Assembly (NCBI RefSeq): GCF_017308075.1
Contig: NZ_JAFKFX010000041.1
Location: forward strand, 1 to 64,000
Direction of reading: 5' to 3'
DNA length: 64,000 nt
DNA from: Allobosea sp.
GTDB taxonomy: Bacteria; Pseudomonadota; Alphaproteobacteria; Rhizobiales; Beijerinckiaceae
In this document: positions 1 through 64,000 of the stretch, in pieces
How the letters are laid out: the number at the start of each line of letters is the position of its first letter
How positions within the stretch are numbered: the first letter of the stretch is position 1
Position numbers and translations under genes: made by a program
Notes under the pieces: generated by a model
The model's database searches: none
The model's input: only the letters and a program-made list of their open reading frames with translations
What the model was told of the DNA's origin: nothing

Positions 1-20
1 ATCCTCCAAGGCTCGAAAGC

Positions 21-1496
21 CTACTTCAGGGAGGGCCACTTTTCAGGGGGCAGGCCATGTGCGGTGGCCGCGAGCAACGATGCCAGTGGCAGCCTCTGAA
101 GCGCGAGGCTGGCAGGCGCCTCGAGAGTGAGCTCGCTGTCGAGGTCGAGCGCGCCGACGCTGCTCAGATCGAGACTGAATCGCGCGCGGCCGAAGCCGGC
201 GGAGATATCGGCCTCTTCGACAACCGCCAATGTCGAGGTCAGCGGAAAATCCCGCGCTGCGAGCACGATGCTCAGATCGGGGCGCGGCGCTCCGTAGACA
301 GAGCCGACCAAACGCCCCGCATCGAATGCAAGGCGTCCCCACCGCAAGCCCGGGGTTGCGTCGGCCACGAAGGCTTTGCGGAAGCGCGCCAGCTCTATCG
401 GCCCGGTATCGGTGTGTGCCTCCACGACTGCGATGCGCGTCTGGCCGTCGACGAAAAGCCGGGGCGGCGTGAAATGGAAGGCAACCGCATCGGTGCCGGC
501 GAGGCTCTTGGGCTGGAGATAGGCGGATCCCGCCAGCGCGCCGTCAAGCTTCAGCGAGATACTCGACAGGCGCTCGAAAGGCACTGCGAACCAGCCCCGG
601 ACGCTGCCGGCGAGATCCGCGTCGACGAAGGCCTCGCCCGCGCCCGGTGCATCGCTTCCAGTGGACATATCGCCGCCCGGTATGGCGAGCGGTGTGCCAT
701 CCTCGAGAAGCGCCTCGACCGGCGTGCCGATCTCGATGTCTTCGGGCAGCTCAATCTGAAAGCCATCGAAGCTGCCTGATACTGTCGAAAAATGGCAGGC
801 GAGCCCCGCGATCTGTCGCCCCCCGCTTTTGACGACGACTTTGGCCGGGCGTTCCCCGGCCATGTCGCGCGCGCGCCCGACGATGACACGGCCGTTACGG
901 AGGCCGTCGACGCTTCCGGAGAAACGCTGCGGCGCAGGGCGCTCCTTGCGCGTATCCGAGTTCTCATTGGCGCTGGGCTGTGCTTCCATCTCGCGCGTCG
1001 GCTCGGCATGTGGCGCTTCAGGCTTCTGGCCGCGCCTGGCGGCGGCCCTCAGAACGAGGATTTGCAGCTCCTCATCCGTTTCGGCGAGGATGCGGGGGTC
1101 CTTCGACAAGGCCTTGACGGCCTCGAACGCCTCGCGCGTGCCGGGGTCGTCGAGCCGCTTGAGCAGATGCGCCAGATGAACCCAGGGATCAGCATCTTCT
1201 GGCGCGAGCTCCGCGGCGCGTCGATAGGCGGTGGCGGCCTCTCCCAGCTGTCCGCTCTCCTTCAGCGCATGGGCGTATTGCACCCACAGACCCGCTTCAC
1301 CGGCCGCTACCGCCACAACTTGAGCATACGTCTCGGCGGCTTCGCGCCATGCGTGTGCGTCACGAAGACCATCGGCCTTGGTAATCAGATCACGAATGAA
1401 CTTGTCGTCCTTGCCGCCCGCTGAGAATGCCTCGTCAGCCGGCAAAGGCTTCTTTGACGAAGGTCTAAACTTCCGAGTAAGGCGCATCAAATTCAT
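21..1496 (-). CDS. TPR-repeat protein with beta-rich C-terminal region
   Basis: A 491-residue protein of unknown function. Residues about 25-125 hold tetratricopeptide repeats with a typical alanine-rich spacing (for example YAHALKESGQLGEAATAYRRA). After a low-complexity linker rich in Glu, Pro and Ser (about 165-195), the rest looks beta-rich. The start chosen is the ATG at 1496, which has GAGGAAGG upstream; a GTG six codons earlier overlaps that ribosome site. The TPR block and part of the C-terminal region resemble the divergently transcribed gene at 1632-5126, so the two are probably paralogues. No signal peptide is seen. A scaffold or regulatory role in the surface glycan or lipid locus is inference from position. 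Confidence 0.8.
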   Translation of the reverse strand: MNLMRLTRKFRPSSKKPLPADEAFSAGGKDDKFIRDLITKADGLRDAHAWREAAETYAQVVAVAAGEAGLWVQYAHALKESGQLGEAATAYRRAAELAPEDADPWVHLAHLLKRLDDPGTREAFEAVKALSKDPRILAETDEELQILVLRAAARRGQKPEAPHAEPTREMEAQPSANENSDTRKERPAPQRFSGSVDGLRNGRVIVGRARDMAGERPAKVVVKSGGRQIAGLACHFSTVSGSFDGFQIELPEDIEIGTPVEALLEDGTPLAIPGGDMSTGSDAPGAGEAFVDADLAGSVRGWFAVPFERLSSISLKLDGALAGSAYLQPKSLAGTDAVAFHFTPPRLFVDGQTRIAVVEAHTDTGPIELARFRKAFVADATPGLRWGRLAFDAGRLVGSVYGAPRPDLSIVLAARDFPLTSTLAVVEEADISAGFGRARFSLDLSSVGALDLDSELTLEAPASLALQRLPLASLLAATAHGLPPEKWPSLK

Positions 1497-1631
1497 ATCG
1501 CAGACCTTCCTCACGTCGAACAGCCACGCGTCGCCTGAGCAGACGAGTATTATGAAATGCCGAAATTGTTGCGGGGAGCTCTACCCAATTAAAGCTTTAT
1601 ATGCGAGGGCAAAAAACGATAAGGATTACCT
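1497..1631. promoter_or_regulatory. Divergent intergenic region, likely two promoters
   Basis: This short spacer separates two divergently transcribed TPR genes and is visibly richer in A and T than its surroundings, especially 1588-1625. The plus-strand gene has a good ribosome site (AAGGAT, ending a few bases before the ATG at 1632). I cannot fix a -35/-10 pair with confidence; the call rests on gene orientation and base composition. Confidence 0.35.
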
Positions 1632-4600
1632 ATGACTATCTCCTGGTTGCGTTTCGTCAGATGGTTCTCCACTGCCCCGGACGGCGACGCCCAGATCCTT
1701 TCCGTCAGCGATGCGTTTCTGGCCGAGGCCGACGCGCTGCGTGATGGCGGCCGTTGGGTGGAGGCTGCGGCTGCCTATGCGCGTTTCCTGCAGATCAATG
1801 ATTCACAGCCGGCGATCCATGTCCAGCACGCGCATGCGCTCAAGGAAGCTGGCCGGCACCGGGAGGCCCTCGCGGCCTATGCCCGCGCCATCGCGCTCGC
1901 TCCGGACGATCCGGAGGCGATTCTTCATCAGGCCCATCTGCTGAAACGAATCGGTGATCCGGCGGCCCTTCAAAGCTTCCGTCGCCTTGCCGTGCTCGAT
2001 GCCACCGCCGTCTCGACAGAAGAGCTGTCGCGGCTCGAGGCGCTGTTCGGCGATTCGGACCCTGACGTCGAGCCCGAGGCGCCGGTGTCGCCCACCGCCG
2101 AGATCCCGCCGCCACGCCCCGCAACCCGCATCGTCGAGCCTCTGCCGCTCGGGCTGCATCCGCGACGACGGGCGGTTCGCTTCGTCGCAGACGTCGATGT
2201 CGAGGCTCCTGCTCCGAAGCTGCGCGTCATGCTCGATGGCGACATCTGGTGGAGCGGCGACATCGAGACGCGACCGGGATCGCGGTCCCGCCGGATCGAC
2301 AGCATTTTTTCCTTCCCCGAGCCCGATGGCCCGACGGATCGTCGCGAAGTGCGGATCGAGGCGCTCTCGGGCGGCATCGCCCCGGCCCAGGCCTCGCTCG
2401 CCTTGCCCTACGCCGCACGGTTCGAGGGCGAGTTCACGCTTGGGCCGCCCGGATCCGATGGCGACCGCATCGGAACTGCCCGTTTTGTCGACCATGAGGG
2501 GCTGACGATCGCGCCGGCCTTGCGGGCGACGGATGCGGATGGTGCGTTCGTCCCGATAGTCCTCACGAGCTGGCGGCGCGAAGGCACGGGATTCGAGATC
2601 GTCTTCTCGACCGTTCGCGCCGGGGCTTTGCAGCTCTATCCGATGTGGAGCACGCAAGCGCTCTTGGAATGCGAGGCCGGCGAGGCGGATACGGGCACCT
2701 TCGCAGCGGCTTCCACGGTCGAAGCAACCGAGGTCGTCGGCCGCATCCTCGGCGTCGCCGACGGGCATGTCGAGGGCTGGGCGCTGCGCCCTGGCCAGCG
2801 CGATCGCGCGGTGATCGTCGATATCTTCGCCGTGGGAATGCTGGTGGGTTGCGGCCGGGCCGATCGACCGCGATCGGACCTGGCCGAGACGATCGGTGAT
2901 GGCGGTGCCCATGGCTTCCGGATCGTCCTGCCCTGCGGCCTGCGGGAGAACACGCCGCTTACGGCGCGCGCACGCGGCTCCATGACCGATTTCGCCACGG
3001 GCCGCGTCCCGGCGCGAGCCGCCGGCGTCCTGGCCGCACCGGCGCGGTACGCGGTCTCTGTGGCTGCCGCGGCGGCGACGGCAGAGACCGCGCGATCGAT
3101 CGCAGCGCTGCTGCTATGTGACGGCGATACGGCCTGGTGCGACGAGACGAGCCGCGTCCTGATCGAGCAGGGCCTGCCTGTTCACCGGATCATCCGCGGC
3201 AGTGGGGGGGTCCCCGAGAGCCTCGATGCTGCATTCACCGGGATCGAGCAGGATCTCGTGCTGGTTCTCGGCGAGGCCGCGCTCTGGAACGAGGCGGCGC
3301 TGGCTCCCATGGCGCAGGCGCTGGCCGCCTCCGGTGCCGTGGTGGCCGTGCCGATCCTGCAACCGTCCCGGTCCTCGAATCTTGCCGGCGCACCGGATCA
3401 GTGGGGCTGGTCGCTCGACCTGTCATGCGGCGAGGCGGTCCTGCGGCCGTCGCCGCCATCACCCTGGCTCGCGCAGGCCGCGGCGGCATCTCCCTTCGTG
3501 ACCGTGGCCGGGGCGGACTGGACGACTGCAAGCCTGATCGACCGGCGACGCTGGCTGGAAGGAGGCGGGCTCGTTCTTCGATCGTCGACAGAGGCGACGG
3601 CTTCGCCGCACAGCCCTGCCGCACCCATCGCGGCTCTCGCCGAGACCGAAACGATCTTGGCGACGCAGGCGGTGATCCCGTTGCGCGGCACGCCGTCGGA
3701 GGCGCCTGTCCCGCTGCCCGCGGCCTCCGCTGACAGGCTGGCGCGGGCGCAGAGGCAGAGCCCGCTCCTGGCAGGAGCGCTTTTCGCGAGGCCGTCCGTC
3801 ATTGCGCTGCTGGTCACGTCGACGCGGACCGATGCGCTCGAGGGCGATGCGATCGTCGCGCGCGAATTCGCTTCGGCGCTCTCGGCGGTGCTGCCCTCAG
3901 CCGAGTTTCGGCTGATTCCGCGCGAGCCCGATGGCGGGGCGGATCTGGCCGGCATCGATGCTGTGATCTCCCTTCGCGAAGATTGCGATCCGCGGCGTTT
4001 CCGCCATCTCTCGCCGTCCTGCCGTGTCGTGTTCTGGATCCGCAACTGTTTCGACGCCTTCCTGGAGAACGAGAACTGGCGGCGTGCCGACGAGGTGTGG
4101 ATGTCGTCCGAGCATGAATGCAGGCGGTTCAGCCGGCATACTGGGCTTCCGGCTCGTCTCCTTAGGATCGCGACCAATCTGCAGCTGTTCGGGGCTGCGA
4201 GGCCCGATCCCGACCTCGCCTGCGATATCTGCTTCACCGGTTCCTATTGGGGCGTCCATCGCGAGATCGCGACCAGCCTCGCGCCCGAGATCCTGGATGC
4301 CACGGTGCGCATCTTCGGCGCCGGCTGGGAGGCGGTGCCGGAGCTCGCCGCGGTGGCACAGGGGCCGGCGCCCTATGCCTGGATGCCGGCGATCTATGCG
4401 AGCGCCAAGCTCGTGATCGACGACGCCAACCATGTGACGATCGACAGCGGTTCGGTGAATAGCCGGGTCTATGACGCGATCGCCGCCGGCGCCCTGCCGA
4501 TTACCAACGGCGTCGCGGGGGCGCAGGAGACCTTCGGCGACCTGCTGCCGACCTATCGGGATGCTCATGGTCTGACGGGGCAGATCCGCCGGTGGCTGGC

Positions 4601-5126
4601 GGATGAGCCGGGCCGCCTCGAGCGCATCGCTGCGCTTCGGCGTCTGGTCATGGAAAAACACGGATTCGAGCACCGTGCCCGGGACGCCGTGCGCTTCCTG
4701 TCGGAGCCGGCGCAGATCCCGTTCGCCGCCGTGACCGGAGACGGGCCGGAGGCGGGAGCGACGGCGGATGCCCGGCCTACCGGGCTCGCACCGCTCATGA
4801 CGGCGCTGGCCCGCGCCGGCTGGCGCGCCGACTGGATCGGGCCGTCGCACTGGGACGGGCGCCTGGCGGCGAGCGCCGATCTGCGCCTGCATGTCGGCGC
4901 CGCGCCGCCTCCCGCCACGCGAGCCGGCCAGGGGTCCGTCGCCTGGGTCCTGTCCGAGGCCGACAGCTTGTCGGCGCGTATCGTCGGGCGCGAGAACGCC
5001 GTCTTCGTCCCTGCGGCGACGAGGCAGGCCGTGCCGGACCTGCCGCGAGCGGTCCGGACGCTGGACTGGCCGACGCGGGATGAGGAATTCGAGGCGATCG
5101 TGGCGCGTTTCGCAGGCCTGCGATGA
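1632..5126 (+). CDS. TPR protein fused to CgeB-like glycosyltransferase
   Basis: A large multidomain protein (1164 residues). Residues about 25-125 are TPR repeats similar to those of the neighbouring divergent gene. Residues about 150-480 are beta-rich and carry a segment (about 365-450, VVGRILGVADGHVEGWAL) also recognisable in that neighbour. From about 720 to 1020 there is a glycosyltransferase of the CgeB/DUF3880 type: FWIRNCFDAFLENENW near 797, CFTGSYWG near 867 and DSGSVNSRVYDAIAAGALPI near 938, the last being the usual donor-binding region of GT-B enzymes. A further segment of about 120 residues follows. It probably transfers a sugar to a glycan or lipid in the cytoplasm; donor and acceptor cannot be read from the sequence. 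Confidence 0.82.
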   Translation: MTISWLRFVRWFSTAPDGDAQILSVSDAFLAEADALRDGGRWVEAAAAYARFLQINDSQPAIHVQHAHALKEAGRHREALAAYARAIALAPDDPEAILHQAHLLKRIGDPAALQSFRRLAVLDATAVSTEELSRLEALFGDSDPDVEPEAPVSPTAEIPPPRPATRIVEPLPLGLHPRRRAVRFVADVDVEAPAPKLRVMLDGDIWWSGDIETRPGSRSRRIDSIFSFPEPDGPTDRREVRIEALSGGIAPAQASLALPYAARFEGEFTLGPPGSDGDRIGTARFVDHEGLTIAPALRATDADGAFVPIVLTSWRREGTGFEIVFSTVRAGALQLYPMWSTQALLECEAGEADTGTFAAASTVEATEVVGRILGVADGHVEGWALRPGQRDRAVIVDIFAVGMLVGCGRADRPRSDLAETIGDGGAHGFRIVLPCGLRENTPLTARARGSMTDFATGRVPARAAGVLAAPARYAVSVAAAAATAETARSIAALLLCDGDTAWCDETSRVLIEQGLPVHRIIRGSGGVPESLDAAFTGIEQDLVLVLGEAALWNEAALAPMAQALAASGAVVAVPILQPSRSSNLAGAPDQWGWSLDLSCGEAVLRPSPPSPWLAQAAAASPFVTVAGADWTTASLIDRRRWLEGGGLVLRSSTEATASPHSPAAPIAALAETETILATQAVIPLRGTPSEAPVPLPAASADRLARAQRQSPLLAGALFARPSVIALLVTSTRTDALEGDAIVAREFASALSAVLPSAEFRLIPREPDGGADLAGIDAVISLREDCDPRRFRHLSPSCRVVFWIRNCFDAFLENENWRRADEVWMSSEHECRRFSRHTGLPARLLRIATNLQLFGAARPDPDLACDICFTGSYWGVHREIATSLAPEILDATVRIFGAGWEAVPELAAVAQGPAPYAWMPAIYASAKLVIDDANHVTIDSGSVNSRVYDAIAAGALPITNGVAGAQETFGDLLPTYRDAHGLTGQIRRWLADEPGRLERIAALRRLVMEKHGFEHRARDAVRFLSEPAQIPFAAVTGDGPEAGATADARPTGLAPLMTALARAGWRADWIGPSHWDGRLAASADLRLHVGAAPPPATRAGQGSVAWVLSEADSLSARIVGRENAVFVPAATRQAVPDLPRAVRTLDWPTRDEEFEAIVARFAGLR

Positions 5127-5159
5127 TGGAGCTCCGACCAAGACCGGCGCCGTTGAACA

Positions 5160-5191
5160 GGCGGCTGCATCGCTGTAACGATGCAGCCGCC
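5160..5191. terminator. Perfect 13-bp stem-loop
   Basis: GGCGGCTGCATCG (5160-5172) and its exact reverse complement (5179-5191) flank a 6-base loop. It lies between the end of the TPR-glycosyltransferase gene and the P450 start. There is no T-run, so it is either a terminator of the weak-tract type common in GC-rich bacteria or an mRNA-stabilising hairpin. Confidence 0.55.
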
Positions 5192-5268
5192 CGGAGAGGT
5201 CCTACGCAACCTGGGATATCGCGCAGCCTGATGCCTTCCTATCACGGTCAGTTTCGGGCGATCGCGCC

Positions 5269-6702
5269 ATGATGTCGGCGGCGTCCTTGCTCTATCCCGC
5301 CCCACCGACGATCGAAGAGCGCAGCGGTAGCGAATTCATCCCCGCTCACCCCATGCCCCTGCGGCGTGATCCCAATCTGCTTCAGATCGTCATCGGCGCC
5401 CGCCGCAGCCTGATCGAGGGCTGGACCGAGAGCTATTACCGGTCAGGGATCGACAGCTTCCGCATTCTGCGTCGCCAGATCGTCTTCGTGAACAGCCCGG
5501 AGCTCATCCGATACGTCGTGGTGACGCGGCACGGCAATTTCGAGCGCAAGAGCCCGCAGATGCGGCGCGCGCTGGAAGCGCTCCTCGGAGACGGGCTCTT
5601 CATCAGTGACGGCGAGACCTGGAAGAGGCGGCGCCCGCTGGTGGCGGACATCGTCCACAAACGCCGGCTGCCCGAATTCGGACAGACGATGGAGGATGCG
5701 GCGCTCGCCGTCGCAGAGGAATGGGGCGCGTTGCCGGCGCGCTCCGAGGTCGAGCTGACCGAGGAGATGGGGCGCCTGACCGCCACGATCATCTCCCGGG
5801 CCGTCTTCGGCAAGAACATCCCGCGCGACGCGGCCCAGCGGGTCATCGACGGTTTCAGTGCCTATCAGCGCCAGACCGATGCGTTCAATCTCGGCTATTT
5901 CCTCGGCGCCGATGACGGCTGGCCGGCCTTCGGCGGCAAGCGGCGGCGCCGTGCGATGGCGATGGTTCACGACGTCATCGAGAGCGTGGTCAACGCTCAC
6001 CTGGCCGGCGAGGGGGATGCGGGCTCGATGGTCGACCTGCTGATCCGCCGCAACCAGAAGAGCGGGGGCGAGCCGCTGGATCTCGCGGCGCTGCGCAACG
6101 AGGCGGCGACCATCTTCATGGCTGGGCACGAGACGACGGCAACGACGCTGGCCTGGGCCTGGTATCTGCTGGCCAACGCGCCCTGGGTGGCGCGCCATGT
6201 CCACGAGGAGATCGAGACGGCCTGCGGAACGCGTGCCCCGACCCTGGCCGACCTGCCGCGATTGCGCTGGTGCCGCGCCGTCATCCAGGAGACGCTCCGG
6301 CTCTATCCGCCGGTCCCGCTGCTGCCGAGGCAGGCTCTGGAGGCCGACCGCATCGGGCCTGTCGACGTCGAGAAATCGGCCCTGGTCATGATCGCGCCCT
6401 GGCTGCTGCACCGCTCCGTCGATCTCTGGGAGAAGCCGAACCATTTTCTGCCGGAGCGCTTCCTGTCCGGCACGCGGATCGACCCCTTCGCCTATATTCC
6501 CTTCGCGGTCGGCCCGCGGATCTGCCCCGGCATGAATTTCGGACTGGACGAGGCGACTCTGTGCCTGGCGATCCTGGCGCAGCGCTTCGAGGTGCGCCCC
6601 CGGGAGGGCTACAAGGTCGAGCCGGTCTGCCGCCTGACGCTGCGCCCGAAAGGCGGCCTGCCCGCCCGCATCGTCGCGCGCTCTTCCCGCCCACCCCTCT
6701 GA
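5269..6702 (+). CDS. Cytochrome P450
   Basis: A 477-residue P450 with the complete family signature: I-helix AGHETTATT, K-helix ETLR, and the haem loop FAVGPRICPG with the thiolate cysteine at residue 419. There is no membrane anchor, so it is a soluble bacterial-type enzyme needing separate redox partners, none of which is in the window. It starts an operon with an acyltransferase, a ketosphinganine-reductase-like SDR and a sulfotransferase, and faces the PKS-oxoamine synthase operon. Hydroxylation of the polyketide or sphingoid chain, as P450s do in fumonisin-type pathways, is the natural inference; such a hydroxyl could then be sulfated or acylated. Confidence 0.95.
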   Translation: MMSAASLLYPAPPTIEERSGSEFIPAHPMPLRRDPNLLQIVIGARRSLIEGWTESYYRSGIDSFRILRRQIVFVNSPELIRYVVVTRHGNFERKSPQMRRALEALLGDGLFISDGETWKRRRPLVADIVHKRRLPEFGQTMEDAALAVAEEWGALPARSEVELTEEMGRLTATIISRAVFGKNIPRDAAQRVIDGFSAYQRQTDAFNLGYFLGADDGWPAFGGKRRRRAMAMVHDVIESVVNAHLAGEGDAGSMVDLLIRRNQKSGGEPLDLAALRNEAATIFMAGHETTATTLAWAWYLLANAPWVARHVHEEIETACGTRAPTLADLPRLRWCRAVIQETLRLYPPVPLLPRQALEADRIGPVDVEKSALVMIAPWLLHRSVDLWEKPNHFLPERFLSGTRIDPFAYIPFAVGPRICPGMNFGLDEATLCLAILAQRFEVRPREGYKVEPVCRLTLRPKGGLPARIVARSSRPPL

Positions 6703-6719
6703 GACGGACCGCCACAGCC

Positions 6720-7568
6720 ATGCAGAGCCTGGAGAGAATGGCGCATCGGGCTCTACGGCGCCTGCCCATCCCGATGGTGTCGAATCTGGGCGCCCGGCTA
6801 GCTTGGCTCAAGATCCGCTTCATCGATCCTGACGTCGCCCGCAAGGCCCGGGCCAATGTCCGGCGGCATCATCCGGAGATGCCGGAGGCGGAGGTCGAGA
6901 AGCTCGTCTGGCGTTTCGTCGAGAATGTCGGTCGGCTGATGGCCGAGTTCTCGATCGTGCATCGCTTCGCCTCGGCCGACCGGATGGAATTCGTTGGCGT
7001 GGAGGCGCCGCGCGCCAATGTCGGCAAGATCCCGACCATCGCGCTCTGCCTGCATCTCGGCAATTGGGAGGTGCTGGCTTCGGCAATGCAGATGATCGGC
7101 GTTCCGATCGCTTCGATCTCGGAGATCCCCGACAATGCGGCGCATCGCGACATCGCCGATGCGACGCGCGGCGGCTTCGACGTCAATGTGCTCGCCCCCG
7201 ATCGGAACGGCCTGCGCCGTGCGCTGTCGATTCTCGCCGGGAACGGCGTCCTTGCCATCTTTCCGGATGAAAAGCGCGGCGACACGATGATGGCGCCCCT
7301 GTTCGGACGCCCGCCTCACCTCAAGGGCAATCTGGCCATGGCGGCGAAACTCGCCCGGCGCAGCGGGGCGCAGCTCGTCGTCGTCTATTGCGAGCGGATC
7401 ATGGAGACGCGCTTCAGGCTGCATTTCGAGGGACCGTTCTACATGGATCCGGCGCAGACCGACCCGCTCGCCGATGTCGCCTATCTCAACGGCCGGATCG
7501 AGCCCGCCATCCTGCGCCATCTCGACCAGTGGTATTATCTGGACGATTCGATCGGGCCGATCGCATAA
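6720..7568 (+). CDS. LpxL/HtrB-like lysophospholipid acyltransferase family protein
   Basis: A 282-residue member of the LpxL/HtrB-like acyltransferase superfamily, near the usual length (about 290-310). The catalytic HX4E motif is present as HLGNWE with His112 and Glu117. The conserved FPDEKRG region follows near residue 180. The ATG at 6720 lies 17 bases after the P450 stop. Family members move acyl groups from acyl-ACP or acyl-CoA to lipid hydroxyls at the inner membrane. Here, between a P450 and a sphinganine-reductase-like gene, it may O- or N-acylate the polyketide-derived amino lipid; that substrate is inference. Lipid A acylation is less likely because no lpx genes are nearby. Confidence 0.85.
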   Translation: MQSLERMAHRALRRLPIPMVSNLGARLAWLKIRFIDPDVARKARANVRRHHPEMPEAEVEKLVWRFVENVGRLMAEFSIVHRFASADRMEFVGVEAPRANVGKIPTIALCLHLGNWEVLASAMQMIGVPIASISEIPDNAAHRDIADATRGGFDVNVLAPDRNGLRRALSILAGNGVLAIFPDEKRGDTMMAPLFGRPPHLKGNLAMAAKLARRSGAQLVVVYCERIMETRFRLHFEGPFYMDPAQTDPLADVAYLNGRIEPAILRHLDQWYYLDDSIGPIA

Positions 7569-7580
7569 GGGACCGACCTC

Positions 7581-8429
7581 GTGACGGCCCGTTCGGAGAA
7601 TGCTCGCGTGCCAAGCAGCGATCCGCTGAAGGTTGCCGTCGTCTCGGGCGGCTCGAGCGGCATCGGGCTGGCATGCGCGCGCGTCCTGCTGCAGCGCGGC
7701 CATCGCGTCGTCCTGCTGGCCCGAGACGCGGATCGCCTCGCCAGAGCCGCCGCGGCGCTCGATCCGGCGCAGGAAGGCCGTGTCGATGTTCTGGCCTTCG
7801 ACGTCGCCGAGGCCGGAGGTGCGCAGGAGGCGATCGCCAAGGTGGAGGCCCGCCATGGCCGTATCGACTGGCTCATCACGGCCGCGGGGATCGTCGAGCC
7901 GGGACTGTTTCGCGATCTCGACCTGGCGGACCACCGGGCGCAGATGGAGATCAATTATTTCGGGACGCTTCACCTGATCCGGGCAGCGCTTCCCGTCATG
8001 CGCCGCCATGGCGGGCGGATCACGCTCGTCTCCTCGGGGGCGGCCTTCATCGGCATCGCCGGCTATAGCGGCTATGCGCCGGGAAAGTTCGCGGTGCGGG
8101 CGCTCGCGGAGATCCTGCGCGTGGAGCTGGCCTGCGAAAGCATCTCGGTCAGCGTCGCCTTTCCGCCCGATACCGAGACGCCGCAACTGGATGGGGAGAG
8201 GCCGAAGCGGCCGCTCGTGACGCGGCTCGTCTCCGAGCAGGGCGGGGTGATGACGGCGCAGCGGGTCGCCGAGAGCATGATCGCCCAGGCCGAGAGGGGG
8301 GCCTTCGTGCTGGCTCCTTCCAGGACGATCGCGCTGCTGGCCCGGTTCCACAGCCTGTACAGACCGGTGCTGGCATGGCAGCAACGGCGTATCCTGGCAC
8401 GAGATTCCGGTCGGCGCCCGGAGTCGTGA
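7581..8429 (+). CDS. SDR oxidoreductase, 3-ketodihydrosphingosine reductase-like
   Basis: A classical short-chain dehydrogenase of 282 residues: cofactor loop GGSSGIG (23-29), Ser151/152, Tyr165 and Lys169 in YAPGK. The segment VSVAFPPDTETPQ (190-202) is the hallmark of 3-ketodihydrosphingosine reductases (KDSR/Tsc10), which reduce the ketone left by serine palmitoyltransferase. A KDSR-type enzyme makes sense beside an alpha-oxoamine synthase (10714-12075) that would create such a ketone on a polyketide chain. The start is a GTG with AGGGA eight bases upstream; the gap to the upstream acyltransferase is 12 bases. The exact substrate is inferred; the family assignment is strong. Confidence 0.88.
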   Translation: MTARSENARVPSSDPLKVAVVSGGSSGIGLACARVLLQRGHRVVLLARDADRLARAAAALDPAQEGRVDVLAFDVAEAGGAQEAIAKVEARHGRIDWLITAAGIVEPGLFRDLDLADHRAQMEINYFGTLHLIRAALPVMRRHGGRITLVSSGAAFIGIAGYSGYAPGKFAVRALAEILRVELACESISVSVAFPPDTETPQLDGERPKRPLVTRLVSEQGGVMTAQRVAESMIAQAERGAFVLAPSRTIALLARFHSLYRPVLAWQQRRILARDSGRRPES

Positions 8430-8485
8430 GAGGGGGATAGCGGTCCATCGTCCTGCGGCGGCAGGCGTTCCCGGCAAGGCAAGGC

Positions 8486-9274
8486 ATGATCTATATCTGC
8501 TACGGCATCACGAAATCGGCCAGCACCTTCCTCTATCAGTTGACGGAGGAGGTCTTCAGAGCGGCCGGTCGGCCGGTCGCCAGGCTGGGCAAACCGTTCA
8601 GGAAGCTCGATTCCGTCGAAAACTACTTCAACTTCATCGACCACGAACTGCTCGGGGAGATCGAGCGCCATATCGACGGCGCGGATGTCGTCCTCAAGAC
8701 GCATGGGCCGCCGCGCGGCGATGTCGCGGCGCTGGTGACCGCGGGCCGGGTCCTGGCGAGTGCGTCGATCAGGGATCCGCGCGAGATCGCGCTTTCGATG
8801 CTCGATCACGGCACTCGTTCGCGGCGCTGGCGGAACAAGCCGTTCTCGGAATTCGTGACCGTGGCGGACACGTTGAACTCGCTCGACATCCAGCTCGGCT
8901 GCTTTCGCGAATGGGCCGCGGCCGAAAAGGTCGCGATCTTCAACTACAACGAGGTCTGCTACGATAGCGGCGCCGTAGTCCGTGCCATCGCAAGCCAGAT
9001 CGGCGTGAGCGTCGATGTCGACGGCGTTCTGGGGAAATTTCGCGACAAGGGCGTCATCGGGCAGTTCAGCAAGGGCAAGGCGCTGCGCTATTCCGAGATG
9101 AGCGAGGCCGACCAGGCGACGTTCCTCGAACGCTATGCCGAGCTCTACGCCGCCCATGTCTTCGATACCGAGAATGCCCGCCGGGTGGCTGCGGAACAGT
9201 CCTCGCTCGAAATGCGGGCCTCGGGCGAGCTCGCCCAGCACATCACCAATCTCAGGCGCCGCCTGCGCATCTGA
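8486..9274 (+). CDS. Sulfotransferase family protein (PAPS-dependent)
   Basis: A 262-residue protein with the two PAPS-binding elements of sulfotransferases: a 5'-phosphosulfate loop near the N-terminus (ITKSASTFLYQ, Lys10 to Thr14) and a 3'-phosphate site SIRDPREIALSML with Arg96 and Ser104. It is shorter than typical animal enzymes but usual for bacterial members. It is the last gene of the P450-acyltransferase-SDR operon and converges on the glycosyltransferase at 9302. PAPS could be supplied by CysD and CysNC encoded at 29627-32421 in the same locus. The acceptor is probably a hydroxyl of the lipid or of its sugar (inference). Confidence 0.85.
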   Translation: MIYICYGITKSASTFLYQLTEEVFRAAGRPVARLGKPFRKLDSVENYFNFIDHELLGEIERHIDGADVVLKTHGPPRGDVAALVTAGRVLASASIRDPREIALSMLDHGTRSRRWRNKPFSEFVTVADTLNSLDIQLGCFREWAAAEKVAIFNYNEVCYDSGAVVRAIASQIGVSVDVDGVLGKFRDKGVIGQFSKGKALRYSEMSEADQATFLERYAELYAAHVFDTENARRVAAEQSSLEMRASGELAQHITNLRRRLRI

Positions 9275-9301
9275 GGGAAGCGGAGCCCGGCCGAGCCGGT
9301 G

Positions 9302-10717
9302 TCAGCCCAGGACCTTGTCGTAAACGGCCTTGACCCGCTCGGCGTGCCGCTCTGGCGAGAAGAATGCGGCCCGGCTGCGCCCGCGGCTCGCCAATTCCGC
9401 GCGTAGATCGGCATCGGCATCGAGGGTCCGGATCGAATCGCGGATCGCCTCGATCTCGTAGGGGTTCACCAGCATGGCGGCATCGCCCGCGACCTCGGGC
9501 AGGGAACTGGTCGTCGAGGTGATGACGGGCGTTCCCAGCAGCATCGCCTCGAGGATGGGCAGGCCGAAGCCCTCGTAGAGCGAGGGAAACAGCACGGCCC
9601 GCGCGCCCCTGATCAGCGATATCAGCGATCCTCGCGGCACATAGGGCAGGCGCTGGACGCGGCGCTCCGGCCGGATATGCGAGCCGTCGAAGCGCCAGCT
9701 CAGCAGGCGCTCGTCCTGGAGCGTCTCGAGATCCTTGTCGTATTGCCAGCCGAGGCCACCGACGAGAATGAGCGGCCGCGTCGATCCGGAAGCTGCATAG
9801 GCTTCGACCAATCGCGAGATGTTCTTCTTCGGCTCGACGGCGCCGAGGAACAGAAAGTACTCCTTGAAGGCGAGGCCATAGCGGTTCTCGATATCGCGGG
9901 CCACCACATCATCCGAGGTGGAGACGAGGGCTTCGTCCAGCGAGACGGACTGCCATGTGTTGGTGATCCGATTGTCCGGAATGTCGAAGAATTCCTGTAC
10001 GTCACGACGCGTATGCTCGGATACGGTGACGATATGATCGGCCTCTTTCACGAGATGCCGGATCATCGTGTAGAAATACTTCTTGTTGTCCAAAGTCGCG
10101 TAGGGCAGGCGCAGCGGAACGATATCGTGGATGGTATAGATATTGGCCGCGCCCTTCACGAAGGCCGGGGTCGGGCGGGTCACGTGGAACAGATCGTGAC
10201 GCCCCTCGGATTTCACCGCCATTCGCCGCCCGAAGCGATTGAAGTGGAGAAATGCGCGCTCCCAGAACCGGACGGCCCCATGCGTCGGATGGCGCCTCTG
10301 CGCGGTGGTACCGGAACCAGGGTCGAGAACGATGCGCGGCGCCGGCAGGCGCTGGGTCCGGGCGCCCGCAGGCACGCCGATCGTCCAGTCGACCGCACGG
10401 CCGATCATCTTGAGCGGATCGATGGTCTTCGGAGCGGCCGCCTCGTTGAGAACGACTTCGGACAGGAGAGCCTCGCGCCGGTTGATGGCGCGTTCGATGC
10501 CGATCAACAGCTCGACGTCATGACCGAGGCCGGTCGCGGTGCTCGCGAGATTGCGGGCATAGGTCGCGATTCCCGTGCCCTGCTTGAGCGTCATCGCATG
10601 GGCTTCGAGAAGGATGTTCTTCGGCACCGGCTGGGTCCCTGTTGGCGATGTGTCGTCGAAAGCCGCCGATGACGGAGTGGGCGCAGCCTCGCGTGCCACG
10701 GGACGAGGAGAGGTCAT
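9302..10717 (-). CDS. GT4-family glycosyltransferase
   Basis: A 471-residue GT-B fold enzyme of family 4 (glycosyl transferases group 1). The donor site is seen in PSLYEGFGLPILEAMLLG, including the E-x7-E pair, and in FLGAVEPKKNISRLVEAY. The ATG at 10717 overlaps the stop of the oxoamine synthase as ATGA, so the two are translationally coupled and this is the last gene of the PKS operon. A frame opening further upstream (to 10786) is disfavoured because it would run into the preceding gene without a better start. It probably adds a sugar to the PKS-derived lipid in the cytoplasm; donor sugar unknown. Confidence 0.9.
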   Translation of the reverse strand: MTSPRPVAREAAPTPSSAAFDDTSPTGTQPVPKNILLEAHAMTLKQGTGIATYARNLASTATGLGHDVELLIGIERAINRREALLSEVVLNEAAAPKTIDPLKMIGRAVDWTIGVPAGARTQRLPAPRIVLDPGSGTTAQRRHPTHGAVRFWERAFLHFNRFGRRMAVKSEGRHDLFHVTRPTPAFVKGAANIYTIHDIVPLRLPYATLDNKKYFYTMIRHLVKEADHIVTVSEHTRRDVQEFFDIPDNRITNTWQSVSLDEALVSTSDDVVARDIENRYGLAFKEYFLFLGAVEPKKNISRLVEAYAASGSTRPLILVGGLGWQYDKDLETLQDERLLSWRFDGSHIRPERRVQRLPYVPRGSLISLIRGARAVLFPSLYEGFGLPILEAMLLGTPVITSTTSSLPEVAGDAAMLVNPYEIEAIRDSIRTLDADADLRAELASRGRSRAAFFSPERHAERVKAVYDKVLG

Positions 10718-12075
10718 TCGGCCCCGCCGCGCAGAATCTGCTTCAGCGAGGCGTCGCCGAGGTTCCGCACTTCCCGGACCAGACAATCGACGGCGTCGTC
10801 GATCTGGGCGTCGCTATGGGTGGCGTTGATGAAGAAGCGCAGACGCGCCGCCTTCTCCGGCACCCCCGGCGGCACGATCGGAAAAGCGTTGACGCCCTGA
10901 TCGAGCAGGCGCTCGGCCAGCATGACGGTCGGAACTGTCTCGCCGATGACGATCGGAACGACGCCGAAGCCCCAGCTCTCGCCGGTGTCGAGGCCGGCCT
11001 GCCGCGCCCGCTCGCGGAAGCGCTGCGATTGCCGCTGCAGGCGCAGGACACGCTCCGGCTCGCGCCGCATGAGATCGAGCGCCACGGTGGCGGCGACCGC
11101 GTTGGTCGCCGGCATCCCGACGCTGTAGACGAAGCCCGGAGCCTGATGCTTCAGCAAATCGACCGCTGCGGCGCAGCCCGCGACATATCCGCCGCAACTG
11201 ACGAGCGACTTCGACAATGTTCCGAGCCAGAGGTCGACGCCCTGCGGGGCGATGTCCTGATGCTCGAAGATGCCTCGTCCGCTCCGCCCGAGGACACCTA
11301 GACCATGGGCATCGTCGATCATCAGCCAGGCGGAGAAGTCCGTCTTGATCTCGATCAACCGCGCGAGGTCGGGGCCGTCGCCATCCATCGAGAACAGACC
11401 CTCGCTGACGATCAGCACCCGCTCGAACTGGTGCCGGTCCGCCTCGAGCATGGCCTGGAGGGCATCGAGATCATTGTGGGGGAAGATTCGTCGGGTCGAG
11501 CCGGCGAGCTGAGCGCCGACCACGACACAATTGTGGATCAGCGCGTCGTGAAGGATCAGATCGCGCGGCCCGAGCAGCGTGGCGATCGCCGATACCGCGC
11601 CGGCATGGCCGGACACGAAGGCCACGCAATCATCGGTCTCGTAATTGCGGGCGAGCGCACTCTCAAGGTCCCGATGGACCCGGCGCTCGCCTGCGGTGAT
11701 CCGGCTGGCCGAAACGGAGCTGCCGTATTCCGCTACCGCCTTTGCGATCGCATCGGCGATCTCCGGGTGACCGTTCAGACCGAGATAGTCATAGGAGGCG
11801 AAGTTGGTGACCTGCCTGCCTTCGACGACGGAGGTCGCGCCCGCCCTGGCCTCGTGGAGGCGATAATACGGGCTCTCCAACTTTGCGAAGTCGGCAAAGC
11901 TCCTCTGGAACGCCATCTGCTGATAAAGCGGATGATCCTCGAAAGCCATGCTGACGCGCGGCAGATTCCGAACGCCGCGACCGGCCAGGGCCGGTGCGGC
12001 TTGCGGAATCTCCTCCATCTGCACCAGGAGTTTCGCCAGGGCGCCGTCTGAAAGGGGGCGGTTGTCGTGGCTCAT
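10714..12075 (-). CDS. Alpha-oxoamine synthase (serine palmitoyltransferase/AONS family)
   Basis: A PLP-dependent fold-type I enzyme of 453 residues. The Schiff-base lysine is Lys289 in LGTLSKSLVSCGGY; the PLP-contacting DDAHGLGVLGRSGRG spans about 254-268; SYDYLGLNGHPE near 94-105 is typical of this family. Members condense an acyl thioester with a small amino acid, losing CO2, to give an alpha-amino ketone. The gene starts inside the PKS stop (ATGA, 12072-12075), and the PKS has no thioesterase, so the enzyme probably releases the polyketide from the ACP by this condensation, as Fum8 does in fumonisin synthesis. The amino acid (Ala, Ser or Gly) cannot be told. About 50 extra N-terminal residues may be an ACP-docking segment (inference). 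Confidence 0.93.
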   Translation of the reverse strand: MSHDNRPLSDGALAKLLVQMEEIPQAAPALAGRGVRNLPRVSMAFEDHPLYQQMAFQRSFADFAKLESPYYRLHEARAGATSVVEGRQVTNFASYDYLGLNGHPEIADAIAKAVAEYGSSVSASRITAGERRVHRDLESALARNYETDDCVAFVSGHAGAVSAIATLLGPRDLILHDALIHNCVVVGAQLAGSTRRIFPHNDLDALQAMLEADRHQFERVLIVSEGLFSMDGDGPDLARLIEIKTDFSAWLMIDDAHGLGVLGRSGRGIFEHQDIAPQGVDLWLGTLSKSLVSCGGYVAGCAAAVDLLKHQAPGFVYSVGMPATNAVAATVALDLMRREPERVLRLQRQSQRFRERARQAGLDTGESWGFGVVPIVIGETVPTVMLAERLLDQGVNAFPIVPPGVPEKAARLRFFINATHSDAQIDDAVDCLVREVRNLGDASLKQILRGGAE

Positions 12076-12851
12076 TCGGCGGCGGCGCGGCGAGGCTGAC
12101 GAACCATCGTCTCGATCTGGCTCGCCTGTTCGGGTGAGATATCCATCTTCGAATGCACGTTCGCCAGCCTGATGATGGTCGCCTGCATGCTCTCCGCCGA
12201 GGCCGGATCGGTCTCCTCCTCGGCCTGATCCAGCTGGTCGACGATGGAGCCCGCCATGTCGAGGAGGCTGCGGTCGCCGGCACCCACCACCGTGATCTGG
12301 ACGTCGATCGCCGCCTCGAGTGCCATATGCAGCTCCAGAGCCATCAGCGAGTCGAGCCCGAAATCGGCGAGCGGCCGCGTGAGGTCGACATTGCTTTCCG
12401 CCATGCGCAGGATCTCGGCCACCTCTCGGCGCAGGACGCCCGTCACAATCCCGATGGCCTCCTCGCGGCTCTTCCCTCGCAGGCTGGAGCCGAGGTCTTC
12501 GGCATGGGCCGCGCGCGCCTCGCCGCCGGGATTGCCGAGATCGATGAAGGCCGCGCTCTTGAGCAGGTTGAGTTTCTCGGCCCCTGCACCCGGTGTGATG
12601 CCCGCGAAGAACTGCACGGGATCGACGGCGTTGCCGAGTCTCAGGAGCCGGCCGAGATGTGCCAGAGCCTCGAAAGACCGCATCGGCACCACACCGGTCG
12701 CCCGGCGCAGCCGCTGCCCGAGGCGCTTGTCGCGGGCGATGAGGCCGACATCGGAGATGGCGCCCCAGCCGATGGCGAGGCCGGGCTTCCCCAGGCTCCG
12801 GCGGCCGCGCATGAAGCCTTCGAGGAAGCCGTTCGCCGCGACATAGGCGCT
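12072..12851 (-). CDS. PKS C-terminal part after in-frame stop: end of KR, ACP
   Basis: The same reading frame as the large PKS continues here after the TAG at 12852-12854. The first codons read SAYVAANGFLEGF, the KR segment that carries the catalytic tyrosine; then comes GWGAISDVGL, typical of the KR C-terminal end. The acyl carrier domain follows, with its phosphopantetheine serine in FGLDSLMALEL (residue about 2384 of the full frame). If translated separately, the first ATG is at 12812, which would exclude the KR tyrosine but keep the ACP. The gene ends in an ATGA overlap with the oxoamine synthase. With read-through or a corrected base the whole PKS would be 2475 residues. Confidence 0.85.
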   Translation of the reverse strand, partial: SAYVAANGFLEGFMRGRRSLGKPGLAIGWGAISDVGLIARDKRLGQRLRRATGVVPMRSFEALAHLGRLLRLGNAVDPVQFFAGITPGAGAEKLNLLKSAAFIDLGNPGGEARAAHAEDLGSSLRGKSREEAIGIVTGVLRREVAEILRMAESNVDLTRPLADFGLDSLMALELHMALEAAIDVQITVVGAGDRSLLDMAGSIVDQLDQAEEETDPASAESMQATIIRLANVHSKMDISPEQASQIETMVRQPRRAAAE

Positions 12852-12854
12852 CTA
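12852..12854 (-). other. In-frame TAG interrupting the PKS KR domain
   Basis: On the minus strand the frame reads ...LIGSPG, TAG, SAYVAAN.... KR domains usually have Gln at this place (GSPGQ-x-AYVAAN), and CAG to TAG is a single C-to-T change. The stop lies between the catalytic Ser (about 2205) and Tyr (2219). Coding quality is unbroken on both sides. It is a true nonsense mutation, a base-calling error, or (least likely) a suppressed codon. Confidence 0.9.
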
Positions 12855-15800
12855 CCCGGGACTGCCGATCAGCGTCGTCGCTGACGAATAGGCGACGAAG
12901 AAATCGAGCTGATGGTCCGCGGTCGCCTCTGACAGGTTGATGATGCCGTCGACCTTGGTGCGCAACACCGCCTCGAGCCGTTCCGGCGCGAGATTGGCGA
13001 TCAAGCCGTCGTCGAGATGCACCGCCGCATGGATCACGCCGCGAAGCGGGCCATGGTCGCGGGCGAGACGCGCGACGGTCTCCCTGACGGCAGCTCCATC
13101 GCAGATGTCGAGCGCTTCGACGATGACCTGCGTACCAGCGGTCCGCATCTCGGCGAGCTGCGATGCGAGCTCCTCGTCCACGGCGCCGCGGCGGGAGAGC
13201 AGCGCGACATGCGAGGCGCCCTTGCGTGCGAGCCATTGGGCGGTGGCGAAGCCGAGGCCTGCCGTGCCGCCGACGACGATATGGAGTCCGGGCGGAACCG
13301 TGTAGTCCAAAGACGCGAGATCGGTCCGCGCCGTCCGAGGCGGACGGATGACGATCTTGCCGACATGCTCGGACGCCTGCATGGTCCGGAATGCCGCACC
13401 GACTTCGTAGGCTTCGAAGCTGCGATAGGTCAGCGGCCGCAGACCCTGCGTCCGGAAAGCCTCCGACAGCTCGGTCATCATCCCGCGCACCAGATCGGGA
13501 TCGACGGCGAGCAGTTCGTCGAGGTCGACACCGCTATAGGCGATGTTGCGCAGGAAAGGCCGCAAGGCCAGCTGCGTATTGTCGAGAAAGTCGCGCTTTC
13601 CAAGTTCCAGGAAACGCCCGAACGGCTTGAGCAGGCGGAAGCTGGCCAGCATGGCCGGGCCGGCCAGTGAATTGAGCACGACGTCGACGGGGCCGAATTG
13701 CCTGCGGATCTCGCCGGCGAAACGTTCCTGACGCGAATCGAAGACCGCGTCGGCGCCGGCCGCCGTGGCGATGGCGCGTCGCGCCTCGTTGCTCGCCGTC
13801 CCGAAGACACGCGCCCCGTGCAGCTTGGCGATCTGGATCGCGGCGAGGCCGACGCCGCCGGCCGCACCGTGGACGAGGACGTCTTCGCCGGCGCGGACAT
13901 GGCCCCGCGCGACCAGGGCATACCACGCCGTCGAAAAGGCGACGGGGATCGTGGCCGCGGCTTCGAGGTCGAGCCCGTCAGGCGCCGGGAAGAAATGCCA
14001 GTCGGGGCAGGTGATGTGGGAGGCGAACGCGCCGGCGGCGAAGCCCATCACCGGATCGCCCGGCCGCAGCCGCGTCACGCCCGGGCCGACCCGGCTCACG
14101 CGCCCCGCGCATTCGAAGCCGAGTGCCGCGCGGGTCAATCCGGCGCCGAGCAGATCGTCGTCGAGGAGACCGAGGCCGACCATCACGTCGCGATAGTTCA
14201 GCCCGGAAGCGACGATCTCGACCTCGATCTCGCCATCCCGCGGGGCCTCACGCGGCTGGCGTTGCCATTCGAAGCCGTCGAGACCGACGCCATCGGCGAA
14301 ATGGAGGACGGCACGTTCATGCGGACCGAGCGGCGTGTCGAGCGCGATGCCGCGCCGAATACGGCTGACCTCGACGCCCGAATCTGTGATCCGAATGTCG
14401 CGCTCGGCATTGTCGAGCGCGAGAATTCCGGTGAGATCGACGCCGGCCGCATCAGAGATATCGACGAGGCGCAGGTCGATCTCGGGAAACTCGTTGATCG
14501 CGACGCGTGTGAAGGCCGAGACGCCGGCATCCTCGCCCAGGCGAGCGCCGTCGCCGGTATGGGCGTTCTGGGTCAGGACCAGCATGCGGCAAGGCCGCCC
14601 TGCTTCGGCGAGCAGCTTCAGCAGCGCCGCCAGGGTCTCGATGCGCGCAGCCAGTCGGCTGGTGGGCGGCGCGTCCGGGGCCTCGGGCGCGACGACGACC
14701 GTTGCGCGCTCGCCGGGCGGCAGCGCCGCCAGCCAGGTGCCGAGCGCCTCGATGTGGTCGCGATCGACGATCTCGGGATTCGCCAGGCCGTAGCGTGCTT
14801 CGTGAGCGCCGACGATCGCGACATGGTCGGATGCAGCGGGCGCGATGTCGGAGCGGACGGCGCGAGCGCTGGCCAAAGCCAGAACGCGATCCGCGTCGTG
14901 GCCGGTTTCGACGGCGACGACACGTGCCGACTCCAGACGCCGCCGTAAACCGTCCGTCCCGCCCAGCGACGGGTTGCCACGATCCTGCCAGATGGACTGG
15001 GTCGAGCTCCCGAGCAGGAAGGCGAGGTGCAGATCGTCGACGGGCGCGGCGAGCAGGATCGGCGCACCGTCTTCCAGGAGGTCGATGGCGCTGCGCTGCG
15101 CCGCCTCGTTCGTCTCCTGGAACGGCGAGAGCGGCATGCCGAAGCTGATGAGCGCATCGAAGCGCCACGGGGCCGATTTCTCGCTCCCGTCGAGGACCAG
15201 CATGTCGAACAGGCTGCCGACGCCCGGCCAATGCCGCTGCTCGTCGGCCCTCGCGGCGTTGGCGACAGCGAGCATGACCTTGATGCGCCCTTCGCGGGTC
15301 GCGGTCGCCAGCGCTTCCGCCAGTCCGCTGTTCCAGTCGCCGGCGACGAGCACCCGCAGCGGCCGCGTGGCGGCCGCAGTCCAGAGGTCAAGCGTGTGGC
15401 CGACCGTATCGCGCAGCGGCCCGGAAAGCCCGAGCAGGCTCCACTGGTCATGAGCGAAGCCGGCGGGACGCGTATCGATCTCGCCGGTGCGGAGGAACGG
15501 CCCGGCTTGGGTCAATGCCTGCGCCGCCAGGCGCAATTCGCGGTTCGCCGCCGGGAAACGCTGCATCAGCGTGCCGAGCAGGGCTTCCGGCGAAGGCATG
15601 GCGAAGGTCGCGGAGAGCCGTGTGCCGGCCTCGGTGCTCTCCAGCCCTCCCGCCATGGCGAGAATGTCGCGCGCCATCCCGAAAAGCGGCTGGGCGGCTG
15701 TAGCAATCACACCACTGGTCGCGGCGCTCTCGAAGCTGTCGCCGCTCTCCGGCGGCAAGAGATCGCAACAGAGCTTTCGCGCCAGGGAAACGGCGAAGGC

Positions 15801-18800
15801 CTTCAGCAGCAGCGAAAGCTGCTTCGCCTCGCCGGGTTGGCCCCGACCGGGGTCGGCCGCAGCGAGCGGAGGCGGCGGCAGGGCGACGGGAGCGACCGCC
15901 AGACGCTCCTCCCGAAAAGTCCGCTCGACCATGAAGGGCTTGACCAGATGGACGGAGCGCAGGACCGCCGCCTCGATCGAGGCGACGAGTTCGCCCCGAT
16001 CACACATGAGGGAGACGGAGAGCGTCTTGAAGCGGTCGGTTTCCCGCAGCAGCTTGGTCACCGAATGCGTGATCTTCGCCCCCGGCTTCCAGACGCGGAT
16101 CTGCCGGAAACGGATCGGGAGATGCGCCTTGCGCTCCCCGTCCCGCTGCGGCCGCGCGAGGAAAAGCCCGTGGAAGCTTCCGTCCAGCGAGACGGGGTGC
16201 AGCACATGCAGGTCGTCATAGGCTCCGACGCCGCCATCAGGCACGGAGAGGCGGCTTTCGCCAACGGTGTCGTCGCGCCGTGTCGAGAGTACGACCTGGA
16301 AGCGCGGTCCATAGTCGAGACCTGCGCGCTCAGCCGCAGCGTAGATTTCCGCGCCCTCGTTCAGGATCGGGTTCTCGACCGCGGGGATCTCGGGCGTCTG
16401 CGCCGCAGAGGCGGTGTGCAGCGGCCCGAGTACGCCGCGGGCGTGCAGTATCCAGTCGCTGCCGGCGAAACGGCGCCGGCTCCAGATCTCGATCGTCCCG
16501 GTATGCTCGAAATGGCGGGTCGAGATCTCGCGCGTTTCGTCATCGGCGAAGGTCATCGCCTTGGTGATGTCGAATTCCGCGATCTCCAGGGGCACTGCCC
16601 CGAACAGCTCCCGGCTGGCCGCCAGGGCCAGCTCGATCAGCGCCGCCGCGGGCATCACCACGCCGCCATCGACCCTGTGATCGCCGAGATAGGGCAGCAA
16701 GACCGGGTCGAGCAGATTGCGCCATTCCGGCGAACCGTTTGAAACGCGCGCTCCGAGCAAAGGGTGTAGCGGCAGGCTTGCTATCAGGCGACCATGGGCG
16801 TTGAGCGCTTCGCTCGTGCCGTCGAAGTGATACTGCTCCGGCTGGAACGGATATGGCGGCAAGGCTTCAACCGCAGCCGGCGGCTCGCCGAAAACGGCCT
16901 GCTGCTCGTGCCGGACGCCATTGACCACCATGCGAGCGACCACGCCGCGGATCGGATCCCGATCCGCAGGGTCGCTTGCCGACAGCGTCGACAGGATCGG
17001 GTTCTGGGCCTGGCTCGCCCGCAGGATATCGGCGATCGGTCCGACCAGGATCGGGCGCGGGGCGATTTCGACGAAGGCAGCTTCGGGATGGGCCGCCAAT
17101 GCCGCCTCGATCGCCTCCGCGAAGCGCACGGGGCGGCGGATATTGTGCCACCAATACGACGCGTCCAACATGGCGGGAGCCAGCGAATGCCCGGTCACCG
17201 TCGAATAGAACGGGATCTGCGGCTCCTGGCCGGCTATCCCGCCGAGGTCGCGCAGAAGGCCCTCGCGCACGACCTCGAGCGCCCGCGAGTGGAAGGGATA
17301 ATCGACCGCCAGGGGCACGCTGGCGATCCGGCTTCTGCGCGCCAGCCGGGCCAGGACGTCGAGCTGCTCAGCGGGCCCCGACACCGTCGTCGAGGACGCG
17401 CTGTTGTAGGCCGCTATATCGACCTCCGACGTGCCGGCCTGCCGAATGAGATCCTCGACATTGGCCGGGTTGCTCGCCAGAACCAGCATACGGCCTTTGC
17501 CGCGCACCGTTTCCTGATGCCGGCTTCGCTTGTGCATGACCCGCAAGGCGTCGCGACGCGACAGCAGCCCGCAGCATTCCGCCGCCGCGACCTCGCCGAC
17601 GCTGTGGCCGAGCGCGCCGAGGGGGCGGACACCATACTCTGCGAGAACAGCGGCGAGAGCCGACTGGATCGCGAAGATCAGCGGTTGTGCCACCGAGGTG
17701 AGCTCGAGCTGCTCGTCCGGGACCCCGTCGCGCAGATGGTCGGCGATCGACCAGCCGGCGATTTCGGCATAGAGGCGATCAATGTCGTCGATCTCGCGCC
17801 GGAAGGACGGATTGGTCCGATAGGCCGCGACGCCCATCTGCGCGAATTGCGCACCATTGCCGCTGAATACGAAGACTGCGCCGCGTTCCGCCCCGTGAAC
17901 GACCGCGGCCGCGCCGCGCCCCTGCAAATCGGAACCCTGGCCGAATGCGCGCAGGCTCGCGGCCACATCCGCCGCTGCGGTAGAGCCATCCGGGACGGCA
18001 ATGGCCAGTCGATGCGGCAGCAATTCGCGCTGATGCGCGAGGGCGCTCGCGACGCGCGCGACGGCGCGTCCATCCGCAACCGTCTCGGCGATCTGCAGCG
18101 AGCGGGTCTTCAATGCGTCGGCCGTGCCGCCGGAGACGAGCAGCACCTCGGCCTGGCGCGCGCCTGATCCGTTCGTTCCGGCAGGTTCAGGTTTGTGATC
18201 GCGCGCCGCGCGCAGGATCGCGTGTCCGTTCGTGCCGCCGAAACCGTAATTGCAGACGCCGGCGAAAAGATCCCCGTCATCGGAGGTCAGTGTGAGCGGC
18301 TGCGTCAGTGGCGACAGATTGAGCTCATCGAAGGCGATCGCCGTGTTTCGCTCTTCGGTGAACAGCGAGCGGGGTGCGAGGCGATGCTCCAGCGCCAGGC
18401 TCGCCTTGAGCAGACTGGCCAGCCCGGACGCCGCTTCCAGATGGCCGATATTCGATTTGACCGATCCGATCGGCAGCGGCGCACTGCGTCGCCGACCCAG
18501 CCCCTCGCCGATGGCGGCGGCCTCGATGGGGTCGCCGATCTTCGTGCCCGTCCCGTGCGCTTCGACGAATGCGAGCGCTTCGGGCGCGATCCCCGCTGAC
18601 CGGTAGACCGTCTCGATCAGATTCTGCTGCGATTCCTGCGAAGGCAGCGAGATGCCGTTCGTCCGGCCGTCCGCATTCGTGCCGGCGGCAACCACCACGC
18701 TGCGGATACGGCGGCCGGCAGCGACCGCTTCCGGCTCCCTTTGAAGCAGCAGCACCACGGCCCCTTCGGAACGGACATAGCCGTCCGCAGCCTCGGAAAA

Positions 18801-19499
18801 AGGCCGGCACAACCCGGTGGACGAGAGCATGCGTGCCTGAGAGAAGCCGATGAAGGGCACGGGCGAGAGCAGCATGTTCACACCGCCGACGATCGCCAGC
18901 TCGATGTCGCCGGCACGCAGCGCCGAGACCGCCTGTGTCAGCGCGACGAACGAGGACGAGCACGCCGCGTCGACCGTGAAGCTCGGGCCCTTGAGGTCGA
19001 AGACATAGGACAGCCGGTTGGCGAGAACCGACAGCGCATTGCCGGTCATGAAGTGGCTGCCGATCACGGCGGGATCGAGCGCCCCAACGCTCTGGTAGTC
19101 GGCCAGGGAGGCGCCGACATAGACGCCGATATTGCGGCCAGCGAGCGAGGAGGGCGGCAGACCGGCATCCTCGCAGGCGCGCCAGGCTGCCGTCAGCAGC
19201 AGACGCTGCTGCGGGTCCATCTGCTGCGCTTCTCGCGGCGAGATGTTGAACGGTGTCGGATCGAAGCCGAACGCGTCGTCGAGATAGCCCCCGGCGAAGG
19301 TGTAGGAGAAGCCGGGAGCAGGGTCGCCCGGACGAAGGAAACGCTCCACATTCCAGCGCCCATGAGGGCGGGCCGAAACGACGTTACGGCCGGCCGTCAG
19401 CAGCTCCCAGAAGGATTCGAGACTATTCGCACCCGGAAGGATGCACGAAGCGCCGATAATCGCGGCTTCGGTGGGAATTGACTGCTGTCGGAGCGACAT
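12852..19499 (-). CDS. Iterative-type reducing type I PKS, KS-AT-DH-psiMT-ER-KR (frame broken by TAG)
   Basis: Domains by residue: KS 8-430 with Cys180 (DAACSSS), His315 (EAHGTGT) and His353 (SNIGHLEAASG); AT 540-840 with Ser633 (GHSVGE) and YPFHS near 735; DH 901-1190 with His941 (HxxxGxxxxP) and Asp1106; a degenerate methyltransferase-like region about 1280-1530, whose SAM loop reads VLVAGDWNSG instead of a glycine-rich motif; ER about 1740-2055 with VHGAAGGVGLAAIQ; KR from 2065. The KR tyrosine and ACP lie beyond the stop, at 12072-12851. There is no thioesterase. One fully reducing module suggests iterative synthesis of a long alkyl chain. The start is the ATG at 19499 (AGGA about 11 bases upstream); a longer frame to 19598 is less likely because its N-terminus is unlike KS proteins. 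Confidence 0.92.
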   Translation of the reverse strand: MSLRQQSIPTEAAIIGASCILPGANSLESFWELLTAGRNVVSARPHGRWNVERFLRPGDPAPGFSYTFAGGYLDDAFGFDPTPFNISPREAQQMDPQQRLLLTAAWRACEDAGLPPSSLAGRNIGVYVGASLADYQSVGALDPAVIGSHFMTGNALSVLANRLSYVFDLKGPSFTVDAACSSSFVALTQAVSALRAGDIELAIVGGVNMLLSPVPFIGFSQARMLSSTGLCRPFSEAADGYVRSEGAVVLLLQREPEAVAAGRRIRSVVVAAGTNADGRTNGISLPSQESQQNLIETVYRSAGIAPEALAFVEAHGTGTKIGDPIEAAAIGEGLGRRRSAPLPIGSVKSNIGHLEAASGLASLLKASLALEHRLAPRSLFTEERNTAIAFDELNLSPLTQPLTLTSDDGDLFAGVCNYGFGGTNGHAILRAARDHKPEPAGTNGSGARQAEVLLVSGGTADALKTRSLQIAETVADGRAVARVASALAHQRELLPHRLAIAVPDGSTAAADVAASLRAFGQGSDLQGRGAAAVVHGAERGAVFVFSGNGAQFAQMGVAAYRTNPSFRREIDDIDRLYAEIAGWSIADHLRDGVPDEQLELTSVAQPLIFAIQSALAAVLAEYGVRPLGALGHSVGEVAAAECCGLLSRRDALRVMHKRSRHQETVRGKGRMLVLASNPANVEDLIRQAGTSEVDIAAYNSASSTTVSGPAEQLDVLARLARRSRIASVPLAVDYPFHSRALEVVREGLLRDLGGIAGQEPQIPFYSTVTGHSLAPAMLDASYWWHNIRRPVRFAEAIEAALAAHPEAAFVEIAPRPILVGPIADILRASQAQNPILSTLSASDPADRDPIRGVVARMVVNGVRHEQQAVFGEPPAAVEALPPYPFQPEQYHFDGTSEALNAHGRLIASLPLHPLLGARVSNGSPEWRNLLDPVLLPYLGDHRVDGGVVMPAAALIELALAASRELFGAVPLEIAEFDITKAMTFADDETREISTRHFEHTGTIEIWSRRRFAGSDWILHARGVLGPLHTASAAQTPEIPAVENPILNEGAEIYAAAERAGLDYGPRFQVVLSTRRDDTVGESRLSVPDGGVGAYDDLHVLHPVSLDGSFHGLFLARPQRDGERKAHLPIRFRQIRVWKPGAKITHSVTKLLRETDRFKTLSVSLMCDRGELVASIEAAVLRSVHLVKPFMVERTFREERLAVAPVALPPPPLAAADPGRGQPGEAKQLSLLLKAFAVSLARKLCCDLLPPESGDSFESAATSGVIATAAQPLFGMARDILAMAGGLESTEAGTRLSATFAMPSPEALLGTLMQRFPAANRELRLAAQALTQAGPFLRTGEIDTRPAGFAHDQWSLLGLSGPLRDTVGHTLDLWTAAATRPLRVLVAGDWNSGLAEALATATREGRIKVMLAVANAARADEQRHWPGVGSLFDMLVLDGSEKSAPWRFDALISFGMPLSPFQETNEAAQRSAIDLLEDGAPILLAAPVDDLHLAFLLGSSTQSIWQDRGNPSLGGTDGLRRRLESARVVAVETGHDADRVLALASARAVRSDIAPAASDHVAIVGAHEARYGLANPEIVDRDHIEALGTWLAALPPGERATVVVAPEAPDAPPTSRLAARIETLAALLKLLAEAGRPCRMLVLTQNAHTGDGARLGEDAGVSAFTRVAINEFPEIDLRLVDISDAAGVDLTGILALDNAERDIRITDSGVEVSRIRRGIALDTPLGPHERAVLHFADGVGLDGFEWQRQPREAPRDGEIEVEIVASGLNYRDVMVGLGLLDDDLLGAGLTRAALGFECAGRVSRVGPGVTRLRPGDPVMGFAAGAFASHITCPDWHFFPAPDGLDLEAAATIPVAFSTAWYALVARGHVRAGEDVLVHGAAGGVGLAAIQIAKLHGARVFGTASNEARRAIATAAGADAVFDSRQERFAGEIRRQFGPVDVVLNSLAGPAMLASFRLLKPFGRFLELGKRDFLDNTQLALRPFLRNIAYSGVDLDELLAVDPDLVRGMMTELSEAFRTQGLRPLTYRSFEAYEVGAAFRTMQASEHVGKIVIRPPRTARTDLASLDYTVPPGLHIVVGGTAGLGFATAQWLARKGASHVALLSRRGAVDEELASQLAEMRTAGTQVIVEALDICDGAAVRETVARLARDHGPLRGVIHAAVHLDDGLIANLAPERLEAVLRTKVDGIINLSEATADHQLDFFVAYSSATTLIGSPG

Positions 19500-19611
19500 G
19501 GACTTAGACAATCCTAGCGAAATGATACGACCCGCCCGGCGCTTCTCGGCACTATTGTCCCACCATATGCTCCCTGCTGATAAGGGGGCTTCAGGCAAAA
19601 AACAATCCGAG

Positions 19612-20901
19612 TCACGTCCGGGCCGCCTGATCGGTCAGGATCGTGTGAATGAAATGTGACAGTGACGAAAAGTAATCCGACCAGGTGAGCTCGGCATAGC
19701 CGGGAGACGGGGCCAGACGGCGGGGCTCCCCGGACAGCAGCGCGGCGATGGCGGCCTCCCAGCCCGGGCCGTCGATCGGATCGACGAATGTCGTCCCCGG
19801 ATGTCCCACTTCGCGATGCGCAGGGATGTCGGAGGCGATGACCGGCGTGCCGAGGACAGCCGCTTCCACGACCGGCAGGCCGAAGCCCTCGATGAAGGAC
19901 GGCATCAGCAATGCGCGCGCGCCGCTGATCAGCCGCTTGAGCGCCGGGGTCGAGAGGCCGTGAAGCACATGGATGTAGTCGCTCACCTGGCCGGAGCGCC
20001 GCAGGCGATCGAGAATCAGGTCGCCCTGCCAGCCCTTGGCGCCCGCGATCACGAGATGCGGCGTGGCTGGACCATGCTTGCGATACAGGCGCTTCCAGAC
20101 CTCGAGAAGCAGAAGATGATTCTTTCTCAGCTCTACCGCGCCGCAGATCACGAAATACGGGACGCCGGTCAGGGTCGGATCCGGGTCGGGTGCCCCGCGA
20201 AAGATCGAGGGGACGGGCAAGGGCAGCGCAAGTGTCGGCAGTGCCTTGGCGCCGCGGCGCTCCAGCTCCGTTTCGATCGCCTTCTGGGCCGTTCGTGTGG
20301 TGACGATCAGACCGGCGGCATAGCGCGCGGTCTGATCGACCATGGTCGCGTGCGCCTTGACGGCGTGCGGGGCGACGTATTCCGGTGTCTCCAGCGGAAT
20401 GACGTCGTGCAGCATGAAGAGCGGCCGGATATCGGGCCGCCGGTTCAGCCAGCGCAGAAGGAACGGCACCGTCAGACCGACCTGGCCGACATTGACGTAG
20501 ACCGTGTCGCGCCCGAGGCTCGCAACCGCATCCTCGCCAAGGCCGATGCCCGTCGCCTTGAGCAGGGCGGTCATGCGCGCCGTGAGGGTGAGAGCGCCGT
20601 TTGAGGGTAGGTACCAGGAGGATTTGCCGGCCTGGATCGTCGGAGCGAGCGATGTCCAGGCGCCGTCGATCGCGGGCTGCCTGTTCTCCGCCCAAAGTTC
20701 CTCGAGACGCGTGAGGCCACGCAGGACGCGCTCGCGCGAGAAGGTCCGGGTGCCCCATGCCGTGGGCAGGATCGCGCAGCAATCTTCCGTCGAGTGCTCA
20801 AAGAAATGGCGCGCATAGGCCAGATCGACGCGGTCGATGCCCCGTGGCGTCAGGGACAGCGGCCCCAGCAGAAGGCGTGTCGCGTCATAGGCAATAGGCA
20901 C
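19612..20901 (-). CDS. GT4-family glycosyltransferase
   Basis: A GT-B glycosyltransferase of 429 residues with PSFIEGFGLPVVEAAVLG as donor-binding region and VICGAVELRKNHLLLLEVW in the C-terminal Rossmann fold. The start chosen is GTG at 20901, preceded by AGGA at a six-base spacing; an ATG 19 codons earlier adds a tail without family character. It resembles the GT4 at 9302-10717 in fold but is not a close copy. It lies 112 bases upstream of the PKS on the same strand and may share its transcript. Likely adds a sugar to the lipid or glycan of this locus. Confidence 0.88.
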   Translation of the reverse strand: MPIAYDATRLLLGPLSLTPRGIDRVDLAYARHFFEHSTEDCCAILPTAWGTRTFSRERVLRGLTRLEELWAENRQPAIDGAWTSLAPTIQAGKSSWYLPSNGALTLTARMTALLKATGIGLGEDAVASLGRDTVYVNVGQVGLTVPFLLRWLNRRPDIRPLFMLHDVIPLETPEYVAPHAVKAHATMVDQTARYAAGLIVTTRTAQKAIETELERRGAKALPTLALPLPVPSIFRGAPDPDPTLTGVPYFVICGAVELRKNHLLLLEVWKRLYRKHGPATPHLVIAGAKGWQGDLILDRLRRSGQVSDYIHVLHGLSTPALKRLISGARALLMPSFIEGFGLPVVEAAVLGTPVIASDIPAHREVGHPGTTFVDPIDGPGWEAAIAALLSGEPRRLAPSPGYAELTWSDYFSSLSHFIHTILTDQAART

Positions 20902-21019
20902 TAAAGATCCTAAAATTCGTTTAGTTGTGACGGTCGGCCATCGTCGCCTGCTTGCCAAGACAGCCGAGTAGAACGGACTTCATGTCGAAAATCAATCCGA
21001 TCTATACGCCCGGCGATAC

Positions 21020-21745
21020 TTGCAACCAGCGATCCGTTCGGCGATAGCTGGTTCCACGATTGGCATCAAGCAGTCACCGCCTTTGATACGCATACACAAC
21101 AGCCTGGTCCGCTCCCTTGAGAGGAAGGCGCTGGACTGGCTCGTCGGGCGCGCGCCCGCGCGCGTCACGCCCGATTTCCTGACGGCTTTCGGGATCATCG
21201 GCGCCGGGATCACGCTCGTCGGCTATGTGCTGGCCAGCTGGTCTCCCGGCTTCCTGTGGCTGGCCACATTGGGCCTCGTGCTTCACTGGCTCGGCGATTC
21301 GCTCGATGGCAGCCTCGCGCGCTTCAGGAAGATCGAGCGCCCGCGATACGGCTATTTTCTCGACCAGTCGATCGATGTCGTCGGGAACCTGCTGATCTGC
21401 GTCGGCATGGGCCTGTCGCCCTATGTACGCATGGATGTGGCGCTATTCGCGCTCGCCGGCTACCACGCCTTGTCGATCTATTCCCAGGTCAGGGCCTGCG
21501 TGTCCGGCGAATTCCACGTCTCCCTGGCCGGCTGGGGCCCAACGGAGATGCGCCTGCTCATCATACTGATGAATACCATGGTCTTCTTCTTCGGCGCGCC
21601 GATCTTCGAGGTGGGTGGTCTGGCGATGACCTGGTGCGACGTCTCCGTCCTGCTGATGGCAGCCGGCTTCTTCGTGACCTTCGTGCACTTGCTCGCGAGC
21701 TATGCCCGGCAGCTGGCTCGCGAGGAGGGCGACACCGGCAAATAG
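21020..21745 (+). CDS. CDP-alcohol phosphatidyltransferase family membrane protein
   Basis: The full CDP-alcohol phosphotransferase signature is present: DSLDGSLAR, nine residues, G, three, D, three, D (through DQSID, near residues 93-119). Five or six hydrophobic segments make it an integral inner-membrane enzyme of about 220-241 residues. Family members transfer a phospho-alcohol from a CDP-linked donor to another alcohol (PgsA, Pss, inositol phosphate synthases). No ATG fits; the frame can open with TTG at 21020 or TTG at 21083, so the N-terminus is uncertain. In a sphingoid-like locus it could attach a phospho-headgroup, but the substrate is unknown. Divergent from the GT4 gene at 20901. 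Confidence 0.88.
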   Translation: MQPAIRSAIAGSTIGIKQSPPLIRIHNSLVRSLERKALDWLVGRAPARVTPDFLTAFGIIGAGITLVGYVLASWSPGFLWLATLGLVLHWLGDSLDGSLARFRKIERPRYGYFLDQSIDVVGNLLICVGMGLSPYVRMDVALFALAGYHALSIYSQVRACVSGEFHVSLAGWGPTEMRLLIILMNTMVFFFGAPIFEVGGLAMTWCDVSVLLMAAGFFVTFVHLLASYARQLAREEGDTGK

Positions 21746-21778
21746 CGACGCATCGCCACCCGAAACGGCGTTGGATGG

Positions 21779-23554
21779 CTATCCGTAATAGGCGATGTAT
21801 TTCCGGAAATACGCCTCCCAGGTCAGCCATTCGCCCCGAACCAGGTACGTCCGACGAGCGTCCGCCCAGCCCATTCCCAGCGCCGCCGCGACTTTCGGGT
21901 GGATAGGCACCTGCAGGCGACGCAGCGAGTTCAGCGAGCCGGGCAGCAGGAAATGCAGGGGCAGTCCGAGCTCGCGCGCAACCTGCCGGACCAGCATTTT
22001 CATGATTCGGCCATTGGGGTGGGCCGTCGTATAGAAGGTCTGCTTGCTCCTGAAATTCTCGAGGATGTAGGCCCCGATCCCGGCCGCGAATTTTCGGTCC
22101 ATGTCCTCGAGGCGCGCCTGCTCGAAACGGTGCAGGCGGTTGAAGTCGACGACCCGCTCGATATCGAGCGACTCATAAGCCCGGAAGCGTTGCTCGTGAT
22201 CGGGGATTTCCTTGCGCAGCCGCGCCAGGAGGCCGTCGAAATAGGTGAACTCGAAATTCGGGAAGTCGCGATTGCGGGCCAGCTTGTCGTCCGGCCCGTT
22301 GAAGGCGTCGAAGGGCCAGGGCGAGGCGAAGCGCACGCAGGGGTAACGCAGCGTCGGCAGGTCGCTCGGCACATGCGCGCGCAGCGGATACTGGTCCCAT
22401 TCCCGAATGTCCTGGACGAGGAGGAGATCGCATTCCTCCAAATCGCGCCGGCCCTGCTCGTGCAGATTGGCAGGCAGCTCCATATAGTGGTGCTTGACCG
22501 AGAAATGGCGCGAAAAGCCGGAATGATGACGAAGCGCCTCGGCGAGAAGATTGCCCTGGCAGTTCCCGAAGATGACGATCTGCTTCCTGACGCCTCGGCG
22601 GGCGGCCGGCCTCCCGGAGGATTGCTGCGATGGTGGAGCGAGGGGTTCTGCGGAGAACCGGTGCAGATCAAGCGCGGTGAGGAGGATGTCCGCATTGCGG
22701 AAGTGGCTCAGGCGGATATCGATCGAGCGCGGCACGCCGGCATCCAGGCCCAGATCCCGCGGCACGGTGAATTCGAAGGAAACGCGGCCGGATTCCAACT
22801 CGCTCGTCCCGAACCGGCCTTCCCCGAGCGGAATGCCGTCCCGCGTCCTGACCGTGACTGCGAGTGCCTCGTCGGAGATGTTGCGGGCGCGCCTGAGAAC
22901 GCAGCCGATTTCTGCGCGATAGCTGCCCGCCGGCAGCCGCAGGATCGCCGAGCTGCGGCCGAGCTTGAGGCGTGTGACGGACAAGGGCGAAAGGCGCACC
23001 GCGCCGGGGGCGGGAAGGGTTCGCAGCCGGCCGAGTAGCCGCCATGGCGCGAGTTCGGCCGGCGCTTTGGCAGCGCAGTCTGCGGACGCCTCGCGATGCA
23101 GCGTCACTTCGAGCATGGTCAAGAAGGCATTGCCGAAATGCGTGAAGCGGAACTCGAAAGGGGCGTCGGCGCCGCTTTCGATGCTCAGATCTGCTGGAAC
23201 CGTGAATGTCAGGCTCTGCTCGCCGTCGCGAAGCTCGGCTGCGCTGTAGTCGCGCCAGCCCCGCAGGATCCGATTCTGCGCGATGACCTCGAGACCCATG
23301 ACGGGGTGCTCGCCCTGCAGCGGCATCTTCACCCGACAGCGGAAGGACAGGCGGTATCGCCCTGCCTCGAGGCGCAGGAAGGGGCCGTAGAGAAAGGCCT
23401 GGGCCGGGATCAGGAACACGACCGATACGGTGCCGTCGGCCCAGCGCCTCGCTGGTTCGCGAACCTCCATCACGGGCAGGAGCGGCCGGGCCTCGTCATC
23501 GCGAGACTGCCGAGGCGCCCCCGGCGTCGTCTTGACTTGATCTAGAGCATCCAT
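21779..23554 (-). CDS. WcbI-like polysaccharide biosynthesis protein with duplicated N-terminal beta domain
   Basis: A 591-residue protein. The C-terminal half (from about 318) begins VIFGNCQGNLLAEAL and matches the WcbI family, found in capsule loci and proposed to be an acetyltransferase. The N-terminal half is two successive domains (about 30-155 and 185-300) with the same pattern: a LRLEAGRYRLSFRCRV or LRLPAGSYRAEIGCVL strand pair, a FTVP strand, then FTHFGNAFLTMLEV or LSHFRNADILLTAL. This looks like an internal duplication of a beta-sandwich, possibly sugar-binding. A related domain ends the protein at 37212-38186. The ATG at 23554 is preferred to a TTG four codons upstream. Convergent with the CDP-alcohol transferase gene. 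Confidence 0.8.
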   Translation of the reverse strand: MDALDQVKTTPGAPRQSRDDEARPLLPVMEVREPARRWADGTVSVVFLIPAQAFLYGPFLRLEAGRYRLSFRCRVKMPLQGEHPVMGLEVIAQNRILRGWRDYSAAELRDGEQSLTFTVPADLSIESGADAPFEFRFTHFGNAFLTMLEVTLHREASADCAAKAPAELAPWRLLGRLRTLPAPGAVRLSPLSVTRLKLGRSSAILRLPAGSYRAEIGCVLRRARNISDEALAVTVRTRDGIPLGEGRFGTSELESGRVSFEFTVPRDLGLDAGVPRSIDIRLSHFRNADILLTALDLHRFSAEPLAPPSQQSSGRPAARRGVRKQIVIFGNCQGNLLAEALRHHSGFSRHFSVKHHYMELPANLHEQGRRDLEECDLLLVQDIREWDQYPLRAHVPSDLPTLRYPCVRFASPWPFDAFNGPDDKLARNRDFPNFEFTYFDGLLARLRKEIPDHEQRFRAYESLDIERVVDFNRLHRFEQARLEDMDRKFAAGIGAYILENFRSKQTFYTTAHPNGRIMKMLVRQVARELGLPLHFLLPGSLNSLRRLQVPIHPKVAAALGMGWADARRTYLVRGEWLTWEAYFRKYIAYYG

Positions 23555-23820
23555 CCTCTGTTCCAACAGGTCGGGCCCGGCTCCTCTGCGTGATCCGCGA
23601 CGATCCTGCAGAACGGCCCGCCTCGCAAGCCGACCCGGTCCAGCTCTAACATCACTGACGCGGCCATGCAGCCATGGCGCGTCGGCTTTCCAGGTTGATC
23701 TGGTGGGAGGTGCGCTCCATAGAAGGCTACGGGCTCCTTCCAGGTCCTCTCCATGGCAGAGAAGACGGCAGTATACTATTCGAAGATCGCTGACGGCGCT
23801 CGTTCCACAGATGGATCGCT

Positions 23821-25566
23821 ATGAGTCATTTTTCGTCCCTGGCAGAGGTCTTGCAACATCAGGCCATGACGAGGCCGGAGATCGCCGCCGTGACGGTCTA
23901 TTCCGACCGCCCGGGTGAGCCTTCGAAACTCAGCTTCGCCGAGCTCTACGCGCAGGCGGCGCATCTGGCCCGGCAGCTCGCGGCCGAGACGGTGCCGGGC
24001 GATCGCGCCCTGCTGGTCTTTCCGTCCTGTCTCGAATTCGTCGTCGCCTATTTCGCCTGCCTGATCGCCGGGGTGGCGGCGGTGCCGATGATGCCGCCGC
24101 GCCGCAATGCGAACCATGATGCCAGCGCCGCCATCATCGCCGACTGCGCGCCGCGCCTGGCGCTGAGCCCGGCATCGGATCCTGATCCGCGCGGCCTGCT
24201 GCGCGAGCGTCTGGCCGCGCGCGGCATCCGCCATCTCCCGGTCGCCCTGGCATCCCGGCCGAACCAGGCCGGAGAACGCCGGAGCAACCCGACGGGCCTC
24301 GCCTTCCTGCAATACACCTCGGGTTCCACCTCCGCCCCGAAGGGGGTCATGGTCAGCCATCGCAATCTCCTGGCCAATCTGGAGATGATGCGGCAGCGTC
24401 TGGGGAACCATACGGGCTCGGCGCATGTGAGCTGGATTCCGCTCTATCACGATCTCGGCCTGATCATGAACCTGCTGCAGCCGATCTATCTCGGCGCGCC
24501 TTGCGTTCTCATGACGCCATCGGGCTTCATGCATCGCCCGCTCAACTGGCTGAGGGCCATTCACGAGCATCGTGCCGAGGTCGCTGCGGCGCCAAATTTC
24601 GCCTTCGATCTCTGCGTCGACCGTTTCCGGCCCGAGCAGATGGAGGGCATCGACCTCGGCGGATGGAAGATCGCGCTCAACGGCGCCGAGCCGGTGCGCG
24701 CGGCGACGCTGGAACGGTTCAGCGCCACCTTCGCCGCCTATGGCTTCGCGCCCGAAGCGATGCGGCCGGCCTACGGGCTGGCAGAGGCGACATTGCTGGT
24801 GAGCGCCGCGGAGCGGGGCAGCCTGCCCCGGACGCGCGAGGTCAGCGCCCGGGCGCTGAAGGCCGCGCGAATCGCCTCGCCGGAGGGGGAGGGCGACTGC
24901 CAGAGAATAGTCAGCTGCGGCTCGCCGATGACGGGGCTATCCATCGCCATCGTCGACCCGGACACGTTGCATCCGGTGCAGCCGGGCCGGATCGGCGAGA
25001 TCTGGATCCGGGCCGACAGCGTCGCCGACGGCTATTGGCTGCGTCCGGAAGAGAGCGAGCGGGTTTTCGAGGCCCGGCCACAGCGGGCGGGGACAGAAGC
25101 CGAAGATAACTGGCTCAGGACCGGCGATCTCGGCCATCTCGACGAGGCTGGCGAACTCTATGTCGTCGGCCGGATCAAGGACGTCATGATCATCCGCGGC
25201 GTCAACCATTACCCGCAGGACATCGAGGCTACGGTCGCGGCGAGCCATCCCGCCCTGCGGCGGGATCACGGCGCGGCCTTCACTATCACGGACGAGCATG
25301 GCATCGAGCGCATCGTCGTCGTCCAGGAAATCGAGCGCAGCCGGCGCCACGCCGTCGTCGAGGCGGAGGTGGTCGCGGCGATCCAGGCGGCGGTGGTGAA
25401 CAATCACGACGTCGCCGCCGACCGGATCGTTCTGATCCGGACCGGCTCGCTGCCGAAGACCACGAGCGGCAAGGTCCAGCGCGATCTGACCCGGCGCCGC
25501 TTGTCGGAGGGAACGCTCGAACGATGGAATCTGCCCGAGCGGCCGGGGGAAACCATCCCCGCCTGA
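23821..25566 (+). CDS. Fatty acyl-AMP ligase (FAAL)-like enzyme
   Basis: A 581-residue adenylate-forming enzyme. Its ATP loop is LQYTSGSTSAPKGVMVSH (about 162-179); WIPLYHDLGLI near 205-215 and the AAAPNFAFDLC segment are typical of FAAL enzymes (FadD32 type); LRTGDLGHLDEAGELYVVGR and LPKTTSGKVQR complete the C-terminal motifs. FAALs activate fatty acids as acyl-adenylates and pass them to a carrier protein rather than to CoA. The next gene encodes just such an ACP. It could supply a fatty-acyl starter to the PKS or an acyl group to the acyltransferase; both are inference. Confidence 0.92.
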   Translation: MSHFSSLAEVLQHQAMTRPEIAAVTVYSDRPGEPSKLSFAELYAQAAHLARQLAAETVPGDRALLVFPSCLEFVVAYFACLIAGVAAVPMMPPRRNANHDASAAIIADCAPRLALSPASDPDPRGLLRERLAARGIRHLPVALASRPNQAGERRSNPTGLAFLQYTSGSTSAPKGVMVSHRNLLANLEMMRQRLGNHTGSAHVSWIPLYHDLGLIMNLLQPIYLGAPCVLMTPSGFMHRPLNWLRAIHEHRAEVAAAPNFAFDLCVDRFRPEQMEGIDLGGWKIALNGAEPVRAATLERFSATFAAYGFAPEAMRPAYGLAEATLLVSAAERGSLPRTREVSARALKAARIASPEGEGDCQRIVSCGSPMTGLSIAIVDPDTLHPVQPGRIGEIWIRADSVADGYWLRPEESERVFEARPQRAGTEAEDNWLRTGDLGHLDEAGELYVVGRIKDVMIIRGVNHYPQDIEATVAASHPALRRDHGAAFTITDEHGIERIVVVQEIERSRRHAVVEAEVVAAIQAAVVNNHDVAADRIVLIRTGSLPKTTSGKVQRDLTRRRLSEGTLERWNLPERPGETIPA

Positions 25567-25623
25567 CACGGACCCGTTCCGCTTCGCTTGAAATTGCTCT
25601 CGCTCCCCACCCGACGGATCGCC

Positions 25624-25869
25624 ATGCCACCCACTTCCGAGATTGAACGCTTCTGCACCGCCCGGCTTGCCGCCATGTTGGAGATCGACGAGGCCGGCAT
25701 CGCGCCGATGACGAGCTTCGCCAGCCTGGGGCTCGATTCGGCCGCCGCTGTCCATTTCGTCCTGGAGGTCGAGCAGGAATACGGCGTCGAGCTCTATCCG
25801 GGCGTCACGCAGGATTATCCGACGATTGCGCAGTTCGCCGAGCACCTCGCTGGCGCGGCAGCCCCCTAG
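25624..25869 (+). CDS. Stand-alone acyl carrier protein
   Basis: A small (81-residue) carrier protein with the phosphopantetheine attachment serine in FASLGLDSAAAVHFVLEVE, followed by the helix III region YPTIAQFAEHL. The ATG at 25624 gives normal ACP length; a TTG 12 codons earlier is unlikely. It directly follows the FAAL gene (57-base gap) and is the probable acceptor of its acyl-adenylate. Confidence 0.9.
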   Translation: MPPTSEIERFCTARLAAMLEIDEAGIAPMTSFASLGLDSAAAVHFVLEVEQEYGVELYPGVTQDYPTIAQFAEHLAGAAAP

Positions 25870-26025
25870 GCTGCTGCCGATCCGTTTGCGCATGCGGGCG
25901 GGGTTTTGCGTCTGGCTCCGCCATTGCCGTGCGATGCAACCTCGACGGGTTGCGCTGTTAACGATAGGTAGTCGCCTGCCGACGAACCGATGCGGCAGGG
26001 GACCCACCGGGATGGACCAGAGCTG

Positions 26026-26919
26026 ATGGCACATGCTCCGAACGCGGCCGGCGGCCAGCACATGGCGAATGCCGAAGACATCATCCCGCGCGACATCCGG
26101 TTCGGTATCCTCGACAACGCCCAGCGCCATTGGCTCGAGGACGACATCATCAAGACGGTGCTGATCGACGGGCTCTCGATCTTCCTGCCCGAGGGCGAGC
26201 GCTTCTTCATCCGCTCGCTGAAGCATTACGGGCCGAAGCTGCAGGACCGCGAGCTCGCGGCCGAGATCAACGGCTACTCCGTGCAGGAGGCCTATCACAC
26301 GCGCGAGCACGAGGAATACAACCGCGCCATGGCCAGGCTCGGCTACGACGTCGAGAAGATGGAGGCGCCGATCCGTCGGGGGTTCGACATCGTCAAGAAC
26401 CCGCTGCACCGGCTGTCGATCACCTGCGCGATCGAGCACATGACGGCGACGCTGTCGACGCTGACCTTGCGCCATCCGGAGCTGATGGACAGGGCCGCGC
26501 CGGCCTATCGGCGGCTGTGGATGTGGCATGCGCTGGAGGAACTCGAGCACAAGGCCGTGGCGCTGGACGTGCTCAAGGCGGCGACACCGGAAATGTCGAG
26601 CTGGCAGCGCTATTTCGTCCGCGTCCTCGGGATGAACGGGACGCTGTTTCCCTTCCTCGTGCTCTTCCTGCGCAACGTCCCGATCTATGCCAAGACGGAC
26701 GGGGTGAAGACCGGGTTGCGCTTCTGGCTGCGCTTCTTCTGGGTGACGATGGTCTATCCCGGCTATTGGCGGCGCTGCTTGCCGAACGTGCTGCGCTACT
26801 ACCTGCCGGGTTTCGACCCGCGCAACAGCGATGACCAGGAGCTGATGCGCAAGGGGCGCGACTGGCTAGCCGCCAATCTCCCGCCGGCGCCCGGCGCCTC
26901 GCCGCAGTCGGCCTCCTGA
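26026..26919 (+). CDS. PF10118-type metal-dependent hydrolase (ferritin-like di-iron protein)
   Basis: Fits the predicted metal-dependent hydrolase family (PF10118), a helical ferritin-like fold of about 280 residues. Possible metal ligands are visible as QEAYHTREHEE (near 87-97), EHMTA (137-141) and WHALEELEHK (167-176), that is repeated ExxH-like pairs. A hydrophobic stretch near 200-240 suggests membrane contact. Alternative starts are at 25990 and 26062. The reaction is not established for this family as far as I know; between FAAL-ACP and a methyltransferase, an oxygenase or desaturase acting on an ACP-bound or lipid acyl chain is possible (inference). Confidence 0.75.
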   Translation: MAHAPNAAGGQHMANAEDIIPRDIRFGILDNAQRHWLEDDIIKTVLIDGLSIFLPEGERFFIRSLKHYGPKLQDRELAAEINGYSVQEAYHTREHEEYNRAMARLGYDVEKMEAPIRRGFDIVKNPLHRLSITCAIEHMTATLSTLTLRHPELMDRAAPAYRRLWMWHALEELEHKAVALDVLKAATPEMSSWQRYFVRVLGMNGTLFPFLVLFLRNVPIYAKTDGVKTGLRFWLRFFWVTMVYPGYWRRCLPNVLRYYLPGFDPRNSDDQELMRKGRDWLAANLPPAPGASPQSAS

Positions 26920-26928
26920 GCATCGGAC

Positions 26929-27795
26929 ATGGCGAGCCAAGCCTTCTCCGGCCTGCTGGAAGCCATCGATCGGGGCGCCTTCCCCAAGACCCGCAAATGG
27001 CTATGGCGCGGCCTCTACAACATCCTGTCCCGGCGCTGGCGCGACGACGACTGGCGTTTCATGAACTACGGCTTCCTGCCGCCCGCGCCCGGCATTCCGC
27101 TGGAGCAGGAGGACGAGGCGGACCGGCCCTTCATCGGGCTCTATGCGCAGGCGGTCGCCGGATTGCCGATGAAGGGCGCGCGCGTGCTCGAGATCGGCTC
27201 GGGACGCGGGGGCGGGGCGCGCTACATCGCCCGCTATTGCGAGCCGGATTCCGTCATCGGGCTCGATTATTCTCCCGCGACGGTCGCTCTCGCCCGCCGT
27301 CTCAATCGCGACACGCCGAGGCTGGCCTTCGAGGTCGGCGACGCCGAGAAGCTGCCTTTCGCAGACGGCGCCTTCGACGTGGTGATCAACATCGAGTCCT
27401 CGCATTGCTATGGGGATGTGGCGGCCTTCGCGCGGGAGGCGGCCCGCGTCCTGGCTCCCGGCGGCTGGTTCAGTTTCGCCGACATGCGCGGCAGGGCGAC
27501 ACTCCCGCTGCTGCGGCAGCAGCTGGCGGTGCCAGGGCTGGTCCTGCGCGGCGAGACCGACCTCTCGCAGGGCGTCATCACCGCGCTCGACGCAGCCGAG
27601 CAGCGCAAGCGGGCTCGCATCGGCAAGATCCGCTTCATGCGCGGCTTCATCAGCGAGTTCGCAGGCTCGCAGGGCTCGATTCTCTACCGGGAGCTGAGCG
27701 AGGGCGGAGTCGTCTACCTCGCGCAGCGCTATCGGAAGGAAGACGATTTCCGCGAACTGCCTCCTCCGACGATCAGCGACGCTCCGAAGGCGTAG
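26929..27795 (+). CDS. SAM-dependent methyltransferase, phthiotriol methyltransferase-like
   Basis: A class I methyltransferase of 288 residues. The SAM loop is VLEIGSGRGGGARY (about 86-99), followed by GLDYSP, VGDAEKLPF and VLAPGGWFSFADMR. The segments FMNYGFLPP and NIESSHCYGDV are characteristic of the group that includes mycobacterial phthiotriol/phenolphthiotriol dimycocerosate methyltransferases, which O-methylate polyketide-derived lipids. It starts 10 bases after the di-iron gene and closes the FAAL-ACP operon. O-methylation of a lipid hydroxyl is the likely role. Its last 23 bases overlap the convergent gene that follows. Confidence 0.88.
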   Translation: MASQAFSGLLEAIDRGAFPKTRKWLWRGLYNILSRRWRDDDWRFMNYGFLPPAPGIPLEQEDEADRPFIGLYAQAVAGLPMKGARVLEIGSGRGGGARYIARYCEPDSVIGLDYSPATVALARRLNRDTPRLAFEVGDAEKLPFADGAFDVVINIESSHCYGDVAAFAREAARVLAPGGWFSFADMRGRATLPLLRQQLAVPGLVLRGETDLSQGVITALDAAEQRKRARIGKIRFMRGFISEFAGSQGSILYRELSEGGVVYLAQRYRKEDDFRELPPPTISDAPKA

Positions 27796-28549
27796 GTGGG
27801 GCTGGCTCCGTCGCCTCGCCGCCGGACGGCTCGAAGCTCTTCAGCGTGTCGTCGTAGCGCGGATGCAGCGTGCCCATCCAGCGGTCCCACAGCGAGAAGG
27901 TGTGGCCGTAGTTGAAGCGGAACGTGCCGTGATGCTGGTCATGGAACACGGTGCTGGCGAGCGGCCAGGGCGAACGCCCGGCGGGCGAGGCGAAATGCTC
28001 GAAGCCGGCATGCCCGAGCATGCCGCTGATCTGATCGTAGAGCTTCTGCAGCACGAGCATCTGCCACGGGATCGGCAGGATGAAGACGATGATCGCGTAA
28101 TAGGCCTGGTTGAGCAGCGCCTCGACGAAGCTTTCGTGATGATTGCTCCACACGGTCGGCGCCACGCTCTTATGGTGGAGCGCGTGAAAACGATAGAAGA
28201 CGCGGCCGTGGAGCAGCCGATGGACCCAGTAGAACCACGCATCGTAGAGAACGACCGAGAGCAGCAGCATCAGCGGCCCGGACCACCAGCCGAGTTCGAG
28301 CGGGGTGAGAGACCAGCCCTGTTCCTGTGCGAACAGGCCGAAGGCGAAGCAGGCCGACAGCGTCAGGATCGAGATCGGGGCCTGCCGCAGCTCCTTCCAT
28401 TTGCGCCGGTTGACACGGTCCTTCTGGATGCGGCGTTCGGGATGCCGACGATTCATGACCTCGAAGAAGAGGCCGGTGAGCAGCATCACCAGCACGACGG
28501 CAGCCACCACCAGACCGAAGAGGCGGAGGAAGTCGTTCAGCAGCGCCAC
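27773..28549 (-). CDS. Fatty acid hydroxylase / sterol desaturase family membrane protein
   Basis: A 258-residue integral membrane di-iron enzyme. The histidine boxes are WVHRLLHGR (His110, His114), FHALHH (His122, 125, 126), SNHHE (137, 138) and HDQHH...YGH (203, 206, 207, 216). Three or four hydrophobic segments precede and separate them. The superfamily hydroxylates or desaturates lipids and includes sphinganine C4-hydroxylases and ceramide fatty acid hydroxylases, which fits a sphingoid-like product, although family membership alone does not fix the substrate. The start is a GTG at 28549. Confidence 0.9.
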   Translation of the reverse strand: MALLNDFLRLFGLVVAAVVLVMLLTGLFFEVMNRRHPERRIQKDRVNRRKWKELRQAPISILTLSACFAFGLFAQEQGWSLTPLELGWWSGPLMLLLSVVLYDAWFYWVHRLLHGRVFYRFHALHHKSVAPTVWSNHHESFVEALLNQAYYAIIVFILPIPWQMLVLQKLYDQISGMLGHAGFEHFASPAGRSPWPLASTVFHDQHHGTFRFNYGHTFSLWDRWMGTLHPRYDDTLKSFEPSGGEATEPAPPTPSERR

Positions 28550-28575
28550 GGTCGCAATCCCATCATCGATCCGGT

Positions 28576-29469
28576 TCAGGCGGCGCCGTCCAGATAGAGC
28601 AGGCGATCTTCCTGGTTGCCCGGGTCGAGCAATTCCTCATCCGTGACGGGCGTGACTTGCGCATCGTAGCCGAGGCATCGCAGCACCGGATAAGGGCCGC
28701 GCAACCGCGCGAGCAGGCCTCGGGGATCCCGGCAGCGCCCCGGGTTGAATTCGAGGATGATTCGCGGCCGCCAGCGTTCGATGGTCCGACCCAGCCCGAG
28801 CGCGATGTCCTCTTCCGCCCCTTCCGCGTCGATCTTCAGAAAATCGACGCGGGGGAAGCCGGCGAAAAGCGTGTCGAGGCTGTGGATCGGCACGGCGACC
28901 AGCGAGGCGTCGCTGCGCGCTTCCGCCGCGCCGACGAGGGTGGCATTCTTGGGTTCGCCCGCCGGGACGAACAGGCATCCCTGTCCGTCGCCCGCGCCGG
29001 CAGCCGCAGCCGTGATGGTGCTGCGGCCCGCGAAGCCGTTGAGCTCGAGCGTTCGCTTCAGCATCTCGACGACGGGAGGGTTGGGCTCGACGGCCAGAAG
29101 ACGGCCCGTCGGCCCGATCAGATCGGCCATCAGCAGCGAGTAGTAGCCGAAATTCGCGCCGACATCGGCGACATGCATACCGGGCGCGACCACGCGGGCG
29201 ATGAACTGCGTCAGCCACATCTCCCAATAGCCGTCGAGCATGACATGCGCGGCAAAGCCGCGATCCCGCGTGTCGAGAAACGCCTTGTAGCGTCCCAGGA
29301 CCCGCGACAGCACGGTATGCTCGCCCAGATAGACGCTTTGGGTCGTCGCGCGGCAGATGCATTCGACTCGGTAACGGTCGGGGCCTCGCAGTTCATCGAG
29401 GGACAGGATGCTTCCGGGCAGGATCTGCGCCTGCATGTGCGGATGCTCCGCGATATGCGTCTTGTTCAT
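28576..29469 (-). CDS. FkbM-family methyltransferase
   Basis: A 297-residue FkbM-type SAM methyltransferase: HVADVGANFGYYSLLMAD (about 99-116) is the SAM-binding loop, AVEPNP the acidic end of strand 2, and VDFLKIDAEGAE the family's typical C-terminal motif. FkbM enzymes usually O-methylate sugars or polyketides and are frequent in surface-glycan loci. The ATG at 29469 is chosen over a GTG four codons upstream. It follows the divergent spacer 29470-29626, which is locally A/T-richer and probably carries its promoter. Confidence 0.85.
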   Translation of the reverse strand: MNKTHIAEHPHMQAQILPGSILSLDELRGPDRYRVECICRATTQSVYLGEHTVLSRVLGRYKAFLDTRDRGFAAHVMLDGYWEMWLTQFIARVVAPGMHVADVGANFGYYSLLMADLIGPTGRLLAVEPNPPVVEMLKRTLELNGFAGRSTITAAAAGAGDGQGCLFVPAGEPKNATLVGAAEARSDASLVAVPIHSLDTLFAGFPRVDFLKIDAEGAEEDIALGLGRTIERWRPRIILEFNPGRCRDPRGLLARLRGPYPVLRCLGYDAQVTPVTDEELLDPGNQEDRLLYLDGAA

Positions 29470-29626
29470 CAACCCGTCCACTCCGACCGGACATCGATGC
29501 GCACCGCGGCGCGCTCGAGCCGGATCCGGTCACGCCACAGCGACCCGACCGTGAATACGCTTCTAAACTATTGATAGAGAACGTTTTGCCGAACCGACTG
29601 CATGTGCACTCTTATCGGAACGCGCT

Positions 29627-31531
29627 CTAGGTGGCGATACCCCGTTCGATCAACGCCCTCACGACGCGATCGGCCAGTTCGTCGGCCTCGTATCGGCTGC
29701 TGTCAAGGTGAAGATCCGGGGCGATGGGGCGCTCATAGACGGAGTCGATGCCGGTGAAGTTGCGGATCTCGCCGCGGCGCGCCTTTGCGTAGAGGCCCTT
29801 TGGATCCCTGTGCTCGCAGATTTCGAGGGGAGCATCGATGAAGACCTCCAGGAAGGGACAGCCGGCGAGGCGCTCGCGCACCATGGCCCGGTCGGCCGCG
29901 AAGGGGGATATGAAGCCGCACAGCACGATCAAGCCGGCATCGACCATGAGCTTGGCGACTTCCGCGACGCGACGCAGGTTTTCGACGCGGTCGCCTTCGG
30001 CGAAGCCGAGGTCGCGATTGAGCCCCAGGCGGATATTGTCGCCGTCGAGCAGGATCGTCAGCTTGCGCCGCGCATGCAGCCGGCGCTCGACGGCGTCTGC
30101 TATCGTCGACTTGCCGGCGCCGGACAGGCCGGTGAACCAGAGGACCGCGCCCTTCTGGCCCAGCAGGCTCTCGCGCGCCTGCCGATCGACCGTCAACTTC
30201 TGCGCGAACAGATTGCTGCCGCGCTCAAGCGCGTTCCGCACCATTCCGGCTGCGACGGTCTCGCCGCTGACGCGGTCGACCAGCAGGAACCCGCCGGTGG
30301 CCGGACAGCGGGAATAGCTGTCGAATGCGATCATTCCGGGCGTCGCGAGGTGGCAGATCGCGATCTCGTCGCGTTCGATCTGCGTGCCCGCCACCAAGGC
30401 GCCGCCGACGATGTCGAGCTTGCCCCGGATCGCCGTCACGGTCACCGGGGAGGTCAGGGTGCCGAGGCGCAGTTCGTAGTCGCGGCCGGCGAACAGCGCC
30501 CGCTCGCCGAACCAGACCACATGTGCCGCAAAGTGGTTCGCGCATGCCGGCGCATCGCCGCCGGCATGCAGCAGGTCGCCGCGGCCGAGGTCGATCTCCG
30601 GTGTCAGCGTGACGGCGACGGCCTCTCCCGGCCCGGCCCGCTCGGCCGGTCCGTCCGCCCCGATCAGTTCCCGTATGGTGGCTTCAGTGCCGCCTATGGC
30701 GGTCCTGACCCGCGCGCCTGAGGACAGCGTCCCGGCGGCGATGGTCCCCGCATAGAGGCGCTCGCCCCCGGCCGTGCGCCAGATGCCCTGGATCGGCAGG
30801 CGCAGGTCGCCGACCGGCTTCGGCCTTTCGATCACGAGGCGTTCGAGATGGTCGAGGAGTGTCGGCCCTCGATACCAGGGCATGGAGGGGCTGGCGGTCA
30901 CGACATTGTCGCCCAGGCGCGCGGAGACCGGAATGGCGACGACCTCGAGATCGAGATGCTTCGCGACCGGGGCGAAGCTCTCGACGATCCGGTCCAGGCT
31001 ATCCGCCTCGAACCCGACGGCATCCATCTTGTTCACGGCCAGGACGATGTGCCGGATGCCGAGCATGCCGCAGATCGCTGCGTGCCGGAAGGTCTGCGTC
31101 CGCAATCCGCGGACGGCGTCGGCCAGAATGATACCGACCTCGCATTGCGAAGCGCCGGTCGCCATGTTGGCGGTGTATTGTTCGTGGCCGGGTGTGTCGG
31201 CGATGATGAAATCGCGCCGGGGGGTCGACATGTAGCGATAGGCGACATCGATGGTGATGTTGCGCTCGCGCTCGGCCGCCAGGCCATCGGTCAGCAGCGA
31301 ATAGTCGATCTCGCCTTGCCGGGTGCCGTAACGGCGCGAATCGGCATCGAGGGCTGCCAGTTGGTCGTCGGGGACGGCGCCGGCCTCATGGAGGAGGCGC
31401 CCGATGAGGGTGGACTTGCCGTCATCCACGGCGCCGCACGCCAGGATGCGCAATGCCGGCGGGCGTTCGGGTGGTGTCTCCCGTTCGGTCTCGCCGAAGA
31501 CCGCGCGATAGGTTGCTGAAACGGGGTTCAA
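29627..31531 (-). CDS. cysNC: Bifunctional sulfate adenylyltransferase subunit 1 / APS kinase (CysNC, NodQ type)
   Basis: A 634-residue fusion. The CysN GTPase part has GAVDDGKST (33-41), DTPGHEQYT and NKMD, then two beta-barrel domains. The CysC APS kinase part starts near 450 with [12 protein letters not shown]. Together with CysD it makes APS from sulfate and ATP, driven by GTP, then phosphorylates it to PAPS. It starts with TTG overlapping the cysD stop (TTGA, 31528-31531), so the pair is coupled. Genes of this kind beside sulfotransferases (as nodPQ with nodH) serve sulfation of exported molecules. Here the partner is probably the sulfotransferase at 8486-9274. A housekeeping cysteine role cannot be excluded. 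Confidence 0.95.
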
Positions 31532-32421
31532 AAATAGCCCTCCCGCTTCTTCGCTTCCATGGACGCCGCGCCGGTGCCGTCGATCAGCCGGCCATGGCGT
31601 TCCGAGGTGGTGGTGGCTTCCAGCTCGGCCACGACCTCCGCCACGGTAGCGGCTTCGGATTCGACTGCCGCGCTGAGCGGATAGCAGCCGAGCGAGCGAA
31701 AGCGGACGGATCGTAGCTCCGCGACCTCGCCGGGCTGCAACGGAAAGCGCTCGTCATCCACGACGATGAGCGAGCCGCCTCGGTCGACCACCGGGCGCGG
31801 GCGTGCCAGATAGAGCGGCACGATCGGAATGCCTTCCGCCAGGGTGTAGCGCCAGACGTCCCGCTCGCTCCAGTTCGACAGCGGAAAGACCCGCATCGTC
31901 TCGCCCGGCCGCAGATGCGGGTTCACAAGGCGCCAGAATTCCGGTCTCTGGCTGCGCGGTTCCCAGCCATGTCCGGGGCTGCGCAGCGAGAAGACGCGCT
32001 CCTTGGCGCGGCTCTTCTCCTCGTCCCGGCGCGCGCCTCCGATGGCCACGTCGAAGCCTGCCTGCACGAGTGCCTGCTTGAGGGCTTCGGTCTTCATGAC
32101 GCGGGTATAGGCGTTCGCGTCGGCGGAGAAGGGCGAGACGCCGCGCTCCAGCCCCTCGCGGTTGACATGCACCCTGAGCTCGTAGCCCAACGCCCGGGCA
32201 AGCCGGTCGCGAAAAGCGATCATGTCGCGGAACTTCCACGTCGTGTCGACGTGCAGCAGCGGAAATGGTGGCCTGGCCGGCCAGAAGGCCTTGGCCGCCA
32301 GATGGGCGAGAACCGTCGAATCCTTGCCGATCGAATACAGCATCACCGGCCGCTGGAAGAGAGCGGCCGTCTCCCGCAGCAGGAAGATCGCCTCTTCTTC
32401 CAGCCTCCTGAGGTGGTTCAC
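31528..32421 (-). CDS. cysD: Sulfate adenylyltransferase subunit 2 (CysD)
   Basis: A 297-residue PP-loop ATP pyrophosphatase with the SGGKDS-like loop in the form [33 protein letters not shown] and [14 protein letters not shown] are conserved CysD segments. It catalyses adenylation of sulfate with CysN. GTG start at 32421. First gene of the two-gene cysD-cysNC unit. Confidence 0.96.
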
Positions 32422-32505
32422 GCCATTATTCGTCCGGTTCGGCGGGAGGGGGCCCCATTTGCGGGGCTTGGACCCTGTCGGCGCCTCGTTTGCGAGAATG
32501 CGCGC

Positions 32506-33663
32506 CTAGTAGAAGCGGCCCGCGACACTGGCGCCTTGAACCACCGGCGAGGACAGGCTCTGGAAGACGGAGAAGGCCTTCTGCAGATCCGTCAGCGGCG
32601 CATTCGAGACATAGAGGATATCGCCCCTCTGCATGCGCAGACCCTGGGCGATGAACAATCCGTTGGGGTCGCGCAGGTTCACGCGATAGACCACCGGAAT
32701 CCGCCCGCCACGACCGAGGAGCGGGCTGTCCGGCTTGACCCGGCGCAGCAGTTCGGCGGATTCGAAGCGATACAGGAACACGCCTTCCGGGTCCGCGCGG
32801 AAGTCGAGGAGGCCGCCGGACTTGGCGATCGCCTGTGCCAGGTTCATGGCGTCGGCGTCGAACGGAATGTCGGTGTTGCGTCCGGTCGCGCCGGCGGCGA
32901 TGAAGGTTCTGGGGTTCCGGACCAGCGTCAGGGTATCGCCGCCACGCAGATAGATGTTCTCGCGCGGGTTGTTGACGACGGTGATCATCGGAACCGCGAC
33001 GGAACGCGAGCCGCGCATGAGACGGATCTCGGTCTCGTTGACGGGCGCGCGGATGCCGCCGGCTGCGGCGATGACGTCGAGAATGCGATCGCCCCGGTTG
33101 GAAAGAGGGATGCGCCCGCCCGTCGCCACTTCGCCGGTGACGGCCACCGTGCTGCTGACCGGACGGCTGACCGTCACCAGGATCTGCGGCTGGATCGCCT
33201 TGCCGGCGAGGCGTTCCTCGATCGTGCTCTGGACCTCGGCCGCCGTTTTGCCGGCCACTTTGACGCGCCCGGCGTAGGGCACCGAAATCGTTCCGTCACG
33301 GGCGACGGCCTGCTCCGGGATCGTGGCGGTCCGCGAACCGGGCGAGAAGCGATCCGTGGTCAGAGGTGCCGAGAAGAGGCCGCCTGCTCCAGCCTCCCAG
33401 ATCGTCACCGCGACGAAGTCGCCGATCCCGATCCGGGTCTCGACCGCCCCGCTGCGATCGCCGAAGCTGCCGCTGAAGCTGTCGACCGCCCGGCTGTTCA
33501 GCGCGGCGAGCGAGGCCGGAGTGAGATCGATCAGCTCGAAGTTGAAGTTCGCGTTCTCGGCCGATGGGGACACGATATCTGAAGTGGACGGACCACTGGC
33601 AGGGAGATTGGAGCAACCCGCCAAAGTCATGGCGGACAGAATCACGAATAGGCCTACCCGCAC
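32506..33663 (-). CDS. Outer-membrane polysaccharide export lipoprotein (Wza/KpsD family)
   Basis: A 385-residue export protein. Its N-terminus is a lipoprotein signal with lipobox LAGC (Cys17). RIGIGDFVAVTIWEAG opens the polysaccharide export (PES) domain, and SLINs-like repeats follow (VAVTGEVATGGRIPL and FIAAGATGRNTDIPF). The length and the two SLBB-type units fit KpsD/CtrA/BexD-type outer-membrane translocons. GTG start with AGGAG upstream. It probably forms the outer-membrane channel working with the KpsE-like and KpsT-like proteins next to it. Confidence 0.9.
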   Translation of the reverse strand: MRVGLFVILSAMTLAGCSNLPASGPSTSDIVSPSAENANFNFELIDLTPASLAALNSRAVDSFSGSFGDRSGAVETRIGIGDFVAVTIWEAGAGGLFSAPLTTDRFSPGSRTATIPEQAVARDGTISVPYAGRVKVAGKTAAEVQSTIEERLAGKAIQPQILVTVSRPVSSTVAVTGEVATGGRIPLSNRGDRILDVIAAAGGIRAPVNETEIRLMRGSRSVAVPMITVVNNPRENIYLRGGDTLTLVRNPRTFIAAGATGRNTDIPFDADAMNLAQAIAKSGGLLDFRADPEGVFLYRFESAELLRRVKPDSPLLGRGGRIPVVYRVNLRDPNGLFIAQGLRMQRGDILYVSNAPLTDLQKAFSVFQSLSSPVVQGASVAGRFY

Positions 33664-33855
33664 AGATCTCGTCTCCTACGCCACTCTGCGACTACCACTG
33701 ATTGTCCCGCTTTGAAAACGAAACGAAACCGAGGGAGCGCATTCCCTTTCGGAGTGTGGACTTCTTGCATCGCGAAACGGTTACGCGCTGCGCGGTGAAC
33801 GGAAACATGCTTACCGAAACGTGAAGGGAGCGAGGCGGCCGGCGGTCCGCGGCGC

Positions 33856-35109
33856 CTATTTCATCTTGATGGCGTGTTCACGCACGCCGGCGAGGACCAG
33901 CCAGCCGACCAGGAACAGCAGGAGGCTTGCGGCGAAGGTCACCACCACCCCCCGCAGCCGGCGGGGCTGTTCGGCGAAGTCGGCGATCCGGGGTTCTACC
34001 ACCCGCTCGAGATAGAGCTGCTGGCGACGCGCTTCGTTCCGTGCGACTTCGAGGCTGGTCATGGCGGAGGCGAGCGCCTTGACCGCGAATTCCCGCTGAA
34101 GATTGAGTCTTTCATAGCCAGCGATCTTTTCCGCCAGGCCGTCCGACGCATTCGAAACGCGCTGGCGCTCCAGCGTGATCTGCGCCTCGAGAGCAGCGAT
34201 CCGGCGCCGCAGTCCCGGAATCTGCGGGGAGCTTGGCGAAGAAGCCTCGATCTCCCGCAGCTGAGCCGTCACTGCGGCCAGTTCGTCCGACAGGCGGCCG
34301 ATGAGCGCGGCGATGACGAGCGAGCTCTGCGATGGGTCGAGCATCAGCTCGCGATTCCGGAATTCGGTGATCGCGAGCTGCGTCTCGACCAGGCGTTCCT
34401 CACCCCGCTTGACCTCGGCTTCGGCGAAGCGGATGGCGTCGGCACGGATTCTCTCGTTCATGCGATTGACCAGTGCCTCGCCCAGATTGAGCAATGTCCG
34501 GTTGATCTCGACCGAATCCTCGGGTCGGAAAGCCTCGACGGTCAGGGTCGTCAGCCCGGTCGTCGCGCCGTGGAGCACGCTGACGAACGATTTGTAGTGC
34601 TGGAACAGCTCCTCATCGCTCGAGCCGCGCAGCAGATTGGGATAGCGCGCCACGAAATCTGCGCCGGGGCGATCGAACATATCGCGCAGGGGCAGGCGCT
34701 CCGAGAGCGCAGTCACCGCATCACGCGACAGCAGATATTCCTGGACCGAATAGCTGTCGTCCTGTGACCGGGTGACGCCGACGATTTGCAGCAGCCCGCC
34801 AAGGCCGCCGGCAAGCGGCGCCTTGGCGGAGCGAACCACGAAAGTGGATTCGGACACGAACCGGTCCGAGGCGATCAGGCCGAAATAAATCGCCGAGAGC
34901 GCCGTGGGCAGCGCGACGAACAGAAGAAACGCCGCCTTGCTCCAGCTCAGGCGGATGCTCGGGCGCGGACGCAGCTCGGCATCGGGCGCCACGTCGGGAG
35001 CGCGATCTGTTCCGGGGAGCGGCAGGCGAAAATGCTTGGCGGCGAGCGGCCGTGCCACATGGGCGATCGGACGCAGCCGCCGAGAGAGTTTCTCGAAGCG
35101 CTGCCTCAT
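33856..35109 (-). CDS. KpsE/CtrB-like inner-membrane capsule export protein (copy 1)
   Basis: A 417-residue polysaccharide co-polymerase-type protein: a cytoplasmic N-terminus rich in Arg and Pro, a transmembrane segment near 55-78, a large periplasmic part with a long coiled coil (about 215-370, many Glu/Arg/Leu heptads), and a second transmembrane segment near 385-408. The conserved QEYLLSRDAV and FRPEDSVEIN segments match KpsE/BexC/CtrB. Such proteins bridge the ABC exporter and the outer-membrane channel. A 192-base spacer separates it from the lipoprotein gene downstream. Confidence 0.9.
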   Translation of the reverse strand: MRQRFEKLSRRLRPIAHVARPLAAKHFRLPLPGTDRAPDVAPDAELRPRPSIRLSWSKAAFLLFVALPTALSAIYFGLIASDRFVSESTFVVRSAKAPLAGGLGGLLQIVGVTRSQDDSYSVQEYLLSRDAVTALSERLPLRDMFDRPGADFVARYPNLLRGSSDEELFQHYKSFVSVLHGATTGLTTLTVEAFRPEDSVEINRTLLNLGEALVNRMNERIRADAIRFAEAEVKRGEERLVETQLAITEFRNRELMLDPSQSSLVIAALIGRLSDELAAVTAQLREIEASSPSSPQIPGLRRRIAALEAQITLERQRVSNASDGLAEKIAGYERLNLQREFAVKALASAMTSLEVARNEARRQQLYLERVVEPRIADFAEQPRRLRGVVVTFAASLLLFLVGWLVLAGVREHAIKMK

Positions 35110-35254
35110 GCCGGGACCTCGCTCCCCTCGCCGATTCGCAGAGAAGCGTTCATGTCAGGTCGATGTCGCGAGTGTCCGGAACCATTGGTTCGGCATTCCT
35201 ATCGAAGAGGCGGCCTGCTATCTAGCACTCAAGTGTCGGGATCAGAAGTCGACG

Positions 35255-36457
35255 ATGTCTCAAGGTATAATGCAGGAAAGTGCCACCGACTATGTTGAGC
35301 TCGTTCCCTTGCGGGTCAACGAGGCCGGTGTCGGCTTGCCCGCCAAGAAGCCTCTGCCCGGTTGGCTGGCTGCGCTGTCCCGGCACGCGCTGATCCTCGT
35401 AACCTTCGTCCTGCCCTGTTTCCTCGCCGTGCTTTATTACGGGCTGATCGTCGCTGACCGCTATACTTCCGAGGCGCAGTTCGTGGTCAGAAGCCCGAGC
35501 CGGGCAGGCCTCGACCAGCTGACGGGCATGATCCCGGTCACGGGTGGGGAGCGAGCCTCCGACGAGGCCAGTTCCGTTCACGAGTTCGTACGCTCGCGCG
35601 ATGCCGTCGAATTGCTCGTGCAGAAGGCCGATCTGCGGGCGATCCTGTCGCGACCGGAGGGCGATGTCTTCTGGCGCTTCCCCGGATGGTTCTCCAGGGA
35701 TCTGCGAGAAAAGCTCTTCGAGCGTTATCTGGATTTCGTCTCGATCAAGCCGGACGGCAGCACGGGCATCAGCACGCTGGTCGTGCAGAGCTTCCGGCCG
35801 GAGGATTCGGTGAAGATGGCCGAGGTCCTGCTCCAGGGATCGGAGGCGCTGATCAACCGGCTGAACGAACGCGCGCGCGCCGACACGATCCGGGCCGCCA
35901 CGCGTGAAGTCGAAACGGCTAAGGCGCGTGCCTTCGAGCGGCGCGAGGAACTCACCACCTTCCGGACGCGCGCGGGGACAGTCGATCCGGCGAAATCCTC
36001 CCAGAACCTCCTGGAGACGATCGGGAAGCTGTCTTTCGAGGTCGCGCAGCTCAATGCGCAACTCGCCGAAGCGCAACGGAACTCGCCCCAGGGGCCGCAG
36101 ATCACGAATCTGCGCAACCGCATCCAGGCGGTCGAGCAGCAGATCGTCGAGGAGAAGCGGCAGATCGGCGGGTCGGCCCAGGCGCTGGCCCCGATCATCG
36201 CCGAATATGAGCGCCTGGTGCTCGAGCGCGAATTCGCGGACCGCGCGCTCGCCTCCGCGCTCGCCTCGCTGGAAAACGCCCGGGCCGAATCCCAGCGCCA
36301 GCAGCTCTATCTCGAACGCGTCGTGGCGCCGCACGCCGCCGATTATCCGAGCCAGCCGAGGCGCTTGCTCTGGATCGGCATTGTTTTCCTGCTCAGCCTC
36401 TCGGTCTATTCGATCTGCCGTTCGCTGCGGGACTATCTTCGTCAGCGCGAGCATTGA
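35255..36457 (+). CDS. KpsE/CtrB-like inner-membrane capsule export protein (copy 2)
   Basis: A 400-residue paralogue of the divergent neighbour, with the same plan: transmembrane segment near 45-68, periplasmic coiled coil about 205-350, second transmembrane segment near 372-390. VHEFVRSRDAVELL and SFRPEDSVKMAEVLLQGSEALINRLNERARADTIR line up with copy 1. Start ATG at 35255, with another possible start at 35270. One base separates its stop from the ABC ATPase start, so these two are a translational unit. Two such proteins in one locus are unusual. Confidence 0.88.
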   Translation: MSQGIMQESATDYVELVPLRVNEAGVGLPAKKPLPGWLAALSRHALILVTFVLPCFLAVLYYGLIVADRYTSEAQFVVRSPSRAGLDQLTGMIPVTGGERASDEASSVHEFVRSRDAVELLVQKADLRAILSRPEGDVFWRFPGWFSRDLREKLFERYLDFVSIKPDGSTGISTLVVQSFRPEDSVKMAEVLLQGSEALINRLNERARADTIRAATREVETAKARAFERREELTTFRTRAGTVDPAKSSQNLLETIGKLSFEVAQLNAQLAEAQRNSPQGPQITNLRNRIQAVEQQIVEEKRQIGGSAQALAPIIAEYERLVLEREFADRALASALASLENARAESQRQQLYLERVVAPHAADYPSQPRRLLWIGIVFLLSLSVYSICRSLRDYLRQREH

Positions 36458-36458
36458 G

Positions 36459-37169
36459 ATGACGTCGCCTGCCGCCCTTTCGTCTCGGCCCGACACCGCC
36501 CCTGAAGCCGGCGCGGAGCGGGTGGTGCGTGCCGACGACATCGTGAAGGAATTCCATACCGAGCACGGTCCCCGACGTGTGCTGGACGGAATCTCGTTCA
36601 GCGTCGGGGCCGGCGAACGGATGGCGATCCTGGGCCGCAACGGTGCCGGCAAGTCGACCCTGATCAAGATTCTCGCAGGCGTCGAGCGGCCGACCTATGG
36701 CAAGATCCATCGCGGCCTGAACATGTCGTGGCCCTTGGCCATCGGCGGCGGTTTTGAAGGGCAGATGACTGGCTACGATGCCTGCCGGTTCGTTTCCGCC
36801 CTGTATGGCGCGCCGCTCAAGGACACCGTCGAGTTCGTCGCCGATTTCACCGAGCTGGGCAGCCAGCTCTTCACGCAAGCGCGTTTCTATTCAGACGGCA
36901 TGCGGGCACGCCTGGCCTTCGGGCTCTCCCTGGCCATCGACTTCGAATGCTACCTCATCGACGAGGTCATCCTGGTCGGCGACCGGCGCTTCCAGCAACG
37001 CTGCCATGACGAGCTTCTCGTCAAGCGCAAGGACCGGGCCATGCTCATGGCGATCCATTCGATGGAATTCGCCCGAGAGTTCTGCAGCTCGGCGCTGGTT
37101 CTGAAGCAGGGGCGCGGCCGCGTCTTCTACGATCTCGATCTGGCCTGTTCGATCTATGCGACATTGTGA
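36459..37169 (+). CDS. KpsT-like ABC transporter ATPase for polysaccharide export
   Basis: A 236-residue ATPase of the KpsT/Wzt(short) group: Walker A GRNGAGKST (59-67), signature FYSDGMRARLAFGLS (143-157, SDGM replacing SGGQ as usual in this group) and Walker B CYLIDEV (164-170). The ATP-driven export of capsule-like polymers or lipid-linked glycans needs a KpsM permease, which is absent from this window. It follows copy 2 of the KpsE-like protein directly. Confidence 0.9.
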   Translation: MTSPAALSSRPDTAPEAGAERVVRADDIVKEFHTEHGPRRVLDGISFSVGAGERMAILGRNGAGKSTLIKILAGVERPTYGKIHRGLNMSWPLAIGGGFEGQMTGYDACRFVSALYGAPLKDTVEFVADFTELGSQLFTQARFYSDGMRARLAFGLSLAIDFECYLIDEVILVGDRRFQQRCHDELLVKRKDRAMLMAIHSMEFAREFCSSALVLKQGRGRVFYDLDLACSIYATL

Positions 37170-37211
37170 ACCGTCACGCGGACCTATCTCTCGCCCGGTG
37201 ACCTTCCGGGC

Positions 37212-38186
37212 ATGACCACCATCGTTCTGGGCATCCCCAGCGCCTTCTCCGCCTGGGGTTTCGAGGTTGTGCGCCGCTTGGTCAAGGCGTCGCGGCCTGC
37301 GACTGAGCTGCGTCTCGTCGATCGTTACGATCAGTTCGACGAGGATCCGGATGCCGAGGTGATCGTCTGCTCGCAGTTCCCTTCGCGCTCGCTGCGCGAG
37401 GCGGCGCAGAAACCTCGGGCGCGCCTTGTCGTCTTCGCTGCCGACAGCCTGGCTGCCGTCAGCTTCCAGCGGCGCCGGCAGCCGAAACTGGTCGAGGCCT
37501 TGCGGACTGTCGGTGCCAGTGCCGCTCTGATCAGTGACTGCCGGCCGCAGAAGCGGGCGCTCTTCCTCGACGCCGCCGGCCTGACCTCGGCCGAGTTGGC
37601 GACGCAGCTCATCGCCGATCACATCGATTGCCCCATTCCCGCGGATTTCGCCGAGACATTGGCTTCCCTCGGGCCGATCCCGACGGAGGACGCGACCGGC
37701 TCTTCGCTGACGGAAGCGGATAAGGGGATCATCGCTCTCGTTCTCGACAATGCCACGGCCCATCTGCGTGATGCCGGCGTTCCGCTGAAATCCATTTGGC
37801 CGCATCGGGTGTTCTTTTCGGGCGATCGGCCAAACGAAGAGGCTCCGCTCGTGGTGGATGCCACAGGGGGTTCGCGGGTCCTGTATTACGGCCCGTATTT
37901 CCATCTTTCCGAAGGACGCTGGCGCGCCAAGCTCACGGTGGGCTTCACCAAGGAAGCGGCAGGATTGCCGTTCAAGATCTCCGCCTTCGGGCCGGAGCTG
38001 CTGGGAGAGGCCCGCCTGAGGCCGCGCCAGGAAGGGATTTTTTCAGCGCAGTTCAGTTTTCTGGTCTCCGAGCCGGAACGTCCGGTCGAGTTCCATATCC
38101 GCACCGAGGAAGGCGCCATCGAAGGACGGGTCGCACTGGCGCAGGCGGAACTCTCCCATCTCGGCGACAAGCGCCCGGCGGATTGA
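37212..38186 (+). CDS. Unknown protein with C-terminal beta domain shared with WcbI-like protein
   Basis: I do not recognise a family for this 324-residue protein. The first 110 residues alternate strands and helices like a Rossmann-type fold (TTIVLGIPSAFSAWGFEVV, AEVIVCSQFP, ARLVVFAADS). The last about 100 residues begin VLYYGPYFHLSEGRWRAKL and resemble the LYGPFLRLEAGRYRLSFRC domain that is repeated in the protein at 21779-23554. It lies 42 bases after the KpsT-like ATPase, probably in the same operon, so a part in glycan or lipid assembly or export is likely (inference). Confidence 0.7.
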   Translation: MTTIVLGIPSAFSAWGFEVVRRLVKASRPATELRLVDRYDQFDEDPDAEVIVCSQFPSRSLREAAQKPRARLVVFAADSLAAVSFQRRRQPKLVEALRTVGASAALISDCRPQKRALFLDAAGLTSAELATQLIADHIDCPIPADFAETLASLGPIPTEDATGSSLTEADKGIIALVLDNATAHLRDAGVPLKSIWPHRVFFSGDRPNEEAPLVVDATGGSRVLYYGPYFHLSEGRWRAKLTVGFTKEAAGLPFKISAFGPELLGEARLRPRQEGIFSAQFSFLVSEPERPVEFHIRTEEGAIEGRVALAQAELSHLGDKRPAD

Positions 38187-38194
38187 TTCCGGCG

Positions 38195-38226
38195 GAGCGT
38201 GCCAGGAAGCTAAGGCGCTGGCGCTC
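38195..38226. terminator. Imperfect stem-loop between convergent genes
   Basis: GAGCGTGCCAG (38195-38205) pairs with CTGGCGCTC (38218-38226) except for one bulged base, with a 12-base loop. It lies in the 52-base gap between two convergent genes, where a shared terminator would be expected. No T-run is seen. Confidence 0.3.
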
Positions 38227-38238
38227 GAAACGGATACG

Positions 38239-39111
38239 CTAATAGTGGAACGTCCAGAGCAGGCTTTCGCTCAGGCCCTTCAGCGCCTCGACGGCGTCGG
38301 GCCGCTCGCGCGCCAGGGTCGCGATCAGCGCGTCGGCCACGGCGAAGGCCGCGGTTGGCGAGTTCGGCAGGAAGCTGTTGCGGGCCGGGGCGAAGAGCGT
38401 CATGTCGGCCAGCGGCACCAAGGGCGATGACGGTCCGTCGGTGAGGGCGAGCAGCACGGCGTTGCGTTTCTTGGCGAATCTGGCGAGCTCGAGCGTCGCG
38501 CGCGAATAGCGCGGCAGCGAGATCGCGATGACGGCATCCTCAGGCCCGGCCGAGAGCATGTGGCGCACGGCGCGCTCCGGCCCGCCGCGCGAGGAGGCGA
38601 AGACCACGTCGGCGTCGAGATAGAGCGCCAGCCCGTCCTCGAGGAAGGCGCCGACATGATGGCTTGCGCCGGAGCCGACGATGAAGATTCGGCGCGCCTT
38701 CAGCAGAAGGGCGATGGCGCGGTTGACGGTCTCCTCTTCCAGCGTCGCGATCGCCTCGTCGAGATTGGCGGCCTCGCCCTTCAGCGTCGTCGCCATGGTG
38801 GCGAAGACCGAGCCGGCTGCCGCGCGCGCATCGGCGAGGCCTTCGACCGGCGCGAGAGCGACCTTCAGTGCCGTCGACAATGCGGCGCGGAAATCGCCGT
38901 AATTGCGATAGCCCAGGGCCCGGACGAAGCGGGTGACCGTCGCGGTCGAGGTGCCGCTCTTTTCGGCCAGGCCCTCGATCGTCACCGTCGCGGAATCGAG
39001 CGGGCTCTGCAGCACGAAATCCGCCGCCTTGCGATGGCCCTCGCTGAGCGAGGGGTAGATCCGGGCAATGCGGTTGGCGAGGTCCGTCGTCGGCTTCAGG
39101 GCGCGTGACAT
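38239..39111 (-). CDS. RpiR-family transcriptional regulator
   Basis: A 290-residue regulator: an N-terminal helix-turn-helix of RpiR type (SATVTIEGLAEKSGTSTATVTRFVRALGY, about 42-70) followed by a SIS sugar-phosphate-binding domain (FIVGSGASHHVGAFLEDGL and SLPRYSRATLELARFAKK). The ATG at 39111 is preferred to a start 22 codons upstream that would run into the regulatory region. It is divergent from the ABC transporter operon at 39210-45656 and probably controls it, sensing a sugar-phosphate or related ligand. Confidence 0.93.
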   Translation of the reverse strand: MSRALKPTTDLANRIARIYPSLSEGHRKAADFVLQSPLDSATVTIEGLAEKSGTSTATVTRFVRALGYRNYGDFRAALSTALKVALAPVEGLADARAAAGSVFATMATTLKGEAANLDEAIATLEEETVNRAIALLLKARRIFIVGSGASHHVGAFLEDGLALYLDADVVFASSRGGPERAVRHMLSAGPEDAVIAISLPRYSRATLELARFAKKRNAVLLALTDGPSSPLVPLADMTLFAPARNSFLPNSPTAAFAVADALIATLARERPDAVEALKGLSESLLWTFHY

Positions 39112-39139
39112 GGCTTTTCCGCTGATTGACGTCGGATCA

Positions 39140-39165
39140 TTTTCATGTTTGCTACCGCGTGAAAA
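39140..39165. promoter_or_regulatory. Candidate RpiR operator
   Basis: TTTTCA (39140-39145) and TGAAAA (39160-39165) form an inverted repeat with a 14-base spacer in the divergent promoter region between the RpiR gene and the transporter operon. A TTGACG at 39126-39131 could be a -35 element for the operon, though no clear -10 follows. Binding is inferred from position and symmetry. Confidence 0.4.
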
Positions 39166-39209
39166 TAAAACTGTCAAAAACGCTCACCTATGGGAACGGA
39201 GAAGGACCG

Positions 39210-40820
39210 ATGCGGCAGCGCGCACTGATGACCATCCTGCTCGGCGCAAGCATGCTGAGCGCGCCCGCCATGGCGCAGACCCTGCGCGTCGCGCTTTCCT
39301 CGGAGCCGACCGCGGTCGATCCGCATTATCACGACCTCACCCCCAATAATGCGCTCGCCCTGCACATCTTCGACCATCTCGTGCTCCAGGACGAGAAGCA
39401 GGCGCTGAAGCCCGGCCTCGCCACCGCCTGGGAGAATGACGGCAAGAACCGCTGGACCTTCAAGCTCCGCCAGGGCGTCAAGTTCTCGAACGGCCAGCCC
39501 TTCGGCGCGCAGGACGTGGTCTTCACCTTCTGCCGCACCCTGAAGAACGAGACCAAGGTCTCCGGTTCCTTCGCCGACATCACCGGCAATTTCGCCAAGG
39601 TCGAGATCCCCGACGCCAGCACGCTGGTGATCGAGACCAAGACGCCGGAGCCGCTGCTGCCGACCCTGCTCTCGGGCCTGCCGATCCTCTCCGCCTCGAT
39701 CGTCCAGCACGGCGATATCACCTATGACGTCGAGAAGAATTGCGGCGTCACCGGTCCCTGGCCGACCGTCAACAACTTCAACGACGGCTCGATGGCGATC
39801 GGCACCGGGCCCTACAAGCTGAAGTCCTATGTCCGAGGCTCGGCGATCGAGCTCGAGCGCAACCCCAATTACTGGGGTGCGGCCGAGCCCTGGGAGAGCG
39901 TGCGCTTCCTGCCGGTGACCAATGCCGGCCCGCGCCTCGCCGGCCTGCTCGCAGGCGATTATGACGTGATCGAAAGCCCGGCGGCGCGCGACCTCAACCG
40001 CATCAAGGGCGACAAGCGCTTCAGCCATGTCATCACGCCCTCGACCCGCATCATCTATTTCCAGCTCGACGTCGCCCGCGACGACAGCCCCTTCGTCAAG
40101 TCGCCCGACGGCAAGAACCCGCTGAAGGATGCTCGTGTGCGCAAGGCGATGTCGATCGCCATCGACCGTGACGCGATCGCCAAGCGCATCATGGACGGCG
40201 CCGCCGAGCCGGCCTACCAGTTCCTGCCGACCGGCATGTTCGGCACGCTGGCGAACCCGGCGAAGATCCCCTACGACCCCGCCGCGGCCAAGAAGCTGCT
40301 CGCCGAGGCCGGCTATCCCAACGGCTTCCAGCTGACATTGTCGGCGACCAATGACCGCTACATCAACGACAGCCAGATCACCCAGGCGGTCGCCCAGTAC
40401 CTGACCCAGATCGGCATCAAGGCCGAGGTCGACGCGATGACCCGCGCGATCTATTTCCCGCGCCGCGCCAAGAAGGAATTCAGCGTCGCGATCGGTGGCT
40501 GGGGCTCGAACACCGGCGAGGCCTCGTCCTTCCTGCGGCAGTGGCCGCCGACTCCGAACGAGGACAAGACGATCGGCGGCTCGAACTATGGCGGCTACAA
40601 GAACGACGAATACGACAAGGTGATCCGCGCCGCGATCTCGACGCTCGACGACAAGAAGCGCGAGGAACTGCTGCAGCAGGCGATGACCATCGTCCTCGCC
40701 GACGGCGCCTTCATCCCGCTGCACTTCGAGAGCGGCATCTGGGCGGGCAAGGCCGATCTCAAGATCACCGGTCGCGCCGACCAGTTCACCCTCGCCATGT
40801 CGGTGAAGCCGGCGAAGTGA
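39210..40820 (+). CDS. ABC transporter substrate-binding protein, peptide/nickel family (family 5)
   Basis: A 536-residue periplasmic protein. It has a cleavable signal peptide ending APAMA before QTLRV. TAWENDGKNRWTFKLRQGVKFSNG and VRKAMSIAIDRDAIAKRI are conserved family 5 segments. A strong ribosome site (GGAGAAGGA) precedes the ATG at 39210; a frame extending to 39126 is only upstream sequence. It is the first gene of a five-gene transporter unit plus hydrolase. The ligand could be a peptide, opine or other small amide and cannot be named. Confidence 0.95.
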   Translation: MRQRALMTILLGASMLSAPAMAQTLRVALSSEPTAVDPHYHDLTPNNALALHIFDHLVLQDEKQALKPGLATAWENDGKNRWTFKLRQGVKFSNGQPFGAQDVVFTFCRTLKNETKVSGSFADITGNFAKVEIPDASTLVIETKTPEPLLPTLLSGLPILSASIVQHGDITYDVEKNCGVTGPWPTVNNFNDGSMAIGTGPYKLKSYVRGSAIELERNPNYWGAAEPWESVRFLPVTNAGPRLAGLLAGDYDVIESPAARDLNRIKGDKRFSHVITPSTRIIYFQLDVARDDSPFVKSPDGKNPLKDARVRKAMSIAIDRDAIAKRIMDGAAEPAYQFLPTGMFGTLANPAKIPYDPAAAKKLLAEAGYPNGFQLTLSATNDRYINDSQITQAVAQYLTQIGIKAEVDAMTRAIYFPRRAKKEFSVAIGGWGSNTGEASSFLRQWPPTPNEDKTIGGSNYGGYKNDEYDKVIRAAISTLDDKKREELLQQAMTIVLADGAFIPLHFESGIWAGKADLKITGRADQFTLAMSVKPAK

Positions 40821-40856
40821 GCCGCGCTTAGCCCGCTGGCGACAGCAAGCAACATC

Positions 40857-40896
40857 GTCATTCCGGGCCTGCGCCCAGCGCCGAGCCCGGAATGAC
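40857..40896. repeat. Intercistronic REP-like stem-loop
   Basis: GTCATTCCGGGC (40857-40868) and GCCCGGAATGAC (40885-40896) are perfect 12-base inverted arms around a 16-base loop, between the binding-protein gene and the first permease gene. Such hairpins often protect the upstream mRNA or attenuate downstream expression, keeping the binding protein in excess. The GTCATTCCGGG sequence looks like a dispersed palindromic repeat. Confidence 0.6.
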
Positions 40897-40920
40897 CTTT
40901 CGAACGGTCGAGTATTCCAG

Positions 40921-41898
40921 ATGACCGCCTATGTCCTGCAACGGCTGATCCAGAGCGTGCTCGTGCTGCTCGCGGTCTCGGTCGTGGTCTTCTTCGCCGT
41001 CTACGGCATCGGCGACCCGATCGAGCTTCTGGTCTCGCCGCAGGTCAGCGATGCCGAGCGGCAGGCGCTGATCCGGCGCCTCGGGCTCGACCTGCCGGTC
41101 TGGCAGCAATACCTGACCTTCATGGGCAATGCGCTGAAGGGCGATCTCGGCCGCTCCTTCGTGCATGGCGTGCCGGCGGTGCAGCTCATCCTGGCCCGCC
41201 TGCCGGCGACCTTCGAGCTCGTGCTGCTGGCGATGACACTGGCACTCGTCTTCGGCATCCCGCTCGGACTGATGGCGGGGCTCAACCCGGACAGCCGCCG
41301 CGCCCGCATCGTCATGGCCGGCACGGTGCTCGGCTTCTCGCTGCCGAGCTTCTGGAAGGGCATGATGCTGATCCTGCTCTTCGCCGTGCTGCTCGGCTGG
41401 CTGCCGACGGCAGGCCGAGGCGAGACGGTCTCGGTCCTCGGCGTCCAGACCAGCCTGCTGACCCTGGACGGGCTGCAGCACATCGCCCTGCCGGCGCTCA
41501 ATCTCGCCATCCCCAATCTCGCGCTGATCGTGCGGCTCGTCGCCGCCGGCACCACCGAAACGATGACCCAGGACTATGTGAAATATGCTCGCGCCAAGGG
41601 GGTGCGGCCGCGCCGCATCGTCAACCGGCATGTGCTGCGCAACATCCTGATCCCCGTGGTCACCGTGGTCGGCGTCGAGTTCGGCAGCCTCGTGGCCTTT
41701 TCGACCATCACCGAGACGGTCTTCGCCTGGCCGGGCATGGGCAAGCTGCTGATCGACTCGGTCTACCAGCTCGATCGTCCGGTGGTCGTCGCCTATGTCC
41801 TGCTCGCGACCCTGCTCTTCGTCACCGTCAATTTCATCGTCGACGTGCTCTATGCCGCGCTCGACCCGCGGGTGAAGCTCGCCGGAGAACAGGCATGA
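40921..41898 (+). CDS. ABC transporter permease (DppB/OppB family)
   Basis: A 325-residue inner-membrane permease with six hydrophobic segments, the N-terminal family signature (RLIQSVLVLLAVSVVVFF) and the cytoplasmic EAA-like loop YVKYARAKGVRPRRIVNRHVLRN. It pairs with the next permease to form the channel of the peptide-type importer. Its end overlaps the next gene as ATGA. Confidence 0.95.
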   Translation: MTAYVLQRLIQSVLVLLAVSVVVFFAVYGIGDPIELLVSPQVSDAERQALIRRLGLDLPVWQQYLTFMGNALKGDLGRSFVHGVPAVQLILARLPATFELVLLAMTLALVFGIPLGLMAGLNPDSRRARIVMAGTVLGFSLPSFWKGMMLILLFAVLLGWLPTAGRGETVSVLGVQTSLLTLDGLQHIALPALNLAIPNLALIVRLVAAGTTETMTQDYVKYARAKGVRPRRIVNRHVLRNILIPVVTVVGVEFGSLVAFSTITETVFAWPGMGKLLIDSVYQLDRPVVVAYVLLATLLFVTVNFIVDVLYAALDPRVKLAGEQA

Positions 41899-42803
41899 GC
41901 ATGGACGCTTCCCGCCTCGCCGGGCCGGCCAAGGCCGACACGCCCCTGCGCGAGAAGGTGCTGCGCCGGCTGCGCAACCGCCCGACGACCCGCGGCGCCA
42001 TGATCCTGCTCGGCATCATGGTGGTGCTCGCCCTGTTCGCACCGGTGATCGCGCCGCAGAACCCGCATGATCTCGGCTCGCTCAGCGTGATGGACAACAG
42101 GCTCGCGCCCGGTGAGCAGGGCATGAGCGGCTTCACCTTCTGGCTCGGCAGCGACGCGCAGGGACGCGACATGCTGAGCGCCATCCTCTATGGGCTGCGC
42201 ACCAGCCTGCTCGTCGGCCTCGCCTCGACGATCGGCGCGCTCGCCATCGGCATCATGGCCGGGCTCGCCGCGGCGCAGTTCGGCGGCACCATCGACGCCC
42301 TCATCATGCGCATCGTCGACTTCATGCTCGGCTTCCCCTCGATCCTGGTCGCGCTCGTGCTGCTGGCCTCGATCGGCCGCGGCGTCGACAAGGTCATCCT
42401 CGCCATCGTGCTGGTGCAATGGGCGCAATATGCCCGGCTGATGCGGGCTGCGGCCATGGTCGAGCGCCGCAAGGAATATATCGAGGCGGCGGTGAATTTC
42501 GGCCTGCCGACCCGCCACATCATGCTGGCCCATCTCTTGCCGAACTCGGTCGGCTCGGTGCTGGTCGTCGCCTCGATCAGCATCGCCTCGGCGATCACGC
42601 TGGAGGCGACGCTTTCATTCCTCGGCGTCGGCGTACCGGTGACGCAGCCCTCGCTCGGCCTGCTGATCGCCAACGGCTTCGAGTTCCTGCTCTCCGGCGA
42701 GTACTGGATCGCCGTTTTCCCCGGCATCGCGCTGGTGCTTTTGATCATGTCCCTCAATCTCGTCGGCGATCGTCTGCGCCGCAGCTTCAACGTGCGCGCA
42801 TGA
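41895..42803 (+). CDS. ABC transporter permease (DppC/OppC family)
   Basis: A 302-residue second permease with an N-terminal transmembrane segment preceded by an Arg-rich cytoplasmic tail, the conserved LGSDAQGRDMLSAILYGLRTSL motif and an EAA-like loop (YIEAAVNFGLPTRHIMLAHLLPN). ATGA overlaps on both sides show tight translational coupling within the transporter operon. Confidence 0.95.
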   Translation: MSMDASRLAGPAKADTPLREKVLRRLRNRPTTRGAMILLGIMVVLALFAPVIAPQNPHDLGSLSVMDNRLAPGEQGMSGFTFWLGSDAQGRDMLSAILYGLRTSLLVGLASTIGALAIGIMAGLAAAQFGGTIDALIMRIVDFMLGFPSILVALVLLASIGRGVDKVILAIVLVQWAQYARLMRAAAMVERRKEYIEAAVNFGLPTRHIMLAHLLPNSVGSVLVVASISIASAITLEATLSFLGVGVPVTQPSLGLLIANGFEFLLSGEYWIAVFPGIALVLLIMSLNLVGDRLRRSFNVRA

Positions 42804-43783
42804 CCGACGCTCCCCTCCTTTCCGTGCGCGGTCTCAAGACCGTGTTCCATGCGCAGGACGGCGCCTGGCCGGCGGTCGACGGCGTCGATTTCAGCGTCGC
42901 CAAGGGCGAGGTGCTCGGCCTCGTCGGCGAATCCGGCTCGGGCAAGTCGGTGACCGGCTTCTCGCTGGTGCAGCTGATCGACCCGCCGGGCGAGGTCGTC
43001 GCCGGCGAGGTCATGTTCGACGGCACCGATCTGCGCGCCGCCTCCCAGGAGCAGCTGCGCCAACTCCGCGGCGACCGGATCGCGATGATCTTCCAGGACC
43101 CGCTGATGACCCTGAACCCGGTGCTCAGCATCGGCGAGCAGATGGCGGAGGCGATCCTCGAACACCGCGCCTGCAGTCGTGAGGAAGCGCTCGCCAAGGC
43201 GGCCAAGGCGCTGGCGCGGGTCGGCATCTCGTCGCCCGAGGCCCGTCTCAAGCAGTATCCGCACGAATTCTCCGGCGGCATGCGCCAACGCGTCGCGATC
43301 GCGACCGCGCTGCTGAACGACCCCGATCTGATCATCGCCGACGAGCCGACCACCGCGCTCGACGTCACCATCCAGGCGCAGATCCTCTACGAGGTGCAGA
43401 AGCTCTCGCGCGAAAGCGGCGCCGCCGTGATCTGGATCACCCACGACCTCGCCGTCGTCGCCGAGCTCGCCGACCGCGTGGCGGTGATGTATGCTGGCCG
43501 CATCGTCGAGATCGGCGATGTCGAGACCGTGCTCGACCGGCCGCGCCACCCCTACACGCTCGGCCTGCTTAACTCCTCGGCTGCGATGGTCGAGCCCGGC
43601 GAGCGTCTGCACCAGATCGACGGCATGGCGCCGCGCATCGACTCGCGCCCCTCCGGCTGTCCGTTCCGGCCGCGCTGCGAGCGGGCTTTGCCCGTCTGCG
43701 CCGAAAGCGATCCGCAGCCACAGGCCCATGACGGCCGCACGCTGCGCTGCCACAACCCCGTACCTGACCGGGTAGCGGCATGA
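42800..43783 (+). CDS. ABC transporter ATP-binding protein (DppD/OppD family)
   Basis: A 327-residue ATPase: Walker A GESGSGKS, signature [12 protein letters not shown], Walker [13 protein letters not shown], and the C-terminal oligopeptide-transporter extension with [14 protein letters not shown]. The start is the ATG at 42800 overlapping the previous stop. First of the two ATPases of the importer. Confidence 0.95.
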
Positions 43784-44787
43784 GCGAGACCCTTTTCGAG
43801 CTGCGCGGCGTCCGCAAGTATTTCCGCGGCAAGGCCAACATCGCCGAGCGCATCCTGACGGCGATCGGCCGGCATGCGCCGCCCTCGACCCTGAAGGCGG
43901 TCGACGGTGTCGATCTCAGCGTCAGGAAGGGCGAGGTGCTCGGCCTCGTCGGCGAATCCGGTTGCGGAAAGTCGACCCTGGCGCGCATCGCCACCGGCAT
44001 CCTGCCGCCGACCGAAGGCGAGGTTTTCTACAAGGGCCGCTCGGCCGCGGTGCTGAAGGGCAAGGACCGGCTCGATTATCTGCTCAAGGTGCAGATGATC
44101 TTCCAGGACCCTTATGCCTCACTCGACCCGCGCATGCGCGTGAACCGCATCGTCGGCGAGGCGCTTTCGGTCCACAAGCTCGTGCCGAAGGCCGAGCTCG
44201 ACGGCGCGGTAAACCGGGCGCTCAGCGAGGTCGGGCTCGATCTCGCCTATCGCGAACGCTATCCGCACCAGTTCTCCGGCGGCCAGCGCCAGCGTATCGG
44301 CATCGCCCGGGCGCTCGCGGTGAAGCCCGAATTCCTGGTCTGCGACGAGCCGGTCTCGGCGCTCGACGTCTCGATCCAGGCGCAGGTGATCAACCTGTTC
44401 ATGGATGTGCGCGAGCGGCACGGGCTGACCTATCTCTTCGTCAGCCATGATCTCGGCCTGGTCCGCCATATCAGCGACCGGGTCGCGATCATGTATCTCG
44501 GCCGCATCGTCGAGATCGGCAGCGCGACCGCGATTTTCGCCGAGCCGGCGCACCCCTACAGCGCGGCGCTGATCAAGGCGATTCCCTCCGCAGAACGCCG
44601 CAAGAGCAGCTTCCAGCCGCTGAAGGGCGAACTGCCCTCGCCGCTTTCGCCGCCCTCGGGCTGTCCCTTCCACCCGCGCTGCGAGCACGCCATGGCGGTC
44701 TGCCGCGAGGTCCGTCCGGAACTCGCCGAGATTGCCCCAGGTCGCAGCGCCGCCTGCCACCTGCACACGACACCGAAGGCCGCATGA
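43780..44787 (+). CDS. ABC transporter ATP-binding protein (DppF/OppF family)
   Basis: A 335-residue ATPase with Walker [10 protein letters not shown], signature [15 protein letters not shown], Walker [12 protein letters not shown] and the C-terminal [14 protein letters not shown] segment. It partners the preceding ATPase. ATGA overlaps at both ends keep it in register with the operon. Confidence 0.95.
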
Positions 44788-45656
44788 CTACGCTCACGCT
44801 CGATCCGCCGCAGGGGCGCAGCACCCTGCCATTCACCGATGCGCGCCATCCGCAGCGGCCGCTGGAGGTCAATCTCTATCGCCCGGCCGCGCACGGCCCG
44901 GATGACGAGGTCGTCTTCGTCCAGCACGGCATGCTGCGCAATGGCGACGAGTATCGCGATTTCTGGATCGAGGCAGCCGAGAAGCATAATCTGCTGATCG
45001 TCGCTCCGACCTTCGGCAATGCGCATTTCCCGCAGCCCGAGAGCTATAATAACGGCCTCGTCGTCGGCGAGGACGGCGTGGTCGCCGCGCAGGACGACTG
45101 GCTCTATGCGGTGCCCGGGCGCGTTCTGGCGGCCCTGCGCCAGGCCGGCGTCACCCGGCGCGACAAGGTGAGGCTGTTCGGCCATTCCGCCGGTGGCCAG
45201 TTCGCCCACCGCCTGCTGGCGACGCAGGCCGAAACGCCGTTCTCGGTCGTCTTCGCCGCCAATTCCGGCTGGTACACGCTGCCGACGCTGGAGCGGCGCT
45301 TTCCGGAAGGATTAGGCGGGCTCGGCTTCGGTGAGGCGGAGCTGGCGCGCTGGCTCGCCCTGCCGATGGTGATCTTCGCCGGCGATCAGGACATCGTGAC
45401 GGGCGATCCCAGCCTGCCTTCCCAGTCCGAGGCGCTGGCCCAGGGGCCGATGCGCTATGCCCGCGCCCATTTCATGCTCGACTTCGCCAGCAAGGAAGCC
45501 GCCCGGCTCGGCCTGACCTGCAACTGGTCGCTGCTTACCGTGCCGGGCATCGGCCATGACGGGGCGGCGATGTCGCGCGCCGCGGCCGCCTATTGGTATG
45601 AGGGGCGGATTCCCTCGGTCGAGGAATTGAAGCCGGAGGCGATGGCGGTCGCCTGA
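44784..45656 (+). CDS. Alpha/beta hydrolase at the end of the ABC operon
   Basis: A 290-residue alpha/beta hydrolase with nucleophile elbow GHSAGG, an FVQHGML oxyanion-type segment and PGIGHDG, which probably holds the catalytic histidine; an Asp in FAGDQDIVTGD completes the likely triad. No signal peptide is visible. Being coupled by ATGA to the ATPase gene, it probably cleaves the imported ester or amide compound inside the cell; the substrate is unknown. Confidence 0.85.
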   Translation: MTTLTLDPPQGRSTLPFTDARHPQRPLEVNLYRPAAHGPDDEVVFVQHGMLRNGDEYRDFWIEAAEKHNLLIVAPTFGNAHFPQPESYNNGLVVGEDGVVAAQDDWLYAVPGRVLAALRQAGVTRRDKVRLFGHSAGGQFAHRLLATQAETPFSVVFAANSGWYTLPTLERRFPEGLGGLGFGEAELARWLALPMVIFAGDQDIVTGDPSLPSQSEALAQGPMRYARAHFMLDFASKEAARLGLTCNWSLLTVPGIGHDGAAMSRAAAAYWYEGRIPSVEELKPEAMAVA

Positions 45657-45689
45657 CCTGCGACCGAGCCCGGCCCGTTCCGCCGCACT

Positions 45690-45710
45690 GCAGCCAGCTA
45701 TGGCGGCTGC
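45690..45710. terminator. Short stem-loop between convergent genes
   Basis: GCAGCC (45690-45695) and GGCTGC (45705-45710) form a 6-base stem in the 70-base gap where the ABC operon and the dehydrogenase gene converge. A shared terminator is plausible, but the stem is short and there is no T-run. Confidence 0.25.
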
Positions 45711-45726
45711 GATCGGTGCGTGACGT

Positions 45727-46554
45727 TCAGGTGATCCGGCGCACGCTTGCGCGGATCTCCTCCGGTTCGAACAGGCGCTTCCAGTCCGGCTTCAGGATGG
45801 TGTCCTTGCCGAAGACGATCGCCTTGTTGCAGGCGTCGGAGAACACGCCCTGAACCTCGCCGAAGGTCACGGCGGCGAGGATGTTCATGTGGCCGAGCAG
45901 GAAGTCGCGGGCCGCCTCGCGCGGCACGCCGCGCGCGATCGCCTCCTCCATCGCCTCGCGCATGGCGTCGAGCAGCGTGGCGCAGACCGTTTCCGACAGG
46001 CCGGGCTCGAGGATCGCGATCTGCTCGACCGTGACCCGGTGCGAGCGCATCACCGGCGCCCAGATCGTGCGGGCCACCTCCTCGCCGAGGGCATAATGCT
46101 CCTCCGGCCCCTGCATCAGCGCGTTGACGATGTGCTGCTTGGCGGCGATGCCGCCGAAATGATCGGCCTTGGCCGCCGGGTCGGTCTCGTCGTTGAAGAT
46201 CGGCGGATGGCAGGGATGGGTGATGAAATAGGTGATGTCGGCCCGTTCGGGCAGATGTCCGGCATGCGGCGCGGCGGCGTCGAGAATCACGACGATGCTG
46301 CCCGCGGCGAGCTTCGGCAGCAGATCCTTGGCGACTGCGCCGACATGGGTGTCCGGAACCGCCAGGATCACCACCTCGGCGCCGGCGATCGCCTCCTCGG
46401 CCGGCACGCAGTCGACGCCATGGGCGTCCTTCACGCGCTGCTGCCCGGCGGGGCTGACCTCGACATGGCGGGTCTGGAAGCGTGAGCCGGCGAGGTTGCG
46501 GCCGAGGCGCATCCCCATCTTCCCGCCGGCGCCGAAGAGCGCAACCGTGGTCAT
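45727..46554 (-). CDS. Phosphogluconate dehydrogenase-like protein, D-apionate oxidoisomerase family
   Basis: A 275-residue NAD(P)-binding protein: ALFGAGGKMGMRLGRNL at the N-terminus, then ITYFITHPCHPPIFNDE, FGGIAAKQHIVNALMQGPE, and a helical C-terminal domain with EPGLSETVCATLLDAMREA and ARDFLLGHMNI. These are the conserved blocks of the family that includes D-apionate oxidoisomerase (ApnO) of apiose breakdown, although other apn genes are not seen nearby, so the true substrate may differ. It stands alone, convergent with the transporter operon. Confidence 0.78.
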   Translation of the reverse strand: MTTVALFGAGGKMGMRLGRNLAGSRFQTRHVEVSPAGQQRVKDAHGVDCVPAEEAIAGAEVVILAVPDTHVGAVAKDLLPKLAAGSIVVILDAAAPHAGHLPERADITYFITHPCHPPIFNDETDPAAKADHFGGIAAKQHIVNALMQGPEEHYALGEEVARTIWAPVMRSHRVTVEQIAILEPGLSETVCATLLDAMREAMEEAIARGVPREAARDFLLGHMNILAAVTFGEVQGVFSDACNKAIVFGKDTILKPDWKRLFEPEEIRASVRRIT

Positions 46555-47040
46555 TCCTCACTCCCCTGATATGGCACTGGCTGGGCGAACCTCTTGATCG
46601 GGTCGTTCCCATGGAGGCGCTTCGGCCGCCAATCCGGGATGATGACCATATGGTGATCCTTTTGCCAACATTGCGCGGGAGCGCGCCTGCTGACGGCGTG
46701 TCCGCGCCGAAGCCGGGCGATACGCACCAAGGCGCCGCGTGCTCGCGCTTGCGTGGAAAGGCGGTCGAACGGGCCGACACGCCAAGGATAGCGCCGCTGG
46801 CCAACGTCTCGAAGCGCAGCGGCAGGTCGATCTTCGTCGCGCCAGCGGATATGCCAACCGAGAGCCCATGACCGTGATGGCTCGCCCGCAAATCGGGACT
46901 TGGTGACTAGCTTTGGGATTCCCTGCTGATCCGCCTTTTGGACAGGGCAGGCATAATCAGCGATGGGTCGCATGCGTGGTCGGTCGCTGCTACCGGTATC
47001 GTTGGATCCGCGGCGCGGTGGTACCGGCCCGGCAGGATAG
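46555..47040. other. Gap without a supported gene
   Basis: This 486-base stretch lies between the dehydrogenase gene (transcribed leftward from 46554) and the HdeD gene. Open frames cross it, but none has a recognisable protein, a good ribosome site or consistent codon use. It probably carries both promoters and may contain remnant sequence; I see no repeat or RNA gene in it. Confidence 0.4.
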
Positions 47041-47613
47041 ATGGTGCAAATCATGGCGCAGCATTCAAGCAACAATTCCAGCCACAGCCTCGCCCGACTG
47101 GTTTCGGGCAAGCTGATCGCGCTGGGCATCGTCCTCATCGTCGCCGGGATCGCCGCGATCGCGAGCCCGGCGCTGTCGACCATGGCCGTGACCCTGTTCC
47201 TCGGCCTGCTGCTCGCCATCGTCGGGGCGCTGAAGCTGTTCCATGCCTTCTCCATCAAGGAATGGGGCGGTTTTCTCTGGCAGCTGCTGATCGGGCTGGT
47301 CGAACTCCTCGGCGGACTTCTGGTCTATTTCAACCCGATGAAGGGGGCGATCGCCATCACTCTGGTGATTGCGCTGGTGCTGATGGCGGAGGGCATCGCC
47401 CAGCTCGGCCTCGCGGTCAGGATGCGGGCGCAGAGCGGCGTCGTCTGGATGTTCCTGTCGAGCATCGTCACCATCATCGTCGGCGTCGCCCTGGCGATGC
47501 GGCTCCCTGCCGGCGGCATCTACACGCCCGGCACGCTGGTCGGCGTCTCGCTTCTCTTTGCCGGCTGGGCCTATATCGCGATCGCGCTCGCCACCAGGCG
47601 GGCGGCGGCCTGA
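47041..47613 (+). CDS. HdeD-family membrane protein
   Basis: A 190-residue integral membrane protein with six hydrophobic segments in three similar pairs (for example LIALGIVLIVAGIAAIASPALS and LLIGLVELLGGLLVYFNP), the plan of the HdeD/DUF308 family, linked to acid resistance in enterics. The ATG at 47041 has AGGAT just upstream; a second ATG at 47053 is also possible. It stands as a single gene. Confidence 0.85.
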   Translation: MVQIMAQHSSNNSSHSLARLVSGKLIALGIVLIVAGIAAIASPALSTMAVTLFLGLLLAIVGALKLFHAFSIKEWGGFLWQLLIGLVELLGGLLVYFNPMKGAIAITLVIALVLMAEGIAQLGLAVRMRAQSGVVWMFLSSIVTIIVGVALAMRLPAGGIYTPGTLVGVSLLFAGWAYIAIALATRRAAA

Positions 47614-47671
47614 GCTCAGATCGCCGAGCGTTCTGCCGGACGCGAGCTGGCGATCCATCCCTTTGTTCAGT

Positions 47672-47720
47672 CATCGGGTCTGCCCGAAAAGTGGATTCCA
47701 CTTTTCGGGCAGACCCGATG
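47672..47720. repeat. Perfect 24-bp-arm palindrome (REP-like element)
   Basis: The arms 47672-47695 and 47697-47720 are exact reverse complements around a single central base. The left arm begins CATCGGGTCTGCCCG and ends GTGGA. It sits in the gap between the HdeD gene and the following hydrolase gene, followed by CTCTAG. The form resembles short palindromic repeats dispersed in Hyphomicrobiales genomes; it may also act as a terminator. Confidence 0.8.
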
Positions 47721-47765
47721 CTCTAGCGCTCGGTCGGCAGCGGCAAGGTCTCGAAGGTTCAGGGC

Positions 47766-49253
47766 ATGCGTAGTTTCATCGGCAAGACGTTGAAGCGCGG
47801 GGGCGCCGTTCTCGTGATCGTCGCGCTGTCCCTGTTGGGCCTGCGCATTTACGACACCCAGAGGGGCGCGCCGCTGGAGCCCTGGCACACCTTCGTGCCG
47901 GAGGAACTCTCGATCAAGGAACTCGACCGCGCCGGCTGGGCCGACTATCTCAAGGCCGAGGACAAGGCCTTCGCCAGCGTGCGGGCCGAAGTCACGCAGA
48001 AGCTCGACCCGGAGGAGCGGGTCCCGGTCAACCGCTATTTCGACGGCAGCGCGATCCACCCGGCCCATTTCAAGCAGGACTGGAACCGCTCCTATGTGAT
48101 GGAGCCGGAAGGCAAGCCGGTCGGCGTCGCCGTCTTCCTGCACGGGCTGACGGATTCGCCCTACAGCCTGCGCCATGTCGCGCGGCAATATCGCGAGCGC
48201 GGCTTCGTCGCCATCGCCATCCGGTTGCCCGGGCACGGCACGGTTCCGGCGGGGCTGACCGAGGTCGAATGGCAGGACTGGCTGGCGGCGACGCGCCTTG
48301 CCGTCAGGGAGGCGCGCAAGCGCGTCGATGCGGCCGCGCCGCTGCATCTGGTCGGCTTCTCCAATGGCGGGGCGCTCGCCCTGATGTACGCGCTGGAAGC
48401 GCTCGAGAACAAGGAGCTGGCGCGGCCGGAGCGGCTCGTGCTGATCTCGCCGATGGTCGGGATCACCGCCTTTGCGCGCTTCGCCGGGCTGGCGGGCCTG
48501 CCGGCGATCCTTCCGGCCTTCGCCAAGGCGGCCTGGCTCGGCGTGCTGCCGGAGTTCAACCCGTTCAAATACAACTCCTTCCCGGTCAACGGGGCACGGC
48601 AGTCGCATCTCCTGACCCAGGCGTTGCAGCAGAAGATCGTCCGGCTGGCGCGCGAAGGGCGGTTGACGGAGCTCGCGCCGACGCTGACCTTCCAGTCGGT
48701 CATGGACTTCACCGTGAGCACGCGGGCGATCATCACCTCGCTCTATGCGCATCTCCCGGCCAATGGCAGCGAGCTCGTGCTGTTCGACCTCAACCGCTCG
48801 GCCAAGTTCGGGCCGCTCTTGAGCACCACTTCGGACACGCTGCTGACCCGAATCCTGCCGGCCTCGCCGCGGAACTTCCGGCTCACGGTGATCACCAATG
48901 CCAACGAGGCTTCCAGTGATGTCGTCGAGCGCGTGACGGAAGCCGGCGCCTCGACCGAGACCGTGCGCGATCTCGGCCTGTCCTATCCCTTCGACGTGTT
49001 CTCGCTGTCCCATGTCGCGCTGCCGTTCCCGGTCACCGACTCGCTCTATGGGCTGAAGCCCGATCCGACGGAGGATTTCGGCATCAAGCTCGGCGCGGTC
49101 GCGGCGCGTGGCGAGCGCGGCACGCTGATCGTCAACCTGGATTCGCTGCTGCGGATGTCGTCCAATCCGTTCTTCCCCTATCTGATCGACAGGGTCGACG
49201 AAAAGCTGCGGGCGGGCTCTTCCGCAGCCACGGCGGTGCCGGCGAAGAACTAG
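47766..49253 (+). CDS. Membrane-anchored alpha/beta hydrolase
   Basis: A 495-residue protein with an N-terminal hydrophobic anchor (about 10-27), then an alpha/beta hydrolase core: FLHGLTDSPYSLR, RLPGHGTVPAG, and the nucleophile motif GFSNGG. The probable catalytic histidine is in LSHVALPFP. Its active site would face the periplasm if the anchor is a signal-anchor. The lysophospholipase-like lid region (about 230-300) suggests an ester or lipid substrate, which cannot be named. Confidence 0.82.
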   Translation: MRSFIGKTLKRGGAVLVIVALSLLGLRIYDTQRGAPLEPWHTFVPEELSIKELDRAGWADYLKAEDKAFASVRAEVTQKLDPEERVPVNRYFDGSAIHPAHFKQDWNRSYVMEPEGKPVGVAVFLHGLTDSPYSLRHVARQYRERGFVAIAIRLPGHGTVPAGLTEVEWQDWLAATRLAVREARKRVDAAAPLHLVGFSNGGALALMYALEALENKELARPERLVLISPMVGITAFARFAGLAGLPAILPAFAKAAWLGVLPEFNPFKYNSFPVNGARQSHLLTQALQQKIVRLAREGRLTELAPTLTFQSVMDFTVSTRAIITSLYAHLPANGSELVLFDLNRSAKFGPLLSTTSDTLLTRILPASPRNFRLTVITNANEASSDVVERVTEAGASTETVRDLGLSYPFDVFSLSHVALPFPVTDSLYGLKPDPTEDFGIKLGAVAARGERGTLIVNLDSLLRMSSNPFFPYLIDRVDEKLRAGSSAATAVPAKN

Positions 49254-49413
49254 AGCCAGTTTCGCTCGGGTTTGCTCGTCGTTCCGGACAAGCCGCGAAG
49301 CGCGCCCGGCTCCGGAAACCATCGTAGATCATCGATCCCCACGATGGATTCCGGTGTTCCGCTTCGCTCCAGCCGGAAGGACGGTGCCAGCTGATTGGAA
49401 CCTGCTGCAGCCT

Positions 49414-51225
49414 TCAGAAGCGCCAGACCAGCGGGACGTAGAAGACCGCGATGACGAAGAACCAGATCATCAGCGGCGTGCCGAGCTTCCAGTAGCTGTT
49501 GAAGCTGTAGCCGCCTGGGCCCATCACCATCATGTTGGTCGAGGTCGCGATCGGCGTCAGGAAGGAGGCCGCGCCGGCGACGCACAGGCTCATCAGGATC
49601 GGGCGCGGCGAGACGCCCATGCCGGATGCCGCCGCCATGGCGATCGGGATGACCAGCATTGTCGTCGCGGTATTGCTCATGATCTGGCCGAGGCTGGCGG
49701 TCAGCACGAAGAGCCCGGCGAGGAAAACGGCCGGGCCGGCGCCGCCGGTCAGCGCGACGAGATGGTCGGCGACGAGTTGTGCCGCGCCGGACTGCACCAT
49801 GGCGGTCGAGAGCGGCATCATCGCCCCGACCAGGATCACGGTCGTCCAGTTGATGGCACGATAGGACTGCTCGACCGTGATCGTGCCAGCGAGGATCAGC
49901 AGGCCGGCGCTGACCAGCCCCGCCACGGCGGGCGGCACGATGCCGGTGGCGAGCATGACGACGAGGCCGGCCAGCACCGTGACGGCGACGCCGGCGCCGG
50001 CGCCCATCGGTACGGCCTGGCGTCGGACGAGGTCGGGCGAGTTGACGACGAGCACGTCGGGATCTTCGAGATGCAGGTCGAGCGCCTTCCAGCTGCCTTC
50101 CAGCAGGATGGTGTCGCCGGCCTGCAGCACGTCTCCCGTTTCGAGATCGACACCGCCGCGCTGCACCGCCAGCACCACGAGGTCGCCGCTATCGGTGATC
50201 ATGCCCGGGAACATCGGCCGGCCGATCAGGGCGGAGCGCGGCGGGATGACGACCTCGGCGAGGCCGGAGCGGCGGTTGAACAGGCTCGGCCCGGTTTCGT
50301 CCTCGGCCCCCTCCTCGCGCAGGGCGAGATGCTTCTCGGCGGCGAGATTGGCGATCGCCTCGGCCTCGCCCTTCACCAGGAGATAGTCGCCGACGGAAAT
50401 GGTGGGTGCGCGCAAGGGCTTGCCGGTGGCGCCTTCCTGGACGGCGATCAGCTGGAGACGCGGATCGCCGGTGAGATCGAGCTCGGTGGGCGCCTTGCCG
50501 TGATAGAGCGAGGTCGCGCGCACGCGCAGGCGGAAGACGCCGTCGCTGAGCCCGTAATGCTCGACCAGTGTCTGGGCGTGACGGCTGAAATCGGCGGGCA
50601 GCCGGGCGCTGCTCTGGGCCGGCAGCAGGTATTTTCCGAGCAGGAGGATGATCAGCATCGTGCCGGCGAGCAGCGGCAGGCCGACCAGCGCGAACTCGGC
50701 GAAGGCGAAGCCTTTCATGCCGGCATCCTCGAGCGCTTCCGAGACGAGGATGTTCTTCGGGGCGCCGGTCAGCAGCAGGTTCGAGCCGGCATGGGCGGCG
50801 AAGGCGAGCGGCATCAGGAGCTGCGAGGGCGACTGGCGCAGGCGGATCGCCGCCATCACCACGACCGGCATCAGAGCCGCGACTGCCCCGCCGCCGCTGA
50901 TCAGCGCGCTGAGACAGCCGACCGCCGCCATGATGATGATCAGCAGGCGAGTACGCTTGTTCTCGCCGGCCTTGGCGATGAGGAGCTGCCCGGCCCAGGC
51001 GGTGACGCCGGTCTTCTCCAACGCGGCGCTGACGATGAACAGGCTGGCGATGAAGAGCACGGCGCGATCGCCGAAGCCGGCCATCGCCTGTTCGAGCGTC
51101 ACCGCGCCGGTCGCCCAGAGCGCCAGCGCGGCACCGATGGCGACGATAATCACCGGCAGCCTGTTCCAGGCGAACAGGGCGATCGTGATCGCGGTGACGA
51201 CGGCTGTGCTCTCGATCGGGGTCAA
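49414..51225 (-). CDS. SLC13-family permease with two TrkA-C domains
   Basis: A 603-residue membrane transporter. Two hydrophobic halves (about 1-190 and 400-603) flank a central soluble part with two TrkA-C (RCK_C) domains (about 210-290 and 300-390, for example LQLIAVQEGA and LVVLAVQRGG). The half-repeats carry SNLLLTGAPKN and TPIATSTNMMV, placed like the substrate-binding SNT-type motifs of DASS/SLC13 transporters. Likely substrates are dicarboxylates, sulfate or similar anions. Confidence 0.9.
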   Translation of the reverse strand: MTPIESTAVVTAITIALFAWNRLPVIIVAIGAALALWATGAVTLEQAMAGFGDRAVLFIASLFIVSAALEKTGVTAWAGQLLIAKAGENKRTRLLIIIMAAVGCLSALISGGGAVAALMPVVVMAAIRLRQSPSQLLMPLAFAAHAGSNLLLTGAPKNILVSEALEDAGMKGFAFAEFALVGLPLLAGTMLIILLLGKYLLPAQSSARLPADFSRHAQTLVEHYGLSDGVFRLRVRATSLYHGKAPTELDLTGDPRLQLIAVQEGATGKPLRAPTISVGDYLLVKGEAEAIANLAAEKHLALREEGAEDETGPSLFNRRSGLAEVVIPPRSALIGRPMFPGMITDSGDLVVLAVQRGGVDLETGDVLQAGDTILLEGSWKALDLHLEDPDVLVVNSPDLVRRQAVPMGAGAGVAVTVLAGLVVMLATGIVPPAVAGLVSAGLLILAGTITVEQSYRAINWTTVILVGAMMPLSTAMVQSGAAQLVADHLVALTGGAGPAVFLAGLFVLTASLGQIMSNTATTMLVIPIAMAAASGMGVSPRPILMSLCVAGAASFLTPIATSTNMMVMGPGGYSFNSYWKLGTPLMIWFFVIAVFYVPLVWRF

Positions 51226-51261
51226 ATCGGGTCCAGTTCTGTACTTGCTCTGCGCGGTCCG

Positions 51262-52893
51262 TCAGGCCTGGAGCATCAAGGCGCCGCCGATGAGGATGGC
51301 GAGCGCCAGCAACAACAGCCCGGCCACCGGCCAGCGGCGCAGATGAGCATCGGCCCGCTCGACGAAAGCGGCAAGACGGGCAATGGCGGGCGTCCCCGCT
51401 TCGGCGAGGACGACGATATCGCCTTCCGGGATGGCTCCCTGCAGGCGCTCAAAGCGCCTGACCAGCAGCAAGGCGAGGGTGCCGAGCAGCATCGGCCAGA
51501 GCAGCTTCCAGAGCGCGTCGGGCTGGATCAGGCTCGCCAGCGGCTCTCCGGAAATCGCCGGGTAGAGCGACCAGGGCAGGATCAGCGAGGCGGCGGCGAC
51601 CGCGAGCCAGGGGACGAGCTGTCCAGCCGGTGCGATGGAGGCGGGATTGTCCCTGACATCGCGGGCGACAATCAGGGTGAAATGCAGCATCAGCATCGTG
51701 CTGCCGGCGCCGGCCAGCGCCATGGCGTGGCTGACGAGCCCGTATCCGAGCATCGGCTTGCTAGCGAGCTTGGCCAGCGCGCCACTGGTCAGCGGCATGC
51801 CGCCGAGGCTGAGCGCGAGGACGGCGGTCAGCAGGAGCATCGGCCTCAGCCGCTGCCCGCCGGTCGCGGCGAGGACACCGACCGCGAGGAAGAGCGCGCC
51901 CTTCACCAGCGTGTGATGAACGGCGTAATAGGCGACGAGGCTGGTCGCGCCCGGGTCGGCGTTCTCCAGCCCGGTGCCGAGCAGTACGGCGAGCAGGCCC
52001 ATCTGGCTGACCGTGGAGTAGGCCAGGATGGTCTTGGCGCGGGTCTGGGTGACGCCGACGATCGCCGCGTAATAGGCGGTGACGAAGCCGGCGCCGATCA
52101 GCAGCGTGCCCCAGAAGGGCAGGCCGGCCTCGAAGGGCAGGAAGCGGATCAGCCCGATCGCGCCGGCCTTGACCACGACGCCGCTGAGCACCGCCGAAGC
52201 CGGCATCGGCGCCGCCGGATGGGCGAGCGGCAGCCAGACATGCAGCGGGACGAGGCCGAGCTTCAGGGCGAAGCCGAGCACCAGCAGGGTGACGATCGCA
52301 TCGCGCAGCGGCGCGGCGGGCAAGGTTGCGACCACGTCCCGGATCGCCGGGTTGGGGTCGGGATGGCCGGCGGCGAGCATAACGAAGGCGAGCAGCAGGA
52401 AGGCCTCGGCGAGCAGCGCCAGCACGACATAGACGGTTCCGGCCCGGTGGGCCCGCGCGGTCTGCTCATGGACGATCAGCCCGTAGGCAGCGAGGCTCGC
52501 CAGGGTGAAGAGCAGGTAGAAATTGGCGATGTCGCGGACGATGAACAGGCCGAGGCTGCCGGCGAGGGTCAAGAGCCACCAGACCGCGAACCCGGCCCTG
52601 GCCGGATCGCTGCGCATATAGGAGGCGGCGAAGGCGCCGGCGGCGCTCCACAGCAAGGCGGCGCCGCCGAGCAGGATGGCGCCAGGGCGGTCGAGCATCA
52701 GCGACAGGCGCAAGGGCGGCGGGAACAGGGCCGAGGTCCCATCCGGCACCAGAAGCGCGGCGAGCAGCGCGGGGAGCGGTGCGAAGACGAGCAGGGACGG
52801 CGCCCGCGCCCGGAAACGGCTGGACAAGCAAAGGGCCGCTATGGCCAGCGGCAGCAGGATGGTCGCGGCGAGGAGCGAGCCGGAGGCGGTCAT
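51262..52893 (-). CDS. NuoL/M-like antiporter subunit of Mrp complex
   Basis: A 543-residue protein with about 14 transmembrane segments of the proton-translocating NuoL/M/N type. Conserved charged membrane segments are seen in GFALKLGLVPLHVWLPLAHP and YYAVHHTLVKGALFLAVG. It starts at 52893 (ATGA overlap with the MrpD gene) and ends the antiporter operon. It is separate from the DUF4040 part that normally sits at the end of MrpA, so it may stand in for the MrpA N-terminal domain or be a second MrpD. Confidence 0.88.
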   Translation of the reverse strand: MTASGSLLAATILLPLAIAALCLSSRFRARAPSLLVFAPLPALLAALLVPDGTSALFPPPLRLSLMLDRPGAILLGGAALLWSAAGAFAASYMRSDPARAGFAVWWLLTLAGSLGLFIVRDIANFYLLFTLASLAAYGLIVHEQTARAHRAGTVYVVLALLAEAFLLLAFVMLAAGHPDPNPAIRDVVATLPAAPLRDAIVTLLVLGFALKLGLVPLHVWLPLAHPAAPMPASAVLSGVVVKAGAIGLIRFLPFEAGLPFWGTLLIGAGFVTAYYAAIVGVTQTRAKTILAYSTVSQMGLLAVLLGTGLENADPGATSLVAYYAVHHTLVKGALFLAVGVLAATGGQRLRPMLLLTAVLALSLGGMPLTSGALAKLASKPMLGYGLVSHAMALAGAGSTMLMLHFTLIVARDVRDNPASIAPAGQLVPWLAVAAASLILPWSLYPAISGEPLASLIQPDALWKLLWPMLLGTLALLLVRRFERLQGAIPEGDIVVLAEAGTPAIARLAAFVERADAHLRRWPVAGLLLLALAILIGGALMLQA

Positions 52894-54425
52894 GGCGCCA
52901 CCGCCGTCGCAAGGCCGGAGCGGCCGATCTGCAGGAGACCGAAGGGCTCGAGCGGGATGAAGCCGAGCAGGACTGCCGCCACGGCGAGGGCGAGCGCCGT
53001 CATCTCGAGACGTCGCGGGATCGGCCTTTGCACGGCGAGCGGCGTGGCGGGGCTGGCGAGGGCGGTGTTGATCACCCGGAAGACATAGCCGCCGGCGAGC
53101 AGGCCGCCGGCCAGGATGGTGGCGGCCAGCCAGGGATGGCCGTTGATCACGGCCGCGGTCAGCAGCAGGCATTTGGCGATGAAGCCGCCGCTCGGCGGAA
53201 TGCCCATCAGCGAGAGGCCGGCGAGGCCGAAGGCGGCGGCGCTGAGCGGCAGGGCGCGGCCGAAACCGCCGAGACCGGCGATGCGGTCATGGCCGAAAGC
53301 CTCGGCGACGACGCCTGCCGCCAGGAACATCGCGGCCTTGGCGAGCGCATGCGAGACGAGCTGCAGCGTGCCGCCGGTCCAGGCGATGGTCTCCCAGGGC
53401 GGTGTCCCTTCCGGGCCCGAGGCGAGCGGGAAGACGATGAACAGATAGCCGATCTGCGCCACCGTCGAATAGGCGATCATCAGCTTCAGCCGCGCCTGCC
53501 TGAGCGCCATGACGCTGCAGAACAGGATGGAGGAGGCTCCGAGCACGGCGAGGAGCTGTCCGGCGAAGGCGGCCGCCTCAGGCGGCGCGACATCGAGCAC
53601 GAGACGCAGGATCAGGAAGACCGGCGCCTTGATCACCAGCGCCGAGAGCACGGCGCTCGCGGCCGCCGGAGCCCCCGCATGGGCGGGCGGCAGCCACAGA
53701 TGCAGCGGGAACAGCGCCGCCTTGGCGAGCAGCCCGGCGATCATCAGCGCCAGCGCGACCGACAGGGCCGGGCCGCCATCGCCCAGCCCGGACAGGATCC
53801 TGATGTCGAGCGTGCCGAAGGCGCCATAGATCAGGCCGACGCCGAGCAGATAGAGCAGCGATCCGAGCAGCGCGAACATCAGATAGCGCAGCGCCGCCGC
53901 CATGGTCTCGGCCCGGCCATCGAGGCAGACCAGCGGCACGGCGGCGAAGGTCAGCAGCTCCAGCGCGACATAGAGGTTGAACAGGTCCTCGCCGAGGAAG
54001 ACGGTGTTCAGCGCGCTCCAGGTCGCGAGCAGCAGGGCCCAGAAGGTCGTCGCCGCCCGGCCATCGCGGGTCTCGGGCGAAAGATCCTGCATACCTCGCG
54101 CGAACAGGCCGGTTGCCGAGATCACCAGCGCGGTCATCGCGATCAGCGCGGCGGAAAGCCCGTCGGCGCGCAGGGCGATGCCGAGCGGGGGCTGCCAGCC
54201 GCCGACGACATAGGTCAGCGCATCGCCGGTGCGCAGGAGTTCGGCGAGGATCGCGATAGCGACGGCAAGGCCCGCGGCCATGCTGGCGAGGGCAACCTGC
54301 CTCGCGCGGCGCGGCGCGAACGCCAGGATCGCCAGCACGCCGATGACCGGCAAGGTCAGCGCCAGCACGAGCAGATAGCCGCCCGGGGTCGCGACATGGA
54401 CAGGGGCGAGGGCGAGCGGCGTCAT
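52890..54425 (-). CDS. mrpD: Mrp-type Na+/H+ antiporter subunit D
   Basis: A 511-residue NuoM/MrpD-type subunit: about 14 transmembrane segments, NTVFLGEDLFNLYVALEL with the conserved glutamates, AKAALFPLHLWLPPAHAGAP and VSHALAKAAMFLAAG. It starts with the ATG at 54425 overlapping the MrpC stop. MrpD conducts protons in the antiporter. Confidence 0.92.
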   Translation of the reverse strand: MTPLALAPVHVATPGGYLLVLALTLPVIGVLAILAFAPRRARQVALASMAAGLAVAIAILAELLRTGDALTYVVGGWQPPLGIALRADGLSAALIAMTALVISATGLFARGMQDLSPETRDGRAATTFWALLLATWSALNTVFLGEDLFNLYVALELLTFAAVPLVCLDGRAETMAAALRYLMFALLGSLLYLLGVGLIYGAFGTLDIRILSGLGDGGPALSVALALMIAGLLAKAALFPLHLWLPPAHAGAPAAASAVLSALVIKAPVFLILRLVLDVAPPEAAAFAGQLLAVLGASSILFCSVMALRQARLKLMIAYSTVAQIGYLFIVFPLASGPEGTPPWETIAWTGGTLQLVSHALAKAAMFLAAGVVAEAFGHDRIAGLGGFGRALPLSAAAFGLAGLSLMGIPPSGGFIAKCLLLTAAVINGHPWLAATILAGGLLAGGYVFRVINTALASPATPLAVQRPIPRRLEMTALALAVAAVLLGFIPLEPFGLLQIGRSGLATAVAP

Positions 54426-54772
54426 GACTCGGCTCGCGGTGTTTCGCCGGCCGCCGGCGGCTCCAGGCTTTCGCGGCCGGTCAGATCGAACAGACGCCGC
54501 AGCAGCGCCACGGCGAGCGCGCTCGCCGAGAAGGCGACGACGATGCCGGTGATCACCATGGCCTGCGGGACGGGGTCGCCCGGCAGGCCGGCCGCGGCGC
54601 CGCGGCGTGCCACCGCCCCGAAGACCATGAAGATGCCGGCGCCGAGGATGTTGAAGCCGACCAGCCGGCGCAGCAGGCCGGGATGGGCGATCACGACGAA
54701 CAGGCCGATGCCGGCGAGCGCCGCGCCGCACAGGCCGAACAGGGTGGCGGTGTCGGAGATGGCGGAGCTCAC
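54422..54772 (-). CDS. mrpC: Mrp-type antiporter subunit C (NuoK-like)
   Basis: A 116-residue NuoK-like protein with three transmembrane segments (FGLCGAALAGIGLFVVIAH, VGFNILGAGIFMVFGAVA, QAMVITGIVVAFSASALAVAL). The VPQAMVITGIVV segment is typical of MrpC/MnhC. It starts with GTG overlapping the stop of the upstream gene (GTGA, 54769-54772). Confidence 0.92.
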   Translation of the reverse strand: MSSAISDTATLFGLCGAALAGIGLFVVIAHPGLLRRLVGFNILGAGIFMVFGAVARRGAAAGLPGDPVPQAMVITGIVVAFSASALAVALLRRLFDLTGRESLEPPAAGETPRAES

Positions 54773-55710
54773 GGTGCCGGCGCCTTGCTGGACGGCCCGG
54801 CAACGAGCAGGCCGAGCGCCAAAGCGATCGCGACCGTCAGGGCGGCTTCGATGCCGACGATCAGCGCCTTGGCCAGGGGCTCGGGATAGGCGAGGAAGCC
54901 GCCCGCGACGGCAAAGCCGAGGAAGCCGATGGCGAAGAACAGGGCCGGTCCGCCGACAAGGAGGAGCCGCAGCAATCTGCTGCGCGTTTCGGGCGCCGGT
55001 CTGAGCCCGGCCAGCATGACGAGCAGCCACATCGCCGCCAAGATGCTGCCGGCCTGGAAGGTGCCGCCCGGCGCGTCGGCGCCGACCCAGACCATGTAGA
55101 CCGCGATCAGCACCCCGAAGGGCGGCAGGGTGCGGGCGAGATAGAGCAGCGGCTGCGGCGGGTTCGCTTCCTTCAGCGCCGGCGCGCCGCCCCAGAGATG
55201 ATCGGGGGTGAGCGCCCAGACGCCGAGCAAGGCGAGCAGGACGACGACCTTTTCGAGCAGCGTGTCCAGTGCCCGGTAGGCGAGCAGCACCGCCGTCACC
55301 GGGTTGCCGAGCCCGGTCGCGTCGATCGCCGCGAGCGCCGGCGGCGCCAGTGTCGGTGCCGGCGAGGGAAAGGCGAGCACGGCGAGGCCAAGGCCGAGGG
55401 CGATCGCGGCGCTGGCCAACGCTGCGACGATTGACGTGGCTCCGCTGGCTTTGCGTGGGGCGCTGCCTGCCTGCCTGCCGCGGCGCAGATGCGCTTCGGC
55501 GCGCAGCAGCAGCAGGCCGGTGATGCCGCCGCCGATCGCCGCCTCGGTCAGTGCGACGTCGATCGCCCCGAGGCGGGTCCAGGCCAGGCCGAGCAGCAGC
55601 CCGAAGGCGATGAAGGCGATGATCGCATTGCGGTCGTCGCCGGTGCGGGCGACATGGATGGCCAGCACGATGAGCCAGGCGACGAGCGCGAGGTCGAGGA
55701 GCAGGTTCAT
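54769..55710 (-). CDS. Fusion of MrpA C-terminal (MbhD/MbhE-like) part with MrpB
   Basis: A 313-residue membrane protein in three parts. Residues 1-70 are DUF4040/MbhD-like (AWTRLGAIDVALTEAAIGGG). Residues about 92-170 match the MbhE-like region at the end of MrpA (NPVTAVLLAYRALDTLLEKV). From about 190 it is MnhB/MrpB (PPFGVLIAVYMVWVGADAPGGTFQAGS). In canonical operons the first two parts belong to the long MrpA and MrpB is separate. ATGA and GTGA overlaps tie it to both neighbours. Confidence 0.88.
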   Translation of the reverse strand: MNLLLDLALVAWLIVLAIHVARTGDDRNAIIAFIAFGLLLGLAWTRLGAIDVALTEAAIGGGITGLLLLRAEAHLRRGRQAGSAPRKASGATSIVAALASAAIALGLGLAVLAFPSPAPTLAPPALAAIDATGLGNPVTAVLLAYRALDTLLEKVVVLLALLGVWALTPDHLWGGAPALKEANPPQPLLYLARTLPPFGVLIAVYMVWVGADAPGGTFQAGSILAAMWLLVMLAGLRPAPETRSRLLRLLLVGGPALFFAIGFLGFAVAGGFLAYPEPLAKALIVGIEAALTVAIALALGLLVAGPSSKAPAP

Positions 55711-56000
55711 CGGCCGGACTTGCGGCGATGGAGGGCGCCGGCGATCAGCTGGCTCGCGGTCGCTGCCGAAAGCTGGGCGAGCAGCCAGACGCAGACCAGT
55801 TTCAGCCCGCCGGCGATGCTGTCGACCTGGGGCAAGAGCCCGAGCACGATCAGGCCGAGGCCGAGATTATCGGCCTTGCTGAGCGCGTGCAGCCGGCTCA
55901 GCGTGTCGGGAAAGCGTAGCAGGCCGAGCGTTCCGGCGAGGAAGAGCAGCGCGCCGCCGGCAACCATGGCGAGGGTAAAGAGATCGGCGAGCGTGCTCAT
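55707..56000 (-). CDS. mrpG: Mrp-type antiporter subunit G
   Basis: A 97-residue protein of the PhaG/MnhG family with three transmembrane segments and the conserved GTLGLLRFPDTLSRLHALSKADNLG segment split here as GTLGLLRFPDTLSRLHAL. ATGA overlaps both neighbours. A small structural subunit of the antiporter. Confidence 0.93.
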   Translation of the reverse strand: MSTLADLFTLAMVAGGALLFLAGTLGLLRFPDTLSRLHALSKADNLGLGLIVLGLLPQVDSIAGGLKLVCVWLLAQLSAATASQLIAGALHRRKSGR

Positions 56001-56287
56001 GGCTCGTCGCCCTTCGGCGCGGCAGCGTCGGCGGCCTCATCCGATTGGCCGAGGGTGAAGGCGGCGCAGGAGAAGGCGGCAAGCAGCATCAGCAGCAGCG
56101 CGACATCGGTCATCGCCGGGGTATTCGAGGCGGCGCCGAGCAGGAGCAAAGCAGCGGCGGCGCCGGTTCCGAGCAATTGCACCGCCATCATGCGTTCGAC
56201 CGCGAGTTCCGAGCGCAGCACTCTGAACAGGCCAAGCGCCGTGACGGCCAGGATGAAGAGCGCCGCCCCGGTGAGGAACTCAGCCAT
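55997..56287 (-). CDS. mrpF: Mrp-type antiporter subunit F
   Basis: A 96-residue MrpF/PhaF-type membrane protein with three transmembrane segments; the conserved VERMMAVQLLGT and PAMTDVALLLMLLAAF segments correspond to the usual DR-ALD and DVALVLALL patterns. Starts at 56287, overlapping the MrpE gene by eight bases. Confidence 0.9.
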   Translation of the reverse strand: MAEFLTGAALFILAVTALGLFRVLRSELAVERMMAVQLLGTGAAAALLLLGAASNTPAMTDVALLLMLLAAFSCAAFTLGQSDEAADAAAPKGDEP

Positions 56288-56777
56288 TGCGGCCTCCGTC
56301 CTGCAAGGTCTCGCAGAAGGCAGCTTCGTCGGCGGCGAGCTGTTCGGCCACAGGCTCGCGCAGATCAAGGCAGTGGATGTGGAGCGTGCCGTCGGCCTCG
56401 GCCGCGACCGGCAGCTTGCCGGGTTGCAGGCTCATCACGGCGCAGCACGCCTGGCGCGCCATGCCGGCGGGCAGGGCGGTCCGGTAGGTGACGAAGCCCG
56501 GCTGCAGCGGGGGCACGGGTGCGAAGGCGCGGTGCGCGACATCGATGCCGGCCGCAACCGATTGGGGCAGGAAGCGGACGAGGAAGCGCAGCACGCCGGG
56601 AAAGGATAGACTGCCACGCGCCGGCCAGAGAACCGTGCTCGTCCAGGCTGCCGCCGCGGCTGCGACGACCCCGACCGGGAGGTCCTTCATGGCGGGGCCC
56701 ATCAGGACCAGCCACAGCGCGAGAAAGCCGGCCCCGCGGGTCAAGAACACATGCCTCGGGGTGGAGTTCTCGGGCAT
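56280..56777 (-). CDS. mrpE: Mrp-type antiporter subunit E
   Basis: A 165-residue MrpE-type membrane protein: two or three N-terminal hydrophobic segments and the conserved soluble part with ITLTPGTLTV-like sequence, here CCAVMSLQPGKLPVA, then HIHCLDL. The ATG at 56777 gives normal family length; one at 56819 is possible. It is the first gene of the operon mrpE-F-G-A'B-C-D-D2. Confidence 0.88.
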   Translation of the reverse strand: MPENSTPRHVFLTRGAGFLALWLVLMGPAMKDLPVGVVAAAAAAWTSTVLWPARGSLSFPGVLRFLVRFLPQSVAAGIDVAHRAFAPVPPLQPGFVTYRTALPAGMARQACCAVMSLQPGKLPVAAEADGTLHIHCLDLREPVAEQLAADEAAFCETLQDGGRNG

Positions 56778-57136
56778 CGATGCCGTTTCTCGCGAGCCGT
56801 CATGCCGGCGCGTTGCCATGTCGGGGGCGACGGCGTCCGACCGAAGGCATGTCGACGCTGCGCCAATCCGTGGTTCACGGGCCGGAATCGGCCTGATGAT
56901 CCGCGGTCAAGGTACCGTTCGGTCATGCCATCGGCATCAGCCCCCTGTCTCAATCCTGTGCCCGGCGTCCCATTCTCGCCTTCTGCCGCCCGGACTGGCT
57001 GCCGGGAGGTGCAAGGCCGTGCGCGGGCGGCTATCCCTTGGCAAGGGCCGATCGGAACGACGGGTAGGCCGGGGGAGCGGACGATGCGGACCAGACAGCG
57101 AGGCACATCGGCAACAACCGATCGTGGGCGGAGCGT
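56778..57136. other. Divergent gap, likely promoters
   Basis: About 359 bases separate the start of the Mrp operon from the metallophosphoesterase gene on the other strand. Both promoters should lie here. I find no convincing promoter motif, hairpin or small gene. Confidence 0.35.
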
Positions 57137-58894
57137 ATGAGCATGGCACCGCTGATCGAGCCGCGCGCCGGCGACGCCGAGGATGATTTCAGCAGCACCA
57201 AGAAGCGTTCGCTGCTGGCGATCGCGGGCAGCCTGCTCGGCGAGATCAATCTGCCGAAGCTGGCGCTGGCCTGGGTCATCCTGGCACTGGTGCCCGGGGT
57301 GCTGCTGGGGCTGGCGCCGCTGGTCGCGACCGCGTGGTTTGCCTCGGTCGCCGATCGGCTCTTCGCGCTCGCCGGCATCGGCTCGCTGCTGCTGCTGGCG
57401 CTGATCGCGGTGGCCGGCTGGTATGGCTTCAGGCCGCTCTTGCGTCTGGTCGAACGCAGCTTCTGGTCACTGAACTCGCTCGCCGTGCAGCCGGTCTACG
57501 CATTGTGCCGCGAAGGGCTGCGCCATCTCGCCGAACGTTTCCTGACGGTCGGCGCGAGCGAGGACAAGCGGGCCGCCCTGCGCGCCGCGACCGCTATCGG
57601 CGCTGGCCTGCTCGCCAGCGCCGGCGCTGCCACCGTGGTGGGCCTGGTCTGGCCGGCGACGCGCTGGTCCGGCGAGTTCGCCGATCTCGTCCATCCCCTG
57701 CGTCTGCTCGTGCCGGCGCTCGCCAATACGGTCGCGGTCATGGCGGCCTATCTCGCGCTCGCCTCGCTCGCCTGGGGCCTGGCCGACGGGCTGATGGACC
57801 AGCCGCGCGATCTCGGCGGCTTCGACGAGGCTCCCGAGCAGGCGCGGCGCTGGCGGGTGGTGCACCTGTCCGACATCCATATCGTCGGCGAGCGCTACGG
57901 CTTCCGGATCGAGAGCGGCCGCGCGGGGCCGCGCGGCAATGAGCGCCTGGGCCAGGTGCTCGACAGGCTGGACGAGATCCATGCCGCGGAGCCGCTCGAC
58001 CTCCTGCTGATCACCGGCGACATGACCGATGCCGGGCGCTCGGCCGAATGGGCGGAATTCCTCGATCTGATGGCGCGCCATCCGGCGCTGGCGGAGCGCT
58101 GCCTGATCCTCCCCGGCAACCATGATCTCAACATCGTCGATCGGGCCAATCCGGCCCGGCTCGAACTGCCGACGAGCCCGGGCAAGCGTCTGCGCCAGAT
58201 GCGGACGCTCTCGGCCATGGCGGCGATCCAGGGCGAGCGCGTCCAGGTGCTCGATCGCGAGCGGGCGGGGCTGGCGGGCACCCTGGCGGCGGCGCTGGAG
58301 CCGCATCGCGAGGCGATCGGCGTCTTCGCCGATGCCGGCACGCTGCGGCTGTCGGCCGGGCTTTCCACGGTCTGGGCCGATGTCTTCCCGATGGTGCTGC
58401 CGCCCGCCGAGGCGGACGGGCTCGGCGTAATCCTGCTCAACTCCAATGCCGAGACGCATTTCTCCTTCACCAATGCGCTCGGCCTGGTGGCGGAGGAGGA
58501 TCTGCAGGCGATGCTCGCCGTGCTGCGGCGCTTCCCGAAGGCGCGCTGGATCATCGGCCTGCACCATCACCCGGTCGAATACCCGCAGCCCGCCAAGGCC
58601 TTCTCAGAGCGGATCGGCACCGCACTGATCAATGGCAGCCGCTTCGTGCGCCAGCTCAAGCCGATGGCGCATCGGCTGGTGGCGATGCACGGGCATCGCC
58701 ATGTCGACTGGATCGGGCGCTGCGGGCCGCTGAAGATCGTCTCGGCCCCGTCCCCGGTGATGGAGGCGACGGACGACATGCCGACGGGCTTCTACATCCA
58801 CACTCTGGCGGCCGCCGCCGATGGCGGGCTTGCCTTGCTCGCGCCGGAGCGGATCGAGATCGCGCCCCGGCCGCCGGCCGCTCTCAGTTCCTGA
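57137..58894 (+). CDS. Membrane-associated metallophosphoesterase
   Basis: A 585-residue protein. The N-terminal about 225 residues contain four or five hydrophobic segments. A calcineurin-like phosphoesterase domain follows with all metal motifs: HLSDIHIVGE (near 243), ITGDMTDAG, LPGNHD, GLHHHP and MHGHRH. The two-metal centre hydrolyses a phosphomono- or diester. It might act on a lipid or nucleotide at the inner membrane (inference). Its end overlaps the convergent next gene by 11 bases. Confidence 0.88.
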   Translation: MSMAPLIEPRAGDAEDDFSSTKKRSLLAIAGSLLGEINLPKLALAWVILALVPGVLLGLAPLVATAWFASVADRLFALAGIGSLLLLALIAVAGWYGFRPLLRLVERSFWSLNSLAVQPVYALCREGLRHLAERFLTVGASEDKRAALRAATAIGAGLLASAGAATVVGLVWPATRWSGEFADLVHPLRLLVPALANTVAVMAAYLALASLAWGLADGLMDQPRDLGGFDEAPEQARRWRVVHLSDIHIVGERYGFRIESGRAGPRGNERLGQVLDRLDEIHAAEPLDLLLITGDMTDAGRSAEWAEFLDLMARHPALAERCLILPGNHDLNIVDRANPARLELPTSPGKRLRQMRTLSAMAAIQGERVQVLDRERAGLAGTLAAALEPHREAIGVFADAGTLRLSAGLSTVWADVFPMVLPPAEADGLGVILLNSNAETHFSFTNALGLVAEEDLQAMLAVLRRFPKARWIIGLHHHPVEYPQPAKAFSERIGTALINGSRFVRQLKPMAHRLVAMHGHRHVDWIGRCGPLKIVSAPSPVMEATDDMPTGFYIHTLAAAADGGLALLAPERIEIAPRPPAALSS

Positions 58895-59945
58895 GGGCGG
58901 CGGCAGCTTCTTCCGGCACCGCGTCCTTCTCCGGCGATCCGAACAGCTCGGCGAGCCAGAGGCTCGAGGGATGCTGGGCGCAGAAGGTCAGGAAGGCGAT
59001 GGTGATCGGCACGCCGATGAAGGCGCCGAAGACGCCCCAGAGATAGCTCCAGAAGAACACCGAGAACAGCACCATCGCCGGCGAGATCGAGAGCGCGCTG
59101 CCGGCGACGCGCGGCTCGATATAGCTGCCGACGGTGAACTGGATCAGGTTGAGGCAGGCGAAGACGCCGATCATCGCCTGCCAGGAGCCGAACTGCGTCA
59201 TCGCGAACAGGGTCGGGAAGACCGTGGCGACGAGCGGGCCGAGGAAGGGGATGTAGTTCAGCAGGAAGGCGATGAAGCCCCATTCCTCGGCGAGCTGCAG
59301 ACCGATGAGCTTGGCGAAGGCCCAGACCAGGACGCCGGTGATCAGGCTCATCCAGGTCCGAACCAGCATGTAGCGGCGGATCTTGCGGGCGGTCGCCATG
59401 GCGCCGCCGAGCAGGACCTGGCTGGTTTCGCGGTTGCGCATGCCGCGCAGCTTGCGTCCGAAATCGTCGACCTCGAGCAGGCCGAGGATCACATAGACCA
59501 TCACGACGATCCAGAAGCTCATCGTGGTGTTGAGGCGCCCGGTGATCGTCTGGGCGGTGCGCAGCATCCAGGAGACGTTGAAGTTCTCCGACCAGACGCC
59601 GGCGACCGCGATGCCGTGGCCTTCGAGCCAGACCACGCCCTGGTCGTAGAACATCTGGAAACGCGCGGCGTCGTTGACGATCCAGCGGCCGACGCGGCCG
59701 AAGGCCCAGGCGATCAGCCAGCCGAAGGCGAAGAAGACGACGACCATGACGGCGATGCTGATCACCAGCGCCAGCATCCGCGGCAGCACGGATTGCAGGC
59801 GCTTCTGCAGCGGCCAGACCAGCGCGATGATGAAGAGCGCGAAGGCGACCGGGGCGAAGACCGAGCTCGCGATCGAGAGCGCGGCGACCGCCAGTATCGT
59901 GGCGATCAGGATCTGCGAACCGTGAAAGATCTTGCCGGTCGTCAT
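58884..59945 (-). CDS. AI-2E family transporter
   Basis: A 353-residue integral membrane protein with about eight transmembrane segments in the family's pattern. NYIPFLGPLVATVFPTLFA and PRVAGSALSISPAMVLFSVFFW are the conserved segments of the AI-2E (PerM/TqsA) family. Members export varied small molecules or act as Na+/H+ antiporters, so the name does not fix a role. Sits alone between the phosphoesterase and the patatin gene. Confidence 0.9.
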   Translation of the reverse strand: MTTGKIFHGSQILIATILAVAALSIASSVFAPVAFALFIIALVWPLQKRLQSVLPRMLALVISIAVMVVVFFAFGWLIAWAFGRVGRWIVNDAARFQMFYDQGVVWLEGHGIAVAGVWSENFNVSWMLRTAQTITGRLNTTMSFWIVVMVYVILGLLEVDDFGRKLRGMRNRETSQVLLGGAMATARKIRRYMLVRTWMSLITGVLVWAFAKLIGLQLAEEWGFIAFLLNYIPFLGPLVATVFPTLFAMTQFGSWQAMIGVFACLNLIQFTVGSYIEPRVAGSALSISPAMVLFSVFFWSYLWGVFGAFIGVPITIAFLTFCAQHPSSLWLAELFGSPEKDAVPEEAAAALRN

Positions 59946-60009
59946 CTCTTGTCCTGGTCAGGCTGGGCGTTGAGGCGGGAGGGCGGTTCTGTTGGCGAGG
60001 CGTGTTGTC

Positions 60010-61077
60010 TCAGACGCCGTCGGTCAGCTCGTCGAGATCGAGCGTCGAACTCTTGCCGATAGCATCGCGATGCTCGCGATAGAAGGCTTCGGCGGAATGC
60101 CGGCCTTCATTGTGGAGCATGGTCAGGAACTCCCATTCGGCGTTCAGCTTGGAGGAGTAGCCGAGCTCCGCCATGGCGGAGCTGGTGATGCGGTGCAGGC
60201 GCATCCGGGCCCAGCGCGCGCTCTCGCCGGTCGCGGCCTGGGCGCTCTGGCGCAGCAGCGCCATCATCCGCAGCTCTTTCAGCAGCACGGCGTTGAACGA
60301 GACCTCGTTGAGCCGGTTCAGGATGTCGCGGGCGGTGCGCGGCGTGCCGGGACGCTCGACCGGGTTGATCTGGACCAGGATGGTGTCGAGCGCGTCGCTC
60401 TCCCTGATCAGCGGAGTCATGGTCGGATTGCCGGAATAGCCGCCGTCCCAATAGCTCTCGCCATCGATCTCGACGGCCTGGAACAGGGTCGGCAGGCAGG
60501 CCGAGGCGAGCAATACGTCGGGCGTGATCTCGGCATTGCGGAAGACGCGCCCGCGGCCGGTGCGCACATTGGTGGCGGTGATGAAGAGCTTGATCGGGCT
60601 TTTCGCGAGGCCGTCGAAATCGATGACCTCGGCGAGGATGTCGGTCAGCGGATTGGTCCCGGCCGGATTGAGGCTGTAGGGTGAAACCACCCTCGACATC
60701 ATGTCCATGGCGACGAAGAGCGGCGAATTGTCGAGCGTCCAGCGGCCGAGCAGGATGTCGAGCGGGCTGCGCTGGAAGGGGCTGAAGCGCGCCGCCTCCG
60801 AGACCTTGCGCCAGAACAGGTCGAGCGCCTCGCGCGCGCCGGGCCGGCCTCCTCTGGCGAAGCCGGAAGCCAGCACCGCCGCATTCATGGCGCCGGCCGA
60901 GGTGCCCGAGATCGCCTCGATCTCGAGCCATTCCTCCTCGAGAATGCGGCAGAGCACGCCCCAGGTGAAGGCGCCATGTGCTCCGCCACCCTGGAGAGCG
61001 AGGTCGATGCGCAGCGAGGGGCGCTCCGCGGGCTTGCCGTTCTTGCCGGCGCGTAGCGGTGAAGGGGTGCTGGTCAC
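60010..61077 (-). CDS. Patatin-like phospholipase
   Basis: A 355-residue patatin-family protein: the oxyanion loop GGGAHGAF (30-37), nucleophile Ser60 in GTSAG and the catalytic aspartate in DGGYSGNP (near 210). It probably hydrolyses acyl esters of phospholipids in the cytoplasm. Starts with GTG at 61077. The 64-base gap to the AI-2E gene could allow a common transcript. Confidence 0.92.
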   Translation of the reverse strand: MTSTPSPLRAGKNGKPAERPSLRIDLALQGGGAHGAFTWGVLCRILEEEWLEIEAISGTSAGAMNAAVLASGFARGGRPGAREALDLFWRKVSEAARFSPFQRSPLDILLGRWTLDNSPLFVAMDMMSRVVSPYSLNPAGTNPLTDILAEVIDFDGLAKSPIKLFITATNVRTGRGRVFRNAEITPDVLLASACLPTLFQAVEIDGESYWDGGYSGNPTMTPLIRESDALDTILVQINPVERPGTPRTARDILNRLNEVSFNAVLLKELRMMALLRQSAQAATGESARWARMRLHRITSSAMAELGYSSKLNAEWEFLTMLHNEGRHSAEAFYREHRDAIGKSSTLDLDELTDGV

Positions 61078-61114
61078 GTCGTAGCCATCCTGATTGCGAG
61101 GCGTGCCGGGGACG

Positions 61115-62851
61115 TCATGCCGACTTCACCAGGCCGGAGAACCCGGCGACGGCGAGCAGGCTCAACGCCCAGCCGACCAGCGACTGGAAGTAGAAATAGG
61201 TGATCGCGACGCGCCCGCCCGGCTTGGCGGGGTTCGGCCGCCAGAAGGTCCGCTGGCCCATGTCGAGCACGGGCAGCAGCGTGTCGAGCGAATACATCCA
61301 CGGGCTGAAGGCCGGATAGCTCGAGGCCTCCCAGCGTTCGCGGAAACAGGCGAGCTGGGTCTGGCCGGGGGCGGCCAGCCCCTGCGACTGGTTGCTGGCG
61401 AGGAGCGTGCGCTGCTCGCTGGTCTCGATGCCGCAGAGCGTCCATTCGGGGGCGCGCAGCACCACGGCGCTGTTCGGCATCACGGCGCCCTGTCGTTCGG
61501 CATAGGCGAAGATGCCGACGCCGAGGACCCAGAACAGCAGGAGCCAGACGAAGGCGAGCAGCGGCTGGCGGCCATAGGCCAGGGTCATGCCGAGAATGCC
61601 GTCGGTCGCGGTCAGGAGTGCGCGCAGGACCGGCTTTTTGGCGCGCTTGCGCCTGGCCTGGCGCTGCAGGCGCTCCTTGACGATGAGCACGGCGCGAGCG
61701 TCCTCGCCATGGCCCATTTCGCGGAAGACCGAGGCCAGTTGCTCATAGGGTTGCGGCCAGAAATCCTCGCCCCAGCGCTCGGGCTCCTGGCGCGCCAGCC
61801 AGTCGAGCCGGCTTGCGGCATCGACCGGTCCATCGATGAAGGCGCCGTAGCGGCAGCGATTCAGCAGCAGGTCGCCGGGCGCCGGCCAGCAAGCGGCTTC
61901 GTCATGGATGGTGCCGATGGTGGCGCCGGTCAGGGCCAGCGTGCCGTTCACCTTGGCGCCCCGGCGCAGGAAGAAGGCGCCCTTGATCACGCTGCGTGCC
62001 AATTCGAGCGCAATGCCGCCGGGCACGCCGAGGACCGCACCGGATGCGTCGACATCGCCGCCGATCTGTGCGGCGCTGAGGCGTGCTTCGCCTTCGAGCC
62101 GAGCGCTGCGGAGCACGACGCTGCCGCGAATTTCGGCCTCGCTGGCCTCGATCGCCGTCCCTTCATCACGGGTGATCGCGGCGCCGGCGCAGTCGAGATC
62201 GGCCGTCAGGACCGCGCCGGAGAGATTGATCCCGCCGCGCATCGTCGTGCCGCGGGCAAGGACATTGCGGACTTCGAGGCTCGGCGCGAGCAGGGCATAG
62301 CCGTCGGAGACGCGCAGGGTCGCGCCATCGCATTCGAGATTGCCGCCGAGGCGCGCCTGGACGAGATTGACCTCGCCGCCGATCTCGGCGCCACGCAGAT
62401 AGATGCCGCCGCGCGCTTCCAGACGCTCGGCCTGCAGGCCGGGCAGCTGCGAGCCGTCGAGGAACAGCCGGTTGATGATCGCCGCCCTCAGGACCGGCGT
62501 TTCCTCGAAATGACAGTCGTTCAGGCCGATGTCGCGGAAGACGCGGCAGGCCTCGAGATCGAGAATGCCGCTGATCCAGGCGCCGCTGATCCGGACGCCC
62601 TTCTCATGCGGCCGGCAGCCCTCCTCGCCGCCCAGCATGAGGAAGCGCAGGAAACCGGCGCGGACGACCCGCGCCGGAGCGGGCTCGGGCGGGCGCGAGC
62701 CGTCGCCCAGCCGGTCGAAATTGCCGGAAAGCAGCTTGGCGACGACTTCCTCCTCCGCCGGGAGGAGTGGCCGGAAGTCGTCGAGGCGCGCGGTCGGATT
62801 GGCCCATTGGGCCAGTTCGCCTCCCGCTCCGGCGCCCCATTCCAGCGTCAT
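61115..62851 (-). CDS. Beta-helix-like repeat protein with C-terminal membrane segments
   Basis: A 578-residue protein. Residues about 80-330 are repeats of roughly 20 residues with alternating small and hydrophobic residues (IRGSVVLRSARLEGEARLSA, IGGDVDASGAV), which look like a pentapeptide or other right-handed beta-helix. Two transmembrane segments follow near 430-455 and 555-575, with a soluble loop containing two Cys between. It overlaps the upstream DUF1269 gene as ATGA (62848-62851). No function can be given; it is reminiscent of bacterial membrane-associated beta-helix proteins of unknown role. Confidence 0.8.
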   Translation of the reverse strand: MTLEWGAGAGGELAQWANPTARLDDFRPLLPAEEEVVAKLLSGNFDRLGDGSRPPEPAPARVVRAGFLRFLMLGGEEGCRPHEKGVRISGAWISGILDLEACRVFRDIGLNDCHFEETPVLRAAIINRLFLDGSQLPGLQAERLEARGGIYLRGAEIGGEVNLVQARLGGNLECDGATLRVSDGYALLAPSLEVRNVLARGTTMRGGINLSGAVLTADLDCAGAAITRDEGTAIEASEAEIRGSVVLRSARLEGEARLSAAQIGGDVDASGAVLGVPGGIALELARSVIKGAFFLRRGAKVNGTLALTGATIGTIHDEAACWPAPGDLLLNRCRYGAFIDGPVDAASRLDWLARQEPERWGEDFWPQPYEQLASVFREMGHGEDARAVLIVKERLQRQARRKRAKKPVLRALLTATDGILGMTLAYGRQPLLAFVWLLLFWVLGVGIFAYAERQGAVMPNSAVVLRAPEWTLCGIETSEQRTLLASNQSQGLAAPGQTQLACFRERWEASSYPAFSPWMYSLDTLLPVLDMGQRTFWRPNPAKPGGRVAITYFYFQSLVGWALSLLAVAGFSGLVKSA

Positions 62852-63365
62852 GGGGTGGCGGGCGCGGCCGTCTCGGTCGCGGCATGCGCGGACAGCGCCT
62901 CGCGCAGCGCCGCTTCCTTGGTCTCGTCGAAGGAGGTGCGCATCAGCGTGCCGCCGACGCCCTTGAGATCGGCGAGGACCTTGTCGGTGGTCATCTTGCG
63001 GATCAGGAGGAAGAGCCCGGCCGAGTTCGGCTGCAGCGCGCCGGCGGCATCCTTCATGAACTGGTCGTTGATGCCGACATCGCTGAGCTTGCCGCCGAGC
63101 GCGCCCGAGGCGGCGCCGATCGCGGTGCCGAGCAGGGGCGCCAGGAAGATGAAGCCGATCAGCGTGCCCCAGAGCGCGCCCGAAGCGGCGCCCGCGGTGG
63201 TGAGGTTGAGCATCTGGTTGAGCTTGACCTGGCCTTTCTCGTCCTTGGTGACGACGACGGCGTCGCCGAGCTCGATCAGATATTCGCGCTGGAGGGAGAG
63301 GACCTTCTGGCGGACCTCCTCGGCCTTCTGCTCGGAGGGGAAGGCGATGAAGACGAGATCGCTCA

Positions 63366-63366
<1 letters not shown>
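62848..63366 (-). CDS. DUF1269 family membrane protein
   Basis: A 172-residue protein. Its first 50 residues are ferredoxin-like (MSDLVFIAFPSEQKAEEVRQ, IELGDAVVVTKDEKG), then comes a glycine/alanine-rich hairpin (GAASGALWGTLIGFIFLAPL) inserted in or on the membrane, as in DUF1269. Function unknown. Its start shares one base with the stop of the aminopeptidase gene (TGATG), and its end overlaps the beta-helix protein, so the three genes are coupled. Confidence 0.85.

Positions 63367-64000
<634 letters not shown>

Follow-up and report, generated by a model that had tools for sequence, protein, structure and literature searches.

Gene content and organization of the locus

The window, meaning the whole 64-kb stretch of DNA that was analysed, belongs to Bosea, and the host is a soil bacterium. 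The genes and features considered here are the following:

5,269–6,702, plus strand: cytochrome P450; best solved relatives are the putative P450 7wzl, LUTEIN DEFICIENT 5 and P450 BM3
about 6,699–7,568, plus strand: LpxL-type acyltransferase (PF03279)
7,581–8,429, plus strand: short-chain reductase (SDR), KDSR/RkpH-like, with a PPDTET motif
8,486–9,274, plus strand: probable sulfotransferase, a small protein (fold match only)
9,302–10,717, minus strand: GT4 glycosyltransferase; its start overlaps the AOS stop (ATGA)
10,714–12,075, minus strand: alpha-oxoamine synthase (AOS), RkpG/SgaB-type; its start overlaps the PKS stop (ATGA)
12,072–19,499, minus strand: single-module type I PKS, RkpA-type; Pfam domains on two pieces, frame broken at 12,852–12,854
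12,852–12,854, minus strand: in-frame TAG inside the KR of the PKS, with the KR end and the ACP behind it
19,612–20,958, minus strand: another GT4 glycosyltransferase, lying upstream of the PKS
21,779–23,566, minus strand: WcbI-domain protein (polysaccharide biosynthesis family; domain search)
23,821–25,566, plus strand: fatty acyl-AMP-ligase-like enzyme; matches also in loci L059, L062, L064 and L079
27,773–28,549, minus strand: fatty-acid hydroxylase superfamily protein (PF04116)
29,627–31,531, minus strand: GTPase and APS kinase fusion of the CysN-CysC type (sulfate activation)
31,528–32,421, minus strand: PF01507 protein in the CysD position beside CysN-CysC
32,506–33,663, minus strand: Wza-type polysaccharide export protein (PF02563)

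The P450, the LpxL-type acyltransferase, the SDR and the sulfotransferase-like gene, all on the plus strand, face the PKS-AOS pair on the minus strand, and the original prediction of a facing SDR with PPDTET and a P450 was correct. The ATG of the AOS and the TGA of the PKS share four bases, confirming the proposed coupling of the AOS to the PKS stop codon. For the small protein at 8,486–9,274, sequence searches of Pfam and NCBIfam gave no match and that of the PDB none that was convincing; its predicted model (mean pLDDT 67) has a sulfotransferase-like fold, with a Foldseek E-value of 0.009 at best, and a sulfotransferase is the probable assignment. The fatty acyl-AMP-ligase-like protein is a possible starter-loading enzyme. 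No tRNA was found in the 64-kb window, and the one promoter-like and four terminator-like sites detected were rejected, shuffled sequences giving 1.8 and 7.6, respectively.

The polyketide synthase and its in-frame stop

Pfam search of the two PKS pieces gave the domain order KS-AT-DH-(spacer)-ER-KR-ACP, with one C-terminal ACP and no thioesterase match at an E-value of 0.001. The prediction of a single reducing module without a thioesterase therefore stands, but it had missed the in-frame stop. In a plain reading, the protein ends at this TAG and lacks the KR end and the ACP; from the KR motifs, the stop presumably sits just ahead of the KR stretch bearing the catalytic Tyr. The 259 codons past the stop present 83–85% identity to the relative loci L056 and L058 and a dN/dS of 0.12–0.20 against three relatives, which leaves three explanations for the stop: a recent origin, an error in the assembly, or readthrough. 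The PKS frame is continuous in the relatives, Bosea sp. OK403 and AAP35 being examples of strains with an uninterrupted locus. Since the PKS of the sequenced strain carries the stop, the pathway may be silent there.

Affiliation of the alpha-oxoamine synthase

The first PDB match of the AOS was the serine palmitoyltransferase (SPT) 3a2b, both with the single sequence and with the family profile, although the SPT margin in the profile search was small (SPT 303 bits, ThAOS 299, KBL 289). The best NCBIfam SPT model scored 278 bits against a cut-off of 640, and the BioF equivalog model 341 bits against a cut-off of 426. A first tree of chosen rows, with 37 PKS-linked loci and the window and without BioF rows, placed SPT nearest to the AOS (84/80). 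Between the trees 11 rows were dropped (shortening, long branches), and six of the eight BioF loci L177–L184 were given, of which five were used, L177 being left out as its sequence is cut short. In the resulting 48-row tree, which was built without Fum8, SxtA and SgaB, the AOS falls into a separate clade, apart from the SPT, KBL, ALAS and BioF rows. Thirty PKS-AOS rows make up this clade (93/99), and with five relatives lacking a PKS within 1.5 kb its support is 100/99. The separation from the enzymes of primary metabolism that had been anticipated was only half borne out: the AOS stands apart from them, but its nearest sampled neighbour is BioF (98/96) and not SPT.

A true SPT was rejected because the AOS lies outside the SPT rows in both trees, and a biotin enzyme because it falls below the BioF cut-off and is sister to, not inside, the five BioF rows. 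BioF uses alanine; no BioF above its cut-off was found in this genome. The other two strong AOS-family members of the genome score above the cut-off for 5-aminolevulinate synthase and are assigned to it, which leaves the window AOS as the only sphingoid-base enzyme candidate found in the genome. It is 49% identical to the AOS of a Pseudomonas plasmid locus (L158).

The short-chain reductase

With the cluster-SDR profile A2, TSC10 (8jat) ranked first in the PDB, the two-domain SDR 2et6 being a close second (153.3 vs. 152.8 bits summed); with the single sequence, TSC10 ranked eighth, and with the control profile A4, which represents the other cluster SDR type, it was outside the best 60 of 173. 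The SDR had been proposed to be KDSR-like and, as far as tested, it is so. It resembles 3-ketosphinganine reductase and is a candidate for ketone reduction. The PPDT.TP motif is unchanged in all 12 cluster SDRs compared, among them the RkpH-type SDR of S. meliloti, which is 38% identical to the window SDR. We assume that PPDTET is a likeness to animal KDSR; as a universal KDSR signature it was rejected, being absent from TSC10 in the alignment.

Conservation in related loci

Conserved clustering, another element of the original prediction, was found among the best 80 of at least 573 relatives, where 76 loci have the 3′ part of a PKS on the same strand as the AOS and no more than 1 kb upstream of it, a layout that is therefore more than chance. 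In 40 of 46 further loci, the 3′ part of a PKS was likewise present upstream within the 1.5-kb flank examined. As the 80 loci are the best of at least 573, the linkage figures apply to the nearest relatives. These loci were scanned with 10-kb flanks, so that genes may be hidden by flank limits and contig ends, and gene presence was counted with self-chosen bit-score thresholds. The P450, acyltransferase, SDR and sulfotransferase genes all adjoin the PKS-AOS pair in L056, L058, L061 and L078 (the acyltransferase match in L061 reaching 54 bits only). L060 gave no acyltransferase match and L067 no P450 or SDR match, and hence the tailoring block is not fixed. Within the genus the locus is patchy, occurring in 11 of 36 other genomes.

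Comparison with known systems

According to the available part of a recent report (PMC12134224, 2025), SgaA and SgaB of P. fluorescens MYb115 are a PKS and an AOS shown to make sphinganines, production being controlled by deletion and induction of sgaAB, while SgaC, a KDSR-like SDR, is proposed for the reduction. PfSgaB is expected to use L-serine, its derived products were detected by LC-MS and include a phosphoglycerol sphingolipid, and 6,101 clusters homologous to sga were counted (PMC12134224, available part). The monomodular PKS, adjoining AOS and KDSR-like SDR are common to Sga and Bosea; neither of the strings “P450” and “sulf” appears in the main text of that paper. The comparison of SDRs used the related Pseudomonas plasmid locus L158, whose SDR is of the other type.

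The rkp-1 region of S. meliloti (rkpA-G-H-I-J; names assigned by position, as the record gives none) has a PKS, an AOS with a 4-base overlap and a PPDTET SDR in a row, like Bosea, and a polysaccharide export gene adjoins this trio as it does at the Bosea locus. The best tblastn piece between the two PKSs shows 36% at 764 bits. The available text of two reports describes rkp-1 as making, modifying and transporting a lipophilic molecule, possibly the carrier or anchor of KPS (PMC3557214, PMC5539429). The region goes on with PF00884 (sulfatase, LTA-synthase type) and PF05159 (Capsule_synth), neither matched in the Bosea genome, whereas the P450, acyltransferase, sulfotransferase and GT4 are extra in Bosea. 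Specifically, PF05159 (RkpJ-type) had no match in the window and 0 in the genome, with control genomes positive, and the RkpI-type, LTA-synthase-like protein likewise had none in the window and 0 in the genome, in a search without positive control. A Kdo-capsule anchor in Bosea was rejected, as the genome has no PF05159 match. Additionally, the Burkholderia wcb capsule clusters contain a WcbR-type monomodular PKS that the available text describes as homologous to RkpA (PMC3908369). The WcbI family is also represented in the window.

The fumonisin and sphingofungin clusters (Fum8, Fum13, SphA) follow the same order, beginning with a reducing PKS and continuing with release by an AOS, reduction of the KDSR type and P450 steps. 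Solved SphA is far weaker on the AOS profile (130 bits vs. 303 for SPT and 289 for KBL), and for this reason we consider the fungal clusters an analogy rather than relatives in one group. The proposed fumonisin-like reaction order fits the enzyme families, and modification genes lie around them. What had been called “fungal logic” is more aptly seen as a lipid module widespread in proteobacteria, and the statement that no such bacterial system was described does not hold, as SgaA/B/C are published and rkp-1 has the same trio (PMC12134224, PMC3557214, both as far as available). The core trio of the Bosea locus is therefore already known from other bacteria, while its decorated version appears to be new.

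Proposed pathway and alternative explanations

We favor, with a probability of about 0.6, the reading that the locus is the Bosea counterpart of the PKS-AOS lipid module found in rhizobia as RkpA/G/H and in Pseudomonas as SgaA/B/C, and that it makes a sphingoid-base surface lipid. The PKS, with the domains observed, would assemble a long, saturated acyl chain on the ACP that it carries. As the PKS lacks a thioesterase, release would fall to the translationally coupled AOS, which would condense the chain with an amino acid under decarboxylation; by analogy with SgaB this amino acid is most likely L-serine, and a 3-keto-sphinganine-like base would result. The KDSR-like SDR may then reduce the ketone, the P450 hydroxylate the chain, the LpxL-type protein acylate it and the coupled GT4 add a sugar, in this putative order and on putative substrates. 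The fold-based sulfotransferase could add sulfate supplied by the CysD/CysN-CysC genes. The product would probably be a glycolipid of the cell surface, or else serve as lipid anchor for the polysaccharide that the export genes nearby handle. It probably differs from that of Sga, since Sga products include a phosphoglycerol sphingolipid and the Bosea genome gave no PF05159 match and, in the search without positive control, no RkpI-like match. The broken PKS frame, the position of BioF and not SPT next to the AOS clade, and the small SPT margin are points against this reading, as are the differing end product, the sulfotransferase assignment by fold and the variable tailoring block.

The broken frame also bears on whether the locus of the sequenced strain is a pseudogene set without a product, which would be compatible with the best explanation for the relatives. 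The stop does precede the ACP, but the low dN/dS behind it, the values of 0.12–0.26 for AOS, SDR and P450 (three relatives) and the open PKS frame kept by the relatives make such a state rather unlikely; pairwise dN/dS mostly reflects the time before the stop arose, and so argues against long decay only. Less probable still is that the lipid produced serves as carrier or anchor for a polysaccharide but is not a sphingoid base, with the AOS forming another amino ketone. The same trio stands in rkp-1, the lipophilic-molecule region for KPS in the available text (PMC3557214, PMC5539429), and Capsule_synth-like or LTA-synthase-like matches occur in 33 of the 80 loci (best 80 of at least 573 relatives), yet the PKS-linked AOS SgaB serves sphinganine synthesis (PMC12134224, available part), the SDR profile points to KDSR and PF05159 is unmatched in the Bosea genome. 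We hold it to be quite improbable that the product is a secreted small sphinganine-analogue metabolite and not a membrane or surface lipid: the enzyme order of the fungal analogues, the P450 and sulfotransferase tailoring and the patchy distribution would agree with it, but the surrounding genes are of the polysaccharide kind (Wza type, WcbI, GT4), and the stretch from 5 to 24 kb showed no apparent exporter of small molecules.

A possible wider relationship among these systems

Joining RkpA/G/H with SgaA/B/C, which have in common the PKS-AOS pair and a KDSR-like SDR, leads to the prediction that the rkp-1 lipid is a sphingoid base, and placing them side by side, the products of the latter having been analysed, makes the question of the rkp-1 lipid directly testable. 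No paper joining rkp or wcb with sphingolipids was found, a weak negative given that most subscription journals lay outside the search. The linker enzymes of the KpsS/KpsC type in E. coli have lyso-phosphatidylglycerol as acceptor. We tentatively suggest, as an idea still open to considerable doubt, that rkp-1, wcb, sga and Bosea represent one enzyme family whose common product is a polyketide-derived sphingoid base that anchors surface glycans in the membrane. At the capsule-type loci, the LTA-synthase-like protein in the RkpI position might add phosphoglycerol, creating an acceptor for KpsS/KpsC-type enzymes that replaces lyso-phosphatidylglycerol, while in Bosea hydroxylation, acylation, glycosylation and sulfation might instead lead to a sulfated glycosphingolipid-like lipid without serine palmitoyltransferase. 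If so, the Bosea variant would be a re-use of the module with different head-group enzymes and a sulfated end product, and sphingolipid-like lipids could arise in bacteria where no serine palmitoyltransferase is found.

Gene Organization and the In-Frame Stop

The locus is a variant of the known module in which a one-module type I polyketide synthase (PKS; KS-AT-DH-ER-KR-ACP) is paired with an alpha-oxoamine synthase (AOS), and it is real, conserved and in part anticipated in print. The genome measures 5.55 Mb and the contig that carries the window 101 kb. The core genes are as follows:

5269-6702, plus strand, P450
about 6699-7568, plus strand, LpxL-type acyltransferase
7581-8429, plus strand, SDR
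8486-9274, plus strand, small protein
9302-10717, minus strand, GT4
10714-12075, minus strand, AOS
12072-19499, minus strand, PKS
19612-20958, minus strand, second GT4

The plus-strand genes converge with the minus-strand ones, and both the PKS/AOS and the AOS/GT4 junctions are ATGA overlaps. Farther from the core, a WcbI family protein, a fatty acyl-AMP-ligase-like enzyme, a PF10118 hydrolase, two methyltransferases, a fatty-acid hydroxylase family member, CysN-CysC, a PF01507 protein in the CysD position and a Wza-type exporter were located.

At 12852-12854 a TAG interrupts the PKS frame. It splits the KR match, with profile positions 1-145 ahead of the break and 148-179 behind it, and the sole ACP also sits behind it. 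Among 105 relative loci (L056-L160, some of which represent one genome twice), 91 have a KS or AT motif in a frame of at least 900 codons; 89 of these frames contain a stop-free run of at least 2,420 codons and the remaining two (L056 and L089) are truncated by the locus edge. Three of the 14 loci lacking such a motif (L065, L079, L081) carry frames of 2,439-2,494 codons, and the other 11 have none above 1,801 codons, partly from contigs ending there. Behind the stop, dN/dS against three relatives is 0.12, 0.13, and 0.20, similar to the remaining cluster. Judged from these ratios this part is not visibly decaying, so the stop either arose recently, reflects an error, or is read through.

Distribution and PKS-AOS Linkage

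With the AOS as query, matches at E 1e-60 or better were found in 15 of 61 genomes, namely its own, 11 of the 36 further genomes from the genus and 3 of 24 from the order. At 1e-85 the class sample gave 13/289 and the phylum sample 23/398 genomes (own genome included); the locus is thus accessory. In 40 of the 46 loci from these genomes the 3′ part of the PKS was matched in the 1.5 kb fetched upstream of the AOS; the six others (L034, L035, L052-L055) are all distant (39-47% identity). Conserved clustering, as the original prediction would have it, was borne out for the PKS and the AOS: in 76 of the best 80 of at least 573 AOS relatives, the 80 being our named loci, the PKS 3′ part lies within 1 kb upstream of the AOS on the same strand. 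Four loci are exceptions: in L093 the locus ends at the AOS, in L123 the PKS occupies the opposite strand, and the remaining two are L145 and L147. In Planktothrix (L159:5602-13200) the AOS forms the C-terminal part of a gene annotated as type I PKS, a fusion which supports the AOS as the chain-releasing unit.

Concerning individual relatives, L034 and L052-L055 form their own clade with no PKS match within 1.5 kb, and at L035:693-1475 an SDR of the window type (47%, 195 bits) follows an AOS relative that likewise has no PKS match close by. Within the family, one genome (G249) bears two PKS-AOS copies on two contigs (L024 and L036; AOS 69% and 64% identical to the window's). In Caballeronia (L157) an LpxC-family deacetylase gene is located between PKS and AOS (12955-13881) and an LTA-synthase-like gene ahead of the PKS.

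Identity of the AOS and the SDR

NCBIfam models scored the AOS below their cut-offs for BioF (341 bits, cut-off 426) and for the Bacteroidota-type serine palmitoyltransferase (SPT; 278 bits, cut-off 640). No BioF over cut-off was found in the whole genome, whose other strong AOS-family members are two 5-aminolevulinate synthases (ALAS; 550 and 604 bits, cut-off 339; contigs 28 and 46). The alphaproteobacterial SPT model at E 1e-150 had no match in this genome and matched 3 of 76 class genomes. Against the PDB, SPT 3a2b ranked first with the single sequence (206 bits) and with the family profile (303 bits), the latter followed by ThAOS (299), KBL (289), plant LCB2 (276), and AONS (260). In our trees the PKS-linked AOSs, including those of the Sinorhizobium meliloti rkp-1 region (L156), Caballeronia, a Pseudomonas plasmid (L158), and Planktothrix, form a clade separate from ALAS, KBL, SPT, and BioF. 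This agrees with the original prediction only in part, as the nearest sampled neighbour is BioF and not SPT, with BioF as sister once its rows are included (98/96). This position argues against calling the AOS an "SPT relative" by descent, but not against the function, since SgaB, an AOS likewise linked to a PKS, is expected to act on L-serine, and its products were detected by LC-MS (PMC12134224).

The predicted resemblance of the SDR to 3-ketodihydrosphingosine reductase (KDSR) was upheld. The motif PPDT.TPQ is invariant in 12 of 12 aligned cluster SDRs, S. meliloti and Rhizobium sullae included, but is by itself no test of KDSR identity because TSC10, a KDSR, lacks the PPDT letters. With the cluster-SDR profile TSC10 was the first PDB match, at E 7e-44 and 153.3 bits; the summed score of a two-domain SDR is 152.8 bits, and the next single-domain SDR outside a longer protein reached 135.6. 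With the single window sequence TSC10 came eighth. A second SDR type scores at least 130 bits in 29 of the best 80 of at least 573 loci, many with an LTA-synthase-like match, and TSC10 was absent from the best 60 of 173 PDB matches of its profile. The KDSR affinity is thus specific to the window/RkpH-type SDR.

Relation to Described Systems

The belief that no bacterial system with the full set had been described was mistaken. According to PMC12134224, SgaA and SgaB of Pseudomonas fluorescens are a PKS and an AOS yielding sphinganines and a phosphoglycerol sphingolipid, the reduction is assigned as a proposal to a KDSR-like SDR, which is compared with FUM13 and SphF, and the homologous clusters counted number 6,101; its main text has 0 occurrences of "rkp" and "capsul". 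The rkp-1 region was also known: rkpA is described as making a lipophilic molecule which rkpGHIJ modify and transport, a possible carrier or anchor for KPS (PMC3557214), S. meliloti KPS as bound to a lipid anchor, with rkpA among the KPS-affecting genes (PMC5539429, whose reference list includes a paper on a phospholipid anchor), and WcbR and RkpA are handled as homologous capsule-cluster PKSs (PMC3908369). In the S. meliloti record the order is export protein, PKS, AOS, SDR, PF00884 (sulfatase) frame, and Capsule_synth protein. That frame (L156:20280-21839, CP090106), in the RkpI position, has no gene in the PLSDB table and is of LTA-synthase type by likeness to two annotated LTA synthases. 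CP090106 is labelled pSymB, whereas PMC3557214 places rkp-1 on the chromosome.

The same three enzyme kinds occur in a solved sphingolipid pathway (Sga) and in an unsolved capsule-lipid pathway (rkp-1). LTA-synthase-like matches were present in 19, Capsule_synth-like ones in 18, and one or the other in 33 of the best 80 of at least 573 loci. E. coli group 2 capsules begin on the glycerol of lyso-phosphatidylglycerol, and Sga lipids also carry phosphoglycerol; by this analogy, the economical reading is that PKS-AOS modules would supply a phosphoglycerol sphingoid base to which glycans are anchored. In literature mostly outside subscription journals, no paper proposing such an anchor for these modules was found.

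The Bosea locus departs from this pattern, as it adds a P450, an acyltransferase, GT4, and a probable sulfotransferase, and its genome gave no match to PF05159, the family to which KpsC and KpsS belong (control genomes were positive), or to RkpI (a search without positive control). What makes the locus interesting is its link to rkp-1 and the presumably sulfated product of the Bosea variant, rather than the existence of a PKS-AOS-KDSR set as such.

Elsewhere in the window, two large divergent proteins (21-1514 and 1632-5126) resemble each other at the N-terminus; TPR repeats and a glycosyltransferase domain occur in the second, which is 1,164 aa long. At an E threshold of 0.001, Pfam gave nothing for an open frame of 1,244 aa at 49354-53088. 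The region 38239-44787, in which an RpiR-type regulator faces an operon for a peptide-type ABC transporter, appears ordinary.
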